A DNA stretch of 64,000 bases, taken from NCBI RefSeq assembly GCF_000972785.3, contig NZ_CP011253.3:1426001-1490000 (forward strand), read 5' to 3'. The stretch's first letter is position 1, and each line of letters begins with the position of its first letter. The position numbers were made by a program, and so were the translations under genes. Below the pieces are notes generated by a model that made no database searches, was not told the DNA's origin, and worked only from the letters and a program-made list of their open reading frames with translations. The DNA is from Pandoraea oxalativorans (GTDB lineage Bacteria > Pseudomonadota > Gammaproteobacteria > Burkholderiales > Burkholderiaceae). Below are positions 1 to 64,000 of this stretch, one piece after another.

Positions 1-1476
1 CGCAAGCAACGCCTGCTGTTCTGGCTGCTGCTTTCGTTCTGGACGAGCTTTCTTGTGCGCACGTTCGCCTGGGTGGTGCTGCTCGGCCGTAATGGCGTCG
101 TGAACCGCACGTTGCTCGATCTCGGACTGATCGATCAGCCGCTGTCGCTGCTCTACAGCTTCCCCGCCGTGGTGTTGGGGATGGTGCATGCCCTCATGCC
201 GCTGGCTGTGCTGACGATGCTCTCCGTCATGGAGAACATCGACCGGCGTCTGCCGAGCGCGGCCTCCACACTGGGCGCGCGTCCCGGCACGGTGTTCTGG
301 CGCGTGTACTTCCCGTTGTCGCTGCCGGGCGTGGCGGCCGGTGCGCTGATGGTTTTCGTCACGTCCATCGGCTTCTTCATTACGCCGACGCTGCTCGGCG
401 GCCGTCACGAAACCATGATCACGCAGCTCATCATCGATCAGGTGATGCAGGCGCTGAACTGGGGCTTTGCCGGTGCGATCTCGGTGCTGCTACTCGCCGT
501 GGTGCTGGTGGTGTTCTTCGTCTACGACCGTATGGTCGGTCTGTCGACGATGGCCGGTGGCGCAGGGGACGTGAAAGCCGGCAAGCGGCGCGGCGGCTGG
601 ACACGCACGCTCGGCGAGAAGGTGCTTGCGACGCTCGGCACCGCGACTGACCTCTTGCTGCGCGCGTTCCCGAAGGGCCGGGGCGCACAGGCGGAGCAGG
701 GCGACGGTCTTGTGCTGCGTGTGGTCGTCTTCCTGCTGGTCGTGTTCCTCGCCGCGCCCGCGCTGCTGATGATTCCGATGTCGTTCGATTCGGCCTCGGG
801 TCTGGCGTGGCCGCCGAAGGGCTTCTCGTTGCAGTGGTACCAGCAGATCTGGGATTCGCCGTTGTGGATGCAGGCGGTCACACGTTCGATGCTCGTGGGT
901 ATCGGTGCTGGCTTGCTGTCGATGCTGATCGGCACCCCGGCGGCGTTCCTGCTGGTACGCGGTGGCATGCGCGGCAAGTCGGCGATGCTTGCCTTCGTGC
1001 TCGCGCCGATTGTGGTGCCGCGCATGATCCTCGCCGTCGGCGTGTTCTATTTCTTCGCGAAGATCGGTCTGGTCGGCTCCAGCGTGGGGCTGACGCTGGC
1101 GCACACCGTGGTGGCTGTGCCGTACGTCGTCATCACGATGATGGCGGTGCTGCGCAACTACGACACGCGTCTCGATCTGGCGGCGTACAGCCTGGGTGCT
1201 CGCCCGTGGGCGACGCTGCGCCGGGTGACGTTCCCGATTCTCGGTGCGGGTCTGCTGTCGTCGTTCCTGTTCGCGTTCGCGACGTCGTTCGACGAACTCA
1301 CGATTGCGCTGTTCACGTCGGGCGGCCTGTCGACCACCTTGCCCAAGCAGTTCTGGGACGAGATCACGATGCAGATCTCGCCGGTGATCGCTGCGGTCTC
1401 CACGTGCCTGTTCCTTTTCATCGCCGCACTGATCTGGGTGGCCGAGCGACTGCGCCGGCGCAGCCTCGCGACCTGA
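1..1476 (+). CDS. Fused two-half ABC permease, polyamine type (5' truncated)
   Basis: The gene is open from base 1, so its start lies outside the window; 491 residues are visible. It holds two complete permease halves in one chain. Each half has its own EAA-type cytoplasmic loop, AASTLGARPGTVFWRVYFP and AAYSLGARPWATLRRVTFP, which would each dock one ATPase subunit. In PotB/PotC systems these halves are separate proteins, so this is a PotB-PotC fusion. A hydrophilic linker rich in Gly, Lys and Arg joins the halves at about bases 545-700. The substrate is unknown; the family moves polyamines and similar small cations across the inner membrane. The aldolase gene starts 55 bases downstream and is probably cotranscribed. 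Confidence 0.9.
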   Translation, partial: RKQRLLFWLLLSFWTSFLVRTFAWVVLLGRNGVVNRTLLDLGLIDQPLSLLYSFPAVVLGMVHALMPLAVLTMLSVMENIDRRLPSAASTLGARPGTVFWRVYFPLSLPGVAAGALMVFVTSIGFFITPTLLGGRHETMITQLIIDQVMQALNWGFAGAISVLLLAVVLVVFFVYDRMVGLSTMAGGAGDVKAGKRRGGWTRTLGEKVLATLGTATDLLLRAFPKGRGAQAEQGDGLVLRVVVFLLVVFLAAPALLMIPMSFDSASGLAWPPKGFSLQWYQQIWDSPLWMQAVTRSMLVGIGAGLLSMLIGTPAAFLLVRGGMRGKSAMLAFVLAPIVVPRMILAVGVFYFFAKIGLVGSSVGLTLAHTVVAVPYVVITMMAVLRNYDTRLDLAAYSLGARPWATLRRVTFPILGAGLLSSFLFAFATSFDELTIALFTSGGLSTTLPKQFWDEITMQISPVIAAVSTCLFLFIAALIWVAERLRRRSLAT

Positions 1477-1531
1477 AGCCCGGATGCGGTATCCGCCCCC
1501 AACAAACTCACGATTCACGGACGTTTAACTC

Positions 1532-2443
1532 ATGCTTCGCTCCGCACAACTGAAGGGCATTTTCCCGGCCATCCCCACGCCGGTGCACACCGACGACACG
1601 ATCCACATCGAAGGCGCACGTGCGCTCATGCGCTACCTGCTGGCGCAGGGCATCGACGGTGTGGTGCCGCTGGGCGGCACTGGCGAGTACGGTGCGCTCT
1701 CGCGCGCCGAGCGCGTGCGCATGGCCGAACTCACGGCGCAGGAAGTGCGTGAGCACGGCCGCGACGTGCCGGTGATCGCTGGTGTACTCGACCCCGGTTA
1801 TCACGACGCCATCGAAGCGGGCCGCGACTTCGCCGCTGCCGGCGCCGACGGTCTGCTGGTCCTCACGCCGTACTACACGAACCCGACGCAAGCCGGTATT
1901 CGCGATTATTTCCTGCGCTACGCCGACGAGTCGCCGCTGCCCATCCTCGTCTACGAAATTCCGTATCGCACACGTATCGCGATTGCGCCGGAAGTGCTGC
2001 ATGAGCTGTCGCGCCACGAGAACATCATCGGCATGAAGGCCTGCAACACCGACATGTGGCATTTCTTGCGCACCGTCGCCGGTGTCGACGAATCGTTTGC
2101 CGTGCTGAGCGGCGAAGACACGCTGTTCCCGCTGCATGTGGCAGCCGGTGCGCGTGGCGGGATCGTGGTGACGGCGTCGCTGCTGCCGACGGCGTGGCAA
2201 CGCATCTTCACGCTGGCGTCGGAAGGCGAGACGGCCGACGCACTGGCGCTGCATCGCTCGCTGATTCCGCTGATGAACCTGGCGTTCGCCGAGACGAACC
2301 CCGGTCCGATGAAGTCGGTGATGGATCTGATCGGTGTGAACGCACCGGCGATGCTCGCGCCGCTCGTGCCGCCCGCACCGGCATTGTCGGCCGAACTGCG
2401 CGAAGAACTCGCGCGTCAGTTGGCGATTTTCGAAGGACGTTGA
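1532..2443 (+). CDS. Dihydrodipicolinate synthase family aldolase (DapA-like)
   Basis: A 303-aa class I aldolase of the DHDPS/N-acetylneuraminate lyase superfamily. Visible landmarks are the pyruvate carboxylate-binding GGTGEYGAL (about residues 48-56), the catalytic Tyr in LVYEIPYRT (Y141) and the Schiff-base Lys in GMKACNTDM (K169). It follows the fused permease closely and is divorced from other lysine-biosynthesis genes, and the next genes are an IclR regulator and a hydroxy-acid dehydrogenase. A catabolic role, cleaving or dehydrating a sugar acid or keto acid, is therefore more likely than lysine synthesis. That role is inferred from context. The ribosome site is weak, but the start matches the family N-terminus. 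Confidence 0.88.
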   Translation: MLRSAQLKGIFPAIPTPVHTDDTIHIEGARALMRYLLAQGIDGVVPLGGTGEYGALSRAERVRMAELTAQEVREHGRDVPVIAGVLDPGYHDAIEAGRDFAAAGADGLLVLTPYYTNPTQAGIRDYFLRYADESPLPILVYEIPYRTRIAIAPEVLHELSRHENIIGMKACNTDMWHFLRTVAGVDESFAVLSGEDTLFPLHVAAGARGGIVVTASLLPTAWQRIFTLASEGETADALALHRSLIPLMNLAFAETNPGPMKSVMDLIGVNAPAMLAPLVPPAPALSAELREELARQLAIFEGR

Positions 2444-2512
2444 AGTGTGACGGCGGTGACGCGTGTCACCGCCAGATAACACTCGACAGCACCCGATAGC
2501 AGCTCAGCGCGC

Positions 2513-3373
2513 TCAGCGTCGGAACGTCGACAGTCGCGACTTCGAGATCGAGGTCGCGGCGACCTGAATGTGCGGGGCGAGTTCGGCTTCTGCGCGCTCA
2601 CGTGTCCAGCGCGAGGTCGGCACCGAGATGTTGATGGCCGCGACGGCGTGACCGTCGTGATCGGTGATCGGGGCGGCGACCGAGATGTCGCCCATCACGG
2701 TTTCGTTCTCGACGATGGCGTAGCCGCGACGTGTGGTCTGCGCAATCCGTTCGAGCAGCTTCTTCTCGTCGATGAGCGTGTATGGCGTCATCGGTTCGAG
2801 CGCCGTGCCCGAGAGGATCTCGCGCACGCGTGCTTCAGGCAGACGCGACAGGATCGCAATGCCCGACGCCGTGAACATCGCGGGCAGACGCGCGCCGACC
2901 ACGATATCGATGTTCACCAGATGCTGTCCGGGAAAGCGTGCGACGAACACGATCTCGTGGCCGTCCAGCTCTTGCAGGTTGGTCGTCTCGCCGACACGGC
3001 GGCTGATGTCGAGCAGATACGGCGACGCCTTGTCGACCAACTCGTTGGCGCGAATGTAGTTGTACGAGAACTGCAACACCTTGGTCGTCAGTCCGTAGGT
3101 TCTCGTCTCGGGCACACGGAAGAGATAGCCGAGAGCTTCGAGCGTATGCACCAGCCGCTGCGTGGCGCTGCGATCCAGATCCGCCGCCTTGGCGATGTCG
3201 CCCAGCGTCATATACCGCGCGGGACCGTCGAAGGCGTGCAGCACCTGAAACGTCTTCTCGGTCGAGCCGACGAAGAGCGAGGAACGCGGGGCGGCGGCGC
3301 TCGAAGCGGTGTCGCTGGTGGATTGGGCGGCGTCTGTGGCAGAGCGCGACGCCCCGGCGGATGAGCGCGGCAT
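2513..3373 (-). CDS. IclR-family transcriptional regulator
   Basis: A 286-aa protein. An Ala/Ser-rich N-terminal tail of about 30 residues precedes a winged helix-turn-helix (KTFQVLHAFDG, then LGDIAKAADLDRSATQRLV) and a C-terminal IclR effector domain containing LPAMFTASGIAILS. The ATG at 3373 was chosen because upstream codons encode low-complexity sequence across the repeat-bearing intergenic region. It is transcribed away from the hydroxy-acid dehydrogenase and toward the aldolase, so it probably controls one or both. The candidate operator is the repeat at 3391-3420. Confidence 0.88.
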   Translation of the reverse strand: MPRSSAGASRSATDAAQSTSDTASSAAAPRSSLFVGSTEKTFQVLHAFDGPARYMTLGDIAKAADLDRSATQRLVHTLEALGYLFRVPETRTYGLTTKVLQFSYNYIRANELVDKASPYLLDISRRVGETTNLQELDGHEIVFVARFPGQHLVNIDIVVGARLPAMFTASGIAILSRLPEARVREILSGTALEPMTPYTLIDEKKLLERIAQTTRRGYAIVENETVMGDISVAAPITDHDGHAVAAINISVPTSRWTRERAEAELAPHIQVAATSISKSRLSTFRR

Positions 3374-3390
3374 GGGGTGCGGGTTGTTCG

Positions 3391-3420
3391 GATTGTAATG
3401 ATTGTGATTGTAATGCAATT
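3391..3420. promoter_or_regulatory. Candidate operator: direct repeat GATTGTAATG
   Basis: GATTGTAATG occurs at 3391-3400 and again at 3406-3415, a 15-base period. The second copy runs into GCAATT, so ATTGTAATGCAAT forms a near-palindrome. This AT-rich patch lies in the otherwise GC-rich divergent intergenic region between the IclR gene and the dehydrogenase gene. Binding by the adjacent IclR protein is inferred from position. Confidence 0.4.
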
Positions 3421-3511
3421 GTTTGTGCCCAAGTAGCGAACTTTGCCCGATTTCAGGGCATGCGCAAGAGAAGGCGACGGGGCACGCCAGAACATCAGGA
3501 CAGGGGGAGCA

Positions 3512-4723
3512 ATGCACGCGTTTTCCTGCGTGGAGGATTACCGCCGGGCGGCGAAGCGTCGTCTGACGAAGCTGGCCTTCGATTATCTGGAAGGCGGCGC
3601 GGAGGACGGCGAGGCGCTACGGCGCAATCGGGATGCGTTCGGACAGTGGGGCTTCGCGCCGCGCGTCATGACGGATATCTCCGCAACATCCAGCGAGACG
3701 AATTTCTGGGGACGGTCGGCCGCCGCACCCATGGTCGTCGGCCCGACGGGCCTTAACGGCCTGTTCTGGCCGCGCGCAGACGAACTGCTCGCGCGCGCAG
3801 CCGCCGATGCGGGACTGCCGTTCGTGCTGTCGACGGCATCGACCTCGTTGCTCGAAGACGTGCGCGCGGCGGTGCCCGACGGCGAACTTTGGCTGCAACT
3901 CTATGTGCAGCAGGATCGGCGTATTGCCGAGAGCATGATGCGCCGGGCGCGCGAAGCAGGCTTTCGCACACTGATGCTCACGGTCGATACCCCTGTGCAC
4001 GGCAAGCGCGATCACGACACGCGCAACGGCTTCAAACTGCCGCTGCGCTTCACGCCGCGGCTCGTGGCGGACTGCATGCGGCATCCGCACTGGAGCTGGC
4101 AGATGCTCGTGGGCGGCGCACCGCAGCTTCGCAACATCGCGCAGAGCGTGGGGGAGCGCGCGGATCTGGCGCGTCACGCGGCGATGCTGAGCCGTCAGAT
4201 GGATTTGTCGCTCGGCTGGCACGACCTCGCGTGGGTGCGCAAGCACTGGCCGGGTGAAGTGCTGGTCAAGGGCATTCTGACGGTCGAGGACGCCCGTGCG
4301 GCGCAGGCCCACGGTGCGGACGGCATCGTGGTCTCCAATCATGGCGGACGCCAGTTGGGCAGCACGCTCGCACCGGTCGAAGCATTGCCGACGATTCTCG
4401 ACGCTGTGGGCGCGTCGGGTTCGGGCGGTCCCGCGATGTCCGTGTTCATGGACGGCGGCGTGCGGCGCGGGGCCGATGTCGCCAAGGCCGTCGCGCTGGG
4501 CGCGAAGGGCGTGCTGCTGGGACGCGCGCCTTTGTACGGCGTGGCCGCGCGCGGCGGGCGGGGCGTGGAGGGGGTGTTGGCGTTGCTGCTCAGTGAGTTG
4601 CGCACGACGATGCAACTGCTCGGCTGCGCCAACGTGGGCGCGTTGACGGCTGAGCGCCTGGCACGGCTGCCGTCGTTGCACGAGAACCGTTCCGGCGGGG
4701 CAATGCAGGCAAACCCGCTATAA
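3512..4723 (+). CDS. FMN-dependent alpha-hydroxy-acid dehydrogenase (lactate/mandelate type)
   Basis: A 403-aa enzyme that oxidises 2-hydroxy acids to 2-oxo acids with FMN. The family layout is present: [11 protein letters not shown] near the N-terminus, [19 protein letters not shown], the flavin-binding Lys in LVKGILT, the catalytic His-Arg motif SNHGGRQLG, and the phosphate-binding FMDGGVRRG and LLGRAPLYG. The ATG at 3512 follows an AGGGGGAGC ribosome site. The last residues look non-conserved. Its substrate (lactate, mandelate or other) cannot be read from sequence. It is divergent from the IclR gene, which suggests control by that regulator. Confidence 0.9.
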
Positions 4724-4826
4724 TGTTTCGCGCCCGATTGCCGTCGGGCGGCGTGGCATCCGGCCGGTTGGCGGGGCATGCGCGCCGCCAACCGGCATGC
4801 CAATTTTCATTCACAGGAATGCCATC

Positions 4827-5354
4827 ATGAGCTTCAACCACGTGCCTGCCGGTAAGGACCTCCCCAACGATTTCAACGTCATCATCGAGATCCCGGCGCA
4901 AAGCGACCCGGTGAAGTACGAAGCCGACAAGGATCTGGGCCTGCTGGTCGTTGACCGCTTCATCGGCACGGGCATGCGTTACCCGGCCAACTACGGCTTC
5001 ATTCCGCAAACGCTGGCTGGCGACGGCGACCCCGTCGACGCGCTGGTCGTCACGCCGTTCCCGCTGCTGGCCGGTTCGGTCGTTCGCTGCCGCGCACTGG
5101 GCATGCTCAACATGACCGACGAGTCGGGCGTTGACGCCAAGCTCGTGGTCGTGCCGGTCGACAAGATCTGCCCGATGACGGCACACATGAAGTCGATCGA
5201 CGACGTGCCGGGCTACCTGAAGGACCAGATCAAGCACTTCTTCGAGCAATACAAGGCGCTCGAGAAGGGCAAGTGGGTCAAGGTCGAAGGCTGGGAAGGC
5301 ATCGAAGCCGCCCACAAGGAAATCACCGAAGGCGTGGCGAACGCGAAGAAGTAA
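4827..5354 (+). CDS. ppa: Inorganic pyrophosphatase
   Basis: A 175-aa soluble family I pyrophosphatase, almost the same length as the E. coli enzyme. It hydrolyses PPi in the cytoplasm and so pulls biosynthetic reactions forward. The metal-binding signature DGDPVDALV is intact, as are IIEIP near the N-terminus and [10 protein letters not shown]. The ATG at 4827 follows ACAGGAAT; an upstream in-frame ATG at 4797 would add ten non-conserved residues. A clear intrinsic terminator follows 45 bases after the stop, so the gene is probably monocistronic. Confidence 0.97.
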
Positions 5355-5399
5355 TTGCCACTTCGCCAAGCTTGCCGCGTCGTTCGTCGACGCAAAGAA

Positions 5400-5427
5400 A
5401 ACCCGGCCGTGTGCCGGGTTTTTTATT
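5400..5427 (+). terminator. Intrinsic terminator of ppa
   Basis: A 7-bp stem, AACCCGG at 5400-5406 and CCGGGTT at 5414-5420, has a 7-base loop and is followed directly by TTTTATT. It sits just after the pyrophosphatase stop codon. Confidence 0.85.
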
Positions 5428-5594
5428 GGGTGTGTCTTGAGGGCATTTGCCGACGTTTGTGCTCGCGTCGCATCTTCGTCCTGAAGCCGATGGCAAGTTC
5501 GGCGACAATGTCGGCCAGAGGCGGTGTTCCGTGCTGGCCTGAGCGGCAGAAAGCAAGCGGCAGGCAAGCCGCCGGTTCGCAGACGAGGTGTGAA

Positions 5595-6731
5595 GTGAGC
5601 AGCGACGTAGTCATCCGTGTAGTGCAATCGATCGAAGACGTGCCGGCCGACGCGTGGAACGCGCTCGCGGGCGACAACCCGTTCGTGCAGCACGCGTTCC
5701 TCCATGCGATGCATGAGACGGGATGCGCGGCCAAGCGTACGGGCTGGCAACCGGCTTATCTGCTCATGCATGCGGAGGATGTGCTCGTCGGCGCGATGCC
5801 GCTCTACGTCAAGTCGCATTCCCGGGGCGAATACGTCTTCGACCACGCCTGGGCCGACGCCTTCGCGCGTCACGGTCTCGAGTACTACCCCAAGCTGTTG
5901 TGTGCCGTGCCGTTCTCGCCCGTGACCGGTCCGCGTCTGCTCGCACGCACGCAGGCGGATCGCGTGGCGCTGGCGCGTGGTGCGATTGCGTTCGCCCGGC
6001 AGCTCGAACTGTCGTCCATCCACGTGCTGTTCACGCACGACGACGATCTGGCCGCGCTGACCGAAGCCGGGTACATGCTGCGCGAGGGGGTGCAGTTTCA
6101 CTGGGAGAACCCGGGCTTCGCCACGTTCGACGACTTCCTCGCGCAGATGAATCAGGAAAAGCGCAAGAAGCTGAAGCAGGACCGTCGGCGCGTGCGCGAG
6201 GCCGGGGTGACTTACCGATGGCTGCATGGCGAGCAGATCGACGACGCGGCGCTCGACTTCTTTTATCGTTGCTACGAGAACACCTACCGCGAGCACTGGA
6301 ATTCCCCGTACCTGAGTCGCGCGTTCTTCGGGCAGGTGCACGCGACGATGCCCGACGCGCTGCTGCTCGTCATGGCGGAGCGCGACGGCCAGCCGCTCGC
6401 GTGTGCCCTCAATGTCGTGAGCGGCGACACGATGTACGGCCGCTACTGGGGCACGACGGACTTCGTCTCCGGCATGCATTTCGAGACCTGCTACGCGCAG
6501 GGCATCGAGTACTGCATCGCGCACGGGCTGCGCAGTTTCGAAGGCGGCGCGCAAGGCGTGCACAAGATGTCGCGCGGTCTGTTGCCCACGCCTACGTGGT
6601 CGGCCCATTGGATTGCCGACGAACGATTTGCTCAGGCCATCGAGGATTTTCTCGATCGGGAGACGTCCGCGATGGACGAGCACATCGGCGAGCTGGAAGC
6701 GCATACGCCGTTCAAGCGACCAGCATCCTGA
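5595..6731 (+). CDS. PF04339 (DUF482) GNAT-like protein
   Basis: A 378-aa protein with the PF04339 architecture, sometimes annotated as peptidoglycan biosynthesis/recognition and related to FemAB/GNAT acyltransferases. Telling segments are the N-terminal ADAWNALAGDNPFVQHAFL, the central EYYPKLLCAVPFSPVTGPR and the C-terminal MSRGLLPTPTWSAHWI. The GTG at 5595 was chosen as start because GAGG lies 6 bases upstream and family homology begins there; codons before it run back across the ppa terminator region. The molecular function of the family is not established. NAD synthetase follows on the same strand. Confidence 0.8.
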   Translation: MSSDVVIRVVQSIEDVPADAWNALAGDNPFVQHAFLHAMHETGCAAKRTGWQPAYLLMHAEDVLVGAMPLYVKSHSRGEYVFDHAWADAFARHGLEYYPKLLCAVPFSPVTGPRLLARTQADRVALARGAIAFARQLELSSIHVLFTHDDDLAALTEAGYMLREGVQFHWENPGFATFDDFLAQMNQEKRKKLKQDRRRVREAGVTYRWLHGEQIDDAALDFFYRCYENTYREHWNSPYLSRAFFGQVHATMPDALLLVMAERDGQPLACALNVVSGDTMYGRYWGTTDFVSGMHFETCYAQGIEYCIAHGLRSFEGGAQGVHKMSRGLLPTPTWSAHWIADERFAQAIEDFLDRETSAMDEHIGELEAHTPFKRPAS

Positions 6732-6906
6732 GGGTTTCGGGACGTACTGTCGTCGAAGGCAGGCCCCGGCAAGGCGGGCCCTCGCGTAATATACTGGCGA
6801 TTCTTACGCCCGCTTCATTGCCGCTTTTTTGCCGCTTTATCGCCGCATCATCTTCGCCGAACGCCTGACAGGTGCGCCTGCCGACGTCACGGCACGAGGG
6901 CGATGC

Positions 6907-9054
6907 ATGGTAGCCGCCGACATGACCAACCGATTTCTCAATCTCTACAATCACGATTTCGCGCGTGTGGCCGTCGGAGTGCCGCAATGCCGCGTCGCCG
7001 ATCCCGCTTTCAACGCGGCTCAGACCATCGCGCTGGCCCGTCAGGCCGACGCCGAGGGCGCGGTGCTCGTCGCCTTCCCCGAACTCGGTATTCCTGCCTA
7101 CAGTTGCGAAGACCTGTTCCAGCAGCGCGCCTTGCAGGACGCCTGCGACGCCGCACTGGCCGAGATCGTGGCCGCGAGCCGGGAACTTGGCATTGCGATG
7201 ATCGTCGGCATGCCGGTACGCGTGCAGCAGCGCTTGTTCAACTGCGCAGTCGTGGTGGCGCGCGGTCGCATTCACGGTGTTGTCCCCAAGACATACCTCC
7301 CGAACTACAGCGAGTTCTACGAAGCGCGCCAGTTCAACGCCGCCGATGACGCCGGCGTCGATACTGTCACCCTGCTGGGCAACGACGTGCCGTTCGGTGC
7401 GCTCATCTTCGAAGCGGTCGATCAACCGCTGCTGCGCTTTCACTGCGAAATCTGCGAAGACGTCTGGGTGCCGGTGCCGCCGTCGTCGTTCGCGGCGCTC
7501 GCGGGCGCGACGGTGCTCGTCAACCTCTCGGCGTCGAACGTGGTCGTGGGAAAGTCGGCCTATCGTCATCAACTGGTCGCTCAGCAGTCGGCGCGTTGCC
7601 TCGCCGCGTATCTGTACACCTCGGCCGGACAGGGCGAATCGACGACCGACCTCGCGTGGGACGGACAGGCGCTCATCTACGAGAACGGCGACATGCTCGC
7701 CGAGTCGGCGCGCTTCGCCAGTGAGTCGCATCTGATCTTCGCCGACATCGATCTGGAGCGCCTCGCCCGCGAGCGCATGCATCAGACGACGTTCGGTGTG
7801 TCGGTGCGCCGTCATGCCGACGAAGTGGCGCGCTTTCGCACGATCAAGGTCGACGTCACCCTGCCGCGCGACGCCGAACTGCCGCTTGCGCGCGCGATTG
7901 CGCGCTTCCCCTATGTGCCGTCGGATGCGGCGCGTCGCGACGAGCGCTGCCACGAGGTCTACAACATTCAGGTGCAGGCGCTGATGCAGCGTCTCGCGTC
8001 GTCGAAGATTCAGAAGGTCGTGATCGGTGTGTCCGGCGGACTGGACTCGACGCATGCGTTGCTCGTCTGCGCCAAGGTCATGGACCGGCTCGGCTTGCCG
8101 CGCGCAAATATTCTCGCGTACACGATGCCGGGCTTCGCCACGAGCGAACGTACGCTGCGCCAGGCGCGCGAGCTGATGGAGGCCGTGGGGTGCACCGCGC
8201 GCGAGATCGATATTCGACCGAGTTGCATGCAGATGTTGAAGGACCTCGATCATCCGTTCGCGAAGGGCGAGGAAGTCTACGACGTGACGTTCGAGAACGT
8301 GCAGGCGGGCGAGCGCACCAATCACTTGTTCCGTCTCGCGAACCATCTTGGGGCGATTGTGATCGGCACGGGCGACCTGAGCGAGCTAGCGCTGGGCTGG
8401 TGCACGTACGGCGTAGGCGATCATATGTCGCACTACAACGTGAACGCCAGCGTGCCCAAGACGCTCATTATGCACCTCGTGCGCTGGGTCGCGGAGACGG
8501 GACAGCTGGGGGGCGCAGCGTCGTCGAAAGTGCAGAAGGACGCGAAGGATGCGAAAGATGCGAAGGATGGTAGGGGCGGCAAGGATGGACAGCGCCGCAA
8601 CGTCCTGATCGATATTCTCGAGACGGAAATCAGCCCTGAACTCGTGCCGGGTAAGGCCAACGGCGCGCCCGAGCAGCGCACCGAGCATTTCATCGGCCCG
8701 TACGAGTTGCAGGACTTCAACCTCTACTACACGCTGCGCTTCGGCTATGCACCGAGCAAAGTGGCGTTCCTGTCGTGGAGCGCGTGGCACGATGCGTCGC
8801 AGGAGCGCTGGCCGGACGAAGGGCACGCGTCGCGCAACGCCTACGATCTGGTTGCGATCAAGCGCAACCTGCGCATCTTCCTGGACCGGTTCTTCCGCAC
8901 GAGCCAGTTCAAGCGTTCGTGCATTCCGAACGCGCCGAAGGTCGGCACGGGTGGTTCGCTCTCGCCGCGCGGCGACTGGCGCGCGCCGAGCGATTCGGAG
9001 TCGGTGGTGTGGCTGGCGGATCTGGACACGGTGCCGGACGATCCGCAGGCGTAA
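6907..9054 (+). CDS. nadE: Glutamine-dependent NAD+ synthetase
   Basis: A 715-aa two-domain enzyme. The N-terminal nitrilase-type amidase shows the catalytic triad: Glu in [14 protein letters not shown], Lys in [14 protein letters not shown] and Cys in [11 protein letters not shown]. The C-terminal synthetase has the ATP pyrophosphatase P-loop [12 protein letters not shown]. It converts deamido-NAD+ to NAD+ using glutamine. The start at 6907 has GAGGG 6 bases upstream; ATG 6922 is an alternative. A hydrophilic insert with a KDA tandem repeat lies at bases 8527-8592 and is unusual. Its proximity to glnB is a known betaproteobacterial arrangement. Confidence 0.95.
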
Positions 9055-9127
9055 GTCGATAGGTGGGGCGGCCGGATTGGGGCGAGCGCGCTGTCATCGG
9101 CGTGCCGTTCCCGGCCCGGTACAATAG

Positions 9128-9511
<384 letters not shown>

Positions 9512-9552
9512 CGGCAGGTTGATCGCCGCAGCGACGCTGTAGCGAGGGCGTT

Positions 9553-9596
9553 AGAAAAACGAAGGGCGACGGCTGCGTGAGCGGCGTCGCCCTTCG
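9553..9596 (-). terminator. Terminator between convergent glnB and TRIC-like gene
   Basis: A perfect 12-bp inverted repeat, CGAAGGGCGACG at 9560-9571 and CGTCGCCCTTCG at 9585-9596, has a 13-base loop. Read on the minus strand it is followed by GTTTTTCT, so it best terminates the minus-strand gene that ends at 9621. It may also stop glnB transcription. Confidence 0.75.
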
Positions 9597-9620
9597 GCGT
9601 TTCGGAAGGACCGGACTGAT

Positions 9621-10253
9621 TCAGGACTTGAGGCGCACGTCGAATGCGACGGTGATCAGCCGCACGAAAATCACGGAAAACGCGCTGATCGACAGGGTGT
9701 AGACGGGATCGAGGTCGGCGTAAGTCAGCGCAATGTAGATCCATCCGCCAATGAACGCGCAGACGGCGTACGGACGCGTGTCGCGCAGTACCAGGGGCAC
9801 CTCATTACAAAGGATGTCTCGGATCACGCCGCCGCCCACGCCGGTAATCACGCCCATCATCACCGACATGAATGCCGACATATCGGTCTGCAACGCGAGC
9901 GACGTGCCGGACGCGCTGAAGAATCCGAGGCCGATGGCGTCCGTAATGAGCAGCACGCGCTCCGTGGCAACGCGGGAGACGAGCTTCAGCACGACGCCCG
10001 TGGACAGCGACAGCACGAGGATGATGACCGAGTACCACTGATGCTGGACCCAGTAGAAGGGACGGTGGTCGAGCAGCACGTCGCGCAACGTGCCGCCGCC
10101 GAAGGCGGTTGCGAAGGCCAGCACGAACGCGCCGACCGGATCGAGATGCTGCTTGCGGGCTTCGGCGAAGCCGGAAACGGCGCACGACAATACGGCGATG
10201 GCCTCCATGACGGCCAGGATCGTATGCAGCTGAGCGCTCATCTCGTGAATCAT
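9621..10253 (-). CDS. TRIC/UPF0126 (YadS-like) membrane protein
   Basis: A 210-aa protein with about seven hydrophobic segments. The glycine-rich motif GGGTLRDVLL is repeated as GGGVIRDIL, which marks the duplicated three-helix fold of bacterial trimeric intracellular cation channels. It probably conducts monovalent cations across the inner membrane. The ATG at 10253 has AGGA 8 bases upstream. It converges on glnB, with a shared strong hairpin between them. Confidence 0.85.
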   Translation of the reverse strand: MIHEMSAQLHTILAVMEAIAVLSCAVSGFAEARKQHLDPVGAFVLAFATAFGGGTLRDVLLDHRPFYWVQHQWYSVIILVLSLSTGVVLKLVSRVATERVLLITDAIGLGFFSASGTSLALQTDMSAFMSVMMGVITGVGGGVIRDILCNEVPLVLRDTRPYAVCAFIGGWIYIALTYADLDPVYTLSISAFSVIFVRLITVAFDVRLKS

Positions 10254-10377
10254 CGGCGAATCCTGTTGGGGACAGCGGGCAGTCCCTAGTCAATACGTCG
10301 TGATCGGCGGTGAAATCGGCGGTGCCAGCGGTGGCTGGCGGGGATCGGCATCCGGCGCAGGATCGCCGACGCGCGCA

Positions 10378-11061
10378 TCAGTCTCCTGCGCGAGCGCCCC
10401 GGGCCTGCGAAGCCTGGAGCAATACTACCAGCGCACCGCCCCCGCCGTCGCGTCCTTGCGCTTGTGCCCACGCCAGCACTTCGTTCTTCTGCGCGAGCCA
10501 GCCGCGCACCTTGTCTTTGAGGACCGGCTCGCGGTTCACCGAGCCCAGGCCCTTGCCGTGAATCACGCGAATGCAGCGCAGGCCGCGCTTGACGGCGTCG
10601 TGCAGAAACGCCGAGAGCGCTTCGCGGGCTTCGTCGCGGCGCATGCCGTGCAGGTCGATCTGTGCCTGCACCACCCAGTCGCCGCGCTGGAGCTTGAGCA
10701 CGGCATCGTGGCTGATGCCGGGACGGCGGTACGACAGGCGGTCGTCCGTATCGAGCAGCGCTTCGGGGTCGAATTCGTCGGACAGGGATTCGTGAAGCAC
10801 GGCGGCTTCGTCTTCCGCGGTCTGACGCGCGACCGGCTCGGGCGGGAAGCGCGGATGCTCGACGCGATTGGTCGAGCCCTTGCTGGCGAGCGGTGCGATC
10901 TCGCCGATGCTGTCGCGAAACACGTTGGCATCGCGTTTGGCCTGCGCGGCGCGCTTGGCGGCGGCGATGCGTTCGGCTTCGCGCGCAGCGCTCTCGGTCG
11001 CGAGGGCGTCACGGAAGTTGGAGAGGTCGCTGAGGCTGAGTTTTGGTGGTTTCTTGCTCAT
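10378..11061 (-). CDS. Smr-domain protein
   Basis: A 227-aa protein. The N-terminal half is charged and likely disordered; the C-terminal half is a Smr (MutS2-related) domain with QIDLHGMRRDEA and IHGKGLGS. These correspond to the LDLHG and TGKG motifs of stand-alone Smr nucleases. The ATG at 11061 gives MSKKPPKLSLSDL, the usual start; an upstream in-frame ATG adds 12 hydrophobic residues and is less likely. Its cellular role is unproven. It lies downstream of trxB on the same strand, but a strong hairpin separates them. Confidence 0.85.
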   Translation of the reverse strand: MSKKPPKLSLSDLSNFRDALATESAAREAERIAAAKRAAQAKRDANVFRDSIGEIAPLASKGSTNRVEHPRFPPEPVARQTAEDEAAVLHESLSDEFDPEALLDTDDRLSYRRPGISHDAVLKLQRGDWVVQAQIDLHGMRRDEAREALSAFLHDAVKRGLRCIRVIHGKGLGSVNREPVLKDKVRGWLAQKNEVLAWAQAQGRDGGGGALVVLLQASQARGARAGD

Positions 11062-11184
11062 GATCGTGCGAACAAGGACGTTCAATGGGAGGGGCAACGG
11101 TGCGTTGCGTCTGCGCGGTCGCGAAGACGCGTTTGCGCATCATAACGGCTCATGACGTCGGATGGCGACGCCGCAAGTGAAGAC

Positions 11185-11224
11185 GGCGTCCCGGCTGCAT
11201 GAAACATCACGCAGCCGGGACGCC
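11185..11224 (-). terminator. Long perfect hairpin downstream of trxB
   Basis: GGCGTCCCGGCTGC at 11185-11198 pairs perfectly with 11211-11224 around a 12-base loop, a 14-bp GC-rich stem 30 bases after the trxB stop. The minus-strand sequence after it, GTCTTCACTT, is only mildly U-rich, so termination is likely but not certain. Confidence 0.6.
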
Positions 11225-11253
11225 TCCGTCAGGCGCAAAAAGCGCGAGAGCGA

Positions 11254-12669
<1,416 letters not shown>

Positions 12670-14997
12670 ATGACGACGAAATCTTCCTACTCTGCTGGTG
12701 CCGGATCGTCGTTGCCCAATCGGGTGACGCACCTCTTCCATGAAATCCGCTGGATGGCGCAGGTCGCGCTGATGGTGTTCCTGTTGATGGCGTTGTTCTC
12801 CTACAGCCGTCTGGACCCCAGCTGGACGCATGCGGCGCATGTGGAGCGTATCGCCAATTGGGCGGGGCGCGTCGGCGCGTGGGTCGCCGACATGCTGCTG
12901 CTCATGCTCGGTCTGTCCGCTTACTGGCTGGTGGTGTTCATCGCCCGCCGCGTGATCTCCGGTTACCGCCGCATTTCCGCCAGACGCGAAGCGCCTCCGC
13001 TGCGCGAACGCCTCGCGAGTGGCGGCTGGGTGGAGATCGTCTCCTCGCTCATGGTGCTGCTCTCGAGCGCCGGTATCGAATCACTGCGTCTGTACCGTCT
13101 CAAGGCCCAGTTGCCGCGCGCATCGGGCGGCGTCATCGGCGAGACCGTCGGCGGCTTCTTCCAGCATGCGCTCGGCTTCACGGGCGGCACGCTGGCGTTG
13201 CTGCTGGTCTTCGCCTTCGGCCTGTCGCTGCTGTTCCATTTCTCCTGGTTGTCCGCCGCCGAAAAGGTCGGTGCGCTGATTCTCGATACCGGCACGGTGA
13301 TCCGTCGCCGCCGCGAGGCGCGTCAGGACCGTCGTCTGGGCGAAGAAGCGGCGATTGCGCGCGAAGGTGCCGTCGTTCAGAACCGTGTACGCGCGGAAGT
13401 CCACGAGCCGGTGCAGATCGTGCCGCCGGTCAAGGTGGTGCCCAAGAGTGAGCGCGTCGAGAAGGAAAAGCAGGCCCCGCTGTTCGCCGACCTGCCGGAT
13501 TCGATCCTGCCGCCGCTCGCGCTGCTTGACCCGACCCCGGTCGCACAGGAAACGGTGTCGGGCGAGACGCTGGAATTTACGTCACGCCTGATTGAGAAGA
13601 AGCTCAAGGATTTCGGCGTGGAAGTGAGCGTCGTGGCCGCTTATCCCGGCCCCGTCATCACGCGTTACGAAATCGAACCGGCCACGGGCGTCAAGGGCAG
13701 TCAGATCGTGAATCTGGCGAAGGATCTGGCGCGTTCGCTTTCGCTGGTGTCGATCCGGGTGGTCGAGACCATTCCGGGCAAGAATTTCATGGGGCTGGAG
13801 TTGCCGAATCCGCGTCGTCAGACGGTGCGGATGACGGAAATTCTCGGCTCGGAGGTCTACAACAGTTCGTCGTCGCTGTTGACGCTCGCCCTCGGCAAGG
13901 ACATCGGCGGCAAGCCGGTCGTGGCCGATCTGGCGAAGATGCCTCACCTGCTCGTGGCCGGTACGACCGGTTCGGGCAAGTCGGTGGGGATCAACGCCAT
14001 GATTCTGTCGTTGCTGTATAAGGCGACGGCCGAGCAGGTCCGGCTCATCCTGATCGATCCGAAGATGCTCGAAATGAGCATGTACGAGGGCATCCAGCAT
14101 CTGTTGTGCCCGGTGGTGACGGATATGCGTCAGGCCGGTCATGCGCTGAACTGGGTGGTGGCCGAGATGGAGCGCCGCTACAAGCTGATGAGCAAGCTGG
14201 GCGTTCGCAATCTGGCGGGCTACAACAACAAGATCGACGACGCCGCCAAGCGTGAAGAACATATTCCGAATCCGTTCTCGCTGACGCCGGAAGAACCCGA
14301 GCCGTTGCAGCGTCTGCCGTACATCGTGGTCGTGATCGACGAACTGGCCGATCTGATGATGGTCGTCGGCAAGAAGGTCGAAGAGTTGATCGCGCGGATT
14401 GCGCAGAAGGCGCGCGCGGCGGGCATTCACCTGATTCTGGCGACGCAACGTCCGTCGGTCGACGTCATTACCGGTCTGATCAAGGCCAACGTGCCCACGC
14501 GCGTGGCGTTCCAGGTGTCGTCGAAGATCGATTCGCGCACGATTCTGGATCAGCAGGGTGCCGAGACGCTGCTGGGCATGGGCGACATGCTCTACATGCC
14601 GCCGGGCACCGGGTTGCCGTTGCGTGTGCACGGTGCGTTTGTCTCCGATGACGAAGTGCATCGTGTGGTCGAGCGGCTCAAGGAGCAAGGCGAGGCCAAC
14701 TACGTCGAAGGTCTTCTCGACGGTGCGGTCGAAGGCGAAGACGGCGGTATCGACGGTGCGGGCGGCGGCGGTGGGACCGGCGAGGGGGGCGGCGAGTCCG
14801 ATCCTCTTTACGATCAGGCCGTGGCCGTGGTGCTCAAGCAGCGCCGCGCGTCGATCTCGCTGGTGCAGCGCCATTTGCGCATCGGCTACAACCGGGCGGC
14901 GCGCCTGCTCGAACAGATGGAACAGTCCGGCGTCGTGTCGGCGATGGCGAGCAATGGCAACCGGGAAATTCTGGTGCCGAATCGCGAGGGAGAATAA
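12670..14997 (+). CDS. ftsK: DNA translocase FtsK
   Basis: A 775-aa inner-membrane protein that couples chromosome dimer resolution and segregation to division. About four N-terminal membrane helices (roughly residues 25-200) and a charged linker lead into the RecA-like motor with Walker [16 protein letters not shown] and Walker [17 protein letters not shown]-terminal gamma winged helix ([20 protein letters not shown]) reads KOPS sites. A Gly-rich spacer precedes the gamma domain. The length is in the short-linker FtsK class. The start is the ATG giving MTTKSSYS; its ribosome site is poor. lolA begins five bases after its stop. Confidence 0.95.
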
Positions 14998-15002
14998 AGC
15001 AT

Positions 15003-15653
15003 ATGCTGGGATTCAAGCGCGGCTTGCCGCTCATGGTGGGGGCCGTCGGTGTGACGCTGGCGGCGCTGGTCGCGCCGGCTTACGCGAGCGGTACGGCACA
15101 ACTCAAGGCGTTCGCGGCGCAGGTGAAGTCTGCGCGCGGCGAGTTCGAGCAGAAGCAGGTCAAGGGACAGCAGAACGGCGAGATGAAGGTGACGAACAAT
15201 GCGTCGGGCACGTTCGAGTTCTCGCGTCCCGGCCAGTTTGTCTGGCATTACACCAAGCCTTACGATCAGTTGCTGCAGGCGGACGGCACGACGCTCTACG
15301 TCTACGACAAGGATCTGAATCAGGTGACCGAGCGCAAGCTGGGCGACTCGCTGGGCGCAAGCCCCGCCGCGATCCTGTTCGGTAGCAACGACATCGAAAA
15401 GAGCTTCACGCTCAAGGATGCCGGTGTGAAGAACGGCATCGACTGGGTCGAGCTTAAGCCGAAGTCGCAGGACACGCAGTTCCAGCGCGTGGGCATCGGT
15501 TTTCGCGACGGCAACCTCGCCGCGATGGAACTATACGATGCATTCGGCAACGTGACCTTGCTCACGTTCAGCAACATGCAGAAGAACCCGCCGTTACCGG
15601 CGGGAAACTTCAAGTTCATGGTGCCCAAGGGGGCGGACGTGATCAAGGGTTGA
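15003..15653 (+). CDS. lolA: Outer-membrane lipoprotein carrier protein LolA
   Basis: A 216-aa periplasmic chaperone that carries lipoproteins from LolCDE to LolB. It has a signal peptide of about 28 residues ending near AYA, then the conserved ARGEFEQKQ and [20 protein letters not shown]. The order ftsK-lolA-rarA-serS is the common proteobacterial arrangement and supports the call. A GAGGGAGAA ribosome site lies inside the end of ftsK, indicating cotranscription. Confidence 0.95.
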
Positions 15654-15816
15654 GCTTGCGCCGACCTGTTCCCCTGCCACCCGGTGTCGCCTGAGTATCG
15701 TCTGAGCGTTGCCTCAGAAGCGCTTTGCGGGCGAGCCGGTCCTCGGGCTGGCATAATGGGGACATCTGATTATCTGACTGCGGCCGGGGACATCCCCGGC
15801 CGCGCTGCTTGAGAAC

Positions 15817-17238
15817 ATGCCAAACGACGCCCCTTTGTCGGCTTCGGTGCCTTTGGCCGAGCGCCTTCGCCCCCATACCATCGACGATGTGATTGGCCAG
15901 CGTCACTTGCTGGGCAAGGGAAAGCCTTTGCGCGTTGCATTCGAAGCGGGCCGTCCTCATTCGATGATTCTCTGGGGCCCGCCGGGTGTCGGCAAAACGA
16001 CGCTCGCGCGCCTGATGGCGGACGCCTTCAAGGCTTACTTCATCGCGCTGTCGGCCGTGCTCTCCGGCGTAAAGGACATCCGCGACGCCGTCGAGGCCGC
16101 GCAGATTCAGCGTGCGCAGGGCAAGCAGACGGTCGTGTTCGTCGACGAAGTCCATCGCTTCAACAAGGCACAGCAGGACGCGTTCCTGCCGCACGTCGAA
16201 TCCGGTTTGTTCATCTTCGTCGGTGCGACGACGGAAAACCCGTCGTTCGAGGTAAACGGCGCATTGCTTTCGCGTGCGGCAGTGTACGTGCTCAAGAGCC
16301 TGAACGACGAAGAGCTCGGCGAGATGGTCACGCGTGCAGCGCATGAGCTGGGCGATATCGGATTGACGGATGAAGCCCGTCAGGGGCTGATCGATTCGGC
16401 GGATGGCGACGGTCGCAAGCTGTTGAACAACGTCGAAATCGTGGCGCAGGCTGCGATGTCGCAGGACATGGAGACGATCGACGAGGCGCTGCTGGCCAGT
16501 GTGCTCGCCGAGAATCTGCGTCGCTTCGACAAGGGCGGCGACGCGTTCTACGATCAGATCAGCGCGCTGCACAAGTCGGTGCGCGGCAGTTCGCCGGACG
16601 GCGCGCTGTACTGGTTCTGCCGCATGCTCGACGGCGGTGCCGATCCGCGTTATCTGGCGCGCCGGATCGTGCGCATGGCGTGGGAAGACATCGGACTGGC
16701 CGACCCGCGTGCGGCGCGCATTGCGCTGGATGCGGCCGAGACGTACGAGCGTCTTGGCACACCCGAGGGCGAACTGGCATTGGCGCAGGCGATTCTGTAT
16801 CTTGCGTCGGCCCCGAAGTCGAATGCGGGCTACAACGCGTACAACCAGGCGCGGGCGTTCGTCGGCAAGGACAAGTCGCGCGCGGTGCCCATTCATTTGC
16901 GCAATGCGCCGACCAAGCTGATGAAAGAACTCGGCTATGGTCACGAGTATCGCTACGCGCACGACGAGCCGGATGCCTATGCTGCCGGTGAGACGTATTT
17001 CCCCGACGATTTGCGTGCGCAGAACTGGTATCGTCCGGTGCCGCGCGGTCTGGAAGGCAAGATCGGGGAGAAGCTGAACTGGCTGAAGTCGCTCGATGCC
17101 GAATGGCGTCGTGCGAATGCCAAGGGACGCAAGTCCGACGCCCTGGCGAAGACGCCGACGGCTGGGAAGACGTCGTCTCCATCCTCATCGTCCGAGAAAA
17201 CGCCGCCTGCCGAGTCCGGGGACGACGAGTCCGCGTGA
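15817..17238 (+). CDS. rarA: Replication-associated recombination protein A (AAA+ ATPase)
   Basis: A 473-aa clamp-loader-like ATPase acting at stalled forks. Walker A is GPPGVGKTT, Walker [11 protein letters not shown], and sensor 1 lies in [14 protein letters not shown]. The tetramerisation region carries [16 protein letters not shown] and [13 protein letters not shown]. It is somewhat longer than the E. coli protein because of a Ser/Pro/Lys-rich C-terminal tail (about residues 435-473) that is probably disordered. It is the third gene of the ftsK-lolA-rarA-serS series. Confidence 0.95.
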
Positions 17239-17378
17239 GTCTGCGCGCTGTCGTACGGGGCGGGCGGCGATAACACGCTGCATGGTGGGCTGCCAGCGGT
17301 CTGCCATAACGTCTCGGCACGCGGCGACATGTCAAATCGCGTCATAGCGCTGTGCGTTTGGTAAAATCCCGCCATTAG

Positions 17379-18779
<1,401 letters not shown>

Positions 18780-18797
18780 AAAATTTTGAAAAAGAGG

Positions 18798-18825
18798 TTG
18801 TCGAAAAAAGAAATTCGGCTATAAT
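18798..18825 (+). promoter_or_regulatory. Sigma-70 promoter for tRNA-Ser
   Basis: TTGTCG at 18798-18803 and a perfect TATAAT at 18820-18825 are 16 bases apart, about 55 bases upstream of the mature tRNA 5' end. This is one of the few near-consensus promoters in the window. Confidence 0.75.
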
Positions 18826-18881
18826 CTCTTTCTCGCTGCTTGAGGCCACTCAGGCAGCGAACCAAAGCAGAAAGAACGCTT

Positions 18882-18972
<91 letters not shown>

Positions 18973-18983
18973 AGCACACAATG

Positions 18984-19013
18984 AAGCCCTTGAATTTCAA
19001 GGGCTTTTTTGTT
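18984..19013 (+). terminator. Intrinsic terminator of tRNA-Ser
   Basis: AAGCCCTTGA and TCAAGGGCTT form a near-perfect stem with a tiny loop, followed by TTTTGTTTT. It lies 11 bases after the CCA end. Confidence 0.9.
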
Positions 19014-19123
19014 TTGTGCGCCAGTGACTTACAAAATGACTATCAAGGCGCTGGCCGCGTTCGCGCAGCCGATGATAGGCGACCAGCGTTATCGTCCCTC
19101 GCCGTGGCTCGCGCGCCGCCGGT

Positions 19124-19951
19124 TCAGCCCAACGCCTGACTTGCAGCCGCTGCGCGCCCCCGCAACCAGTTGATGCTGGCGAACAGCAGCACGGCGAACA
19201 CGATAAGCATGGTGGCGACGGCGAGGATCGACGGGTCGATTGAATCGCGGATGCCGCTCCACATCTGACGCGGCACGGTCTTCTGATCCGGTCCGCCGAT
19301 GAACAGGATCACGATCACTTCATCAAACGACGTCGCAAAGGCGAACACACTGCCGGTCGCGACCGCAGGCGTGATGAGCGGGAGCGTTACGCGCCGGAAT
19401 GTGGCCCATGGCGTCGCACCCAGACCGGACGCCGCGCGCAGCAGGCTCTGGTCAAACGACAGCAGTGAGGCCGTTACGGTAATGACGACGAACGGCGTGC
19501 CGAGCGCGGCGTGCGCCAGAATGACCCCCGGATACGAGTTCACGAGACCCAGCGGCGCGAAGATCAGATAGAAGCCGGCCGCCACCACGACGATCGGCAC
19601 GATCATCGGCGAGATGATGATCGGCATGATGACCGAGCGCAGGGGAAATTGCGACCGGCTCAAGCCCAATGCAGCCAGTGTTCCGAGACCCGTGGCAATC
19701 AGCGTCGACGCCGCGCCGATGCCGATGCTGTTGAGCAACGCGCGTTGCCAGTCGGGACTCGTGAGCGCCTGTTCGTACCAGCGCACCGAAACCCCCGTCA
19801 TCGGATACGAGAAATACGAGCCGGCGTTAAACGACAGCGGCACGATGGCGAGAATCGGCGCGACCAGAAAGAGGAGCGTGAGCGCCGTGTGCAGGCGCAC
19901 CCAACGCCACGCCACGCGCTCGGCCACCACGGTGTTGCGTTTGTCCTGCAT
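19124..19951 (-). CDS. ABC permease, PotC type
   Basis: A 275-aa inner-membrane permease with about six helices and the EAA loop ASGLGATPWATFRRVTLPLI. The ATG at 19951 has GGAG 8 bases upstream; an earlier in-frame ATG lacks one. It is the last gene of a five-gene minus-strand operon (Rieske oxygenase, ATPase, binding protein, PotB-type permease, this gene). The pairing identifies a polyamine/opine-type importer. Confidence 0.9.
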   Translation of the reverse strand: MQDKRNTVVAERVAWRWVRLHTALTLLFLVAPILAIVPLSFNAGSYFSYPMTGVSVRWYEQALTSPDWQRALLNSIGIGAASTLIATGLGTLAALGLSRSQFPLRSVIMPIIISPMIVPIVVVAAGFYLIFAPLGLVNSYPGVILAHAALGTPFVVITVTASLLSFDQSLLRAASGLGATPWATFRRVTLPLITPAVATGSVFAFATSFDEVIVILFIGGPDQKTVPRQMWSGIRDSIDPSILAVATMLIVFAVLLFASINWLRGRAAAASQALG

Positions 19952-19996
19952 GGTGCTATCTCCGGTGAATCCGTTGTCCTGCCTGCCGGGCACGCT

Positions 19997-21286
19997 TCAG
20001 CCGAAGCGCAGCCGGTCGATGCCGACGATGCGGTTGAAGATGAAGTAAAAGACCGCGGTGAAGATCACCAGATACGCCGAGAGCGCACCTGCGAGGCCCC
20101 AGTTGAGCTGCGTATTGGTCTGCATGGCGATGAGCTGGCTGATCATCTCGTCACCTGCGCCGCCGAGCAACGACGGTGTGATGTAGTAGCCCAGTGCGAG
20201 CACGAAGACGAGGAAGCACCCGGCACCGACACCCGGCAACGTCTGCGGAATGTAGATGCGCACGAACGCCGTGAACGGATGCGCGCCCAGCGACTTCGCC
20301 GCGCGCATGTAGATGGGCGATACGCTCTTCATCACCGAATAGATCGCCAGAATCATGTAGGGCAGCAGCACGTGCGTCATGCCGATTAAAACACCGGTAC
20401 GGTTGAAGATCAGCGCGACGGGGTGAGACGTCAGCCCTAGCATCGACAGCAGGCTGTTGATGACGCCGCCCGGTTGCAGCAGCACGTACCACGCGGTCGT
20501 GCGCACCAGCAGCGATGTCCAGAACGGCACGATCACGAATAGCATCAGGCGATGGCTCTGCTTCTCGGGCAGGTTGGCGAGCAACCACGCGACCGGATAG
20601 CCGAGGATGAGACAGAGGATTGTCACGGTCGCACTGATCGAGATCGTGCGCAGGAACGCCTCCCGGTACACCGAAGCGTTATCGGGCACCGACGCGACGG
20701 TGCCTTGCGGGATGACCTGCGCGTCCATCCCTGCCAGCAGGTAGTCGGGCGTTGGCGACGTTGCCGCCCGTTTGAGCAGACGCCACGTCTCGGGGGAATC
20801 CCAACGGGCGTCAAGTTCGATCAGCGCGGGCTTCCATGCGGCGGGCGTGTCGTCGCCGACCGCACGCGCCGTGCGCATAAGCAGGCTGCGAAATTCCGGC
20901 TGCGCGAAGTTCATGCGCCGAGCCACGGTGCCGAGCTGCCCGCTCTCACGCGCTTGCTTCAGGTCGGCGGCGAGCAACGCGAACGTTGTCTCGCCCGGCA
21001 CGCCGTTACCGTCCCACGCGACCAGCGCGCGGGCAAGGTGCGGCATGCCGTCGGCCATCTCGTGGTTTTGCACGCTGCGTGCGAGCAGCATGGCAATCGG
21101 CGCGATAAACGTCGAGAGCAGGAACACGATCAACGGCAAGGTCAGCAGCAGTGCCCGCATCGACGCATGCCGTTGCACCCGTCGGTACGTCTGACGGGCG
21201 GCAGCGGTGGCGAGCCCTTCGGCACTCGGGTGCGTGCCGTGATTGCCGGGATTGCCGGGAGAGCGGGCGTGAGGCGATGCGGGCAT
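19997..21286 (-). CDS. ABC permease, PotB type with long periplasmic insert
   Basis: A 429-aa permease. After the first membrane helix (about residues 50-75) comes an extra hydrophilic segment of roughly 130 residues, probably periplasmic, before the usual five helices. Such an insert is seen in a subset of Pot-like permeases and makes the protein longer than PotB. The EAA loop is AAKSLGAHPFTAFVRIYIPQ. The ATG at 21286 follows GAGAAGA. It forms the heterodimeric channel with the next gene. Confidence 0.88.
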   Translation of the reverse strand: MPASPHARSPGNPGNHGTHPSAEGLATAAARQTYRRVQRHASMRALLLTLPLIVFLLSTFIAPIAMLLARSVQNHEMADGMPHLARALVAWDGNGVPGETTFALLAADLKQARESGQLGTVARRMNFAQPEFRSLLMRTARAVGDDTPAAWKPALIELDARWDSPETWRLLKRAATSPTPDYLLAGMDAQVIPQGTVASVPDNASVYREAFLRTISISATVTILCLILGYPVAWLLANLPEKQSHRLMLFVIVPFWTSLLVRTTAWYVLLQPGGVINSLLSMLGLTSHPVALIFNRTGVLIGMTHVLLPYMILAIYSVMKSVSPIYMRAAKSLGAHPFTAFVRIYIPQTLPGVGAGCFLVFVLALGYYITPSLLGGAGDEMISQLIAMQTNTQLNWGLAGALSAYLVIFTAVFYFIFNRIVGIDRLRFG

Positions 21287-21366
21287 GGGCGTCTTCTCTT
21301 GCAATCGACCGGTTCAGGTGGTGCAAATGTTTCGGGAGGCTCGGGGGCGCGAATGACATTCACCCG

Positions 21367-22413
21367 TTATTGCGTGAGCCACACCTGAAAGCGCTTGTTG
21401 ATCGCGTCGGCGTTATCGGCCCAGAAGTTCGCGTTGATCTGCACGGCGCGCTTGAAGTTCTCCGGCGCGGTCGGCATATCGGCCAGACGCTGCTTGTCGA
21501 CGTACTGAATGGCGTCCTTGCGCGGTGGCGCGTATGCGATGTACTTCGACAGATCGGCAGACGCCTTCGGCTGCGCTTGCGAGACAATGAATTTCGCGGC
21601 GGCGTCGGCATGTTTCGCCCCTGCGGGCACACCCCACCATTCGAAGTCGTAGACCTGTGCGTCCCACACGGCCTTGAACGGCTTCTTGTCTTTCTTGGCT
21701 GCGTCGTCGATACGGCCGTTGTAGGCCTGCACCATCGCCACCGCGCCGTCGGCGAGCAACTGCGGGGCCTGCGCACCTGACTCCCACCACACGATGTTTT
21801 TCTTGATGGTGTCGAGTTTCTTGAACGCACGGTCGACGCCAGCGGGGGTAGCGAGCACCTTGTACACGTCTTTCGGATCGACGCCGTCGGCGATCAGCGC
21901 CCATTCCATCGTGACTTTCGGCGACTTGCGCAGACCGCGCTTGCCCGGGAATTTCTGCAAGTCGAAGAAGTCGTTGACGCTCGTCGGCGCGGCTTTGAGC
22001 TTGCTTGCGTCGTAAGCGTAGATCGTCGACCACACCATGCTCGCGACCGCGCATTCGCTAATCGAGCCGGAGATGAAGTCGCTGGTCTTGCCGAGCGTCT
22101 TCTTGTCGAATTTCTTGAGCAGACCCTCGTCGCAAGCGGTGATGGCGTCGTTGGTCTCCATGTCGATCAGATCCCATGTCGTGTTCTTTGCCTGCTCCAT
22201 TGCGGAGAGTTTGGCGAGACCGCCGTCATACGACTCGGTCGCGAACGTCACGCCCGAGGCCTGCGTGAACGGCTCGAACCACGCCTTCTTTGCGGCCGCT
22301 TCGAAGGCCCCGCCGAAGGTCACGACATTGAGAGTTTCCGCCGCGTGCGAGGCCGACGTGGCGAAGGCCAGAACGGCGAGGGAGGCACAGTGCAGTTTGA
22401 GAGAAGTGCGCAT
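21367..22413 (-). CDS. Periplasmic binding protein, PotD/PotF-like
   Basis: A 348-aa solute-binding protein with a signal peptide of about 24 residues ending ASHA. The mature N-terminus, ETLNVVTFGGAFEAAAKKA, is typical of the spermidine/putrescine/opine cluster of binding proteins. Aromatic residues in WDLIDMETND and WWESGAQAPQLL fit a cation-pi binding pocket for an amine or betaine, but the ligand is not determinable. One base separates its start from the ATPase stop, so translation is probably coupled. Confidence 0.9.
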   Translation of the reverse strand: MRTSLKLHCASLAVLAFATSASHAAETLNVVTFGGAFEAAAKKAWFEPFTQASGVTFATESYDGGLAKLSAMEQAKNTTWDLIDMETNDAITACDEGLLKKFDKKTLGKTSDFISGSISECAVASMVWSTIYAYDASKLKAAPTSVNDFFDLQKFPGKRGLRKSPKVTMEWALIADGVDPKDVYKVLATPAGVDRAFKKLDTIKKNIVWWESGAQAPQLLADGAVAMVQAYNGRIDDAAKKDKKPFKAVWDAQVYDFEWWGVPAGAKHADAAAKFIVSQAQPKASADLSKYIAYAPPRKDAIQYVDKQRLADMPTAPENFKRAVQINANFWADNADAINKRFQVWLTQ

Positions 22414-22414
22414 G

Positions 22415-23596
22415 TCAGTTGGCTCCAGCAGGTGCAGTCAGGATCAGGGAAGGGGCGGGTGCGTCGGGAGAAGCGGGGGCCGGTGTCGCTTGCGGGGCGC
22501 TTGCGGCGAGAATCTTGCAGTCGTCATGACGCCACGCGACATCGATGGTGTCGCCCGGGCCGGGAAGTGCGTGACGCTGCGTGTTGGGGACTTTCACGAC
22601 GATGGCGTCGCGCGAGCCGAGCGCGAGATGCACGCGATGGTGATCGCCGCAGTAGACGAGTTCGTCGACGCGGGCGCGAACGACATTGTGGGCGTCTTCG
22701 GCAGGCACACCGGCCGGTCCGGGAATGTGCGCGCGCTCCGGACGCAGCGCGAGTATGGCGGCGTCGCCCGTTTGCAGGCCGATCTCACAGCGTTCGCGAA
22801 TGAGGCTGCCGTCGGCCAGTGCCAGCGTGGCCCAGCCGTCGTCGGCGCGCACCACACGTCCGGTCAATCCGTTGTTCTCCCCGACGAAGTTCGCCACGAA
22901 CGCGTTCTGCGCGTTTTCGTAGAGTTCGTTCGGCGACGCGGCTTGCTGAATGCGTCCATCCGAAAACACCGCGACGCGGTCCGACATCGTCAGCGCTTCG
23001 GCCTGATCGTGCGTCACGTACACGATCGTCAGCGACAGTTCGCGATGCAGCCGCATGATCTCGTACTGCATCGTCTCGCGCAGCCGCTTGTCGAGCGCAC
23101 CCAGCGGTTCGTCCATCAGCACCACACTCGGCTCGAACACGAGCGCGCGGGCGAGCGCCACGCGTTGCTGCTGACCGCCGGAGAGTTGTGCGGGACGTCG
23201 ACTGGCCAGATGCGAGAGTTCGATCATCTCCAGCGCGCGCTTCACGCGGGCGTTCTGCTCGGCGCGACCGACACGTCGCACGGACAGCGGGAAGGCGACG
23301 TTCTGCGCAATCGTGAGATGGGGGAACAGTGCGTAGTTCTGGAACACCATGCCGATATCGCGCCGGTGCGGCGGCTTGTCGTCCAGCCTTTGGCCGTCCA
23401 GACGAATCTCGCCGTGCGTGGGCGACTCGAAACCCGCGAGCATCATGAGCGTGGTCGTCTTGCCCGAGCCGGACGGGCCGAGCAGCGACAGGAACTCTCC
23501 GCGGCGCACATCGAGGTTCAGGTCGTCGACGACCGCGTGCACGCCGTCATACGACTTGCTCACGCCCGAGAACGAAATGAAGGAGTGGTTCGACAT
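22415..23596 (-). CDS. ABC transporter ATPase, PotA type
   Basis: A 393-aa ATPase. Walker A is LLGPSGSGKTTTLM, the signature LSGGQQQRVALARAL and Walker B VVLMDEPLGALD. The C-terminal extension (about residues 245-370) matches the TOBE regulatory domain found in PotA/FbpC types. It powers the importer encoded by its neighbours. The Rieske gene ends 32 bases upstream, which places oxygenase and importer in one transcript. Confidence 0.93.
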   Translation of the reverse strand: MSNHSFISFSGVSKSYDGVHAVVDDLNLDVRRGEFLSLLGPSGSGKTTTLMMLAGFESPTHGEIRLDGQRLDDKPPHRRDIGMVFQNYALFPHLTIAQNVAFPLSVRRVGRAEQNARVKRALEMIELSHLASRRPAQLSGGQQQRVALARALVFEPSVVLMDEPLGALDKRLRETMQYEIMRLHRELSLTIVYVTHDQAEALTMSDRVAVFSDGRIQQAASPNELYENAQNAFVANFVGENNGLTGRVVRADDGWATLALADGSLIRERCEIGLQTGDAAILALRPERAHIPGPAGVPAEDAHNVVRARVDELVYCGDHHRVHLALGSRDAIVVKVPNTQRHALPGPGDTIDVAWRHDDCKILAASAPQATPAPASPDAPAPSLILTAPAGAN

Positions 23597-23628
23597 CGTG
23601 ATTGCGTCCTGTCGTCAGAGGTCGGGAC

Positions 23629-24777
23629 TTAGGGCTGCGCCAGCCTGGCAGCCAGATAGCGGGCGAAGTCGTAGTTCGGGCGTTCCAGCCGGCTGAGATG
23701 CCCCGGCTTCGCCAGCGGCGCGTGTACACCACGGAACACCGCTTCCACGCCGCGCCGGTCTTCGGCGTTGACGTCGTCGAGCAGGGTCTTGAGCGACGCC
23801 ATGTAGGCGCTTGCCTGCGGGTCGGCGACGAACTCGGGCGCCAGGCCACCGCCGAAGCGAATGTGCACGCGACCGACGCCTTGCGGCTGAAGCACGAGAT
23901 ACCAGAAGTAGCCTGGGGTGAGCGTGACGAGATGCGTCGGATAGATCGCGAGCAGTGCCGTCGTCTTGCGCCAATGTCCTTCGAGGCGCGTGTTATCCGG
24001 ATGCGCATTGCCGATCGGCAGACTCGCTTCCTTGGTGATCCAGTGGTAATTGAACGCCGCGCGCCCCGGCGGGCATTCCATCTCTTCGAGCTTCGAATGT
24101 GGGCCTACCGTGGCGCGGTGCAGCATCGGCAGGTGATAACTCTCCATGAAGTTCTCGGCCAGGATTTTCCAGTTGGTGTCCCAGACATGCTCTTCATAGA
24201 AAGTTTCGATGTAGTCGGTCATGCCGTAAGGCGCGATCAGTTCGGTCAGCTCGGCGAGTTGCCGGTCGACGGGCAGGGCGTCGGTGTCGAGCGTGACGTA
24301 GATCCAGCCTTGCCATTGCTCGCATCGGATCGCGGGCAGGCGGTAGCTTTCCTTGCAGAAGCCCGCTTGCTCGTCCATCATCGGCGCGCCTTTCAACTGG
24401 CCGTCGAGCCCGTAGTTCCATGCGTGATACGGGCAGACGATGCGACGGATATTGCCGCGTCCTTCGAGCAGGACCGACATGCGATGCAGGCACACGTTGG
24501 ACATCGCCTTCAGTTGGCCTTGCTCGTCGCGCACGACCACGACCGGCTGATCGCCGATTTGTGCGGTGAGATAGTCGCCGGGCTCGGCGAGAATGCTGGC
24601 GCGTCCCACGCACTGCCATTCCTTCGCGAAGAGGTCGCGTTGCTCGCAAGCGAGAAATTCGGGTGACGTATACACGTCCGGCGGCATCGCCCGTGCATCG
24701 TCGAATGAGCGTTCGCCACCGGTACGCAGTGCGTCGATGAGCGTTTGCCCTGCGATCGTCCCTGTCTGGTCAGCCAT
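23629..24777 (-). CDS. Rieske-type oxygenase alpha subunit
   Basis: A 382-aa oxygenase. The Rieske [2Fe-2S] ligands are in SNVCLHRMS (Cys-x-His) and IVCPYHAW (Cys-x2-His). The catalytic iron site is in ENFMESYHLPMLH, which supplies two His, with an acidic ligand probably in the C-terminal NAEDRRGVEAVF. Members of this group demethylate or hydroxylate betaines, carnitine or aromatics. No ferredoxin or reductase partner is encoded beside it. As first gene of the Pot-type operon it probably acts on the imported compound. The substrate is inferred only to class level. Confidence 0.9.
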   Translation of the reverse strand: MADQTGTIAGQTLIDALRTGGERSFDDARAMPPDVYTSPEFLACEQRDLFAKEWQCVGRASILAEPGDYLTAQIGDQPVVVVRDEQGQLKAMSNVCLHRMSVLLEGRGNIRRIVCPYHAWNYGLDGQLKGAPMMDEQAGFCKESYRLPAIRCEQWQGWIYVTLDTDALPVDRQLAELTELIAPYGMTDYIETFYEEHVWDTNWKILAENFMESYHLPMLHRATVGPHSKLEEMECPPGRAAFNYHWITKEASLPIGNAHPDNTRLEGHWRKTTALLAIYPTHLVTLTPGYFWYLVLQPQGVGRVHIRFGGGLAPEFVADPQASAYMASLKTLLDDVNAEDRRGVEAVFRGVHAPLAKPGHLSRLERPNYDFARYLAARLAQP

Positions 24778-25014
24778 GAAGCCCTCCGTTCATTCGCCGG
24801 GTCGCATCGGGCATGGCTGCCAACGCTTGCGTCCCGCACTCAACATGAACATCAATCTATCAAGCCAAATTGCCAGCCAAAATATTGTTTTCGGATACAG
24901 GGCAAAGGTTTTCCCTATGCAGCGTTGAAATGCAGGGCGGACCGATGCGCGACGCCTATGACTCACCCCGCCCGTTCGCTCGCTCGCCCCTTCGCCCCTT
25001 CACCCGCCGTATCG
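24778..25014. other. Upstream region of the Rieske/Pot operon
   Basis: This 237-base stretch contains no gene. An AT-rich patch at about 24850-24930 (including AAAATATTGTTTTCGGATA) is the likely promoter and regulator-binding area for the minus-strand operon. No exact -35/-10 pair was assigned. Confidence 0.35.
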
Positions 25015-25944
25015 CTATTGCGCGGTGAGTTGCAACCGTCGGATGTAGTGCTCGCAGAACGCCGCGAAGCGCTCTACCACCCGACGTGGTTTCATCGTGC
25101 GCGACTGCGCCACGCCCAGCGTGAGAGCGTTCACGTTGTCCTTGAAGCGTTTGATGACGAACTCCTCGCCGTCGACGGTGCGCGTCGATTTGAGCGGGAA
25201 ATTGAGCAGGCTGTACCCCAGCCCGTTCGCCACCATCCCGCGCACGACTTCCGGCTGCGACGAGCGGAACGCCGGCACGGGACGCGTGCCGACGGCATCG
25301 AAGAGCGCGGCGAAATACTCGCGGCTGTGCGGCAGATCGAGCATCACGTAAGGCTCCGTCTGCAAGTCGGCGAGCGACACCTTGCGCGCGCGTGCGAGGC
25401 GATGGGTGCGGGGCAGGATCGCGTACGGCGGCAGCGAGAGCAGTGGTGTGAACGCAATGTCGTCGCTCAGATCGAGGCTGTAAGTGAGCACGATATCGAG
25501 CGAGCCGTCGTGCAGGCCGCGCAGCAGACCGTCCTGATGCGCTTCAACGGTACGAAACGCTATGCCCGAATGCTTCTGCGTGAATTGGCTGATGAGACCG
25601 GGCATCAAAGGCGGGGCGAGAGACGCGAGACACCCCAGCGCAATCGAGCCGGTCATGCCGCCATCCATCTCCTTGGCGGCCATTTGCAGCTCTTCCGCAG
25701 TCTTGAGCAGGTTGCGCGCCTGCCCGAGCAGCTCGCGTCCGGCCTGCGTGAGCGACAGGCCACTGGCGTGATGCCGGATGAACAACTGCACCCCGAACGA
25801 CACTTCGAGATCGGCGAGCGCCGTGGAAATGGACGGCTGCGAGATATGCAGGCGTTTCGCGGCGGCGGTGAACGACAGCACCTCCGCCGTCACGACGAAA
25901 TAGCGCAGTTGGCGTAACGAATAACGCAGCGGCTGGTTGTCCAT
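25015..25944 (-). CDS. LysR-family regulator
   Basis: A 309-aa activator. The N-terminal HTH reads LRYFVVTAEVLSFTAAAKRL and SQPSISTALADLEVSFG; the rest is a type 2 periplasmic-binding-like effector domain. The ATG at 25944 has GGAG 8 bases upstream. It lies between the Rieske/Pot operon and the divergent flavoprotein operon, so it is well placed to control both. The AT-rich divergent region 25985-26060 contains CCGAAAAA and TTTTTCGG arms that could be part of its operator. Confidence 0.9.
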   Translation of the reverse strand: MDNQPLRYSLRQLRYFVVTAEVLSFTAAAKRLHISQPSISTALADLEVSFGVQLFIRHHASGLSLTQAGRELLGQARNLLKTAEELQMAAKEMDGGMTGSIALGCLASLAPPLMPGLISQFTQKHSGIAFRTVEAHQDGLLRGLHDGSLDIVLTYSLDLSDDIAFTPLLSLPPYAILPRTHRLARARKVSLADLQTEPYVMLDLPHSREYFAALFDAVGTRPVPAFRSSQPEVVRGMVANGLGYSLLNFPLKSTRTVDGEEFVIKRFKDNVNALTLGVAQSRTMKPRRVVERFAAFCEHYIRRLQLTAQ

Positions 25945-26133
25945 CGGCATTGCTCCATCGGTCGGCACCGTTCGTCGGCATTGTGAAACCGAAAAAAAAG
26001 TCTGCATAGTCAAAACCGATGCTCTGCATTTTTTAAATGTATTTTTCGGATGCTGTGCGCACGCGTAGATTGCCCCGCATGGCCCGGCTCACGGGTCGTT
26101 CGCCAACTCTCTGCCTTCGGAAGGACGCAAGCC

Positions 26134-27399
26134 ATGACAGTGCAAACCCCGTCAATCGATACGCTCGTCGTCGGTGCCGGTCAGGCCGGTGTGGCGATGA
26201 GCGAGCACCTGAGCAAGCAAGGGGTGCCACATCTCGTGCTGGAGCGCTCGCGCATTGCCGAGCGCTGGCGCACCGGACGCTGGGATTCGCTCGTCGCTAA
26301 CGGTCCCGCATGGCATGACCGCTTCCCCGGCCTGACGTTCGCAAGCGTCGATCCGGATGGCTTCGCGTCGAAAGAGCAGGTCGCGGATTATTTCGTGGAT
26401 TACGCGCGCAAGATCGAAGCGCCGATCCGCACGGGCGTCGAGGTGCTGAGCGTGGTCCGCAACGTTGGCAGACCCGGCTTCACTGTGCAGACGTCGGACG
26501 GCACCTATGATGCGCTGCGCGTGGTGGTGGCGACCGGGCCGTTCCAGCGCCCGGTAATTCCGGCCATCGCCCCGACGGACACGCCGCTCACACAGGTGCA
26601 CTCAGCCGATTACCGCAATCCCGAACAACTGCCGCCGGGCAATGTGCTGGTCGTCGGTGCGGGGTCGTCGGGGGTGCAGATTGCCGACGAGTTGCAGCGC
26701 GCAGGACGTCAGGTTTATTTGTCGGTCGGTCCGCACGACCGTCCGCCGCGCGGGTATCGCGGGCGCGATTTCTGCTGGTGGCTGGGCGTGCTTGGTGAGT
26801 GGGATGCCGAGGTCATGCGTCCCGGCAAGGAGCATGTGACGATTGCCGTGAGCGGCGCGCGTGGCGGACATACGGTCGACTTCCGGCGTCTCGCGCATCA
26901 GGGCGTGATTCTCACCGGCCTGACGCAATCGTTCGAAGGCGGCGTCGCCCGCTTCCAGCCGGATCTCGTGGAGAACATCGCGCGCGGCGACGAGAACTAC
27001 CTGTCGCTGCTCGACGCGGCCGACGCTTACGCCGCGCGCAACGGCCTCGAACTTCCCGAAGAGCCCGAAGCCCGCATCATTCCCGCCGATCCCGCGTGTC
27101 TCACCGAACCGCTATCCGAACTGGATCTGACGAAGGCGAATGTGACGACGATCCTCTGGGCCACGGGGTATGCGCTCGACTTCCGCTGGCTGCAAGTCGA
27201 TGCCTTCGATGCGAACGGCAAACCCAAACATCAGCGCGGTGTCTCGAAGGAGCCCGGCGTGTACTTCCTCGGTTTGCCGTGGCTCTCACGTCGCGGCTCG
27301 TCCTTCATCTGGGGCGTATGGCACGACGCCCGACACGTGGCCGAACACATCGCCACGCAGCGCAAATATCTCGCTTACTACGACACGCCGACGAACTGA
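26134..27399 (+). CDS. FAD/NAD(P)-binding monooxygenase-like flavoprotein (CzcO/FMO type)
   Basis: A 421-aa flavoprotein with two Rossmann motifs: VVGAGQAGVAMSEHL for FAD near residue 10 and VVGAGSSGVQIADEL for NADPH near residue 175. This is the layout of flavin-containing monooxygenases and of putative oxidoreductases such as CzcO. The ATG at 26134 follows GGAAGGA. It heads a plus-strand operon with RidA-like, DUF1028 and M20 genes and is divergent from the LysR gene. N- or S-oxygenation of the imported substrate is a reasonable but unproven guess. Confidence 0.85.
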   Translation: MTVQTPSIDTLVVGAGQAGVAMSEHLSKQGVPHLVLERSRIAERWRTGRWDSLVANGPAWHDRFPGLTFASVDPDGFASKEQVADYFVDYARKIEAPIRTGVEVLSVVRNVGRPGFTVQTSDGTYDALRVVVATGPFQRPVIPAIAPTDTPLTQVHSADYRNPEQLPPGNVLVVGAGSSGVQIADELQRAGRQVYLSVGPHDRPPRGYRGRDFCWWLGVLGEWDAEVMRPGKEHVTIAVSGARGGHTVDFRRLAHQGVILTGLTQSFEGGVARFQPDLVENIARGDENYLSLLDAADAYAARNGLELPEEPEARIIPADPACLTEPLSELDLTKANVTTILWATGYALDFRWLQVDAFDANGKPKHQRGVSKEPGVYFLGLPWLSRRGSSFIWGVWHDARHVAEHIATQRKYLAYYDTPTN

Positions 27400-27417
27400 G
27401 GCATTCAGGAGCCTGCC

Positions 27418-27855
27418 ATGACACAACCGACGCACATCCGTATCCGTATGTTCAACACCAAGGATACGTATCCGAATCAGTCGCTCGATAACGATCTCTG
27501 TCAGGCCGTGAGGGCCGGGAACACCGTGTACGTGCGCGGCCAGATCGGCACCGACTTCGACGGCAATCTCATTGGCCTGGGCGATCCGCGCGCGCAGGCC
27601 GAGCAGGCGATGAAGAACGTCAAGCAATTGCTCGAAGAGGCAGGCAGCGACCTGTCGCACGTGGTGAAGACGACGACCTATCTGACGGACGTTCGTTATC
27701 GCGAGCCGGTCTATCGTGAAGTCGGCAAATGGCTCAAGGGCGTATTTCCCATCTCCACAGGATTGACCGTGGTGGCGCTCGGCCAGCCCGAGTGGTTGAT
27801 GGAAATCGACGTAATCGCCGTGATCCCCGAAGGTTGGGTGTCGCGCAACGCCTGA
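27418..27855 (+). CDS. RidA/YjgF-family protein lacking the canonical arginine
   Basis: A 145-aa member of the Rid superfamily. It has the fold signatures GNTVYVRGQIGTD and DLSHVVKTTTYLTDV. In archetypal RidA an Arg in FPARS is essential for hydrolysing enamine/imine intermediates; here the matching segment is FPISTGLTVV, with no Arg. It is therefore likely a Rid4-7-type protein with a pathway-specific role rather than a housekeeping deaminase. It sits 18 bases after the flavoprotein gene. Confidence 0.88.
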   Translation: MTQPTHIRIRMFNTKDTYPNQSLDNDLCQAVRAGNTVYVRGQIGTDFDGNLIGLGDPRAQAEQAMKNVKQLLEEAGSDLSHVVKTTTYLTDVRYREPVYREVGKWLKGVFPISTGLTVVALGQPEWLMEIDVIAVIPEGWVSRNA

Positions 27856-27881
27856 CACCCATCCGCGAACAAGGAGCGCTT

Positions 27882-28559
27882 ATGACTTTTTCCATCGTCG
27901 GTCGCTGCGAGCACACCGGGCAACTGGGCATCGCCCTCAGTTCGTCGAGCATCGCCGTCGGGGCACGTTGCCCGTGGGTGCGCGCGAAGGTGGGTGTCGT
28001 GGCCACGCAAAACGTCACGTTACCGGCACTCGGCCCGGACATTCTCGAACGTCTCGCGCAGAGCAATGCAGACCCGCATTCGGCATTGAACGACGCGCTT
28101 GCACAGAGCGAATGGCACGAATACCGGCAAGTGACGGTGATCGACGCGCAAGGGCGCACCGCGTTCTTCAGCGGTCAGCAAACGCTTGGCATCTATCGCG
28201 CGGTGGCGGGGCGGCAATGCGTCGCCGCCGGGAACATGCTGAGCCGCCCCGACGTGATTGCGTCGATGGTGCCCGCTTTCGAGAATGCGACGGGGGCGCT
28301 CGCAGACCGGCTGCTCGCGGCGATGCATGCGGCGATGGCCGCAGGTGGCGAAGCGGGACCGGTGCATTCGGCGGCGCTCAAGATTGCAGGCGATCCGAGC
28401 TGGCCGATCGTCGATCTGCGAGTCGATTGGGCGGACGACGACCCCATCGGTCAGCTTGACGGTCTCTGGCGCGCCTATGCGCCGCAAATGCAGGACTACG
28501 TGACGCGTGCCTTGAATCCAATCGCCGCGCCGAGCTACGGGGTGCCGGGCGATGAATGA
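27882..28559 (+). CDS. DUF1028 family protein (Ntn-hydrolase-like)
   Basis: A 225-aa protein with the DUF1028 hallmarks: N-terminal MTFSIVGRCEHTGQLGIALS, then ALGPDILERLAQ and VAAGNMLSRPDVIASM. The start follows a strong AAGGAG site at 27871-27876. The family resembles N-terminal nucleophile hydrolases and often lies near amidohydrolases and RidA proteins in catabolic loci. Its reaction is unknown. It overlaps the next gene by 8 bases, indicating coupled expression. Confidence 0.87.
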   Translation: MTFSIVGRCEHTGQLGIALSSSSIAVGARCPWVRAKVGVVATQNVTLPALGPDILERLAQSNADPHSALNDALAQSEWHEYRQVTVIDAQGRTAFFSGQQTLGIYRAVAGRQCVAAGNMLSRPDVIASMVPAFENATGALADRLLAAMHAAMAAGGEAGPVHSAALKIAGDPSWPIVDLRVDWADDDPIGQLDGLWRAYAPQMQDYVTRALNPIAAPSYGVPGDE

Positions 28560-29715
28560 GGTCTCAAGCCGGGCGCTGCTCGATAAGCTGATCGGATTTG
28601 CGACCGTCAGCCGGGACTCCAATCTCGCGCTGATCGAGTTCATTCGCGATTACCTTGCCCAGCACGGGGTGCAAAGCGAGTTGTTCTACAACGAGGAACG
28701 TACCAAGGCGAATCTCTTCGCGACGATCGGCCCGCAGGATCGCGGGGGCATCGTGCTCTCGGGGCACACGGACGTCGTTCCCGTCGATGGTCAGGCGTGG
28801 ACGGTCGAGCCGTTTCAGCTGACGGAAATCGACGCTCGCCTGTACGGCCGTGGTACTGCTGACATGAAAGGATTCATCGCGTCGGTCCTCGCGGCGGTGC
28901 CGGACTTCGTCGGCCGGGCGTTGCAGATCCCCGTGCATCTGGCGTTTTCGTACGACGAGGAGATCGGCTGTCTGGGCGTGCGTCCGATGCTCGCCGAGCT
29001 GGCGAAGCGGGCGCACAAGCCGGTCCTTTGCCTGATCGGCGAGCCGACCGAACTCAAGCCGGTGCTTGGCCATAAGGGCAAGCTGGCGATGCGATGCTGC
29101 GTGAAGGGCGCGCCGTGTCATTCCGCGTATGCACCGTATGGCGTCAACGCCATCCAGTACGCGGCGCGGCTGATCCATCGTCTGGAAGTGATCGGCGATC
29201 AACTGGCCGATCCGGAATATCACGATGCCCGCTTCGATCCGCCGTACTCGACCGTGCAGACGGGCGTCATCAAAGGCGGACGTGCATTGAATATCGTGCC
29301 CGCAGAATGCGAGTTCGACTTCGAGGTACGGGCGTTGCCGGGCTTCGACGCCACGCAGGTGGCCGACGAACTTCAGCGTTACGCCGACGCGGATCTGTTG
29401 CCGAAGATGCGCGCGGTCAAAGCGGACACCGAGATTCGTCTCGTGCCGCTATCCGCCTATCCTGGGCTCGCGACACCGCCTGAGAGCGACGCCGCCCGCT
29501 TGTTGGCGTGGCTCAGCGGATCCGACGCGTTCGGCACTGTCGCCTTCGGCACCGAAGGCGGGCTGTTCGACGAGGTGGGCATCCCGACCGTCGTGTGCGG
29601 GCCGGGCAGTATGGATCAGGGGCACAAGCCCGACGAGTTCGTCAGCGTTGCGCAACTGAACGACTGCGACGCGATGCTGCGGCGTCTGGCCGATCATCTG
29701 CAAAACGCGCGCTGA
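28552..29715 (+). CDS. M20 family deacylase, acetylornithine deacetylase-like
   Basis: A 387-aa zinc-dependent amidohydrolase. Metal-binding motifs are in LSGHTDVVPVDGQ, GRGTADMKGF and the Glu-Glu pair SYDEEIGCLG; GEPTELKPVLGHKGK and CGPGSMDQGHKPDEF complete the ArgE/DapE pattern. Being the last gene of a catabolic operon and not of an arginine cluster, it probably hydrolyses an N-acyl or carbamoyl bond in the pathway intermediate. ArgE activity itself cannot be excluded. Confidence 0.9.
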   Translation: MNEVSSRALLDKLIGFATVSRDSNLALIEFIRDYLAQHGVQSELFYNEERTKANLFATIGPQDRGGIVLSGHTDVVPVDGQAWTVEPFQLTEIDARLYGRGTADMKGFIASVLAAVPDFVGRALQIPVHLAFSYDEEIGCLGVRPMLAELAKRAHKPVLCLIGEPTELKPVLGHKGKLAMRCCVKGAPCHSAYAPYGVNAIQYAARLIHRLEVIGDQLADPEYHDARFDPPYSTVQTGVIKGGRALNIVPAECEFDFEVRALPGFDATQVADELQRYADADLLPKMRAVKADTEIRLVPLSAYPGLATPPESDAARLLAWLSGSDAFGTVAFGTEGGLFDEVGIPTVVCGPGSMDQGHKPDEFVSVAQLNDCDAMLRRLADHLQNAR

Positions 29716-30040
29716 TGCCTGCTAATGGCCGCTGAGACCGACCGAATGGCTCAGCGCTTCGAACCCGCTCGCGTCAGGCGGGGTAACGAACACCATCTCG
29801 AACTGCTTGAGCAGGGCGGGGCCGAAGGCGTCCTCGCCAACTTCCTGTGCGATCAACTGCATCAGCGCCTGTGAGCGGGGCGGTGGGGGTAGCGCGTGCG
29901 CGAGCACGCAGAAATACATCGCCGGATGCTACTGGCTACGGCATCATGATCCTGGCCATGACGGCCACGCCGCTTGCCATGGCGACCAAGGCGACATCGG
30001 CTCGGGATTTGTTCGAATTTTTCACCCGAGCCAATGTTGA
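29716..30040. other. 325-base non-coding gap with possible gene relics
   Basis: No intact gene is supported. A 65-codon minus-strand reading frame at 29722-29919 has no recognised family and no clear ribosome site. The plus strand carries a short MFS-like stretch, listed separately. The region marks the switch from the catabolic operon to the patchier DoxX/pirin/LysR block. Confidence 0.4.
29928..29990 (+). pseudogene. Possible relic of an MFS transporter helix
   Basis: Bases 29934-29981 encode GYGIMILAMTATPLAM, which resembles a transmembrane helix of major facilitator transporters (GYGxMxxxMTATPLAM-like). Sequence before and after does not continue the family. If real it is a fragment of a decayed gene. 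The match is from memory of the family and is short, so confidence is low. Confidence 0.3.
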
Positions 30041-30463
30041 TCATGATGTGCTCGACATCGATGCGCGCAGACTCGCGGCTTTGCGCAGCGAGTCCAGACT
30101 AAACGCACCCGCACCGAAGTATGCAATTTGAAGCAGCCCGCCAGCCATCATTGCGTTCTTGAGAAAGTGAATCATCTGATTCTGGTCGGCCAAGTTGCGG
30201 TGAAAGAATACGGCAGTCGCTAGCGAGAAGAGGGCGAGGATCAGTGCCATCGGGCGAACGCGATAACCGGACAACAGCAGCAAACCGCCACCGACTTCCA
30301 CGATCACCGAGACGAGGTAAGCGAGCGACGGTGCGGGCAGGCCGACTGCCGTGATGTAACCGACCGTCGCCGTGTAAGCGCCGAGCTTGCTCAAACCGCT
30401 CATCAGAAAGGGAGCACCCAGCAGAATGCGGCCGAGCAACGGAAGAAATTTGTAGCGTTCCAT
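30041..30463 (-). CDS. DoxX family membrane protein
   Basis: A 140-aa protein with four hydrophobic segments and the DoxX pattern LGRILLGAPFLMSGLSKL near the N-terminus, then GGLLLLSGYRVRPMALIL. DoxX proteins are small inner-membrane proteins linked to redox and thiol stress in several bacteria; the biochemical role is unsettled. The ATG at 30463 has GGAG upstream. It lies 67 bases downstream of the pirin gene on the same strand, a common pairing. Confidence 0.88.
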   Translation of the reverse strand: MERYKFLPLLGRILLGAPFLMSGLSKLGAYTATVGYITAVGLPAPSLAYLVSVIVEVGGGLLLLSGYRVRPMALILALFSLATAVFFHRNLADQNQMIHFLKNAMMAGGLLQIAYFGAGAFSLDSLRKAASLRASMSSTS

Positions 30464-30530
30464 AACAATCTCCAAACAGATAAATCGAAAGCGAAAAATG
30501 AAAGCAGTGGAATAGGAGGCAATACGAGTC

Positions 30531-31229
30531 TTAGCCAGCCTCCACCATGACCAATTCGGCGTCTTCAAAGGCAAAGATTTCGATGCTTTGGACGTTAGTG
30601 ATCGCCACGCCGTCCAGCGACCCCATTAGTTCACCGTTGATGCCGATGCTTCCGGCCGCGACTACGAGATAGGCGTCGCCCGAGGGGTCAAGCTTGTGGT
30701 GGATCGTGTCGCCAGCGTGCAACTTCACGCCCAGCAGACGTGCATCCGCCCGGATCGGCAGCGCGCCGTCGTCATCTGCGTAACCGCTGGCCAATACTGT
30801 GAAATGCCCAGCCTCCGGATGCGCGGGAAACGGTTTGGTCGCCCAGCGAGGTTGTCCATCGGCTTCGCGTGGTTGCAGCCAGATCTGATAGACCTTCAGT
30901 GGCACGTCGCCCCTGTTGAACTCCGAATGACGGATGCCGGTGCCCGCACTCATTACCTGCACGTCGCCCGAATGAATCGTGCCCTCCGAGCCAAGCGTGT
31001 CTCGGTGCCCGAGCACACCCTGACGCACGTATGTGACGATCTCAACATTGCGATGTCCGTGGAAAGGAAAACCACCGTCGACTGCAATCTCGTCATCGTT
31101 CCAGACCATCAGCGGGCCGAGCGCCCGATGCATGGGATTGCCCGATGGCGTGACACGAAAGTGATACTTCGCACGAAGCCAGCCGTGATCGGCAGCGTCT
31201 AGCGAGTCCCAGCGTCTGTGCGTCAGCAT
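30531..31229 (-). CDS. Pirin family protein
   Basis: A 232-aa bicupin. The metal-binding His residues are in FPFHGHRNVEIVTYV and in GIRHSEFN, as expected for pirins, some of which act as quercetinase-like dioxygenases or redox-sensing cofactors. The ATG at 31229 is preceded by AAGGAG. It is cotranscribed with the DoxX gene and divergent from a LysR gene that probably regulates both. Confidence 0.9.
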   Translation of the reverse strand: MLTHRRWDSLDAADHGWLRAKYHFRVTPSGNPMHRALGPLMVWNDDEIAVDGGFPFHGHRNVEIVTYVRQGVLGHRDTLGSEGTIHSGDVQVMSAGTGIRHSEFNRGDVPLKVYQIWLQPREADGQPRWATKPFPAHPEAGHFTVLASGYADDDGALPIRADARLLGVKLHAGDTIHHKLDPSGDAYLVVAAGSIGINGELMGSLDGVAITNVQSIEIFAFEDAELVMVEAG

Positions 31230-31403
31230 GTCCAGCTCCTTAATTCGGTTGCCCTGAAGCCCCTGTCGGCACGCCGATTTCAGCGAACACATCAGTGAGT
31301 AGGCGTCATGCTAATTTGGCAACAATCACCTGCATATGTCCAAGAATGCAAAGTATCATTGCTATATATGGAAAGATTCGGCGCGTACCGCGCTCCCGGA
31401 CTT

Positions 31404-32327
31404 ATGGATGCAATCTCAGATCTGAACGACCTTCGACTTTTTGCCGAAGTCGTCGAGCGCGGCAGTTTTACGGCGGCTGCGCGCAGCCTTGGCCTTCAGA
31501 CGTCCAAGCTGAGTCGACGCGTACGTGCGCTGGAAGAAGAGCTGGGTGTGCGTCTGCTTAACCGGACCAGTCGACGTTTGTCGTTGACGGAAACCGGTCG
31601 GCAGTTTCATCAGCATTGCCTCGCGCTGGTCGCAGAATCCCGCGCAGCGAAGGAGCTAATCGATCGAACTCGCAGCGAACCGCAAGGAACGGTGCGCATC
31701 AGCTGTCCGCTGGGTTTGCTGAGTCTTGGAATCGCGGATATCGTCTCGCGATACGTTCAGGAAAATTCGCAGGTTCAGGTGTTGGTCGATGCAACTAACC
31801 GGCGTGTCGATGTGATCGAGGAAGGATTGGACTTTGCGATCCGCGTGCGCTTGCCGCCGCTGGAGAACACCGATCTCGCGGTGCGTCAGTTGGGACGATC
31901 AACGCTGATTCTCGTCGCCAGCCCTGCACTGGCGTTAAAGCACGAGGCGCCCGCATCACTCGCCTCACTAATCGACTGGCCAACGGTCTCGATGGCGGAC
32001 AAAAGCGAGCGTCATGTGTGGCATTTGACGGACGCCAACGGACAAACGGCGTCGATCACGCATACCCCCCGACTCGCGATGGACGACTTGGCCAGTCTGC
32101 GTGTCGCAGTCTTGTCGGGCGTCGGCGTTGCGTTGCTGCCCAAAGAGTTCGTGACTGCCGATATTCGTGCGGGACGTCTGATTCGTTTGCTTCCCGACTT
32201 GTCTACGACTCCCGCGCTCGTCCACGCCATCTTTCCGACGCGGCGCGGCATGGTGCCTGCGGTGCGTCTCCTGCTCGACGCACTGGTCATTGGTCTAGGA
32301 AGTGTGGACGGGATCGACGTCATCTAG
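31404..32327 (+). CDS. LysR-family regulator of the pirin/DoxX pair
   Basis: A 307-aa regulator with the N-terminal HTH DLRLFAEVVERGSFTAAARS, SKLSRRVRALEEELGVRL, and an effector domain. The ATG at 31404 begins the conserved part; ATG 31368 and 31308 are in frame but encode non-conserved residues. The divergent region 31230-31403 is AT-rich and carries a TTGG...CCAA pair (about 31316-31343) that could be an operator. Confidence 0.88.
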   Translation: MDAISDLNDLRLFAEVVERGSFTAAARSLGLQTSKLSRRVRALEEELGVRLLNRTSRRLSLTETGRQFHQHCLALVAESRAAKELIDRTRSEPQGTVRISCPLGLLSLGIADIVSRYVQENSQVQVLVDATNRRVDVIEEGLDFAIRVRLPPLENTDLAVRQLGRSTLILVASPALALKHEAPASLASLIDWPTVSMADKSERHVWHLTDANGQTASITHTPRLAMDDLASLRVAVLSGVGVALLPKEFVTADIRAGRLIRLLPDLSTTPALVHAIFPTRRGMVPAVRLLLDALVIGLGSVDGIDVI

Positions 32328-32795
32328 TGTAAATGTGGCCGGCGGGCCAATGTCTGCATGAGAAGCCGCCGGTTGGACATCAGTGGCAATGGGGGCAGCC
32401 TCCATTTGCAGCTCAGCCTGATCATGGTATTAGAAGCGGTTACGGCCACGCTGCGGCGTGCGATCGCAGAAAATCGAGTGACCGGTTCGGGTAGTCAACC
32501 GGCTTCCCGAGCAAAGCGATCATCCCTACTACGTAGGGTTGGAGTCCAGGGCATTCGGATCTTTGACCTCCGGCTACCAGTTTGATCGGCTTCACGACTA
32601 CTACACGCCATTCACACTCACCGAAACCACGCGCGGGAGTGCCTTCGCACCACCGTTTGATCACGACAACGAGAGCAGCACCTTGGCTGGCTGCTAATTC
32701 TGTCATGTGCACGAGCCCATTCATTGGGCCGTTTCGGCTTAGCGCCATGTATATTCGGCGCCGCCGTTCCTGTTGTCGTCATTGACGAACCGCGA
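32328..32795. other. 468-base gap, no supported gene
   Basis: Short reading frames exist on both strands, but none has a family signature or a good ribosome site. Base composition is less GC-rich and codon phase is not evident. It may be decayed sequence left by an insertion or deletion between the LysR gene and the minus-strand flavoprotein operon. Confidence 0.4.
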
Positions 32796-33980
32796 CTATC
32801 GTTGCGTGGCCATACTCGGTTGGCCGAGCGGTGCGAGATATCTCGCGACCGCCTTGGCCAATCGTGGGGCCTCACGTCCGATCTCCCGCAATTGACCGCT
32901 CAACGGGTTGACGAACCCGATGAAGAACAGGCCGGGGATTGCGCACACGCCATGGGCATCGATATGCGGCTTGCCATCACCGTCGAACAATCCGGGAAGC
33001 GTGAGGAGTTGCTCCAGTCCGGTCCTGTACCCCGTGCCGGCGACGATCGTCTGTACTGGCAGTGTCATGGCTCCGGCATCTTCGGCCAGGCTCGCGCGAA
33101 CGGTCACGTGCATTTCCGAAATGCCTTCGATCGGCCCCACCACACGAATATTTCCCGCTTTCAGTTCGTCGACGAACGGCATGTACAGCGTCGGCGTCAC
33201 CGTGCCGAGTTGCGACACCCCATGGGTCGGTCGCGGCAGACCATAGGGGAGAAGGTCGCCCACCCAGCGATGCGATAGCCACGTGAGGAAGCGGTCGCGT
33301 CTTGAGGGCGCGAGCCGTCGCAGAACGGCGCCCAAGGCTGCGAACGGCAAACCGCGCAGGCTCTTGGGGAGAAGGTGTGGCGTACGGCGTACCGACAACA
33401 CGACCGACGCCGCGTGAGGTACCAACCGGCTGGCGATTTCGCACGACGAATTGCCACTCCCCACGACCAGCACGTGTTGCCCGGCGTAGTCGCGGGCACT
33501 TCGGAACTGCGCGGCGTGCAGAATTCGGCCGGCAAAGCGCTCGCGCCCTTCCCAGTCGGGCAGAAATGGTACGCGTGCGCATCCCGTCGCCATCACGACC
33601 GACAACGCCAGGATCACGCTCCCGTCGTTCAGCGTGATTCGCCAGACCCCGTGCTCCGCCGACGGCTCGATAGCACTCGCTTCGACACCGTTGCGAACCG
33701 TGAATCCTCCGCGCTCAGGCATGGAGGCGAGCTGTTCGGCCAGTGCGTGGGCGGTGGGCCAGCGTCCGGCAGACCGCGGAAAGGTGACCCCGGGCAAGCC
33801 GGAGAACCAGCGCCCGGTGTTCAGGCGCAACCCCTCGTAGTGATTGCGCCACACGTCGCCGACCGATTCGGTGCGCTCCAGCACCAGCGGCGAGACGCCC
33901 GCCCTCACCAGCTCGTAGGCCGCGGAAAGACCCGCCGGGCCGCCGCCCACGACGACGACAGGGTACACAGTATGTCTCAT
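32796..33980 (-). CDS. Flavin-containing monooxygenase-like protein
   Basis: A 394-aa FAD/NADPH protein. The FAD motif VVVVGGGPAGLSAAYEL is at the N-terminus and the NADPH motif VLVVGSGNSSCEIASRL is near residue 170. GTGYRTGLEQLL near the C-terminus corresponds to the ATG/GTG-type motif of FMO and YUCCA-like enzymes. Its ATG overlaps the stop of the OsmC-like gene (ATGA), so it is translationally coupled to it. It is the last gene of the transporter operon that starts at 37309 and probably oxygenates the imported substrate. Confidence 0.87.
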   Translation of the reverse strand: MRHTVYPVVVVGGGPAGLSAAYELVRAGVSPLVLERTESVGDVWRNHYEGLRLNTGRWFSGLPGVTFPRSAGRWPTAHALAEQLASMPERGGFTVRNGVEASAIEPSAEHGVWRITLNDGSVILALSVVMATGCARVPFLPDWEGRERFAGRILHAAQFRSARDYAGQHVLVVGSGNSSCEIASRLVPHAASVVLSVRRTPHLLPKSLRGLPFAALGAVLRRLAPSRRDRFLTWLSHRWVGDLLPYGLPRPTHGVSQLGTVTPTLYMPFVDELKAGNIRVVGPIEGISEMHVTVRASLAEDAGAMTLPVQTIVAGTGYRTGLEQLLTLPGLFDGDGKPHIDAHGVCAIPGLFFIGFVNPLSGQLREIGREAPRLAKAVARYLAPLGQPSMATQR

Positions 33981-34531
33981 GGGTTCTGGCGTTGGTCGAC
34001 GTGTTGAATCTGCACATCGAGCGGCACCGGGCGCGAGATGGTGTCCGGGATCGGCGCTGTCGGCAGCAGTCGCGCCAGAAGCGCATCGAGCTGGGCTTGC
34101 GGGGCGTCGGCGTCCAGTGCTACCTTAACGTGAATGCTCTCGAAGCCCGGAGCGCCCGGCAACACACCGAAGGCGGCGCGGAAGTTGACACGACCGGATA
34201 CGTCGAGTCGCAGGCTGCGCACCTCGATGCCGGCCGCCGTCAGCCCGCCGATGTAGGTCGCGGCCAGGCAGTTGCCCACGGCGGATAACAGCAGTTCCTG
34301 CGGTGTCGCGCCGAGGTCTGCGCCGCCGTAGGTGCTGGGTTCGTCCCCCTGCAATACGGCGCCGGATCTGACCTGTGTGCGGGTCTGATAGCCGCTGACC
34401 CAATGCACGGACGTCTCGTAACGTGGGCACGCGACGTCGCCGTCTCCATCGGCACGGATACGTTCCTGTACCGCGCGACCGCCGCCGCGAGGCAGTCCGT
34501 TGATGGTGAGTTGAATGGAGGTATCGCTCAT
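33977..34531 (-). CDS. OsmC-family protein with only one conserved cysteine
   Basis: A 184-aa OsmC-like protein. LGATPQELLLSAVGNCLAATY supplies the first conserved Cys of the family. The second Cys, normally in a CPV-type motif, is replaced in LLPTAPIPDTISR, so thiol peroxidase chemistry is doubtful. The start at 34531 gives MSDTSIQLTING; codons upstream run back over the ATPase gene. It is coupled to the flavin monooxygenase gene by a 4-base overlap. Confidence 0.85.
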   Translation of the reverse strand: MSDTSIQLTINGLPRGGGRAVQERIRADGDGDVACPRYETSVHWVSGYQTRTQVRSGAVLQGDEPSTYGGADLGATPQELLLSAVGNCLAATYIGGLTAAGIEVRSLRLDVSGRVNFRAAFGVLPGAPGFESIHVKVALDADAPQAQLDALLARLLPTAPIPDTISRPVPLDVQIQHVDQRQNP

Positions 34532-34599
34532 CTTGAGGGCTCGCATGAAGAATGGGGCGAACGTGCATGACGTTGCGCCCAGAGAAGGGAAAGACAGCC

Positions 34600-35373
34600 T
34601 CAATCGGCTTGCAGATGCTCCGCCAGACGTGTTTCCGCCGTCAGGAAGTCGTCCAGCCGTTGTTGCAGCCGAAGGAAATCGTCGTCGCTCGCCTGACGTG
34701 GCCGCGGCAGACGGATCTCCAGTAACTGCGCGACATGGCCGTGAGGGCTGCTCGCCATCAGCACAATGCGATCGGCCAGCAGAAGGGCTTCCTGGAGATC
34801 GTGCGTCACCATCAGGACGGTGGCCCCGCTGGCCTGCCATGTGCGTTGCAGTTGCCGTTGCATCAGCCGCCGGGTCTGGGCGTCGAGCGCGCCGAACGGC
34901 TCGTCGAGCAGCAGCAGGCGCGGCTTCATCGCGAGTGCGCGAGCCAGCGCGATACGCTGGCGCATCCCGCCGGACAGCACCGCCGGGCGCCTGTCGGCGA
35001 ACTCGGTGAGCCCGACCTCTTCCAGGAGCTGCCGCGCGCGCGTTCCTGCAGCGCTATGCGCAAGTCCCTGATTGCGCAGCGCAAACGCAACGTTCTCGGC
35101 GGCGCTCATCCACGGGAACAGATTGTTGTGCTGGAAAATGAGGGCGCTGTGCGGCGCTTCGGTCGTCAGCGGCTGGCCGTCGTAAAACACCGATCCGTGC
35201 GTGGGCGTTTGCAGACCGGCAGCGAGGTTCAGCAGCGTGGTCTTGCCACAACCGCTGCGTCCGAGCAGCACGGTGAAGCGGCCAGCGGGGATTTGCAGGC
35301 TACCGATGTCGACGCGTGTGCCGGCGTCGCAGCGCATGCCGGCATCCCTGAATTCCAGTGCCGCCCCGCTCAT
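34600..35373 (-). CDS. ABC ATPase, SsuB/TauB type
   Basis: A 257-aa ATPase with Walker A LLGRSGCGKTTLLNL, signature LSGGMRQRIALARAL and Walker B RLLLLDEPFGALD. Starting at the ATG at 35373 gives an ATGA overlap with the permease stop, which is why it was preferred over the upstream start. It belongs to the nitrate/sulfonate/taurine importer family. Confidence 0.92.
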   Translation of the reverse strand: MSGAALEFRDAGMRCDAGTRVDIGSLQIPAGRFTVLLGRSGCGKTTLLNLAAGLQTPTHGSVFYDGQPLTTEAPHSALIFQHNNLFPWMSAAENVAFALRNQGLAHSAAGTRARQLLEEVGLTEFADRRPAVLSGGMRQRIALARALAMKPRLLLLDEPFGALDAQTRRLMQRQLQRTWQASGATVLMVTHDLQEALLLADRIVLMASSPHGHVAQLLEIRLPRPRQASDDDFLRLQQRLDDFLTAETRLAEHLQAD

Positions 35374-36239
35374 GATTGCCATGCCACGAGACGTTGCCCC
35401 AGTAGTAGCACGCGGTCCACCGTGAAGCCGACAGCGCCGATGGTAATAACACCCACCATGACCAACGGCATGTTGTACATCTGCTGCGCCATGATGATGA
35501 GATAACCAAGACCGGAATTGATGCCGGCCATCTCACCGGCGAGCACTGCCATCCATGCACCGAAGAAGGCCATGCGCAGGCTGGTCAGCGCGCTCGGCGC
35601 AATCGCAGGCAGTCGCACGCGCAGCCACAGCTGCCACGGCGACGTGCGCAAATTGCGCGCAATTTTCAGGTACTGCGGATCCATGCCGTCGAGCGCGGCC
35701 ACGAGCGATAACGTCATGCTCGTCGTAACCGCGAGGAACACCACGAAGACCGCAGCGGGGCCACCGATACCGATCACCGCAATCGTGAACGGCACCCACG
35801 CCACGGGCGCGATCGGGGCGAGCGATTGCACCAGCGGCAACACCAGACGTCGCAGCCAGCGTTGCTCGACGATCAGCACGGCAAGCAGCAGCGCGGCGGC
35901 GACGCCCAGCGTCAGACCGGTGGTGACGCGCGAGAGCGTGAGCAGGGTGGACGCGAGCAGGCCCGCGCGTTGCTGGCCGAAGCCGACGCTCGCCTCGCCC
36001 GAGAAGGCATACGGCAATGTGACGCTGGGCGGCGGCAGAATGCGACCGTCGAGCCACCCCAACGCGACCGAAAGTTCCCAGACACCACCCAGCACCGTCC
36101 ACGCCAGTGCAAACCAGAGCAGCGGCTGAAGATGACGTAACCGCAAAAGCCAGCGGCGCGCATCGACGATTCGATGCTGTGCTTGCGTGACGTCGGACAC
36201 GTGCGGTGCGTCGGACGCGAGGGGAGGAGCACTGCTCAT
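35370..36239 (-). CDS. ABC permease, SsuC/TauC type
   Basis: A 289-aa permease with about six helices and the EAA loop ARNLRTSPWQLWLRVRLPAI. It starts with an ATG that overlaps the stop of the binding-protein gene by four bases and ends overlapping the ATPase gene, so the three genes form a tightly coupled importer. Confidence 0.92.
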   Translation of the reverse strand: MSSAPPLASDAPHVSDVTQAQHRIVDARRWLLRLRHLQPLLWFALAWTVLGGVWELSVALGWLDGRILPPPSVTLPYAFSGEASVGFGQQRAGLLASTLLTLSRVTTGLTLGVAAALLLAVLIVEQRWLRRLVLPLVQSLAPIAPVAWVPFTIAVIGIGGPAAVFVVFLAVTTSMTLSLVAALDGMDPQYLKIARNLRTSPWQLWLRVRLPAIAPSALTSLRMAFFGAWMAVLAGEMAGINSGLGYLIIMAQQMYNMPLVMVGVITIGAVGFTVDRVLLLGQRLVAWQS

Positions 36240-37309
36240 GCGAGGGCGGCCGGTTGATGGCGCAGGTCGAGCAACTGACCAATGGGGTTGCCGGTGAAGT
36301 AGCCCAGTTGTTTCAGGTACTCAGCGCCGCGCGTGAGCCCTGCCACGCCTGCCGCGGAGATCACCGGATTGGGCACCTGACGTGCCAGCGCAACCTCAAG
36401 CACCTCGCGCGATACCCCGTAGACCGGCTGCAATTGATCCACCGCAGCGGCGTAGTGCTGCGTGAGGTTCGTAGCCGAGGCTTGCAGCACTTTCAGATAG
36501 CGGCGCAACGCATCGCCTTGCTGATCGCTGGTGCGCTGTTTCGTCGTGATGACGCAGTCTGCCGCTTCCGGCCCCCAGACGGCGTTCGAGTCGGACAGAT
36601 AGCGTGCGCCGTTGCTGCGCACCACATTCTCGGCGTAGGGCTGTGCGAGCGTGACGACGTCGAGCTTGCCGTTCGCAATCGCTTCGCCCATGCCGACCAT
36701 GCTCGGGAAGAAGGTCATGTCGTAGTCCTTGTAGGACTTGCCGTGACTGGCCATCGTGCCGTAGCCGACCAGTTCCAGCGTGTCGAGACGCAGCGTGCCC
36801 ACGCGCAATCCCTTGCCGGCAGCGGCGATGAATTCGTCGACCGTGGTCACGGAGCCTTTGCGTGCGACCAGTTCGATACCGCCCTTACCCGAGCCGCCGA
36901 TGATGCGCAGATCCTTCGTGCCCTTGGCATAGGCGGCCGCCGTCATCGTCCAGGGGGCGTGCATGAGTTCGATGCGATCGGCCACCAGCGCCTGCAATGA
37001 CTCGCTCGGCCCGTTGAACTGCGTCAACTCCACCCGCAGGCCGGCAGTGGCGAAGTCGCCCCGCAGCTTGCCCAGCAGCAAATGCGATACGCATCCGGCC
37101 GGCAGATGACCGACGCGAATCAGCGGGCCGCCAGTGGCGGCTTCGACGCGGCTCGCGGCCGCCAACAAGGCGCTGCCGGTCGCGCTCAGCGCGAGGGCGC
37201 TGCATCCGCAGCCGCAGAGAAATTCGCGACGCGAGAGCTTGCCCGGGCTCGAGGTGGCTGGCGTGTCGGAATGCGCGGCCGACATCAGCCGCTTGAAAAT
37301 GTCGCGCAT
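36236..37309 (-). CDS. ABC binding protein with Tat signal, SsuA/NrtA type
   Basis: A 357-aa solute-binding protein. The N-terminus carries a twin-arginine motif, SRREFL, followed by a Cys-rich hydrophobic stretch and AAASRVEA, so export folded through Tat is likely. The mature part reads PLIRVGHLPAGCVSHLLLG and shows the NMT1/SsuA-like fold. Tat export could mean cofactor or early folding needs. It is the first gene of the operon with permease, ATPase, OsmC-like and monooxygenase genes. The ligand is unknown; sulfonates, sulfate esters or aromatics are possible. Confidence 0.88.
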   Translation of the reverse strand: MRDIFKRLMSAAHSDTPATSSPGKLSRREFLCGCGCSALALSATGSALLAAASRVEAATGGPLIRVGHLPAGCVSHLLLGKLRGDFATAGLRVELTQFNGPSESLQALVADRIELMHAPWTMTAAAYAKGTKDLRIIGGSGKGGIELVARKGSVTTVDEFIAAAGKGLRVGTLRLDTLELVGYGTMASHGKSYKDYDMTFFPSMVGMGEAIANGKLDVVTLAQPYAENVVRSNGARYLSDSNAVWGPEAADCVITTKQRTSDQQGDALRRYLKVLQASATNLTQHYAAAVDQLQPVYGVSREVLEVALARQVPNPVISAAGVAGLTRGAEYLKQLGYFTGNPIGQLLDLRHQPAALA

Positions 37310-37482
37310 GAAAAAGCTTCTCCGGGTGAGGTAGACCGATCGTTCTCAACGAGGTGTCATCATCCGGGAAACCCAACGGGGCGCAAAACAATTATTTGGC
37401 CTTAGCTTATGAGAAACACTGTGCTAGCCGCCGGACGCGCCGACGTCCGGGGTCTCGCATCGAGCACGTTTTCGTGCAGGCA

Positions 37483-38070
37483 TCACGCGCGTGCGGCGTG
37501 TTCGAGCAGGCAATGCGCGATAGTCCTGGCGGTATCGGCGCTGTCGGATTTGCGCGTGACCATGGCGATGGCGATGGCGCCGTCGACAAGCAGACAGAAT
37601 TGCCGGGCGAACGCTTGCGGATCGACCAGTCCGGCCGCGCCGGCGAGAACGACGATACGTCGTTGCACCTCGCTGAAATGGGCCAGCGCCAGGTCTCTCA
37701 CCCAGCTCGACTCTTTTTCGTGCTCGGCAACGGCATTGGTGAAGAGACAACCGAAGAAGCGGTCGCTGGAAAACCATTCCTGCAACACGTCGAACAAAAT
37801 GAGCAACTGCTGCTCGGGATCGGACGCCCGGCGGGGGAGATCGTCGAGCCATTGAAACCACATCTGCGCTTCGTGCTCGAAGGCCGCCTTGAGCAGGTTG
37901 TCTTTCGAGCCGTAGTTTTCATAGAGCGTGCGACGCGCTACGCCGGCCTCGGTGAGAATGCGTGCGACGCCCGTGGCGTGAATCCCTTCGCGGCAAAAGA
38001 GCCGGCGAGCGGTCTCCAGCAGCCGCTGTCCAGGGGACATTTCGCCGGTCGGGTCAGAAGATGACGACAT
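37483..38070 (-). CDS. TetR-family regulator
   Basis: A 195-aa repressor with HTH ATGVARILTEAGVARRTLYENYGSKDNLL near residues 30-60 and a ligand domain containing WFSSDRFFGCLFTNA. The start at 38070 gives MSSSSDPTGEM; upstream codons look non-conserved. It lies upstream of, and on the same strand as, the Tat-binding-protein operon, separated by 173 bases, and may regulate it. Confidence 0.87.
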   Translation of the reverse strand: MSSSSDPTGEMSPGQRLLETARRLFCREGIHATGVARILTEAGVARRTLYENYGSKDNLLKAAFEHEAQMWFQWLDDLPRRASDPEQQLLILFDVLQEWFSSDRFFGCLFTNAVAEHEKESSWVRDLALAHFSEVQRRIVVLAGAAGLVDPQAFARQFCLLVDGAIAIAMVTRKSDSADTARTIAHCLLEHAARA

Positions 38071-38263
38071 GGGATGTTCGATGGATCGAGCGCGGGCAGG
38101 GCGAACGGGGATGACACTTTCGCGCTGCCCGCGCAATCAGGATGACGAGTCGCGTAATGCTACACCGTCGCAGCCGAATCGACCGTGGTGCGCAAGCGCA
38201 GATGCTTGTGAAGCTTCACGCATCCGGCGGGCCCGCGCAACCATCGGGCCACGTGTCGCCTTC

Positions 38264-38524
38264 TTATCCCTTGGCGATGATCCGACTGTCTTTCATACGG
38301 AACGCCATGCTGCCACGTTCACGGATCGTGAAAACAAGGTCGGTTTGGTCGACGATGGTCGGCAGCCATGACTGCCGGACACGATCGAATTCCTCGCGAT
38401 CTTGCGACGACTCTGCGACGACGCACACGACCCGATGTAACGCAGCGGCACATTCTTCGACAGTCGCGGCACTCCTGTCCCATCGGACGGTTGGGGATTG
38501 GGTCTTGGAATGCCTGAAAAACAT
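38264..38524 (-). CDS. Hypothetical 86-aa protein
   Basis: The predicted product is 86 aa, with third-position GC bias consistent with coding, but it has no family I recognise and no clear ribosome site. It starts beside the palindromic region at 38531-38555 and is divergent from the small HTH gene at 38665, so both could share that control site. The 193 bases between it and the TetR start hold nothing identifiable. Confidence 0.4.
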   Translation of the reverse strand: MFFRHSKTQSPTVRWDRSAATVEECAAALHRVVCVVAESSQDREEFDRVRQSWLPTIVDQTDLVFTIRERGSMAFRMKDSRIIAKG

Positions 38525-38530
38525 TCATTT

Positions 38531-38555
38531 ATTATCGTTTTACGATAATTTATCG
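38531..38555. promoter_or_regulatory. Palindromic operator of TTATCG half-sites
   Basis: ATTATCG at 38531-38537 and CGATAAT at 38543-38549 form a perfect inverted repeat with a 5-base spacer. CGATAA then pairs with TTATCG (38543-38555) as a second overlapping palindrome, giving three alternating half-sites. It is a strongly AT-rich island about 110 bases upstream of the HTH gene and directly upstream of the divergent 86-aa gene. Binding by the HTH protein is inferred from position. Confidence 0.6.
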
Positions 38556-38664
38556 TGTTACCATTCGAGCGTTCCTTGCCGCTTGTATCGCGGTGATCGC
38601 GCACATTTTGCGGCAAGCCAGTGAACTGGACTCCGAAAATCGGCAGTTCGTTTGAGACGCCGCT

Positions 38665-38889
38665 ATGTCCATCACAATCAAGCTGGATGTGCTGCTCGCG
38701 ATGCGCAAGGTCAAGTCGAAGGATCTTGCTGCGGCGATCGGTATTACCGAACAGAACCTCTCGCTGTTGAAACAAGGCAAGGTCAAGGGGTTTCGTCTCG
38801 CAACACTGGAGGCGATTTGCGAGTACCTTGATTGCCAACCAGGCGATCTCCTTGAGTACCACCGCGAAACAGAAGCCAGGTCGGAGTAA
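38665..38889 (+). CDS. Small XRE/Cro-type HTH protein (YozG-like)
   Basis: A 74-aa single-domain regulator. KSKDLAAAIGITEQNLSLLKQGKVKGF contains the helix-turn-helix and EAICEYLDCQPGDLLEY the C-terminal dimer helix; the pattern is that of small YozG-type repressors. Such proteins often sit upstream of a membrane protein that they regulate. Here the next gene encodes a protein with one membrane helix and overlaps it by 62 bases in another frame. Confidence 0.88.
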   Translation: MSITIKLDVLLAMRKVKSKDLAAAIGITEQNLSLLKQGKVKGFRLATLEAICEYLDCQPGDLLEYHRETEARSE

Positions 38890-39571
38890 TCCTGCGATTC
38901 CAATCCAGTTCGGGCGTGGGTTCACGGACGGCTCCATTTTTACCGGGCGAGTACGGCACATCGGCCGTGCATCGATGCTCGCGTTGGCGTTGGCGTTGGC
39001 GTTCGCGATCACGGCGGCGCTGCATGTGTTGGGGGTACTGGCACTAATGGATTTTTCGCGGCCGAAAGTGGACTTCCCCCGGCCTGAGCGCCGCACGCTT
39101 ACCGTGACTCTTATACCGGCTGAAACGCGAAGACCGGTCACTGTGCCGCCAAGCGATGCTGCCCCTGCTTCGCGAGCTACCCGATCATCAAGTTCGCGTA
39201 ACGCGACGGTACCTGGTCCCGTTCAAAAGCGCTTGGGTAGTGAGCCGATTTCGGGGCCAGTTCGTAATCCAAGTGGGCCAGTAGCGCCTGCTGCCAACGC
39301 CCCGGAAGCGACCAAATCGTCAAACGAAGCCATCGACTGGCGCAGGGATATCAGAGGCGTCGAAGCTCACCGGCCAGCAGGCCATGGCAAAGCGCCCCAG
39401 CCATTCGCCGGGGAGGCGGGCAACCGCCGAGAGAGCGCTACGGCGGTGCTCGATCGGGAGATGTCGAAGGCTGCTCGTGGCGACTGTCGGAATCGGTATT
39501 CCCAGATGGGACTTCTCGCGATCCCCATGCTCGCGGTGGACGCGCTGAGTCAGTCCGGGTGCCAGTGGTGA
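38828..39571 (+). CDS. Proline/Ser-rich protein with one membrane helix, unknown function
   Basis: The predicted product is 247 aa. A hydrophobic helix, SMLALALALAFAITAALHVL (about residues 49-68), is followed by FSRPKVDFPRPERRTLTVTL, a long Pro/Ala/Ser/Arg-rich tether, and a compact C-terminal segment with two Cys (DCRNRYSQMGLLAIPMLAVD, then SGCQW). The layout resembles TonB-like or periplasm-spanning proteins, though no TonB C-domain is recognisable. Starting at 38828 overlaps the HTH gene; ATG 38975, just at the helix, is an alternative. A function is not assigned. Confidence 0.65.
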   Translation: MIANQAISLSTTAKQKPGRSNPAIPIQFGRGFTDGSIFTGRVRHIGRASMLALALALAFAITAALHVLGVLALMDFSRPKVDFPRPERRTLTVTLIPAETRRPVTVPPSDAAPASRATRSSSSRNATVPGPVQKRLGSEPISGPVRNPSGPVAPAANAPEATKSSNEAIDWRRDIRGVEAHRPAGHGKAPQPFAGEAGNRRESATAVLDREMSKAARGDCRNRYSQMGLLAIPMLAVDALSQSGCQW

Positions 39572-39770
39572 TGATCATGCCGAATCTTCGCGAACTCGCG
39601 CACGCTAGCACCGCCCGAGTGACTCGCTCGCGGTGCGGCGTCATTGGCCCATTGCCCGATTCCACGCTGTGTGAAAAGCGCCGTGCCTGCCCGGCTAGCG
39701 GGCGGGCTTATGCCGCAACGCCATAACCTTGTGTGATTCGCTTCGTTGACCTCCGGAGGGCGCCGCCGCT

Positions 39771-40847
39771 ATGTTGGGCGTTTCTCCTGCTCCTCTTAGG
39801 TCGACGTCGCTCATGCGCTTTGCTCTGGCTCCATTGCTTCGCCGTTCCACGCGTCTGACACGCGTTTTGTTGATGGGACTGTCCTGCATCCTGGCGGTGC
39901 CAGCAGCGCACGCCGAAGGACGCATCCGGATCGCCGAACAGTTCGGCATCGTATATCTGTTGCTCAATGTCGTACGCGATCAGCAACTCATCGAGCAGGA
40001 AGGCCGCAAGCTGGGCGTCGACGTCAAGGTCGACTGGGCGAGGTTGTCCGGCGGCGCGGCCATCAACGACGCCTTGCTTTCCGGCGCGATCGACGTTGCC
40101 GGTGCGGGGGTGGGGCCGTTGATTACCGTGTGGGATCGGACCTATGGACGTCAGAACGTGCGTGGCGTGGCGTCGCTGGGCAGCTTGCCGTATTACCTGG
40201 TGAGCAACGATCCGAAGATCCGGACCATCGCCGACTTTACGGAGAAGGACCGCATCGCACTGCCTGCCGTAGGCGTGTCCGTGCAATCCCGCGTGCTTCA
40301 GTACGCGTCGGCCAAACTGTGGGGCGACAGCGCCTTCGACCGACTCGACAAATGGACACAGACCATGTCGCACCCCGATGCGGCAGCGGCGATCATTGCC
40401 GGTGGCACGGAGATTACGGGGCACTTCGGCACGCCGCCGTTCCAGGAACAGGAACTGGCTGCCAATCCGCGCGCACATATCGTGCTCGATTCCTACGAAG
40501 TCCTCGGCGGCCCCAGTTCAGCCACCGTACTCTACGCCACGGAGAAGTTTCGCAACGATAACCCGAAGACGTACCGGGCCTTCGTGCTCGCGCTTGCCCG
40601 AGCGGCGGACTTCGTCAAGCGGCAGCCGGAAGCCGCAGCCGATACCTATTTGCGCGTGAATCAGTCGAAAACCGACAAGAAGCTGTTGGTGAGCGTCATC
40701 ACTGATCCGAAGGTCAATTTCTCGATTACGCCGCAGAACACGCTCGGACTCGCGCAGTTCATGCAGCGCGTGGGGGCCGTGCGTCATAAGCCCACGTCCT
40801 GGAAGGACTATTTCTTCGACGAGCCCGCATTGGGGCAAGGGAGTTGA
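39771..40847 (+). CDS. ABC binding protein, SsuA/NMT1 type
   Basis: A 358-aa binding protein with a signal peptide ending PAAHA, near residue 48 from this start. The mature part, EGRIRIAEQFGIVYLLLNVV, and LSGGAAINDALLSGAIDVAG are typical of nitrate/sulfonate/taurine-like binding proteins. GGAGGG lies 10 bases before the ATG at 39771; ATG 39813 (MRFALAPLL) is a plausible alternative. It is the first gene of a coupled importer with the ATPase and permease that follow. The ligand is unknown. Confidence 0.88.
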   Translation: MLGVSPAPLRSTSLMRFALAPLLRRSTRLTRVLLMGLSCILAVPAAHAEGRIRIAEQFGIVYLLLNVVRDQQLIEQEGRKLGVDVKVDWARLSGGAAINDALLSGAIDVAGAGVGPLITVWDRTYGRQNVRGVASLGSLPYYLVSNDPKIRTIADFTEKDRIALPAVGVSVQSRVLQYASAKLWGDSAFDRLDKWTQTMSHPDAAAAIIAGGTEITGHFGTPPFQEQELAANPRAHIVLDSYEVLGGPSSATVLYATEKFRNDNPKTYRAFVLALARAADFVKRQPEAAADTYLRVNQSKTDKKLLVSVITDPKVNFSITPQNTLGLAQFMQRVGAVRHKPTSWKDYFFDEPALGQGS

Positions 40848-40848
40848 G

Positions 40849-41751
40849 ATGGGGGCGACCAGCGCGCTGCAACCCCTGCGGCCAGCGGACGGCGACACGG
40901 GCCTTGCGTCGTTCCCGGCACCCGGAGACGCCAACGTTGCCCCGATCCCCGACGACATCCCTGGCGAGCGTGTTCTTGAAGTGCGCGCGCTCGATATCGA
41001 GTTTCGTACGCGTGGCCGCCACGTCGCGGGTGTGAACGACATATCGTTCGATGTCTATGACGCCGACCGCCTCGTGCTTCTCGGGCCGTCGGGCTGTGGC
41101 AAATCGACGTTGCTCAAGGCCATCGGCGGTTTCGTCAGGCCGACGCGCGGTGAGATCGTGCTGGACGGGCGATCCGTCGCCAAGCCGGGCATCGACCGGA
41201 TGGTGGTCTTTCAGGAGTTCGACCAACTCGCGCCGTGGAAGACGGTGGCGCAGAACGTGATGTTTCCGTTGCGCGTCGGCAAAGGGCTTTCGCGTCGCGA
41301 AGCGCGCGAGCTTGCCCTCGATACTTTGGACAAAGTCGGACTCTCCCGATTTGCCGACGCATTTCCGCACACGCTCTCAGGCGGGATGAAGCAGCGCGTC
41401 GCGATTGCTCGCGCATTGGCGGTGCGACCACGCGTGTTGCTCATGGACGAACCTTTCGCCGCCCTCGACGCGCTAACCCGTACACGCATGCAGGAAGAGC
41501 TACTGCGCTTGTGGGAAGACACGCGTGTCACGCTCCTGTTCGTGACGCATTCGATAGAAGAAGCGCTTGTCGTCGGCACCCGGATCGTGCTGCTCGACGG
41601 TCAGCCGGGCCGTCTGCGTGCCGAACTCGACGCCGGAACGTTCGGGCTCGACGAGGTGGCATCTCCCGACTTCCGGCGTGCGAGTGCACGTATTCACGAT
41701 CTGCTCTTCGGCGAACAATCGCCGTCACGAAGCACGGGAGAGACGGCATGA
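40849..41751 (+). CDS. ABC ATPase, SsuB/TauB type
   Basis: A 300-aa ATPase with Walker A LLGPSGCGKSTLLKA, signature LSGGMKQRVAIARAL and Walker B VLLMDEPFAALD. About 40 residues before the ATPase core are extra and look disordered. The ATG begins one base after the binding-protein stop. The stop overlaps the permease start (ATGA). Confidence 0.92.
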   Translation: MGATSALQPLRPADGDTGLASFPAPGDANVAPIPDDIPGERVLEVRALDIEFRTRGRHVAGVNDISFDVYDADRLVLLGPSGCGKSTLLKAIGGFVRPTRGEIVLDGRSVAKPGIDRMVVFQEFDQLAPWKTVAQNVMFPLRVGKGLSRREARELALDTLDKVGLSRFADAFPHTLSGGMKQRVAIARALAVRPRVLLMDEPFAALDALTRTRMQEELLRLWEDTRVTLLFVTHSIEEALVVGTRIVLLDGQPGRLRAELDAGTFGLDEVASPDFRRASARIHDLLFGEQSPSRSTGETA

Positions 41752-42680
41752 GCTCGCTTTTGCCCAAGACAGTCGCAATTCGCGCGCCGCGCCGTCCCGA
41801 ACGCATTTTCCCGAGGAGGCCACGTGCGTCCGACGAAGAGCGCGCACGCGCGGCGGAGTCGCCGATTGACGGCAACGACGCAGGGGACAGGCAGGTGCGT
41901 TGGCGGGCGGTGAGTACGAGCGTCTGGCGAAAGCTGATCATCGGTGTCGTGTTGCTCGTGTTGTGGGAAATCGCGGCCCGATGGGTCGACAACGATCTCC
42001 TGCTGCCGGGCGCCAGTGCCACCGCGCGGGCGTGGTGGGAGAGTGCGGCAAGCGGGGAGCTGTTCGCACGCACAGGCACGTCGCTCTGGATGTTGCTGCG
42101 AGGTTACGGCCTCGGTGTGCTATGCGCATTCGCCCTGACGTCGCTGGCCATGTCGAGCGCGGTCGGGCGGGATCTGCTCTCGTTGCTGACGGGCATGTTC
42201 AACCCGCTGCCCTCGATTGCATTGCTGCCGCTGGCGCTGCTTTGGTTCGGGCTCGGCACGGGCAGCCTGCTGTTCGTGCTGGTGCATGCCGTGCTGTGGC
42301 CCCTGTCGTTGAGCATCTATACGGGGTTCGAATCGGTTTCGCCGACACTGCGCATGATCGGACGAAACTACGGACTGTCGGGATTGCGGCAGGTCGCCTG
42401 GATTCTGACGCCCGCTGCGCTGCCGTCGGTACTCTCCGGGCTGCGTGTGGGCTGGGCCTTTGCATGGCGTACGCTGATCGCCGCCGAACTCGTTTTCGGG
42501 GCGAACACGGGCGCAGGCGGACTGGGCTGGTACATCTATCAGAACCGCAACGAGCTATACACCGACCGCGTATTCGCCGGTCTGCTGACGGTCATCCTGA
42601 TCGGCCTGCTCGTGGAGCACCTCGTCTTCGATACGCTCGCCCGCTGGACGGTGCGGCGCTGGGGGATGCAAAGCGCGTGA
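41748..42680 (+). CDS. ABC permease, SsuC/TauC type
   Basis: A 310-aa permease. An Arg/Ala-rich cytoplasmic leader of about 60 residues precedes six helices; the EAA-like loop is IGRNYGLSGLRQVAWILTPA. The ATG at 41748 has GGGAGA upstream and overlaps the ATPase stop. It completes the importer. The gene is convergent with the small membrane peptide gene at 42739. Confidence 0.9.
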   Translation: MSSLLPKTVAIRAPRRPERIFPRRPRASDEERARAAESPIDGNDAGDRQVRWRAVSTSVWRKLIIGVVLLVLWEIAARWVDNDLLLPGASATARAWWESAASGELFARTGTSLWMLLRGYGLGVLCAFALTSLAMSSAVGRDLLSLLTGMFNPLPSIALLPLALLWFGLGTGSLLFVLVHAVLWPLSLSIYTGFESVSPTLRMIGRNYGLSGLRQVAWILTPAALPSVLSGLRVGWAFAWRTLIAAELVFGANTGAGGLGWYIYQNRNELYTDRVFAGLLTVILIGLLVEHLVFDTLARWTVRRWGMQSA

Positions 42681-42738
42681 GGGCGAGGCAGACGCTATTC
42701 GTCCGGGGAACCGGGTCAATTTGGCCATGCCGGGGTCG

Positions 42739-42858
42739 TCAGCCAAACAGAGGCCAATGGCGAACGAGCACTGCCAGACCCAATGCCAACGTGGAAACCA
42801 TTGCGCAGACGAGCGTCAGCCCCAGCAGATGCGCCATCGCGTATCGAAGCGGGTTCAT
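42739..42858 (-). CDS. 39-aa single-helix membrane peptide coupled to DUF4865 gene
   Basis: The peptide begins MNPLRYAMAHLLGLTLVCAM and ends in RHWPLFG. It is one hydrophobic helix with a basic N-terminus, so it is probably an inner-membrane microprotein. Its ATG overlaps the stop codon of the DUF4865 gene as ATGA, the same coupling seen throughout the window's real operons, which is the main argument that it is translated. Its function is unknown. It could be a partner or regulator of the DUF4865 protein or of the neighbouring transporter. Confidence 0.65.
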   Translation of the reverse strand: MNPLRYAMAHLLGLTLVCAMVSTLALGLAVLVRHWPLFG

Positions 42859-43439
42859 GACGACCGTCCCTCCGCAAGCGTGTGTAGCAGGGGACTGGAC
42901 AAGTGCACCGCTTCGTACGCGATCGCATCGTCGCTGGGTCGTGCGTCGAGGGACTCGGCCAGCACATATCGCGAGACGCGCCAGTTCAGTGTGTCCAACG
43001 CCGTCACAGACGCGACTAGCCCCGGCCGGACCGCCGTCGTCGCATGGCGCGCCACTTCACGAAGGAAGGCCTGACCCAGATCGGCGTCCCGCATGATGTC
43101 CACCGCCTCCTCGAAGACAAACCGTGTCTGCTGCGCGTGGCCTCTGCGCGCATCGAGGACCACGCGGGTCTCGATGGCGGCCCGGCCAAAGCTGGCGGTC
43201 ACGTTGCGGTAGCGATCGGCCAGCAGGAAGTCGGCGAAAGCTTGATCCGACCGCCATAGATAGAGCGACGAATAGCTGTTCTCCGTCGCGCCGTACTTGC
43301 CCGCTTCGCGCAGCAGGAAGCCCTTGAAATACAAGTCGGGCGCAGCGTCCCACAAGGCGCCGCGCGTCTTGCCGCGCGCGCGGATGGCGTTCAGGTCATA
43401 GTCGGCAGGCAGGCGGTGCAGATAGTGGGCGGTCAGCAT
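42855..43439 (-). CDS. DUF4865 family protein
   Basis: A 194-aa protein with the family N-terminus MLTAHYLHRLPADYDLNAIR, then APDLYFKGFLLREAG and NSYSSLYLWRSDQAFADFL. The start at 43439 is the usual family start; ATG 43475 adds 12 hydrophobic residues. The family resembles small ferredoxin-like-fold (monooxygenase/YbhH-like) proteins, but no activity is known to me. It is divergent from a LysR gene, the likely regulator, and coupled to a 39-aa membrane peptide downstream. Confidence 0.82.
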   Translation of the reverse strand: MLTAHYLHRLPADYDLNAIRARGKTRGALWDAAPDLYFKGFLLREAGKYGATENSYSSLYLWRSDQAFADFLLADRYRNVTASFGRAAIETRVVLDARRGHAQQTRFVFEEAVDIMRDADLGQAFLREVARHATTAVRPGLVASVTALDTLNWRVSRYVLAESLDARPSDDAIAYEAVHLSSPLLHTLAEGRSS

Positions 43440-43483
43440 GAGGAACCCGAAAAAGGGAAGTAGAGTGCTCACCATAGCGAAAA

Positions 43484-43526
43484 GCGATTCATTGAAAAAT
43501 AGAATGATTTATATTTCAGTGATCGC
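43484..43526. promoter_or_regulatory. Imperfect inverted repeat in LysR/DUF4865 divergent region
   Basis: GCGATTCATTGAAA at 43484-43497 and TTTCAGTGATCGC at 43514-43526 are near-perfect inverse copies about 16 bases apart. The dyad is AT-rich and placed between divergent promoters, as LysR operators usually are. Confidence 0.5.
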
Positions 43527-43534
43527 GTTTCGAA

Positions 43535-44401
43535 ATGACTGATCCGATGAAATCCCTCGACATCGAAGCCGTGCAAGCCTTCGTCCTGACGGCGGATTTG
43601 CAAAGCTTCACCCGTGCGGCCGAAGTGCTCGACACGACCCAATCGGCCGTCAGCGTGAAGATCAAGCGTCTGGAAGAGGCGCTGGGACGCAAGTTACTGG
43701 AGCGCACGCCAAGACGTGTCCGGCTGTCTTCGGACGGCAGTGTGTTCCTTGACGGCGCGCGCATGCTGGTCGCCGCGCATCAGGGGGCGATGGAGGTATT
43801 CGCGCCCAAACAGCGACGGATGCTGTTGGGCATTAGCCACCACATCGTGGGTGCCGAGCTGCCGCAACTATTGCGGCACGTTGGCCGGGCCGACGCGGGC
43901 CTGACGCTCGACATCCGTGTGGCCGCATCGCGCGAATTGCTGGCCGCGTTCGACGATGGCGACATCGACGTCGCGATTGTCCTGCGCCACGACAGCCGTC
44001 GTCTGGACGGCAAAGTGATCTTGCAGGAGCGCTTTGGCTGGTTCGGGGCACCGGATTTCGAGCACCGGGCCGGTGAGCCGATCCGTATCGCGACGCAGCC
44101 GCAGCCGTGCAGCGTTCGCGCGATGGCGCTCAGGTCGCTCGATGCGTCGGGTATTGCCTGGACGGAGGCATTCGTCGGCGGTGGCGTGAACACCATCGGC
44201 GCGGCGGTGTCGGCCGGTCTGGGTGTCGCAGCGCTGGGCCGACGGGTAGCGCCGCGTGGCACGGTGGACATGGCGGCGCGTCTGGGACTGCCTGCGTTGC
44301 CCGACCGAGACGTTGTGTTGTACACACATCTGAGAGACCAACAATCGAGAGCCGCCATTCAATCGCTGACGACGGCGCTCCGATCCACCGTCGGTCGTTA
44401 G
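43535..44401 (+). CDS. LysR-family regulator
   Basis: A 288-aa regulator. The HTH is VQAFVLTADLQSFTRAAEVL followed by QSAVSVKIKRLEEALGRKLL; the effector domain includes LLGISHHIVGAELPQLLRHV. The ATG at 43535 or 43547 could be used. It is divergent from the DUF4865 gene. Its target could also include the SsuABC-type genes to the left or the sulfur region to the right. Confidence 0.9.
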   Translation: MTDPMKSLDIEAVQAFVLTADLQSFTRAAEVLDTTQSAVSVKIKRLEEALGRKLLERTPRRVRLSSDGSVFLDGARMLVAAHQGAMEVFAPKQRRMLLGISHHIVGAELPQLLRHVGRADAGLTLDIRVAASRELLAAFDDGDIDVAIVLRHDSRRLDGKVILQERFGWFGAPDFEHRAGEPIRIATQPQPCSVRAMALRSLDASGIAWTEAFVGGGVNTIGAAVSAGLGVAALGRRVAPRGTVDMAARLGLPALPDRDVVLYTHLRDQQSRAAIQSLTTALRSTVGR

Positions 44402-44767
44402 TCACGCTCACACCAGCCACTACCGGCAAAGTGCATTTCGATTTCTCCGTCGCAGCGATGGCCTTGTCAGGATCAATTAGGACTCCCCGCGCGATGCGCT
44501 AACGTTCTCGCGCGGGGAATTCCCGGACATAGCGGGGCGGGCACCGCCTTGCCGTCGGGCGAATCCGGGTAGCGAATTAACTTTCGTTGTATTACATTCG
44601 GTTTCCGATGCATCGGGTGGATACGTTGCATCGCCCCAGCGCTCAATCAATTCAAATCGAACGGCATCTCAGAGCACTGGTGTTCAATAACTGCCGTCCT
44701 GCGGGGGGAACGGCCGAATCTTCTCGGTCGCCGGTCGCCATGCACGGCCCAATACGAGAGGATATTT
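44402..44767. other. Intergenic region between LysR and autotransporter genes
   Basis: This holds repeat copy A and its stem-loop (listed separately) and an AT-richer stretch at 44575-44610 (ACTTTCGTTGTATTACATTC) that is the best candidate promoter region for the autotransporter. No gene was found in it. Confidence 0.4.
44428..44517 (+). repeat. Dispersed intergenic repeat, copy A, with stem-loop
   Basis: Bases 44428-44511 match 48546-48633. A first block of about 46 bases (AAAGTGCATTTCGAT...) differs at about 4 positions, and a second block (TCCCCGCGCGATGC...CTAACGT...) at about 3 of 28; the middle differs. Copy A also forms a perfect 10-bp hairpin, CCCCGCGCGA at 44485-44494 with TCGCGCGGGG at 44508-44517. 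The hairpin could terminate the LysR transcript, though no T-tract follows. Confidence 0.75.
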
Positions 44768-47700
44768 GTGGTCTCACGCAAACTCAGGCGAGCTTCGCGC
44801 CGTGCCCAAAAGGCGCAGTTCCCATCGACCATAGCGTCGGCAACGCCTGGCATGCACGACGTGTCTGCGTCGTTGGCCAGACGTCCTTTGGGTATGCGAA
44901 TGGTTCGGACGGCTGGCAGTGCGGCGGTCGCATTGGCGCTCGCCGGGACCACGCCCGCGCTATGGGCTGCCGGGGCATGCAGCACCGGTGACATTCGCGG
45001 CTGCGGCGCACCGGGAGGCGATGGCGCCTCGGTGCGAGGCGGGGCAGGCGGCGTGGGCAATGGCCAGGGCGGCGGTTCGAGCACGCTGGATGCCAACGGC
45101 GTGACGGTGTTGGTTCCCGGCGCCTGGGGACTACAGGGGACAGGCGGTACTGGCGCGTCCGGCGATGGTGGTCCGGCGTCGCCGGGGTCCCCGGCAACTG
45201 TCATCTTCTCCGACGGCATATCGATCAATCTCCCGACGAGCGGGCTCGACGGCAGCACCGGCCCCGACGGCACCAACTTCGCCACCGGCGGCAACGGCGG
45301 AAACACCGGTCTCTACTATGCTGGCCGCGACATCTACGTGACGGCGACGATCATCGGCGGTGCAGGTGGCCAGGGGGGCAACGCCGTCGGTGGCGTAGGC
45401 AATGGCGGCGGTGGTGGTGGCGGCGGGGCGGGGATGATGGCTTTCGCGGGATCGGCGTCGATCAACAATTCGGGGACGATTACCGGAGGGGCTGGCGGTG
45501 TCGGCGGTTCCGGGGCCTTTAGCGGTGGCGGGGGCGGTGGCGGCGACGGGTTGCTCGTACTCGGCGGACGCGACAGCATCACAAACATCGGTACGATCAC
45601 GGGCGGTGTCGGAGGCAGCGCCGGTACCGCGACTGTCACTGCCGGCACGGGGGGCAGTGGCGGCATCGGCGTCAATCTCGCGGGTACAGGCAACACGCTC
45701 GCCAACCTGGGAACCATCTCGGGCGGCGCCGGTTTGACCGGCGGTGTCGGCGTACGTACGCGCGGGAACGACGCCATCGTCAATAATGGCGTCATCATGG
45801 GCGGGATGAATAACGGTGGCACGACGCGCGCCGCGGCCATCGAGTTCGGTGGCCTGAACAACGCGCTGACACTGCTATCCGGCTCGCTGATGCTCGGCGA
45901 TCTGCTATTCGACGCAGGCGCGAGTGCCACCATCGGCGCTCTCAATTCCGGGCTGACGCTGAACAATGCCATCGTTCTGAGTGACGACACGTCGAACGTG
46001 ATTTTCTCGACCGCAACATCCGGTTTGACGGTATCCGGCGTTGTGTCGGGCGCAGGCAAACTGACGCTCGGTGGCATCAACTCGAATGCCCTGACGGTGA
46101 CGTCGGTCAATACGTACACCGGCGCGACGACGATCGACAGCGGCACGTTAGCCCTGTCAGGCAACGCAAGCATTGCGGCATCTTCAGGGGTGACGGTGAC
46201 CGGTGTGGGCGGCGTGGGCGGCGTGTTCGATATTTCGGGCGTGACGGCTGGCACATCGATCAAAGCGCTTTCCGGCGGCGGCGCCGTGCGACTCGGCGGC
46301 CAGACGCTCTCGCTCACCAACGCGGCCTCGGCATTCGATGGCGTCATCGACGGCACCGGTGGCGTACACCTGGTCGGCGGCACGCAGACGCTCACCGGCG
46401 TGAATACCTACTCCGGCGCGACGACCATCGATAACGGCGCGGTGTTGACCCTGACCGGCAGCGGAAGTGTTGCGTCGTCGAGCGGGGTGGCGAATAACGG
46501 CACCCTCGACATTTCCGCAACAACGAATGGCGCCTCACTCACGGCCCTCACAGGACTCGGGACGGTCTCGCTCGGGGGGCGCACGCTGACGCTGACGCAG
46601 GCGACGGGCGTCTTCTCGGGCACGATCGCCGGTACCGGGGGCCTGACGCTGAACGGCGGCACGCAGACGCTCGCGGGTGCGAACACCTACACCGGTGCGA
46701 CGACAATCAATGGGGGCACGCTCACGCTTATCGCTGGCGGACGGTTGTCGTCGGCGACCACAGTGACGCTGGTCGGCAGTGGCGCTACGTTCGATGCCTC
46801 CGCCGCAGGCGCGCTCACCGTCTCGGGCTTGTCAGGTGATGCGGGCACGCGCTTCGCCGTTGGCACGAGCACGCTGACGGTCGATGCTGCGAGCGACGCC
46901 ACCTATGCCGGTGACCTCACGGGCAGTGGGAGTTTCGTCAAACAAGGCACCGGCATGCTGGTGCTCGATGGGACAAGTATCGCTTTTACCGGCACGACCA
47001 CGGTTGCGGGGGGCACGCTCGAGATCGGCGACGCCGCGCACGAGCGCGCGGTGCAGGGCGGCGACGTCTCGGTCGGTTCGCAGGGCACATTGCGCGGGCA
47101 CGGCACGATCCTCGGCAGTGTGACCAATGGCGGCATCGTGGCGCCGGGCGGGTCCATCGGTACGTTGAGCGTCGCCGGAAACTACACGCAAGCGTCGAAC
47201 GCTACGCTGGCGATCGAGGTCAGCCCAACGGCGGCGTCGTTGCTCAAGGTGTCGGGCAGCGCGACATTGAACGGCGTGCTGGCGATTACCTATGACCCGG
47301 GCACCTATCGGTCGACGCGGTACACCGTGCTGAGCGCGGCTAACGGTGTAAGCGGGCGATTTTCCTCGGTAACCGAAGCGGTGTCGGCCGGTGCCGATCT
47401 TGGCAATCTGCGCTCCGCCGTGAGCTACGGCGCAAACGACGTGACGCTCGCGCTCAACGATCCGGCATCTGGCGAGCCGGGCGCTTCCGATCCGTCGGGG
47501 GCCGTGGTCGTTGCGCCGAAGAACACGAGCGTTTTCACTGCCCTGGGCACGGCAGCGGTGATGAACGCCCAGTCAACGACGGCAGCGGTACTCGACCAGG
47601 CCACGAGGCGGTCCGTCGGGACGGGGCTGTCGACTGGCGATGTAGCCGCTGACGGCCCCACGGTCTGGGCGAGCGCCACAGGACTTCACGGGCGTTTGTC

Positions 47701-48469
47701 GGGTACAGACGGTCAGCCTGGGTTTCAGGAAAACCGCTACGGCTTCCTCGCAGGCGCGCACAAGCGCATGGGGGACAACACCGTCGGGTTGGCAGGCGGT
47801 TATTCCCACGCCGATCTCTCCGAGGCTGGCACGGCGAACTCAGGCACGATCGACACCCTGCGGCTGGCCGCCTATGCAAGTCGCGAGATCGGTCCGGTCG
47901 ATGTTGCGGCATCGGTAGGTTACGGCCTGGATTTCATGTCACAGAAGCGTCCGTTCGCGGGCATCGGCACGGCGCAAGGCGATCATATCGGACAGGAGTT
48001 CACGGCAGCAGCACAGGCGAGCGCGCCGTTGTCGGTCGCCGGGGTGGCGGTCACGCCGCGTATCGGCTTGCGCTACGCCTACTTCCACGCCAACGGCTTC
48101 GACGAAAGCGGGGCGGGCGGGCAGAATCTGCGTGTTGGGACAGACAATGCGCGCAGCCTTCAGCCGTTCGTGGGCGTAACGTTCGACAAGGCGTTCGGCG
48201 AGGCGTGGCGACCGATGCATGTGCAGTTTCGCGCAGCCTATGCCCACGAATTGCTCGATGCCGGACGGGCCATCACCGTGGCCTCGCAGGACGGCACGAT
48301 TTTCGTGGCCCCCGGCACGCGCCTGGCGCGCGGCTATCTGACGCTTGGCGCGAGCTTTGGCGTGACGCTCGCGAAGCATCTGGACGTCTCGCTCGCCTAC
48401 GATGCGCTCGTCAACACCGCCCGCGCATCGGCGCAGGCGGGCAGCCTGAAGGTGAGCTACCGGTTCTGA
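44768..48469 (+). CDS. Large autotransporter with Gly-rich passenger
   Basis: A 1233-aa type V secreted surface protein. A long leader with a basic N-region ends in a signal peptide, VALALAGTTPALWAAG. The passenger starts with a very Gly-rich segment (about residues 75-340) with repeats such as NSGTITGGAGG, NIGTITGGVGG and NLGTISGGAG. Passenger-associated repeats follow: YTGATTIDSGTLAL, YSGATTIDNGAVLTL, YTGATTINGGTLTL, FTGTTTVAGGTLEI. The C-terminal barrel (about 965-1233) ends in VSYRF, a canonical BAM signal. The GTG at 44768 is assumed; an ATG at 44900 is also possible. It is probably an adhesin or biofilm factor. Confidence 0.88.
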   Translation: MVSRKLRRASRRAQKAQFPSTIASATPGMHDVSASLARRPLGMRMVRTAGSAAVALALAGTTPALWAAGACSTGDIRGCGAPGGDGASVRGGAGGVGNGQGGGSSTLDANGVTVLVPGAWGLQGTGGTGASGDGGPASPGSPATVIFSDGISINLPTSGLDGSTGPDGTNFATGGNGGNTGLYYAGRDIYVTATIIGGAGGQGGNAVGGVGNGGGGGGGGAGMMAFAGSASINNSGTITGGAGGVGGSGAFSGGGGGGGDGLLVLGGRDSITNIGTITGGVGGSAGTATVTAGTGGSGGIGVNLAGTGNTLANLGTISGGAGLTGGVGVRTRGNDAIVNNGVIMGGMNNGGTTRAAAIEFGGLNNALTLLSGSLMLGDLLFDAGASATIGALNSGLTLNNAIVLSDDTSNVIFSTATSGLTVSGVVSGAGKLTLGGINSNALTVTSVNTYTGATTIDSGTLALSGNASIAASSGVTVTGVGGVGGVFDISGVTAGTSIKALSGGGAVRLGGQTLSLTNAASAFDGVIDGTGGVHLVGGTQTLTGVNTYSGATTIDNGAVLTLTGSGSVASSSGVANNGTLDISATTNGASLTALTGLGTVSLGGRTLTLTQATGVFSGTIAGTGGLTLNGGTQTLAGANTYTGATTINGGTLTLIAGGRLSSATTVTLVGSGATFDASAAGALTVSGLSGDAGTRFAVGTSTLTVDAASDATYAGDLTGSGSFVKQGTGMLVLDGTSIAFTGTTTVAGGTLEIGDAAHERAVQGGDVSVGSQGTLRGHGTILGSVTNGGIVAPGGSIGTLSVAGNYTQASNATLAIEVSPTAASLLKVSGSATLNGVLAITYDPGTYRSTRYTVLSAANGVSGRFSSVTEAVSAGADLGNLRSAVSYGANDVTLALNDPASGEPGASDPSGAVVVAPKNTSVFTALGTAAVMNAQSTTAAVLDQATRRSVGTGLSTGDVAADGPTVWASATGLHGRLSGTDGQPGFQENRYGFLAGAHKRMGDNTVGLAGGYSHADLSEAGTANSGTIDTLRLAAYASREIGPVDVAASVGYGLDFMSQKRPFAGIGTAQGDHIGQEFTAAAQASAPLSVAGVAVTPRIGLRYAYFHANGFDESGAGGQNLRVGTDNARSLQPFVGVTFDKAFGEAWRPMHVQFRAAYAHELLDAGRAITVASQDGTIFVAPGTRLARGYLTLGASFGVTLAKHLDVSLAYDALVNTARASAQAGSLKVSYRF

Positions 48470-48480
48470 TCTAAATCGGC

Positions 48481-48520
48481 GTGGTTCTGAGTGGTTCGGC
48501 GTGGTTCGGCGCGGTGTCGC
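48481..48520. repeat. 10-bp tandem repeat GTGGTTCGGC
   Basis: Three copies of GTGGTTCNGN with an exact 10-base period (48481-48510) and a degenerate fourth lie just after the autotransporter stop. This is a short simple repeat of unknown role. Confidence 0.6.
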
Positions 48521-48545
48521 GCGTCAGGAAGCGGGCCTCGCCGAT

Positions 48546-48633
48546 AAAGTGCATTTCGATATCTCCGTCGCAGCGATGGGCATATCAGGATTGGTTGGTT
48601 GGGATTCCCCGCGCGATGCACTAACGTCATCGC
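48546..48633 (+). repeat. Dispersed intergenic repeat, copy B
   Basis: This is the partner of 44428-44511, on the same strand. It lies directly upstream of the TauA-like gene and ends 34 bases before its ATG, so it covers that gene's likely promoter region. The hairpin of copy A is not conserved here because the right arm differs. Confidence 0.75.
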
Positions 48634-48667
48634 ACGCTGTATTTTCAGCAACACGGGGAATCCGAAA

Positions 48668-49690
48668 ATGAAAACGAGCATTTTGAAGCGCTGGCTGGTC
48701 GTCGCCTTGTCGGCGATTGCCACGCTGGGCACGGGCGCTGCACATTCGCAGGAATTGCCTGCTGAAGTTCGTCTCGCATGGGCCGGTGCGCCCCGAGTCT
48801 GGGTGCTTGCGCGCGCCGACAAATCGTTCGACAAGGCATTTGGCGTGCCCGTGCGCTGGGTGCAATTCGCCAGCGGCGCCGACGTCATCTCGCTGTTCGC
48901 CGCGAACGCCATCGATATCGCACGCTTCGGTTCCAGCCCGGCGGTGGCCGGCATCACGCAGCGCCTGCCCATCGAGGTCATCGGCATTCCGGAAGTGATC
49001 GCCACGAGCGAGCGGCTCACGGTGCGCCAGAACATTGCGAGCCTGAAGGACATCGAAGGCAAGACGATTGCCTATCCGCCGAACTCGACGGCGCAGTATG
49101 CGCTGGAAGCGGCCATCAAGGTCTACAAGCTCGATCGCTCGAAGATCAAACTCGTACCGCTCAGTCCGAATGAGATCGTCGCTGCGTGGAAACGTGGGGA
49201 CATCGACGGCGCCTACGCATGGGACCCGGCCAGCCAGCAACTGACGGCCAACGGCGGACATGAAATCTTCTTCACGAAAGATCTGCAAAAAGACGGCTAC
49301 CTGATCTACAACAACTTCGTCGTGCGCAAGGCGTTTGCCGAAAAGTATCCGCAGATCGTGACCGCGTTCCTTAAGACCTATCAGCAGAAGGTCGACGAGT
49401 ATCAGAAAGATCCGGAAGCCGCTGCGCAAATCATCTCGAAGAACATCGAGCAGCCGATCGAGTCCGTGCGCCGTACGCTCGCGGGGCTGACCTACCCCTC
49501 GGTCAAGGAGCAGGTGTCCGCCGCTTATCTCGGTAATGGCGCGTCGACGCGCGGCTAGGGGATCGATCGGGCGATGGTCGATACGGCCAAATTCCTTGCC
49601 GGTGCCGGCCAGTTGCGCGCGGACACGATTCCCGCCACGTACTCGAACAATATCGATTCGAGCTTCCTCGCGCGTGCGTCTGCCCAGTAG
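48668..49690 (+). pseudogene. TauA-like sulfonate/taurine binding protein with in-frame amber stop
   Basis: The gene starts with a signal peptide (MKTSILKRWLVVALSAIATL...) and encodes a TauA-type binding protein (AGAPRVWVLARADKSFDKAFG; YAWDPASQQLTANGG). Codon 297 is TAG at 49556-49558. The same frame then continues for 43 codons with the expected TauA C-terminal helix (IDRAMVDTAKFLAGAGQLRA) to TAG at 49688-49690, 30 bases before the permease. A single-base nonsense change in a formerly 340-aa protein is the simplest reading. The 296-aa product may be non-functional; a base-call error is also possible. Confidence 0.85.
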
Positions 49691-49720
49691 CGCGCACCGA
49701 TACGCTTCACCGACTTTCGT

Positions 49721-50494
49721 ATGAAATACGCTTATCGTTTGGCGATCGGTGCCACGGCGGTGCTAAGTGTGCTGGTCTTCTGGCAACTCGGCGCCGTCGT
49801 CGGCTGGACAGATCCCGTTTTCCTGCCGTCTCCCGTTGAACTGGTGCGCACCACACTCGACCTCGCCAGTCACGGTTATCAGCAAATATCCCTGTGGCAT
49901 CACATCGGCGTGAGTCTGCTGCGGGCACTCTCGGCGTTCGCTGCGTCGATTGTCATCGGGGTACCGCTCGGGCTGCTCATGGGGCTCACCCCCGCGCTGA
50001 GCGCAGCGCTCGACCCGTTCGTCCAGTTCCTGCGCCCTTTGCCGAAGATCGCCCTGATTCCGCTCACGGTGGTGTGGTTCGGCATTGGCGAATCGTCGAA
50101 GTTCTTCCTGATCTTCATTTCGTGCTTTCTTAGTGTGGTGGTGGGCGCCGCCGCGGCAGTGGGCAGCGTGAGCCGCGCCCGGATGCTCGCCGGGCAGACG
50201 CTGGGGGCCAGTCGCTATCAGATATTCCGGCATGTGGTTCTGCCCAACGCGTTGCCCGAGATATTCACGTCCGTCCGATTGTCGATCGGTATCGGCTGGA
50301 CATCGCTCATTGCCGCCGAACTCGTCGCGGCCTCCTCCGGACTGGGGTGGATGGTGATGAACTCCGGCACCTATCTGCGAACGGATGTCGTCATGGTCGG
50401 CATTCTGCTGCTCGGCGTGATCGGGTATCTGCTCGATTACGCCATCGTGATCGCGCAGCGCGTGACGGTGCCGTGGGCGGGGAGGGAAGCATGA
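49721..50494 (+). CDS. ABC permease, TauC/SsuC type
   Basis: A 257-aa permease with six helices and EAA loop AGQTLGASRYQIFRHVVLPN. PLPKIALIPLTVVWFGIGESS is the typical family segment. Its stop overlaps the ATPase start (ATGA). Confidence 0.93.
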   Translation: MKYAYRLAIGATAVLSVLVFWQLGAVVGWTDPVFLPSPVELVRTTLDLASHGYQQISLWHHIGVSLLRALSAFAASIVIGVPLGLLMGLTPALSAALDPFVQFLRPLPKIALIPLTVVWFGIGESSKFFLIFISCFLSVVVGAAAAVGSVSRARMLAGQTLGASRYQIFRHVVLPNALPEIFTSVRLSIGIGWTSLIAAELVAASSGLGWMVMNSGTYLRTDVVMVGILLLGVIGYLLDYAIVIAQRVTVPWAGREA

Positions 50495-51309
50495 ATCGCA
50501 CTCATGAGGTTACGCCGCGCGTTCACCTGAGCCACGTCAGCCGCACGTTTTCACCGGCGTCTCGCGGCCAGCCGCCGTTTCAGGCGCTGGGAGACGTTTC
50601 GCTGGAACTGTGGCCCGGGGAGTTCGTGTGCCTGCTGGGACCGTCAGGTTGCGGGAAGTCCACCATCCTCAATCTGATCGCCGGTTTCGACCGGCCCGAT
50701 GCCGGGGTGGTGAGCATCGATGCAAAGCCTGTGATGCAACCCGGGCCGGACCGGGGCTTCGTTTTTCAGCAGCCCACGCTATTTCCCTGGCTGAACGTGC
50801 TGGATAACGTCACCTTCGGTCCGCGCATGGCCGGTGTGCCGAAGGCGCAGTATCTCGACGACGCATACCGCTATCTTGCCCTCGTCGGGCTCAAGGGCTT
50901 CGAGCACCACGCCACGTGGCAGTTATCGGGCGGAATGCGCCAACGGGCGGCCCTTGCCCGGGCGTGGTTGCCGAATCCCGGCATTCTCCTGATGGACGAG
51001 CCGTTCGGCGCGCTCGACGCGCAAACGCGTCTGACGATGCAGGAACTGCTGACGTCGGTATGGGCCGCGACCGGGACCACGATTCTCTTTGTGACGCACG
51101 ACGTCGACGAAGCGTTGCTGCTTGCCGACCGCGTGCTCATCATGTCCGCTCGTCCGGGCCGCATTCGCGAGCACTTGCATGTGCCGTTCGAACGCCCGCG
51201 CGATATCGAGGATCTCGCCGACGACCCGGAGTTCGGACGCTTGCGCCGACACGTATTGCACATCATCCGGGACGAGGCGCATCGCCATGCCGGTCAGGAG
51301 TTGTCATGA
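50491..51309 (+). CDS. ABC ATPase, TauB/SsuB type
   Basis: A 272-aa ATPase with Walker A LLGPSGCGKSTILNL, signature LSGGMRQRAALARAW and Walker B ILLMDEPFGALD. The ATG at 50491 has GGAGGGAAGC upstream. Its stop overlaps the ATG of the PLP-enzyme gene, so all genes from the permease to 52784 are translationally chained. Confidence 0.93.
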   Translation: MNRTHEVTPRVHLSHVSRTFSPASRGQPPFQALGDVSLELWPGEFVCLLGPSGCGKSTILNLIAGFDRPDAGVVSIDAKPVMQPGPDRGFVFQQPTLFPWLNVLDNVTFGPRMAGVPKAQYLDDAYRYLALVGLKGFEHHATWQLSGGMRQRAALARAWLPNPGILLMDEPFGALDAQTRLTMQELLTSVWAATGTTILFVTHDVDEALLLADRVLIMSARPGRIREHLHVPFERPRDIEDLADDPEFGRLRRHVLHIIRDEAHRHAGQELS

Positions 51310-52784
51310 GTCTTTTTCGCTTCGATTGGTATGGCCAACTGCGCGCCAGCGCGCCCGAATTGCTCGACAACGCGGCCAGACTCTCCTCGACACTGGGTAT
51401 TCCAGACGAGTTGCGAGGCCGCTTCGGCATTTCCGGGAGTAATTCCAGCGCACCGGGCGTGCTACGTGCAGCGGTGCGCGAGGCGATCGTCGAGAGCTCG
51501 GCAGACTACTTCCCGCTCAACCGTATCGGCGACGAGATTCGGCGCGTCGTGAAGTCGGTCTACGGCGACGACTTCGATGCTGCCCCGATCAACAGCGCCG
51601 AAGCGGGCCTGGCGGTCGTGCATGACGCGCTCATCGCGCCTTCGCTGATCGGGCGTGGCGATCCGCCGCGCGCCCGCACAATCGTGCCGTATGAGCGGCA
51701 CATCGAGCACCACGGCAGCTACGGTCGCCCGGTGCCCGGCATCTACAAGGACATTTTTGCCGACCGGGGCGCCACGGCCGGCGAGTTGGGGCTGTCAGGG
51801 CGTCGGGCGGAGAACGTCGATACCGTCTTCGTGAAACTGCCCGGTGCGCGCTACGACGTGCATGGCATCAAGTCTTACGTGTGTCCTCTGCTCGTTCACG
51901 TCAATCCCGAGGCCTCGTTGCATGCCCTTGAGCACGCGGCAACGGTTCACGCGGCGGACCTCGCCGGGTTTGCAACCCTCGGCTACGACACGCCGGGCTG
52001 CGGCTATGGCGCCAAGGACGAGCATGGCGTGTCGCGTCTGCATCGCGCCTTTGGCGCGCTCGCCGCGCGCTTCGGCGTTCCCTATATTGCCGACAACGCA
52101 TGGGGTACGCCGTTTCTGGGCACCGACCCGCGCCGGATCGGCGCGCACGTGATGATTTACAGCACGGACAAGGTCATGGGGGGACCGACCGGCGGACTGA
52201 TCATCGGCAAGGAAGACGTGATGATCAACGTGCGCCGCGCGCTCGGGTTGCATTCGGAGCGCTTCGGCAGCGTTTCGTCGCACGGCAAGGGATCGCATAT
52301 CGCGTTCGATCCGGGCAAGGAGGCGCTCGTTGGCACGCTGGCTGCCCTGCGCCTGTTGCGCGACGATCCCGAGCCCATCGTGGCCGCAGTGGATGCGACG
52401 TGGGAAATCGTGCTCGACGAATTTGCGCGCGCGAAGGGCCGCCTTAAACCCGGCATCTTGCTCACACGCTCGCAAAACGCGGGCGGGGTCGAGATCAATT
52501 ATCAGGACACATGGCGCAACGGCGAGTTCGGCATTCCGATCTTCTCTCACGAGGATCGTATTGCGCAGACGAACCTTTTCAATAACGCGCTTGTGAGAGC
52601 CGGGGTCACGCCGAATATCGCAGACGACGCCAATATCTTCATCACGCCGGGCGCAGGCACGCTGGACGAGACCGGCAAGGTGCGGGAAGACCGGTTGCGG
52701 CTTGCCGTTCGAGCCGTTTTCGAGACGCTCATCCTCCTGCAGCAACTGAGCGAGCGAATCGAAGCGCAAGCGCCAAAGGACTGA
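51306..52784 (+). CDS. Fold-type I PLP enzyme of unassigned subfamily
   Basis: The product is 492 aa. The likely PLP Lys is K289 in MIYSTDKVMGGPTGGLI; ADNAWGTPFLGTDP upstream supplies the Asp that contacts the pyridine ring. The layout recalls aminotransferase class V/SelA/SepCysS-like enzymes, but I cannot place it in a named family. It is coupled by a 4-base overlap to a TauB-type ATPase gene, which points to processing of an imported, possibly sulfur-containing, amino compound, for example C-S cleavage or transamination. That role is inference. Confidence 0.8.
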   Translation: MSLFRFDWYGQLRASAPELLDNAARLSSTLGIPDELRGRFGISGSNSSAPGVLRAAVREAIVESSADYFPLNRIGDEIRRVVKSVYGDDFDAAPINSAEAGLAVVHDALIAPSLIGRGDPPRARTIVPYERHIEHHGSYGRPVPGIYKDIFADRGATAGELGLSGRRAENVDTVFVKLPGARYDVHGIKSYVCPLLVHVNPEASLHALEHAATVHAADLAGFATLGYDTPGCGYGAKDEHGVSRLHRAFGALAARFGVPYIADNAWGTPFLGTDPRRIGAHVMIYSTDKVMGGPTGGLIIGKEDVMINVRRALGLHSERFGSVSSHGKGSHIAFDPGKEALVGTLAALRLLRDDPEPIVAAVDATWEIVLDEFARAKGRLKPGILLTRSQNAGGVEINYQDTWRNGEFGIPIFSHEDRIAQTNLFNNALVRAGVTPNIADDANIFITPGAGTLDETGKVREDRLRLAVRAVFETLILLQQLSERIEAQAPKD

Positions 52785-53277
52785 GGCAACCGGATGGGCG
52801 AGAGTGCGGTTCCCCCGACACACCCGCCCACTTGCTGATATTCGGTCAGCGAACCAGCAGATTGTTCGATTTGCAGCACGCCCGAGCCGTGACGCGCAGG
52901 GCGGTCGCTTTCGCAAATCCGGCCGAAATGGCTTGGGGGATTAAAAAGTACATATCAAACAACGACTTGGACTACATGCGCGGTGCGCATATGCATACCA
53001 GTTTTGCTTGGTAGGCGTCGCAGGGAAGCGAGGTTTTAATAAGGCCATAGACATAGGCGGTGAGGGGCGCGGAGCGCCCTCGCGACGTCGACGGCGAACC
53101 ATAACGCGAGTGACCCTCGTATCCGGTAGTTCATCGAGATCCAGCAGGAATCGCCACCGGTACTTGCAGGATCGACGAATCCTATGTCGACGACGAGCGG
53201 CGCTACAGCCAGCCATGGTCGATGCCATCGGCGAAACGTCATTTCTTTCCACACGCAATTCGTTCCCGGAGTCACCT
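52785..53277. other. 493-base intergenic region upstream of metQ-like gene
   Basis: No gene is supported; codons in frame with metQ run back to 53008 but are Arg-rich and non-conserved. It holds a perfect palindrome, ATGCGC-GGT-GCGCAT at 52976-52990, and a GC hairpin, GGGGCGC/GCGCCCT, at 53064-53080. The AT-rich segment 52938-52970 is a candidate promoter area. I found no clear sigma-54 -24/-12 element. Confidence 0.5.
52976..52990. promoter_or_regulatory. Palindrome ATGCGC-GGT-GCGCAT
   Basis: A perfect 6-bp dyad with a 3-base centre lies about 290 bases upstream of the metQ-like gene, next to an AT-rich patch. It is a plausible repressor or LysR-type half-operator, but nothing links it to a specific protein. 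Confidence 0.35.
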
Positions 53278-54081
53278 ATGAAGTTGTCCCGATTCTTGAT
53301 TGTTCCGTTTGCCGTGTTTGCGATGGTCGGCGCCCATGCTGCGGACAAGTTGCGCATCGGCGTTATGGCCGGTGCCTATGGCGACTCGATTGCCGTCGCT
53401 GCGAAAGAAGCCAAGAAGCAGGGAATCGATGTCGACGTCGTCGAGTTCACGGACTGGACCACGCCGAATATCGCAGTCGATGCCGGAGATCTGGATATCA
53501 ATTATTTCCAGCACCAACCGTTCCTCGACAACGCTATCCAGAAAAACGGTTTCAAGCTTGCCAGTGCGGGCACCGGCATTCTGGCCAACGTGGGGTTGTA
53601 TTCGCTCAAGCACAAATCGGTAACCGATGTGCCGCAACGCGGAACGGTGGGTATCGCTAACGATCCCGTCAATCAGGGCCGTGGCCTGTTGCTCCTGCAA
53701 AAGGTCGGACTGATCAAGCTCAAGAGCGGCGTCGGTTTTCTCGGTTCGCTAAACGACATCGTCGACAACCCCAAGAAGCTTCGTTTCGTCGAAGTTGAAG
53801 GACCGCAACTTGTGCGTATCACCGGCGATGTCGACATCGCGCAGGGCTATCCCCACTTCATTGTTTCCGCCAAGGCTTTCGATCCGTCGAGCGGACTGGC
53901 GTACTCGGGGATCGAAGACTCGCGCTTCGCCATTCAATTCGTGGTCAAGGCAAATCGCACTCAGGATCCGGTGGTGCAGAAGTTCATTCGCATCTACCAG
54001 AACTCGGATGCTGTGAAGACGGCCGTTCTCCATGCCTTCAACGACGACAAGCGTCTATACACGCTGGCGTGGGTGAAATGA
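53278..54081 (+). CDS. MetQ/NlpA-family binding protein
   Basis: A 267-aa binding protein with signal peptide ending GAHAA and no lipobox Cys, so it is probably a soluble periplasmic protein, unlike E. coli MetQ. Family features are [38 protein letters not shown] and PNDP-like [21 protein letters not shown] lies 7 bases upstream of the ATG. With MetN- and MetI-type genes downstream it forms a complete importer; given the sfn neighbours, the ligand may be an organosulfur compound other than methionine. Confidence 0.9.
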
Positions 54082-54112
54082 CGAGGCGTGCCCTAACGAA
54101 AGGAGCATCCGC

Positions 54113-55300
54113 ATGGGCGTAAATGTCACAGCACGGCAGGCGCTGGCAGGGCAGGGGAGCGCCGCAGCGATCACAAGGGGTCGGCCCGTGTCCGGCGTCG
54201 CAGACCCTGCGCCAACCCAGGCGTCGCAGACCGCGAAGGGGACGGTAGCGTTTCGCGCGCTCACCAAGACTTACGTCTCGTCGGCCGGGGAGGTCAAAGC
54301 GCTGAATGCCATCAGCCTCGAGATCGCTCCCGGGAGCATCTTCGGGATCATCGGGCGCAGTGGCGCGGGTAAGTCGAGTCTGCTGCGCACGATCAATCGG
54401 ATAGAGCGGCCCACGAGCGGGCAGGTGCTGGTCGATGGCGTCGACATCGCAACCTTGAGCGAGGCGGAACTCGTGGGGTTGCGTCGGCGCGTCGGCATGA
54501 TTTTCCAGCACTTCAATCTGCTCTCGGCGAAGACGGTGTTCGAGAACATTGCGTTGCCGCTGAGAGTCGCCGGTGTGCCCAGAGCACAGATCGACGCGCG
54601 GGTGCGGGAACTGCTCGAACTCGTGGGATTGACCGACAAGGCGCAAACGTATCCGAGGCGTCTGTCCGGCGGGCAGAAGCAACGCGTGGGCATTGCCCGC
54701 GCGCTGGCGACGGGCCCCGAAATTCTGCTGTGCGACGAAGCGACATCGGCGCTCGACCCCGAAACGACGCAGGCGATTCTGCGTTTGCTGCGCGACATCA
54801 ACCGACAGCTAGGCATCACGGTGATCCTCATTACGCATGAAATGAGCGTGATTCGGGAAATCGCCGATCGGGTCTTGGTGCTGGAGCAGGGCCGCATCGC
54901 AGAGTTGGGCGAGGTCTGGCAGGTATTCGGTTCGCCCCGGCACGATGCGACGCGTGCGCTGCTGGCCCCGCTGCAGCACGATTTGCCGGACGATCTGACG
55001 GCCGCGCTCACTGCCGAGCGCCCCGAACTTCCACACGCGCAAGTCGTGCAACTGGACTATCGCGGTCTCGACGGCCTGGAGCCGGATCTCGCGCGGATAT
55101 CCCAAGTGCTTGGCGGCGACGTCCGACTGGTGCACGGCGGCATCGATCGCATTCAGGGACACGCACAAGGCCAGTTGCTGCTCGCCCTCAAGGGCGCGGA
55201 AGTTGCGTCCGATCGGACATCACTGACGCAAGGGCCGCAGGCCATTGCTCACGATATCAAGGTACTCGGTTATGTCGTTGACACTGTCCATCTCCGCTGA
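54113..55300 (+). CDS. MetN-family ABC ATPase
   Basis: A 395-aa ATPase. After about 45 non-conserved residues come Walker [14 protein letters not shown], signature [15 protein letters not shown] and Walker [15 protein letters not shown]. The C-terminal NIL domain (about residues 315-395), which in MetN binds methionine and shuts the transporter, is present. AAAGGAG precedes the ATG. It overlaps the permease gene by 29 bases. Confidence 0.92.
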
Positions 55301-55934
55301 TCGCTACTGGAACGCGCTCCTCGATACGCTGATGATGGTCGGCGTATCCGGGGCGATCGCTTTCGTTGCAGGGATTCCGCTTGCAGTGCTGCTGATCGTC
55401 ACGGCACCCGGGGGATTTCTTGCGTGGCCACGCGTGAACCGATTGGTCGGCAGCGTCATCAACGGGTTTCGCGCCACGCCGTTCATCGTTCTGTTGGTCG
55501 CGCTGATTCCGTTTACGCGTTTCGTCGCCGGTACGACCATCGGGGTATGGGCTGCCATCGTGCCGCTGGCGATCAGCGCCACGCCGTTTTTTGCGCGCAT
55601 CGTAGAAGTCAGTCTTCGCGAAGTCGATCCCGGACTGATCGAGGCGGCGCAGGCCATGGGGTGCAAGAAGTGGCACATCGTGCGTCACGTCTACCTGCCC
55701 GAAGCGCTCCCCGGCGTGATCGGCGGATTCACGATTACGCTGGTCGCCCTGATCAGTGCCTCGGCGATGGCGGGTGCTGTCGGCGCGGGCGGTCTCGGCG
55801 ACCTTGCAATTCGCTATGGCTATCAACGGTTCGACACGCAGGTCATGCTGATCGTGATTGCTGCGCTGATCGTGCTCGTGACGATGGTACAGGCCATCGG
55901 TGACCGGTACGTTCACTGGCTACGCAGTCGCTGA
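55272..55934 (+). CDS. MetI-family ABC permease
   Basis: A 221-aa permease with five to six helices and EAA loop [40 protein letters not shown] is a typical MetI segment. The ATG at 55272 gives [13 protein letters not shown]. It completes the MetNIQ-type importer, and the first SfnB gene starts 50 bases later. Confidence 0.92.
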
Positions 55935-55984
55935 CGCGGCCCACGCCAGTCACACCATTTTCAGATTTGTAAGCGAGGCATTTC

Positions 55985-57289
55985 ATGACGATTCCGCAGG
56001 CGAAGGGGGGGAATTTGTCCGTCGAACAGACGACTGCCACCTCGGCCGCCAGGGCAGAAGAGACCCGCATCCTGACACGCCAGCCGTTGCCGCCACGCCC
56101 CGTGCCGCGCATTGCGAGCGAGCGCGAAGCCCTGAACATTGCCAGCACGCTGGCTGAGTCGTTTCGTGAAGGTGCCGCGCAGCGCGACCGCGAACGTCGG
56201 CTTCCGTGGGACGAAATCGAGCAATACAGCGCAAGCGGCCTGTGGGCGATCACGGTCCCCAGGGCTTACGGCGGCTTGGGCGCGTCCTTTGAAACGTTGG
56301 CGCAGCTTTTCGTGACGATCTGCGCAGCGGATCCTTCACTTGGGCAGATTCCGCAGAACCACTTTGCGGTACTGCAAAACCTGAAAGATATGGGGAGCGA
56401 GTCGCAAAGGCAGCGATGGTTCGCCGATGTACTGGGCGGCCATCGTATCGGTAACGCAGGCCCGGAACGAAAAGCGAAGGCCGCCCGCGTCTCCGCCGCG
56501 ACGGCCCGGGTGGCGCGCGATCCGGACGGCACGTTGCGCGTCAGTGGAACGCGGTTCTACTCGACGGGCTCGGCGTTTGCGCACTGGATTCCGTTTCGCG
56601 CGGTCGACGATCGGGCGCAGGCGGTTCAGGTCTGGGTACGGCGCGACGCACCGGGCGTCACGATTCTGGATGACTGGGACGCTTTCGGCCAGCGCACCAC
56701 GGCCAGCGGTAGCGTGATTTTCGAGCAGGTCGAAGTCGGCGAGGACGATGTGGTGCCTTTGTGGCGTTTCGCAGCGGTGCCCACGTTGTCGGGCCCCGTC
56801 TCGCAATTGATACAAGCCGCCATCGATGCCGGTATCGCGCAAGGTGCACTGCGCGATGCGCTCGACTTCGTGCGAGAACGAAGCCGACCGTGGATCGATT
56901 CCGGTGTGGCCAACGCGTGCGACGACCCGTACATCATTCACGAGATCGGTCAGTTGCAGATCGAGGTGGACGCCGCGCATGCCGTGCTGCTCGAAGCGGC
57001 GCGCTATCTGGATGAACTGGCGGGTCAACCGGTCGACGAAGCGCTGAGCGCCCGCGCGTCTGTCGCGGTGGCGGAAGCCAAGATACTGACGACGGAAGCC
57101 GCACTCAACAGCAGCGAACATCTGTTCGCGCTGGCAGGATCGTCCGCCAGCCGCAGCCAATACGGTCTCGATCGTCATTGGCGCAACGCCCGCGTGCACA
57201 CGCTGCACGACCCGGTGCGCTGGAAGTATCACCTGCTGGGTAACTATGTCCTGAATGGCGTGCTTCCGCAGCGCCATCAATGGAACTGA
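55985..57289 (+). CDS. SfnB-family sulfur acquisition oxidoreductase, copy 1
   Basis: A 434-aa flavoprotein with the acyl-CoA dehydrogenase fold. SGLWAITVPRAYGGLGA and IPQNHFAVLQNL match the SfnB group, induced in sulfur starvation and linked to dimethyl sulfone use in Pseudomonas. The first 35 residues are extra. It shares the C-terminal THDPVRWKYH...GNYVLNGV-like ending with the next gene, a tandem paralogue. A role in oxygenating sulfur compounds with reduced flavin is inferred from the DszC/SfnB family. Confidence 0.9.
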   Translation: MTIPQAKGGNLSVEQTTATSAARAEETRILTRQPLPPRPVPRIASEREALNIASTLAESFREGAAQRDRERRLPWDEIEQYSASGLWAITVPRAYGGLGASFETLAQLFVTICAADPSLGQIPQNHFAVLQNLKDMGSESQRQRWFADVLGGHRIGNAGPERKAKAARVSAATARVARDPDGTLRVSGTRFYSTGSAFAHWIPFRAVDDRAQAVQVWVRRDAPGVTILDDWDAFGQRTTASGSVIFEQVEVGEDDVVPLWRFAAVPTLSGPVSQLIQAAIDAGIAQGALRDALDFVRERSRPWIDSGVANACDDPYIIHEIGQLQIEVDAAHAVLLEAARYLDELAGQPVDEALSARASVAVAEAKILTTEAALNSSEHLFALAGSSASRSQYGLDRHWRNARVHTLHDPVRWKYHLLGNYVLNGVLPQRHQWN

Positions 57290-57307
57290 AGGTCCCTCGG
57301 AATCCGT

Positions 57308-58582
57308 ATGACAAACGCATCGACTTTGACACACACTTTCGTCGCCGCTCAGCCACCTCGGCCACCTCAGCCCGCACCCGCACCTGCGTCACGAACGTCC
57401 GTTCCTGTGATTCGAGACGTCCGGCAGGCACTGGACGTCGCTCGCCAGTTTGCTCGTGAGATCGCCGCCGGTGCCCAGGCGCGCGACGAGGCACGAGTAT
57501 TGCCATGGCGCGAGGTGGAGCAGTTCAGTCAAAGCGGCCTGTGGGGAATCACGGTGCCGCGCGAGTACGGTGGCGCAGGCGTGGACACCGGAACGCTGAC
57601 GCAGGCTATCGGCCTGATCGCTGCGGCCGACGGCAATTTCGGACACATTCCGCAGAATCACTATTACGCGCTTGAGGTGTTGCGCGTAGGCGGAACTCAC
57701 GAGCAAAAGACGTTCTTTTACGACCGGGTGCTGCGCGGCGAACGACTGGGCAATGCGCTCGCCGAAATCGGTCACCGGGATTTCAAACGGCGAACCCAAT
57801 TGGTTCGCGAGCCGGGTGGCTGGTTCGTTGAGGGGGAGAAGTTTTATTGCACTGGCGCCGTCTACGCGCATTGGATTCCCACCCTGGCCATTGCGCAGGA
57901 ACAGGAGCAGCCACGCGCCTATCTCGTCTTCGTGCCGCGAAATGCGCCCGGTGTGAGCGTGACCGACGATTGGGACGGCTTCGGTCAGCGCCTCACGGGC
58001 AGCGGCTCCGTTCAGTTCCACCGCGTGCGTGTGGAACCGGAATGGGTCGTGCCGTTCACCGCGTCGTTCGAGCGACCGACAACCATCGGCCCCTTTGCAC
58101 AGATCATCCACGCCGCATTGGACGCCGGCATCGGTCACGGCGCACTACAGGCCATGCTGCCATTCATTCGCGAGCGCGCCCGACCGTGGATCGACTCGGG
58201 GGTCGATAGCGCCTCGCAGGATCCGCTGTTGCTCGAACAGGTCGGCAACGTGCATCTGCGCTTGCGTGCGGCGGATGCCCTGATCGCCCGTGCGGCCCTT
58301 ACCGTCGACGCGGCACAGCGGGACTCGAACGAGGCAAGCGTGGCAGCGGCCTCGGTCGCCGTGGAACAGGCCAAGGCGCTGAGCACCAGCGCGAGCCTGT
58401 TGGCCGGAACGAAGCTCTTCGAGCTTGCGGGTACCGGCGCTACGCTCGCAGGCCAGGGCTACGACCGTTTCTGGCGCAACGCCCGCACGCATACGTTGCA
58501 TGACCCGGTCCGATGGAAATACCACGCCGTGGGCAACTATGTCCTCAACGGCGTGCGACCACCGCGACACGGGGCGATCTGA
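57308..58582 (+). CDS. sfnB: SfnB-family sulfur acquisition oxidoreductase, copy 2
   Basis: A 424-aa paralogue of the preceding protein: SGLWGITVPREYGGAGVD, IPQNHYYALEVLRVGG and the ending HTLHDPVRWKYHAVGNYVLN line up throughout. The gene starts 18 bases after copy 1. The N-terminal Pro/Ala-rich stretch is specific to it. The two probably arose by tandem duplication and may have different substrates, or may form hetero-oligomers. Confidence 0.9.
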   Translation: MTNASTLTHTFVAAQPPRPPQPAPAPASRTSVPVIRDVRQALDVARQFAREIAAGAQARDEARVLPWREVEQFSQSGLWGITVPREYGGAGVDTGTLTQAIGLIAAADGNFGHIPQNHYYALEVLRVGGTHEQKTFFYDRVLRGERLGNALAEIGHRDFKRRTQLVREPGGWFVEGEKFYCTGAVYAHWIPTLAIAQEQEQPRAYLVFVPRNAPGVSVTDDWDGFGQRLTGSGSVQFHRVRVEPEWVVPFTASFERPTTIGPFAQIIHAALDAGIGHGALQAMLPFIRERARPWIDSGVDSASQDPLLLEQVGNVHLRLRAADALIARAALTVDAAQRDSNEASVAAASVAVEQAKALSTSASLLAGTKLFELAGTGATLAGQGYDRFWRNARTHTLHDPVRWKYHAVGNYVLNGVRPPRHGAI

Positions 58583-58596
58583 CGCGCAGACCCTTT

Positions 58597-59973
58597 ATGA
58601 CACAGACAAAACGACACATCCACGTCAATGCGTTCAACATGAATTGCGTGGGGCACATTCATCACGGACTCTGGACACATCCGCGAGATCGCTCCAGCGA
58701 ATACGGCACGTTGCGGTATTGGACGGACATCGCGCAAATTCTGGAGCGTGGCCTGTTCGACGGCATTTTCATCGCGGACGTGATCGGCTACTACGACGTG
58801 TACCAGGGGGGCGTGGACCTGACCCTGCGCGAGGGAATACAACTGCCTGTCAACAACCCCTGGCTGATCGTGTCGGCGATGGCGGCCGTGACGCAGCATC
58901 TCGGCTTCGGTCTGACCGCGATGGTCGGGGCACACCATCCCTATACCTTTGCTCGCGACGTCTCGACCCTGGATCAACTGACCAACGGACGCATCGGGTG
59001 GAACATCGTGACCGGATATGTGGACAGCGGCGTCCGGGGACTTGGGCAGGATGGACTGGCGGAGCATGACAGCCGTTACGACCGTGCAGAGGACTTTCTT
59101 GAGCTGACGTACAAGCTATGGGAGGGGAGCTGGGACGACGGGGCTGTCGTGGCGGACAGGGCCCGACGTGTCCATACGTTGCCCGACACGGTTCGCGCAG
59201 TGGTGCACGACGGCCCCTTCTATCGCACCAACGCGATTCATATGAGCGCACCCTCACCGCAACGCACGCCCGTGCTGTTTCAGGCGGGGACCTCGTCACG
59301 AGGGCTGCGTTTCGCCGGCAAGCACGCGGAGGGTGTCTTCATCGGTGCGGCGTCGCCCGAAGCCGCGCGTGTGGCATCGCGCAACCTCCGCGCGGCAGCG
59401 GTCGCGGCCGGGCGCGCGCCGGGCGACATCAAGATATTCGCCGGTGTCGCCGTGGTCGTCGGCAAGACGCAGGCCGAGGCGCAAGAAAAGTACGCTGAGT
59501 ATCTGACGCATGCGAGCGCCGAGAGCGGACTCGCGCATTTTGCCGCCAGCACCGGCGTGGACTTTGCCAGATACGGTCTCGACGACCCGATTCCGTACGG
59601 TACCGGCAACGCGATTCAGTCCGCGACCCAAACGGCCCGGCAACAAGGCTGGACCACGCGACGCAAACTGCTCGATCAGTTTGCACTGGGCAGCCGATAT
59701 CACACCATCGTCGGGGATGCGGCTCACGTAGCCGACGAGCTCGAAAGATGGATCGACGAGGGGGAGATCGACGGGTTCAACCTGACCCGTATCGTCGTGC
59801 CCGAAACCTGGCAAGACTTTGCGGACCTCGTCGTCCCCGAGCTACAGAACCGTGGCCGATACCGCACTCACTATGACACCGGCACCCTGCGCCATCGGCT
59901 GTTCGGGCGCGGCGACCGCCTCCCCGCGCAACATGCCGCAGCAAGTTATCGCCGCACCGAGGAGACCGCATGA
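58597..59973 (+). CDS. NtaA/SnaA/DszA-family FMN-dependent monooxygenase
   Basis: A 458-aa luciferase-like monooxygenase. Signatures include MTQTKRHIHVNAFNMNCVGH, YWTDIAQILERGLFDGIFIAD, DVSTLDQLTNGRIGWNIVTG and VLFQAGTSSRGLRFAGKHAE. The ATG at 58597 gives the family N-terminus. These enzymes use FMNH2 from a separate reductase to cleave C-N or C-S bonds (nitrilotriacetate, dibenzothiophene sulfone, S-alkyl cysteines). No reductase gene is in the window. It overlaps the next gene by four bases. Confidence 0.92.
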   Translation: MTQTKRHIHVNAFNMNCVGHIHHGLWTHPRDRSSEYGTLRYWTDIAQILERGLFDGIFIADVIGYYDVYQGGVDLTLREGIQLPVNNPWLIVSAMAAVTQHLGFGLTAMVGAHHPYTFARDVSTLDQLTNGRIGWNIVTGYVDSGVRGLGQDGLAEHDSRYDRAEDFLELTYKLWEGSWDDGAVVADRARRVHTLPDTVRAVVHDGPFYRTNAIHMSAPSPQRTPVLFQAGTSSRGLRFAGKHAEGVFIGAASPEAARVASRNLRAAAVAAGRAPGDIKIFAGVAVVVGKTQAEAQEKYAEYLTHASAESGLAHFAASTGVDFARYGLDDPIPYGTGNAIQSATQTARQQGWTTRRKLLDQFALGSRYHTIVGDAAHVADELERWIDEGEIDGFNLTRIVVPETWQDFADLVVPELQNRGRYRTHYDTGTLRHRLFGRGDRLPAQHAAASYRRTEETA

Positions 59974-61157
59974 TGGGGCCATCGTCCTCTGCACATCGCC
60001 AGGACAGTGCCGCACAAGCTGGCGCACTCGCAAGTCAATTTGCACAAACCGCGGCAACACGCGACGCCTCGGGAGGCACGCCTAAGGCAGAGCGAGACGC
60101 CCTGCGCAGCAGTGGCCTGCTGGCGCTCTCCATTCCTCAGGATTACGGCGGCAGGGGAGCGGGTTGGAGCGAGACGCTGGATACCGTGCGGATCTTCGCG
60201 CAGACCGACAGCTCGATCGCGCACGTGTACGGTTTCCATCACCTGCAATTGGCGACCGTGCAGTTGTTCTCGCAACCCGCTCAGTGGGAGCCGTGGATCG
60301 AACAGACGGCCAGCAAACAGTGGTTCTGGGGAAATGCCCTCAATCCGCTTGACGAGCGCACCACGGTGCGTCGCATCGGGGATTGGTTCGAGTTCTCCGG
60401 AAAGAAGAGTTTTTGTTCGGGGGCGCTGGACTCGGAAATGCTGCTGGCGTCGGGCAAGGACGAAGTGAGCGGACGGTTGCTGATCGCCGCGCTTCCTACC
60501 GCGAGAGCGGGCATCACCATCAACAGCGACTGGAACTGCTTCGGGCAGAGACAAACCGACAGCGGAAGCGCGCTTTTCGAGCACGTGCGCGTGGAGGCAG
60601 CGGAGTTGCTGCTTGATCCCGGTCCATTGTCAACGCCGCGCGCTTCGCTTCGTCCGTTGCTGGCGCAACTGGTGTTCGTCCACATGTTCCTGGGGCTCGC
60701 CGAGGGAGCGCTCTCGGAGGCACGGCATTACACCGTCAACGAGGCGAGGCCATGGTTCCGTTCGCCTGCAACGCGTGCTAGCGACGATCCGTACACCTTG
60801 AAACACTACGGCGAGTTCTACGTCGCGCTGGAAGGCACCCGCTTGCTTGCAACGCGCGCCGCCACGCTGTTCGACGACGCATGGCGCAAGGGCGATGCTC
60901 TGAGCACCGAAGATCGAGGGCAGGTGGCGCTCGCCGTGGCGGTCGCCAAGGTCGCCGCCTCACGTGCAGGACTCGATGTGGCGAGTCGCGTCTTCGAGAC
61001 GACCGGCGCACGGGCGACACACGGCGCGCTAAGGCTGGATCGATATTGGCGAAACTTGCGGGTGCAGACGCTGCACGACCCGGTCGATTACAAGCTTCAG
61101 GACATCGGTAACTGGGTCGTCAATGCTCAGTCGCCGGTACCGTCCTTCTATTCCTGA
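59970..61157 (+). CDS. DszC-like acyl-CoA-dehydrogenase-fold monooxygenase
   Basis: A 395-aa flavoprotein. LALSIPQDYGGRGAGW and TDSSIAHVYGFHHLQLATVQ are typical of the dibenzothiophene monooxygenase (DszC) branch, distinct from the two SfnB copies. It starts in an ATGA overlap with the DszA-family gene, so a two-step oxygenation of one sulfur substrate (sulfoxidation, then C-S cleavage) is a sensible hypothesis, as in the 4S pathway. The substrate is not known. Confidence 0.88.
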   Translation: MMGPSSSAHRQDSAAQAGALASQFAQTAATRDASGGTPKAERDALRSSGLLALSIPQDYGGRGAGWSETLDTVRIFAQTDSSIAHVYGFHHLQLATVQLFSQPAQWEPWIEQTASKQWFWGNALNPLDERTTVRRIGDWFEFSGKKSFCSGALDSEMLLASGKDEVSGRLLIAALPTARAGITINSDWNCFGQRQTDSGSALFEHVRVEAAELLLDPGPLSTPRASLRPLLAQLVFVHMFLGLAEGALSEARHYTVNEARPWFRSPATRASDDPYTLKHYGEFYVALEGTRLLATRAATLFDDAWRKGDALSTEDRGQVALAVAVAKVAASRAGLDVASRVFETTGARATHGALRLDRYWRNLRVQTLHDPVDYKLQDIGNWVVNAQSPVPSFYS

Positions 61158-61169
61158 GGCGACACAGAC

Positions 61170-62327
61170 ATGGGAACCCATCCGGTCTGGCCATCTGCGC
61201 CAAGGGCGGTCGATAGCGCGCCAGGCGCAGGGGCTAATGACTGGATCTTCGCCGATCCGCGTTCGCAGGCATTGCTCGCCGATATCGAGCAGATCGCGCC
61301 GAGTGACGCGAGCATTCTGATCTCCGGCGAAACGGGAACGGGCAAGGCATTGATCGCGCGCCACATTCACGATCGTAGTCTGCGACGTGACGGTCCGTTC
61401 GTCGTCGTGAGTTGCGGCGCGTTTTCCGAGTCGCTGGTCGACGCAGAACTGTTCGGCTACGAGAGCGGTGCGTTCGCCGGCGCGTTCGGCGCCCAGCAAG
61501 GCTGGTTCGAAGAGGCCAATGGCGGCACCATCTTTCTCGACGAAATCAACGACCTGGCGTTGCCCGTACAGAACAAGTTACTGCGTGTGCTTCAGACGCG
61601 TGAAGTGATACGTCTGGGCGGACGCAAGCCGATTCCCGTCGATTTGCGTATTCTCGCCGCCACCTCCGTCGATCTCGAACAACTCGTTGCGGATAAGCGT
61701 TTTCGCAAGGACTTGTATTACCGCCTGAATGTCGTCGGCCTGAACGTGCTCACGCTCAGGGAGCGGCCGGGAGACATTGTGCCGCTCGCCCGCTATTTCA
61801 TCGACGCTTACAGTCGGCGTCTTGGCTACCCTCAATTGGCGTTGACGCCAGACGCCGAGCAACGACTGATACAGGCGCCCTGGCATGGCAATGTGCGCGA
61901 GTTGGAGAACGTCATTCATCGCTCGTTGCTCAGATGCGAGCGCAGTCAGATCGACGCGGAGTGTCTGCGCTTGCCCTTACCCTTACCCGCACCATGCGAG
62001 GTGTCTGCATCGATTCCGGACACCGTGGCCGCACCCGCCGTGGCGTCTGCGCCGATCGACGACATGACCGCACTACGCCAGGTCATGCGTCGGCTGTGCA
62101 CGTCGCAGGCCGAAAACCTGCATCAGACCGTAGAAGACACGTTGCTATACGAAGCGTTTCGCTGCAGCAACTACAGCCAGAGCGAGACGTCGCGCTTGCT
62201 CGGCATCAGTCGCAATGTGGTCCGCGCGCGCCTGATTCGACTTGGGGAAATCAGTCCACATCGAAAAGCGCCCGTTGGCATCGACGACGACAACGATAGC
62301 GACATCCACCTTCGCAGAACATCATGA
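61170..62327 (+). CDS. Sigma-54-dependent activator, SfnR type
   Basis: A 385-aa enhancer-binding protein with no N-terminal sensor domain: the AAA+ core starts almost at once, with Walker [15 protein letters not shown] and Walker [12 protein letters not shown], then a C-terminal Fis-type HTH ([19 protein letters not shown]). The sigma-54 contact loop reads GAFAGA (residues 100-105) in place of GAFTGA. This single-domain layout and the sfn neighbours point to SfnR, the activator of organosulfur genes. It is coupled to ssuD by an ATGA overlap. Confidence 0.87.
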
Positions 62328-63448
62328 ATCCCGACATCTTCTGGTTCCTGCCCACTTCGGGCGACACACGCTATCTTGGCAAATCCGACTTCGGTCGTCC
62401 GGCGACCAATGCCTACATGCGGCAGATCGCGGAGACGGCGGAGCGTCTTGGATACGACGGTCTGCTGATTCCAACGGGCAGCTCCTGCCTTGATCCCTGG
62501 GTCACGGCGGCGAGCCTTGTGCCGGTCACGCAACGCATCAAATTGCTGGTCGCCCTTCGTACGTCGCTCGGTAATCCCACTGCGTCGGCACGTCAGGCGG
62601 CCACACTCGATCAGGCCCTCGGCGCAGGTCGCCTGCTGCTGAACGTTGTGCCGGGTGGCGACGCGACCGAATTGGCCGCAGACGGCGTGTTCTACGCGCA
62701 CGACGAGCGTTATGTCGCGGGGGACGAATTCCTCAGCATCTGGCGACGCCTGTTACAGGGAGAGAAGGTTGACTTCGAGGGGCAGCATCTGAAGGTTTCC
62801 GGCGCGCAGAACTTCTTCGAACCTGCAACGCAGCCCTATCCGCCGTTGTATTTCGGGGGATCGTCCGAGGCGGCGCACGAACTGGCCGCCACCCATGTTG
62901 ACGCCTATCTGACGTGGGGCGAGCCCCCGCAATCCGTAGCGGAAAAGATCGCCGACGTGCGGGCCCGGGCGAAAAAGCGAGGGCGAACACTGCGGTTCGG
63001 CGTGCGGCTTCACGTCATCGTGCGTGAGACGAGCGAGCAAGCGTGGGCCGACGCGGATCGGTTGATCAGTCATCTGACCGACGACGACATTGCGGCGGCG
63101 CAGCGCAATTACGCAGGCATGGATTCGGTGGGGCAGAAACGGATGGCCTCGCTGCACGGTGGCCGACGAGACCGGCTGGTGGTCGGCCCGAACTTGTGGG
63201 CCGGTGTCGGGCTGGTGCGCGGCGGTGCGGGCACCGCGCTGGTCGGCAATCCGCAGGAAGTTGCGGAGCGCCTGAGGGAATACAGCGATGTCGGGGTCGA
63301 CACGTTCGTGCTCTCCGGCTATCCCCATCTTGAAGAGTCGATTCGGTTTGCCGAACTGGTCTTCCCGCTGATTCCTGGCAAGCAACCGGTCACGCTGCGC
63401 GATCGAACGCTGACGGGCGGTGCATTCGACGTACGGGCAAGCCGGTAA
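62324..63448 (+). CDS. ssuD: FMNH2-dependent alkanesulfonate monooxygenase
   Basis: A 374-aa enzyme that releases sulfite from alkanesulfonates. Start [15 protein letters not shown], the conserved Cys in [34 protein letters not shown], and [19 protein letters not shown] all match SsuD, and the length is close to the E. coli protein. It needs reduced FMN from an SsuE-type reductase, which is not seen here. It is translationally coupled to the sigma-54 activator, an unusual order. Confidence 0.93.
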
Positions 63449-63592
63449 GGGCGGGTCAAACGCTAATCGGGCGGACAAAGGAAACGAATTTGCGTTGAGC
63501 GCGATAAGCAAGTGCCAATCTATTGGTACTGGGGTATCGCGCGTCCCTCTATAGTGGATCGCTGCATCCAACGACAAGAATGAGGGAATTCA

Positions 63593-64000
63593 ATGAACCG
63601 ATTGCTCCGCCCGCTGGCCATCCTGAGTGCATTCAGCGCATTGGCATTTTCAATGGCGTACACGCCGTGCGCGCAAGCACAGGCGAAGGAAGTCGTCATC
63701 GCGTATCAGGACATGGTCGTGCCCTGGCGCTACGCACAGGCCACGGGTGAGGTGGAACGCGCCACCGGCTACAAGGTGACCTATCGCAAGCTCGGCAGCG
63801 GCGCCGACGTGATTCGCGCATTGGCTTCCGGTTCGGTGCAGCTCGGAGAGGCGGGTTCGAGTCCGATCGCCGCAGGATTGTCGCAGGGGGTGGACCTGTC
63901 GCTGTTCTGGATTCTGGACAATATCAACGACGCCGAAGCGCTGGTCGCCCGGGACGGGTCCGGTGTGACATCCGTCAAACAACTGACCGGCAAGAAGGTC
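63593..64000 (+). CDS. TauA-like binding protein (3' truncated by window end)
   Basis: 136 residues are visible. The signal peptide begins MNRLLRPLAILSAFSALAFS and ends near AQAQA; the mature part has VVIAYQDMVVPWRYAQATGE, then RKLGSGADVIRALASGSVQLG and EAGSSPIAAGLSQG, typical of taurine-binding TauA. The intact reading frame runs to the window edge. A possible -10 TATAGT at 63550-63555 precedes it. It is a second TauA-type gene in the region and presumably begins another tauABC operon. Confidence 0.85.
   Translation, partial: MNRLLRPLAILSAFSALAFSMAYTPCAQAQAKEVVIAYQDMVVPWRYAQATGEVERATGYKVTYRKLGSGADVIRALASGSVQLGEAGSSPIAAGLSQGVDLSLFWILDNINDAEALVARDGSGVTSVKQLTGKKV

Follow-up and report, generated by a model that had tools for sequence, protein, structure and literature searches.

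The last gene of a TauABC-type importer operon in Pandoraea oxalativorans encodes a fold-type-I PLP enzyme from a real and uncharacterised family, one branch of which has a conserved importer partner. We suggest tentatively, at a little less than an even chance, that the enzyme is a β-eliminating lyase that desulfonates an imported α-amino sulfonate, with cysteate as the best guess, and that the operon serves sulfur scavenging. In the window (the whole stretch of 64,000 nucleotides analysed here, from a genome of 6.5 Mb), the gene closes a run of four behind TauA-like, TauC-like and TauB-like genes. The TauB-like gene has an ATGA overlap at each end, with the permease gene on its upstream side and the PLP gene on its downstream side:

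48671-49558 (+), gene of a TauA-like periplasmic binding protein, stopping at an in-frame TAG (TIGR01729, 177.7 bits against a cut-off of 304.25)
49559-49690 (+), remainder of the TauA-like gene behind the TAG, same frame, 43 codons and a stop (one TAG in the match)
49721-50494 (+), TauC-like permease (NF007545, 230 bits, below the cut-off of 342; PF00528)
50491-51309 (+), TauB-like ATPase (NF008421, 258.6 bits, below the cut-off of 357)
51306-52784 (+), PLP enzyme (P0001), 492 aa, fold type I (sequence, profile searches and model)

The sequence-only reading had described this intact ORF as a 492-aa fold-type-I PLP protein with a Lys (Lys289) and an ATG overlapping the stop of the TauB-type gene, and the description is confirmed. 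The operon is under purifying selection: comparison of the window copy with that of a Pandoraea MAG, whose PLP protein is the closest family member (92% identity), gives a dN/dS of 0.051 for the PLP gene and values of 0.052-0.083 across the transporter genes. The TauA-like protein, which aligns with E. coli TauA (6ssy) at 136 bits, is interrupted by the TAG at 49556-49558, and the 43 same-frame codons behind it encode the C-terminus of the binding protein as in the MAG copy. The TAG is either a recent loss or an assembly error; given this truncation, the system could be breaking down in the P. oxalativorans genome. A large Gly-rich, autotransporter-like ORF of 1233 aa (44768-48469, our reading) separates the operon from a LysR-type regulator gene.

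The enzyme had also been called unassigned, and profile searches agree: the protein reaches no Pfam or NCBIfam cut-off. Weak similarity extends to DgaE/SelA, Cys/Met-family and class-V PLP enzymes. Among NCBIfam models, the DgaE ammonia-lyase family scores highest (TIGR01437, 31.2 bits against a cut-off of 385.3), and the SelA/DgaE cut-offs were likewise missed (PF03841, 16.6 against 22.8 bits; TIGR00474, 20.9 against 267.9 bits), while SelA/DgaE-like features are present in the form of a fold-type-I domain, the aligned Lys and, 13 residues further on, a Lys or Arg. The top PDB profile matches belong to the Cys/Met family (8sf5, 31.7 bits; 8wko, 26.1 bits) and are local, covering about 50 residues of the Asp263-Lys289 region; they are followed by the ammonia-lyase 7lc0 (25.7 bits). 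An extra N-terminal stretch aligns in order with 7lc0 (6.2 bits) and 8t7j (1.5 bits), insignificant on its own. Kinship to any lyase family is weak, being local and below curated cut-offs; the weak matches are mostly elimination or replacement enzymes.

Cysteine desulfurases (class V, PF00266) have a catalytic persulfide Cys, and the 30-row alignment of the family contains no conserved Cys column (in the columns richest in Cys it reaches 17, 13, 9 and 8 of 30). No dioxygenase or flavin-monooxygenase family of the TauD/SsuD kind matched in Pfam or NCBIfam. The cysteate sulfo-lyase CuyA (NF052482) was not among the 18 NCBIfam families found for P0001 at E ≤ 0.1, and neither was the cysteate racemase CuyB (NF052483), seen here as a different protein.

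At E ≤ 0.01, Aminotran_5 matches 20 of 30 family members, SelA 15, Met_gamma_lyase 3 and Cys_Met_Meta_PP 2. The AlphaFold2 model (mean pLDDT 85.4, pTM 0.88) has fold type I and, by structural comparison, is roughly equally close to many fold-type-I subfamilies. The Aminotran_5 matches, with PhnW and GABA transaminases sharing the top of the structural comparison with many other enzymes, would suit a transaminase that turns taurine or cysteate into sulfoacetaldehyde or sulfopyruvate, which another enzyme would then desulfonate. One locus (L018) does encode a TPP enzyme about 1.2 kb downstream, with PRK08327 as its best match and Xsc models at 142-151 bits against cut-offs of 620-676. However, a non-systematic look at the loci inspected recognised no Xsc, ComDE or SuyAB beside the operon, and the RidA gene next to the PLP gene in Variovorax is more in keeping with an enamine-forming enzyme; we regard a transaminase as improbable.

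Conservation was read from a 115-row alignment (113 rows different), in which Lys289, Asp263, His135, Tyr139, Arg141, Arg311, Arg319, Asn391, Glu396, Tyr399 and Trp403 are invariant (115/115). Three positions bear on the chemistry:

52092-52094 (+), codon of Asp263, invariant in 115/115 rows, aligned with the Asp of the Cys/Met-family D-N-T stretch
52170-52172 (+), codon of Lys289, invariant in 115/115 rows, aligned with the Lys of MJ0158 and of D-glucosaminate-6-P ammonia-lyase
52209-52211 (+), codon of Lys302, Lys in 73 and Arg in 42 of 115 rows

Lys289 would be the Schiff-base lysine and Asp263 the contact to the pyridine nitrogen. By our count on the printed alignment, residue 302 aligns with Arg226 of D-glucosaminate-6-P ammonia-lyase, which is placed near the α-carboxylate in a manually docked model (PMC9529869). 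Because of this match, an α-amino acid would be mildly favoured over taurine as the substrate.

The family is rare near home. A protein search gave 392 matches at E ≤ 1e-3 among 7998 scored candidates, and a close copy occurs in 2 of 41 genomes, the P. oxalativorans genome included. With that genome counted each time, matches at E ≤ 1e-30 occur in 3 of 399 genomes from the order and in 2 of 398 from the phylum; the scan of genome contigs covered the best 80 of 142 relatives. The tree of these proteins (115 rows), built by a quick method with SH-aLRT support only and rooted at its midpoint, splits a 31-row clade of Pseudomonadota and a Methylomirabilota MAG from an 82-row clade that is mainly Bacillota, Ignavibacteriota, Bacteroidota and Atribacterota.

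TauACB lies directly upstream of the PLP gene in 7 of 9 distinct clade loci with context, the TauB and PLP matches being 0-49 bp apart; the hosts are Burkholderiales, Azospirillum, a Methylobacteriaceae MAG and a Methylomirabilota MAG. In the other two clade loci (L019 and L031), TauABC was not found upstream. The coupling to a TauABC importer proposed from the sequence is thus conserved in this clade, whereas at 72 of the 85 distinct loci the PLP gene has DUF6917 and/or a B12 mutase beside it, with no match to a TauC-like gene. The neighbour survey, meant to show whether homologues ever adjoin TauABC-type genes, accordingly gives a divided answer, with most homologous loci unlinked.

The operon also sits within a sulfur-gene region of the window, which continues downstream of the PLP gene:

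53278-55934 (+), second importer, MetQ-, MetN- and MetI-like genes (MetI alone over its cut-off)
55985-58582 (+), two SfnB-family sulfur-acquisition oxidoreductases (TIGR04022, 581.8 and 577 bits, cut-off 430.9)
58597-59973 (+), NtaA/DmoA-family FMN monooxygenase (TIGR03860, 498.2 bits, cut-off 279.7; start codon our choice)
59970-61157 (+), DszC/SfnB-like flavin oxidoreductase (NF043015, 347.6 bits, below the cut-off of 850)
61170-62327 (+), sigma-54-type activator (no family over cut-off)
62324-63448 (+), SsuD alkanesulfonate monooxygenase (TIGR03565, 577.7 bits, cut-off 518.2)

Elsewhere in the window are more sulfonate/nitrate-type ABC transporter genes (34600-37309 on the minus strand and 39771-41751 on the plus strand, all below equivalog cut-offs) and, by our sequence reading, a RidA-like ORF next to a flavoprotein-like ORF (27418-27855, plus strand).

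Other TauABC-linked loci have sulfur neighbours of their own. RidA (Rid-family, over cut-off) is directly downstream of the PLP gene in Variovorax, and CuyA (483.9 bits against a cut-off of 450) in the Methylobacteriaceae MAG (L015), each adjacent in 1 of 7 linked loci. An SsuD over its cut-off lies near the operon in Azospirillum, which also holds a second TauABC-like set at 26-46% identity, and the Pandoraea MAG has a rhodanese-like gene nearby (our reading; NCBIfam gave no hit for it). An imported amino-sulfonate as substrate, the earlier suggestion, fits the RidA, CuyA and SsuD/SfnB/TauD-like neighbours as signs of scavenging and is not general to the family. Since such genes accompany TauABC-type operons generally and were counted without a background, they are not evidence independent of the importer. 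The further suggestion of a non-oxygenase route needs qualifying, as oxygenases are not always absent: the window has its SsuD gene about 9.5 kb downstream of the PLP gene, and in Polaromonas a divergent TauD-like gene (239.7 bits, below the cut-off of 313) lies beside the operon. That gene would fit a cysteate decarboxylase making taurine for TauD, but one was seen beside the operon in 1 of 7 loci and no decarboxylase family is among the Pfam hits; we give this role very little credence.

The TauACB-PLP-CuyA operon of L015 raises another option, a PLP-dependent cysteate racemase supplying D-cysteate to CuyA; the L015 genome has no CuyB over the cut-off (best 96.6 against 190), and CuyA is reported to prefer D-cysteate (PMC11382572). 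CuyA is over its cut-off in the genomes of L014 (G016), L015 and L017, but not in the P. oxalativorans genome (35 bits) or those of L016 and L018, and it stays below the cut-off in one Variovorax record searched (312.8 against 450). The curated racemase CuyB is, moreover, an Asp/Glu-racemase protein of a different family, and it adjoins CuyA in the Pandoraea MAG, whose TauACB-PLP lies elsewhere. Because CuyA does not reach its cut-off in several genomes and CuyB belongs to another family, racemization is unlikely as the general role, and we consider it quite improbable for this enzyme too. The P. oxalativorans genome, with no CuyA over the cut-off, contains a CuyB-family match that exceeds its own (G000:C1:3840620-3841297, 216 against 190 bits).

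The partner binding protein may narrow the range of substrates. E. coli TauA (PMC6906117) binds the taurine amine via Glu106, Thr132 and Asp205, and the sulfonate through the Gln30 side chain and the main-chain amides of Gly61, Gly79 and Thr132. We mapped these residues by alignment to E. coli TauA, where an offset of 21 fits the residues named in the paper; the Gln30 position, just before that alignment, was mapped through TauA-like controls. All seven PLP-linked binding proteins keep the equivalents of Glu106 and Thr132, lack Gln at 30, have Asn at 205 and share a PRxW motif unlike most of the 28 controls. Gln30 is kept in 27/28 and Asp205 in 26/28 of these controls, which are mostly from one genus, hence not independent, and are not proven taurine binders. 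A taurine-specific TauA (TIGR01729) was set aside for the window protein on its 177.7 bits and on the loss of Gln30 and Asp205 in 7/7. The pocket, as read from the aligned residues, differs from that of taurine-type TauA. Because Glu and Thr are kept while Asp205 and Gln30 are lost, the ligand probably still has an amine and is probably not taurine; taurine itself is accordingly the less likely member of the amino-sulfonates first proposed. The gain of an Arg and the loss of the Asp would be in keeping with a ligand that has an additional carboxylate, such as cysteate. On the other hand, the absence of Gln30, a sulfonate contact in E. coli TauA, could mean a ligand without a sulfonate.

In the preferred reading, the TauABC-type importer would bring in an α-amino sulfonate, perhaps cysteate, which would form an external aldimine on Lys289 and lose its α-proton; the C-S bond would be cleaved by β-elimination with loss of sulfite. 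The 2-aminoacrylate released would tautomerise and, either spontaneously or through RidA, lose its nitrogen to give pyruvate and ammonia. Sulfite would then enter assimilation. Rid genes are described as clustering with aminoacrylate-forming PLP enzymes (PMC4433059). The fold-type-I enzyme, its conserved importer linkage, the nearby sulfur genes, the binding-protein pocket unlike that of taurine-type TauA and the purifying selection are observed; the lyase chemistry, substrate, sulfite release and RidA step are what we infer. The sequence-only reading remains plausible in a sharpened form, i.e., probably not taurine, perhaps cysteate, and with a lyase favoured, and would cover the TauABC branch only.

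Most of the family lives in another setting. The 72 loci marked by DUF6917, a B12 mutase or both come mostly from anaerobic lineages, and their gene counts are lower bounds, as contig ends often cut loci: at least 67 have DUF6917, 62 a protein of about 83 aa, 59 the B12 mutase, 49 a KamB-like protein, 44 an FAD oxidoreductase, 37 RidA and 24 a permease. The 59 B12-mutase loci are mainly from Bacillota and the Bacteroidota/Ignavibacteriota group. Exemplified by L055:9056-17427 and seen in 58 other loci, not every gene being present everywhere, the cluster holds DUF6917, RidA, the PLP family, the FAD oxidoreductase, the permease, the ~83-aa protein, a 607-aa B12-binding mutase-like protein and a KamB-like reactivase. 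The mutase (L055:15610-17427) belongs with the lysine 5,6-aminomutase superfamily, has its N-terminal B12 domain fused to the barrel, and is without a Lys at the spacing that we take to be that of the KamE PLP-lysine. The cluster probably represents an undescribed amino-acid pathway; no description of it was found in open-licence literature. In L050 and nine other Ignavibacteriota/Bacteroidota loci, a diaminopimelate-dehydrogenase-like gene (PF16654) immediately precedes DUF6917 and the PLP gene, and the FAD oxidoreductase was not found in those ten. The Rokubacteria locus L030 has VorB-type 2-oxoacid oxidoreductase genes and a fused DUF6917-RidA.

Because 72 of 85 loci carry DUF6917 and/or the B12 mutase with no TauC-like gene, a tie to sulfonates does not hold across the whole PLP family. 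This distribution also favours the explanation that the TauABC-type system imports a non-sulfonate and that the enzyme acts on another amino acid, as the DUF6917/B12 relatives presumably do, the sulfur genes being incidental. Gln30 missing from all seven linked binding proteins points the same way, as do TRAP- or TctAB-type transporter genes adjoining the PLP gene in Atribacteria (L093, L089) and Rokubacteria (L030), by our reading. Against it stand the sulfur-gene surroundings of the TauABC clade and the residues that differ between the two clades. TauABC-linked rows have Arg418, Glu134 and His326 in 7/7 and His331 and His415 in 6/7, whereas B12-linked rows have Met418 (59/59), His134 (59/59), Tyr326 (58/59), Tyr331 (56/59) and Ile415 (59/59); these residues may reflect different substrates or only common descent. 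We judge a non-sulfonate import unlikely, though deserving serious attention. A broader proposal, which we regard as rather doubtful, is that these proteins form a new, two-branched family of fold-type-I PLP carbon-heteroatom lyases. The branch in aerobes would carry out a one-enzyme, O2-independent desulfonation of an α-amino sulfonate brought in by its own TauABC-type importer; the other, in mainly anaerobic lineages, would catalyse a step of an undescribed amino-acid degradation with DUF6917, RidA and the fused B12 mutase. One biochemical answer would help annotate both the TauABC-linked and the DUF6917/B12 clusters.

Accounts of sulfur scavenging by TauABC and SsuABC usually pair these importers with an oxygenase, TauD or SsuD. 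The present operon resembles TauABC-TauD and SsuABC-SsuD in joining importer genes to one gene for an intracellular enzyme, but a PLP enzyme replaces the oxygenase and the binding protein is without Gln30 and Asp205 of TauA. Oxygen-independent desulfonating enzymes are already known (Xsc, SuyAB and CuyA); if our reading is correct, what would be new is the pairing, in one operon, of a TauABC-type importer with a PLP enzyme from a novel family. CuyA shares the proposed net reaction (cysteate to pyruvate, ammonia and sulfite), and one locus has both genes, but CuyA matches the D-cysteine desulfhydrase/ACC-deaminase family and the PLP protein does not match NF052482. CuyB also acts on cysteate but is an Asp/Glu-racemase family protein, and the PLP protein does not match NF052483. 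SelA/DgaE proteins share fold type I, with the Lys motif and the Lys/Arg 13 residues later aligned, whereas the PLP protein is far below their cut-offs, has 492 aa against 369 in chain 7lc0, and has other operon partners. O-acetylhomoserine sulfhydrylase and methionine γ-lyase (Cys/Met) are the best PDB profile matches, but only locally, with Cys_Met_Meta_PP in 2/30 members. Cysteine desulfurases and class-V aminotransferases have the same fold and the Aminotran_5 match in 20/30 members, whereas the desulfurase Cys has no conserved counterpart column. In the anaerobe cluster, the likeness is to KamDE/OraSE: the 607-aa partner's B12 domain matches KamE at 70 bits, its barrel stretch matches KamD at E 0.0017, and the KamB-like reactivase scores 209.4 bits, just under the cut-off of 210; the difference is the fusion of the N-terminal B12 domain to the barrel.
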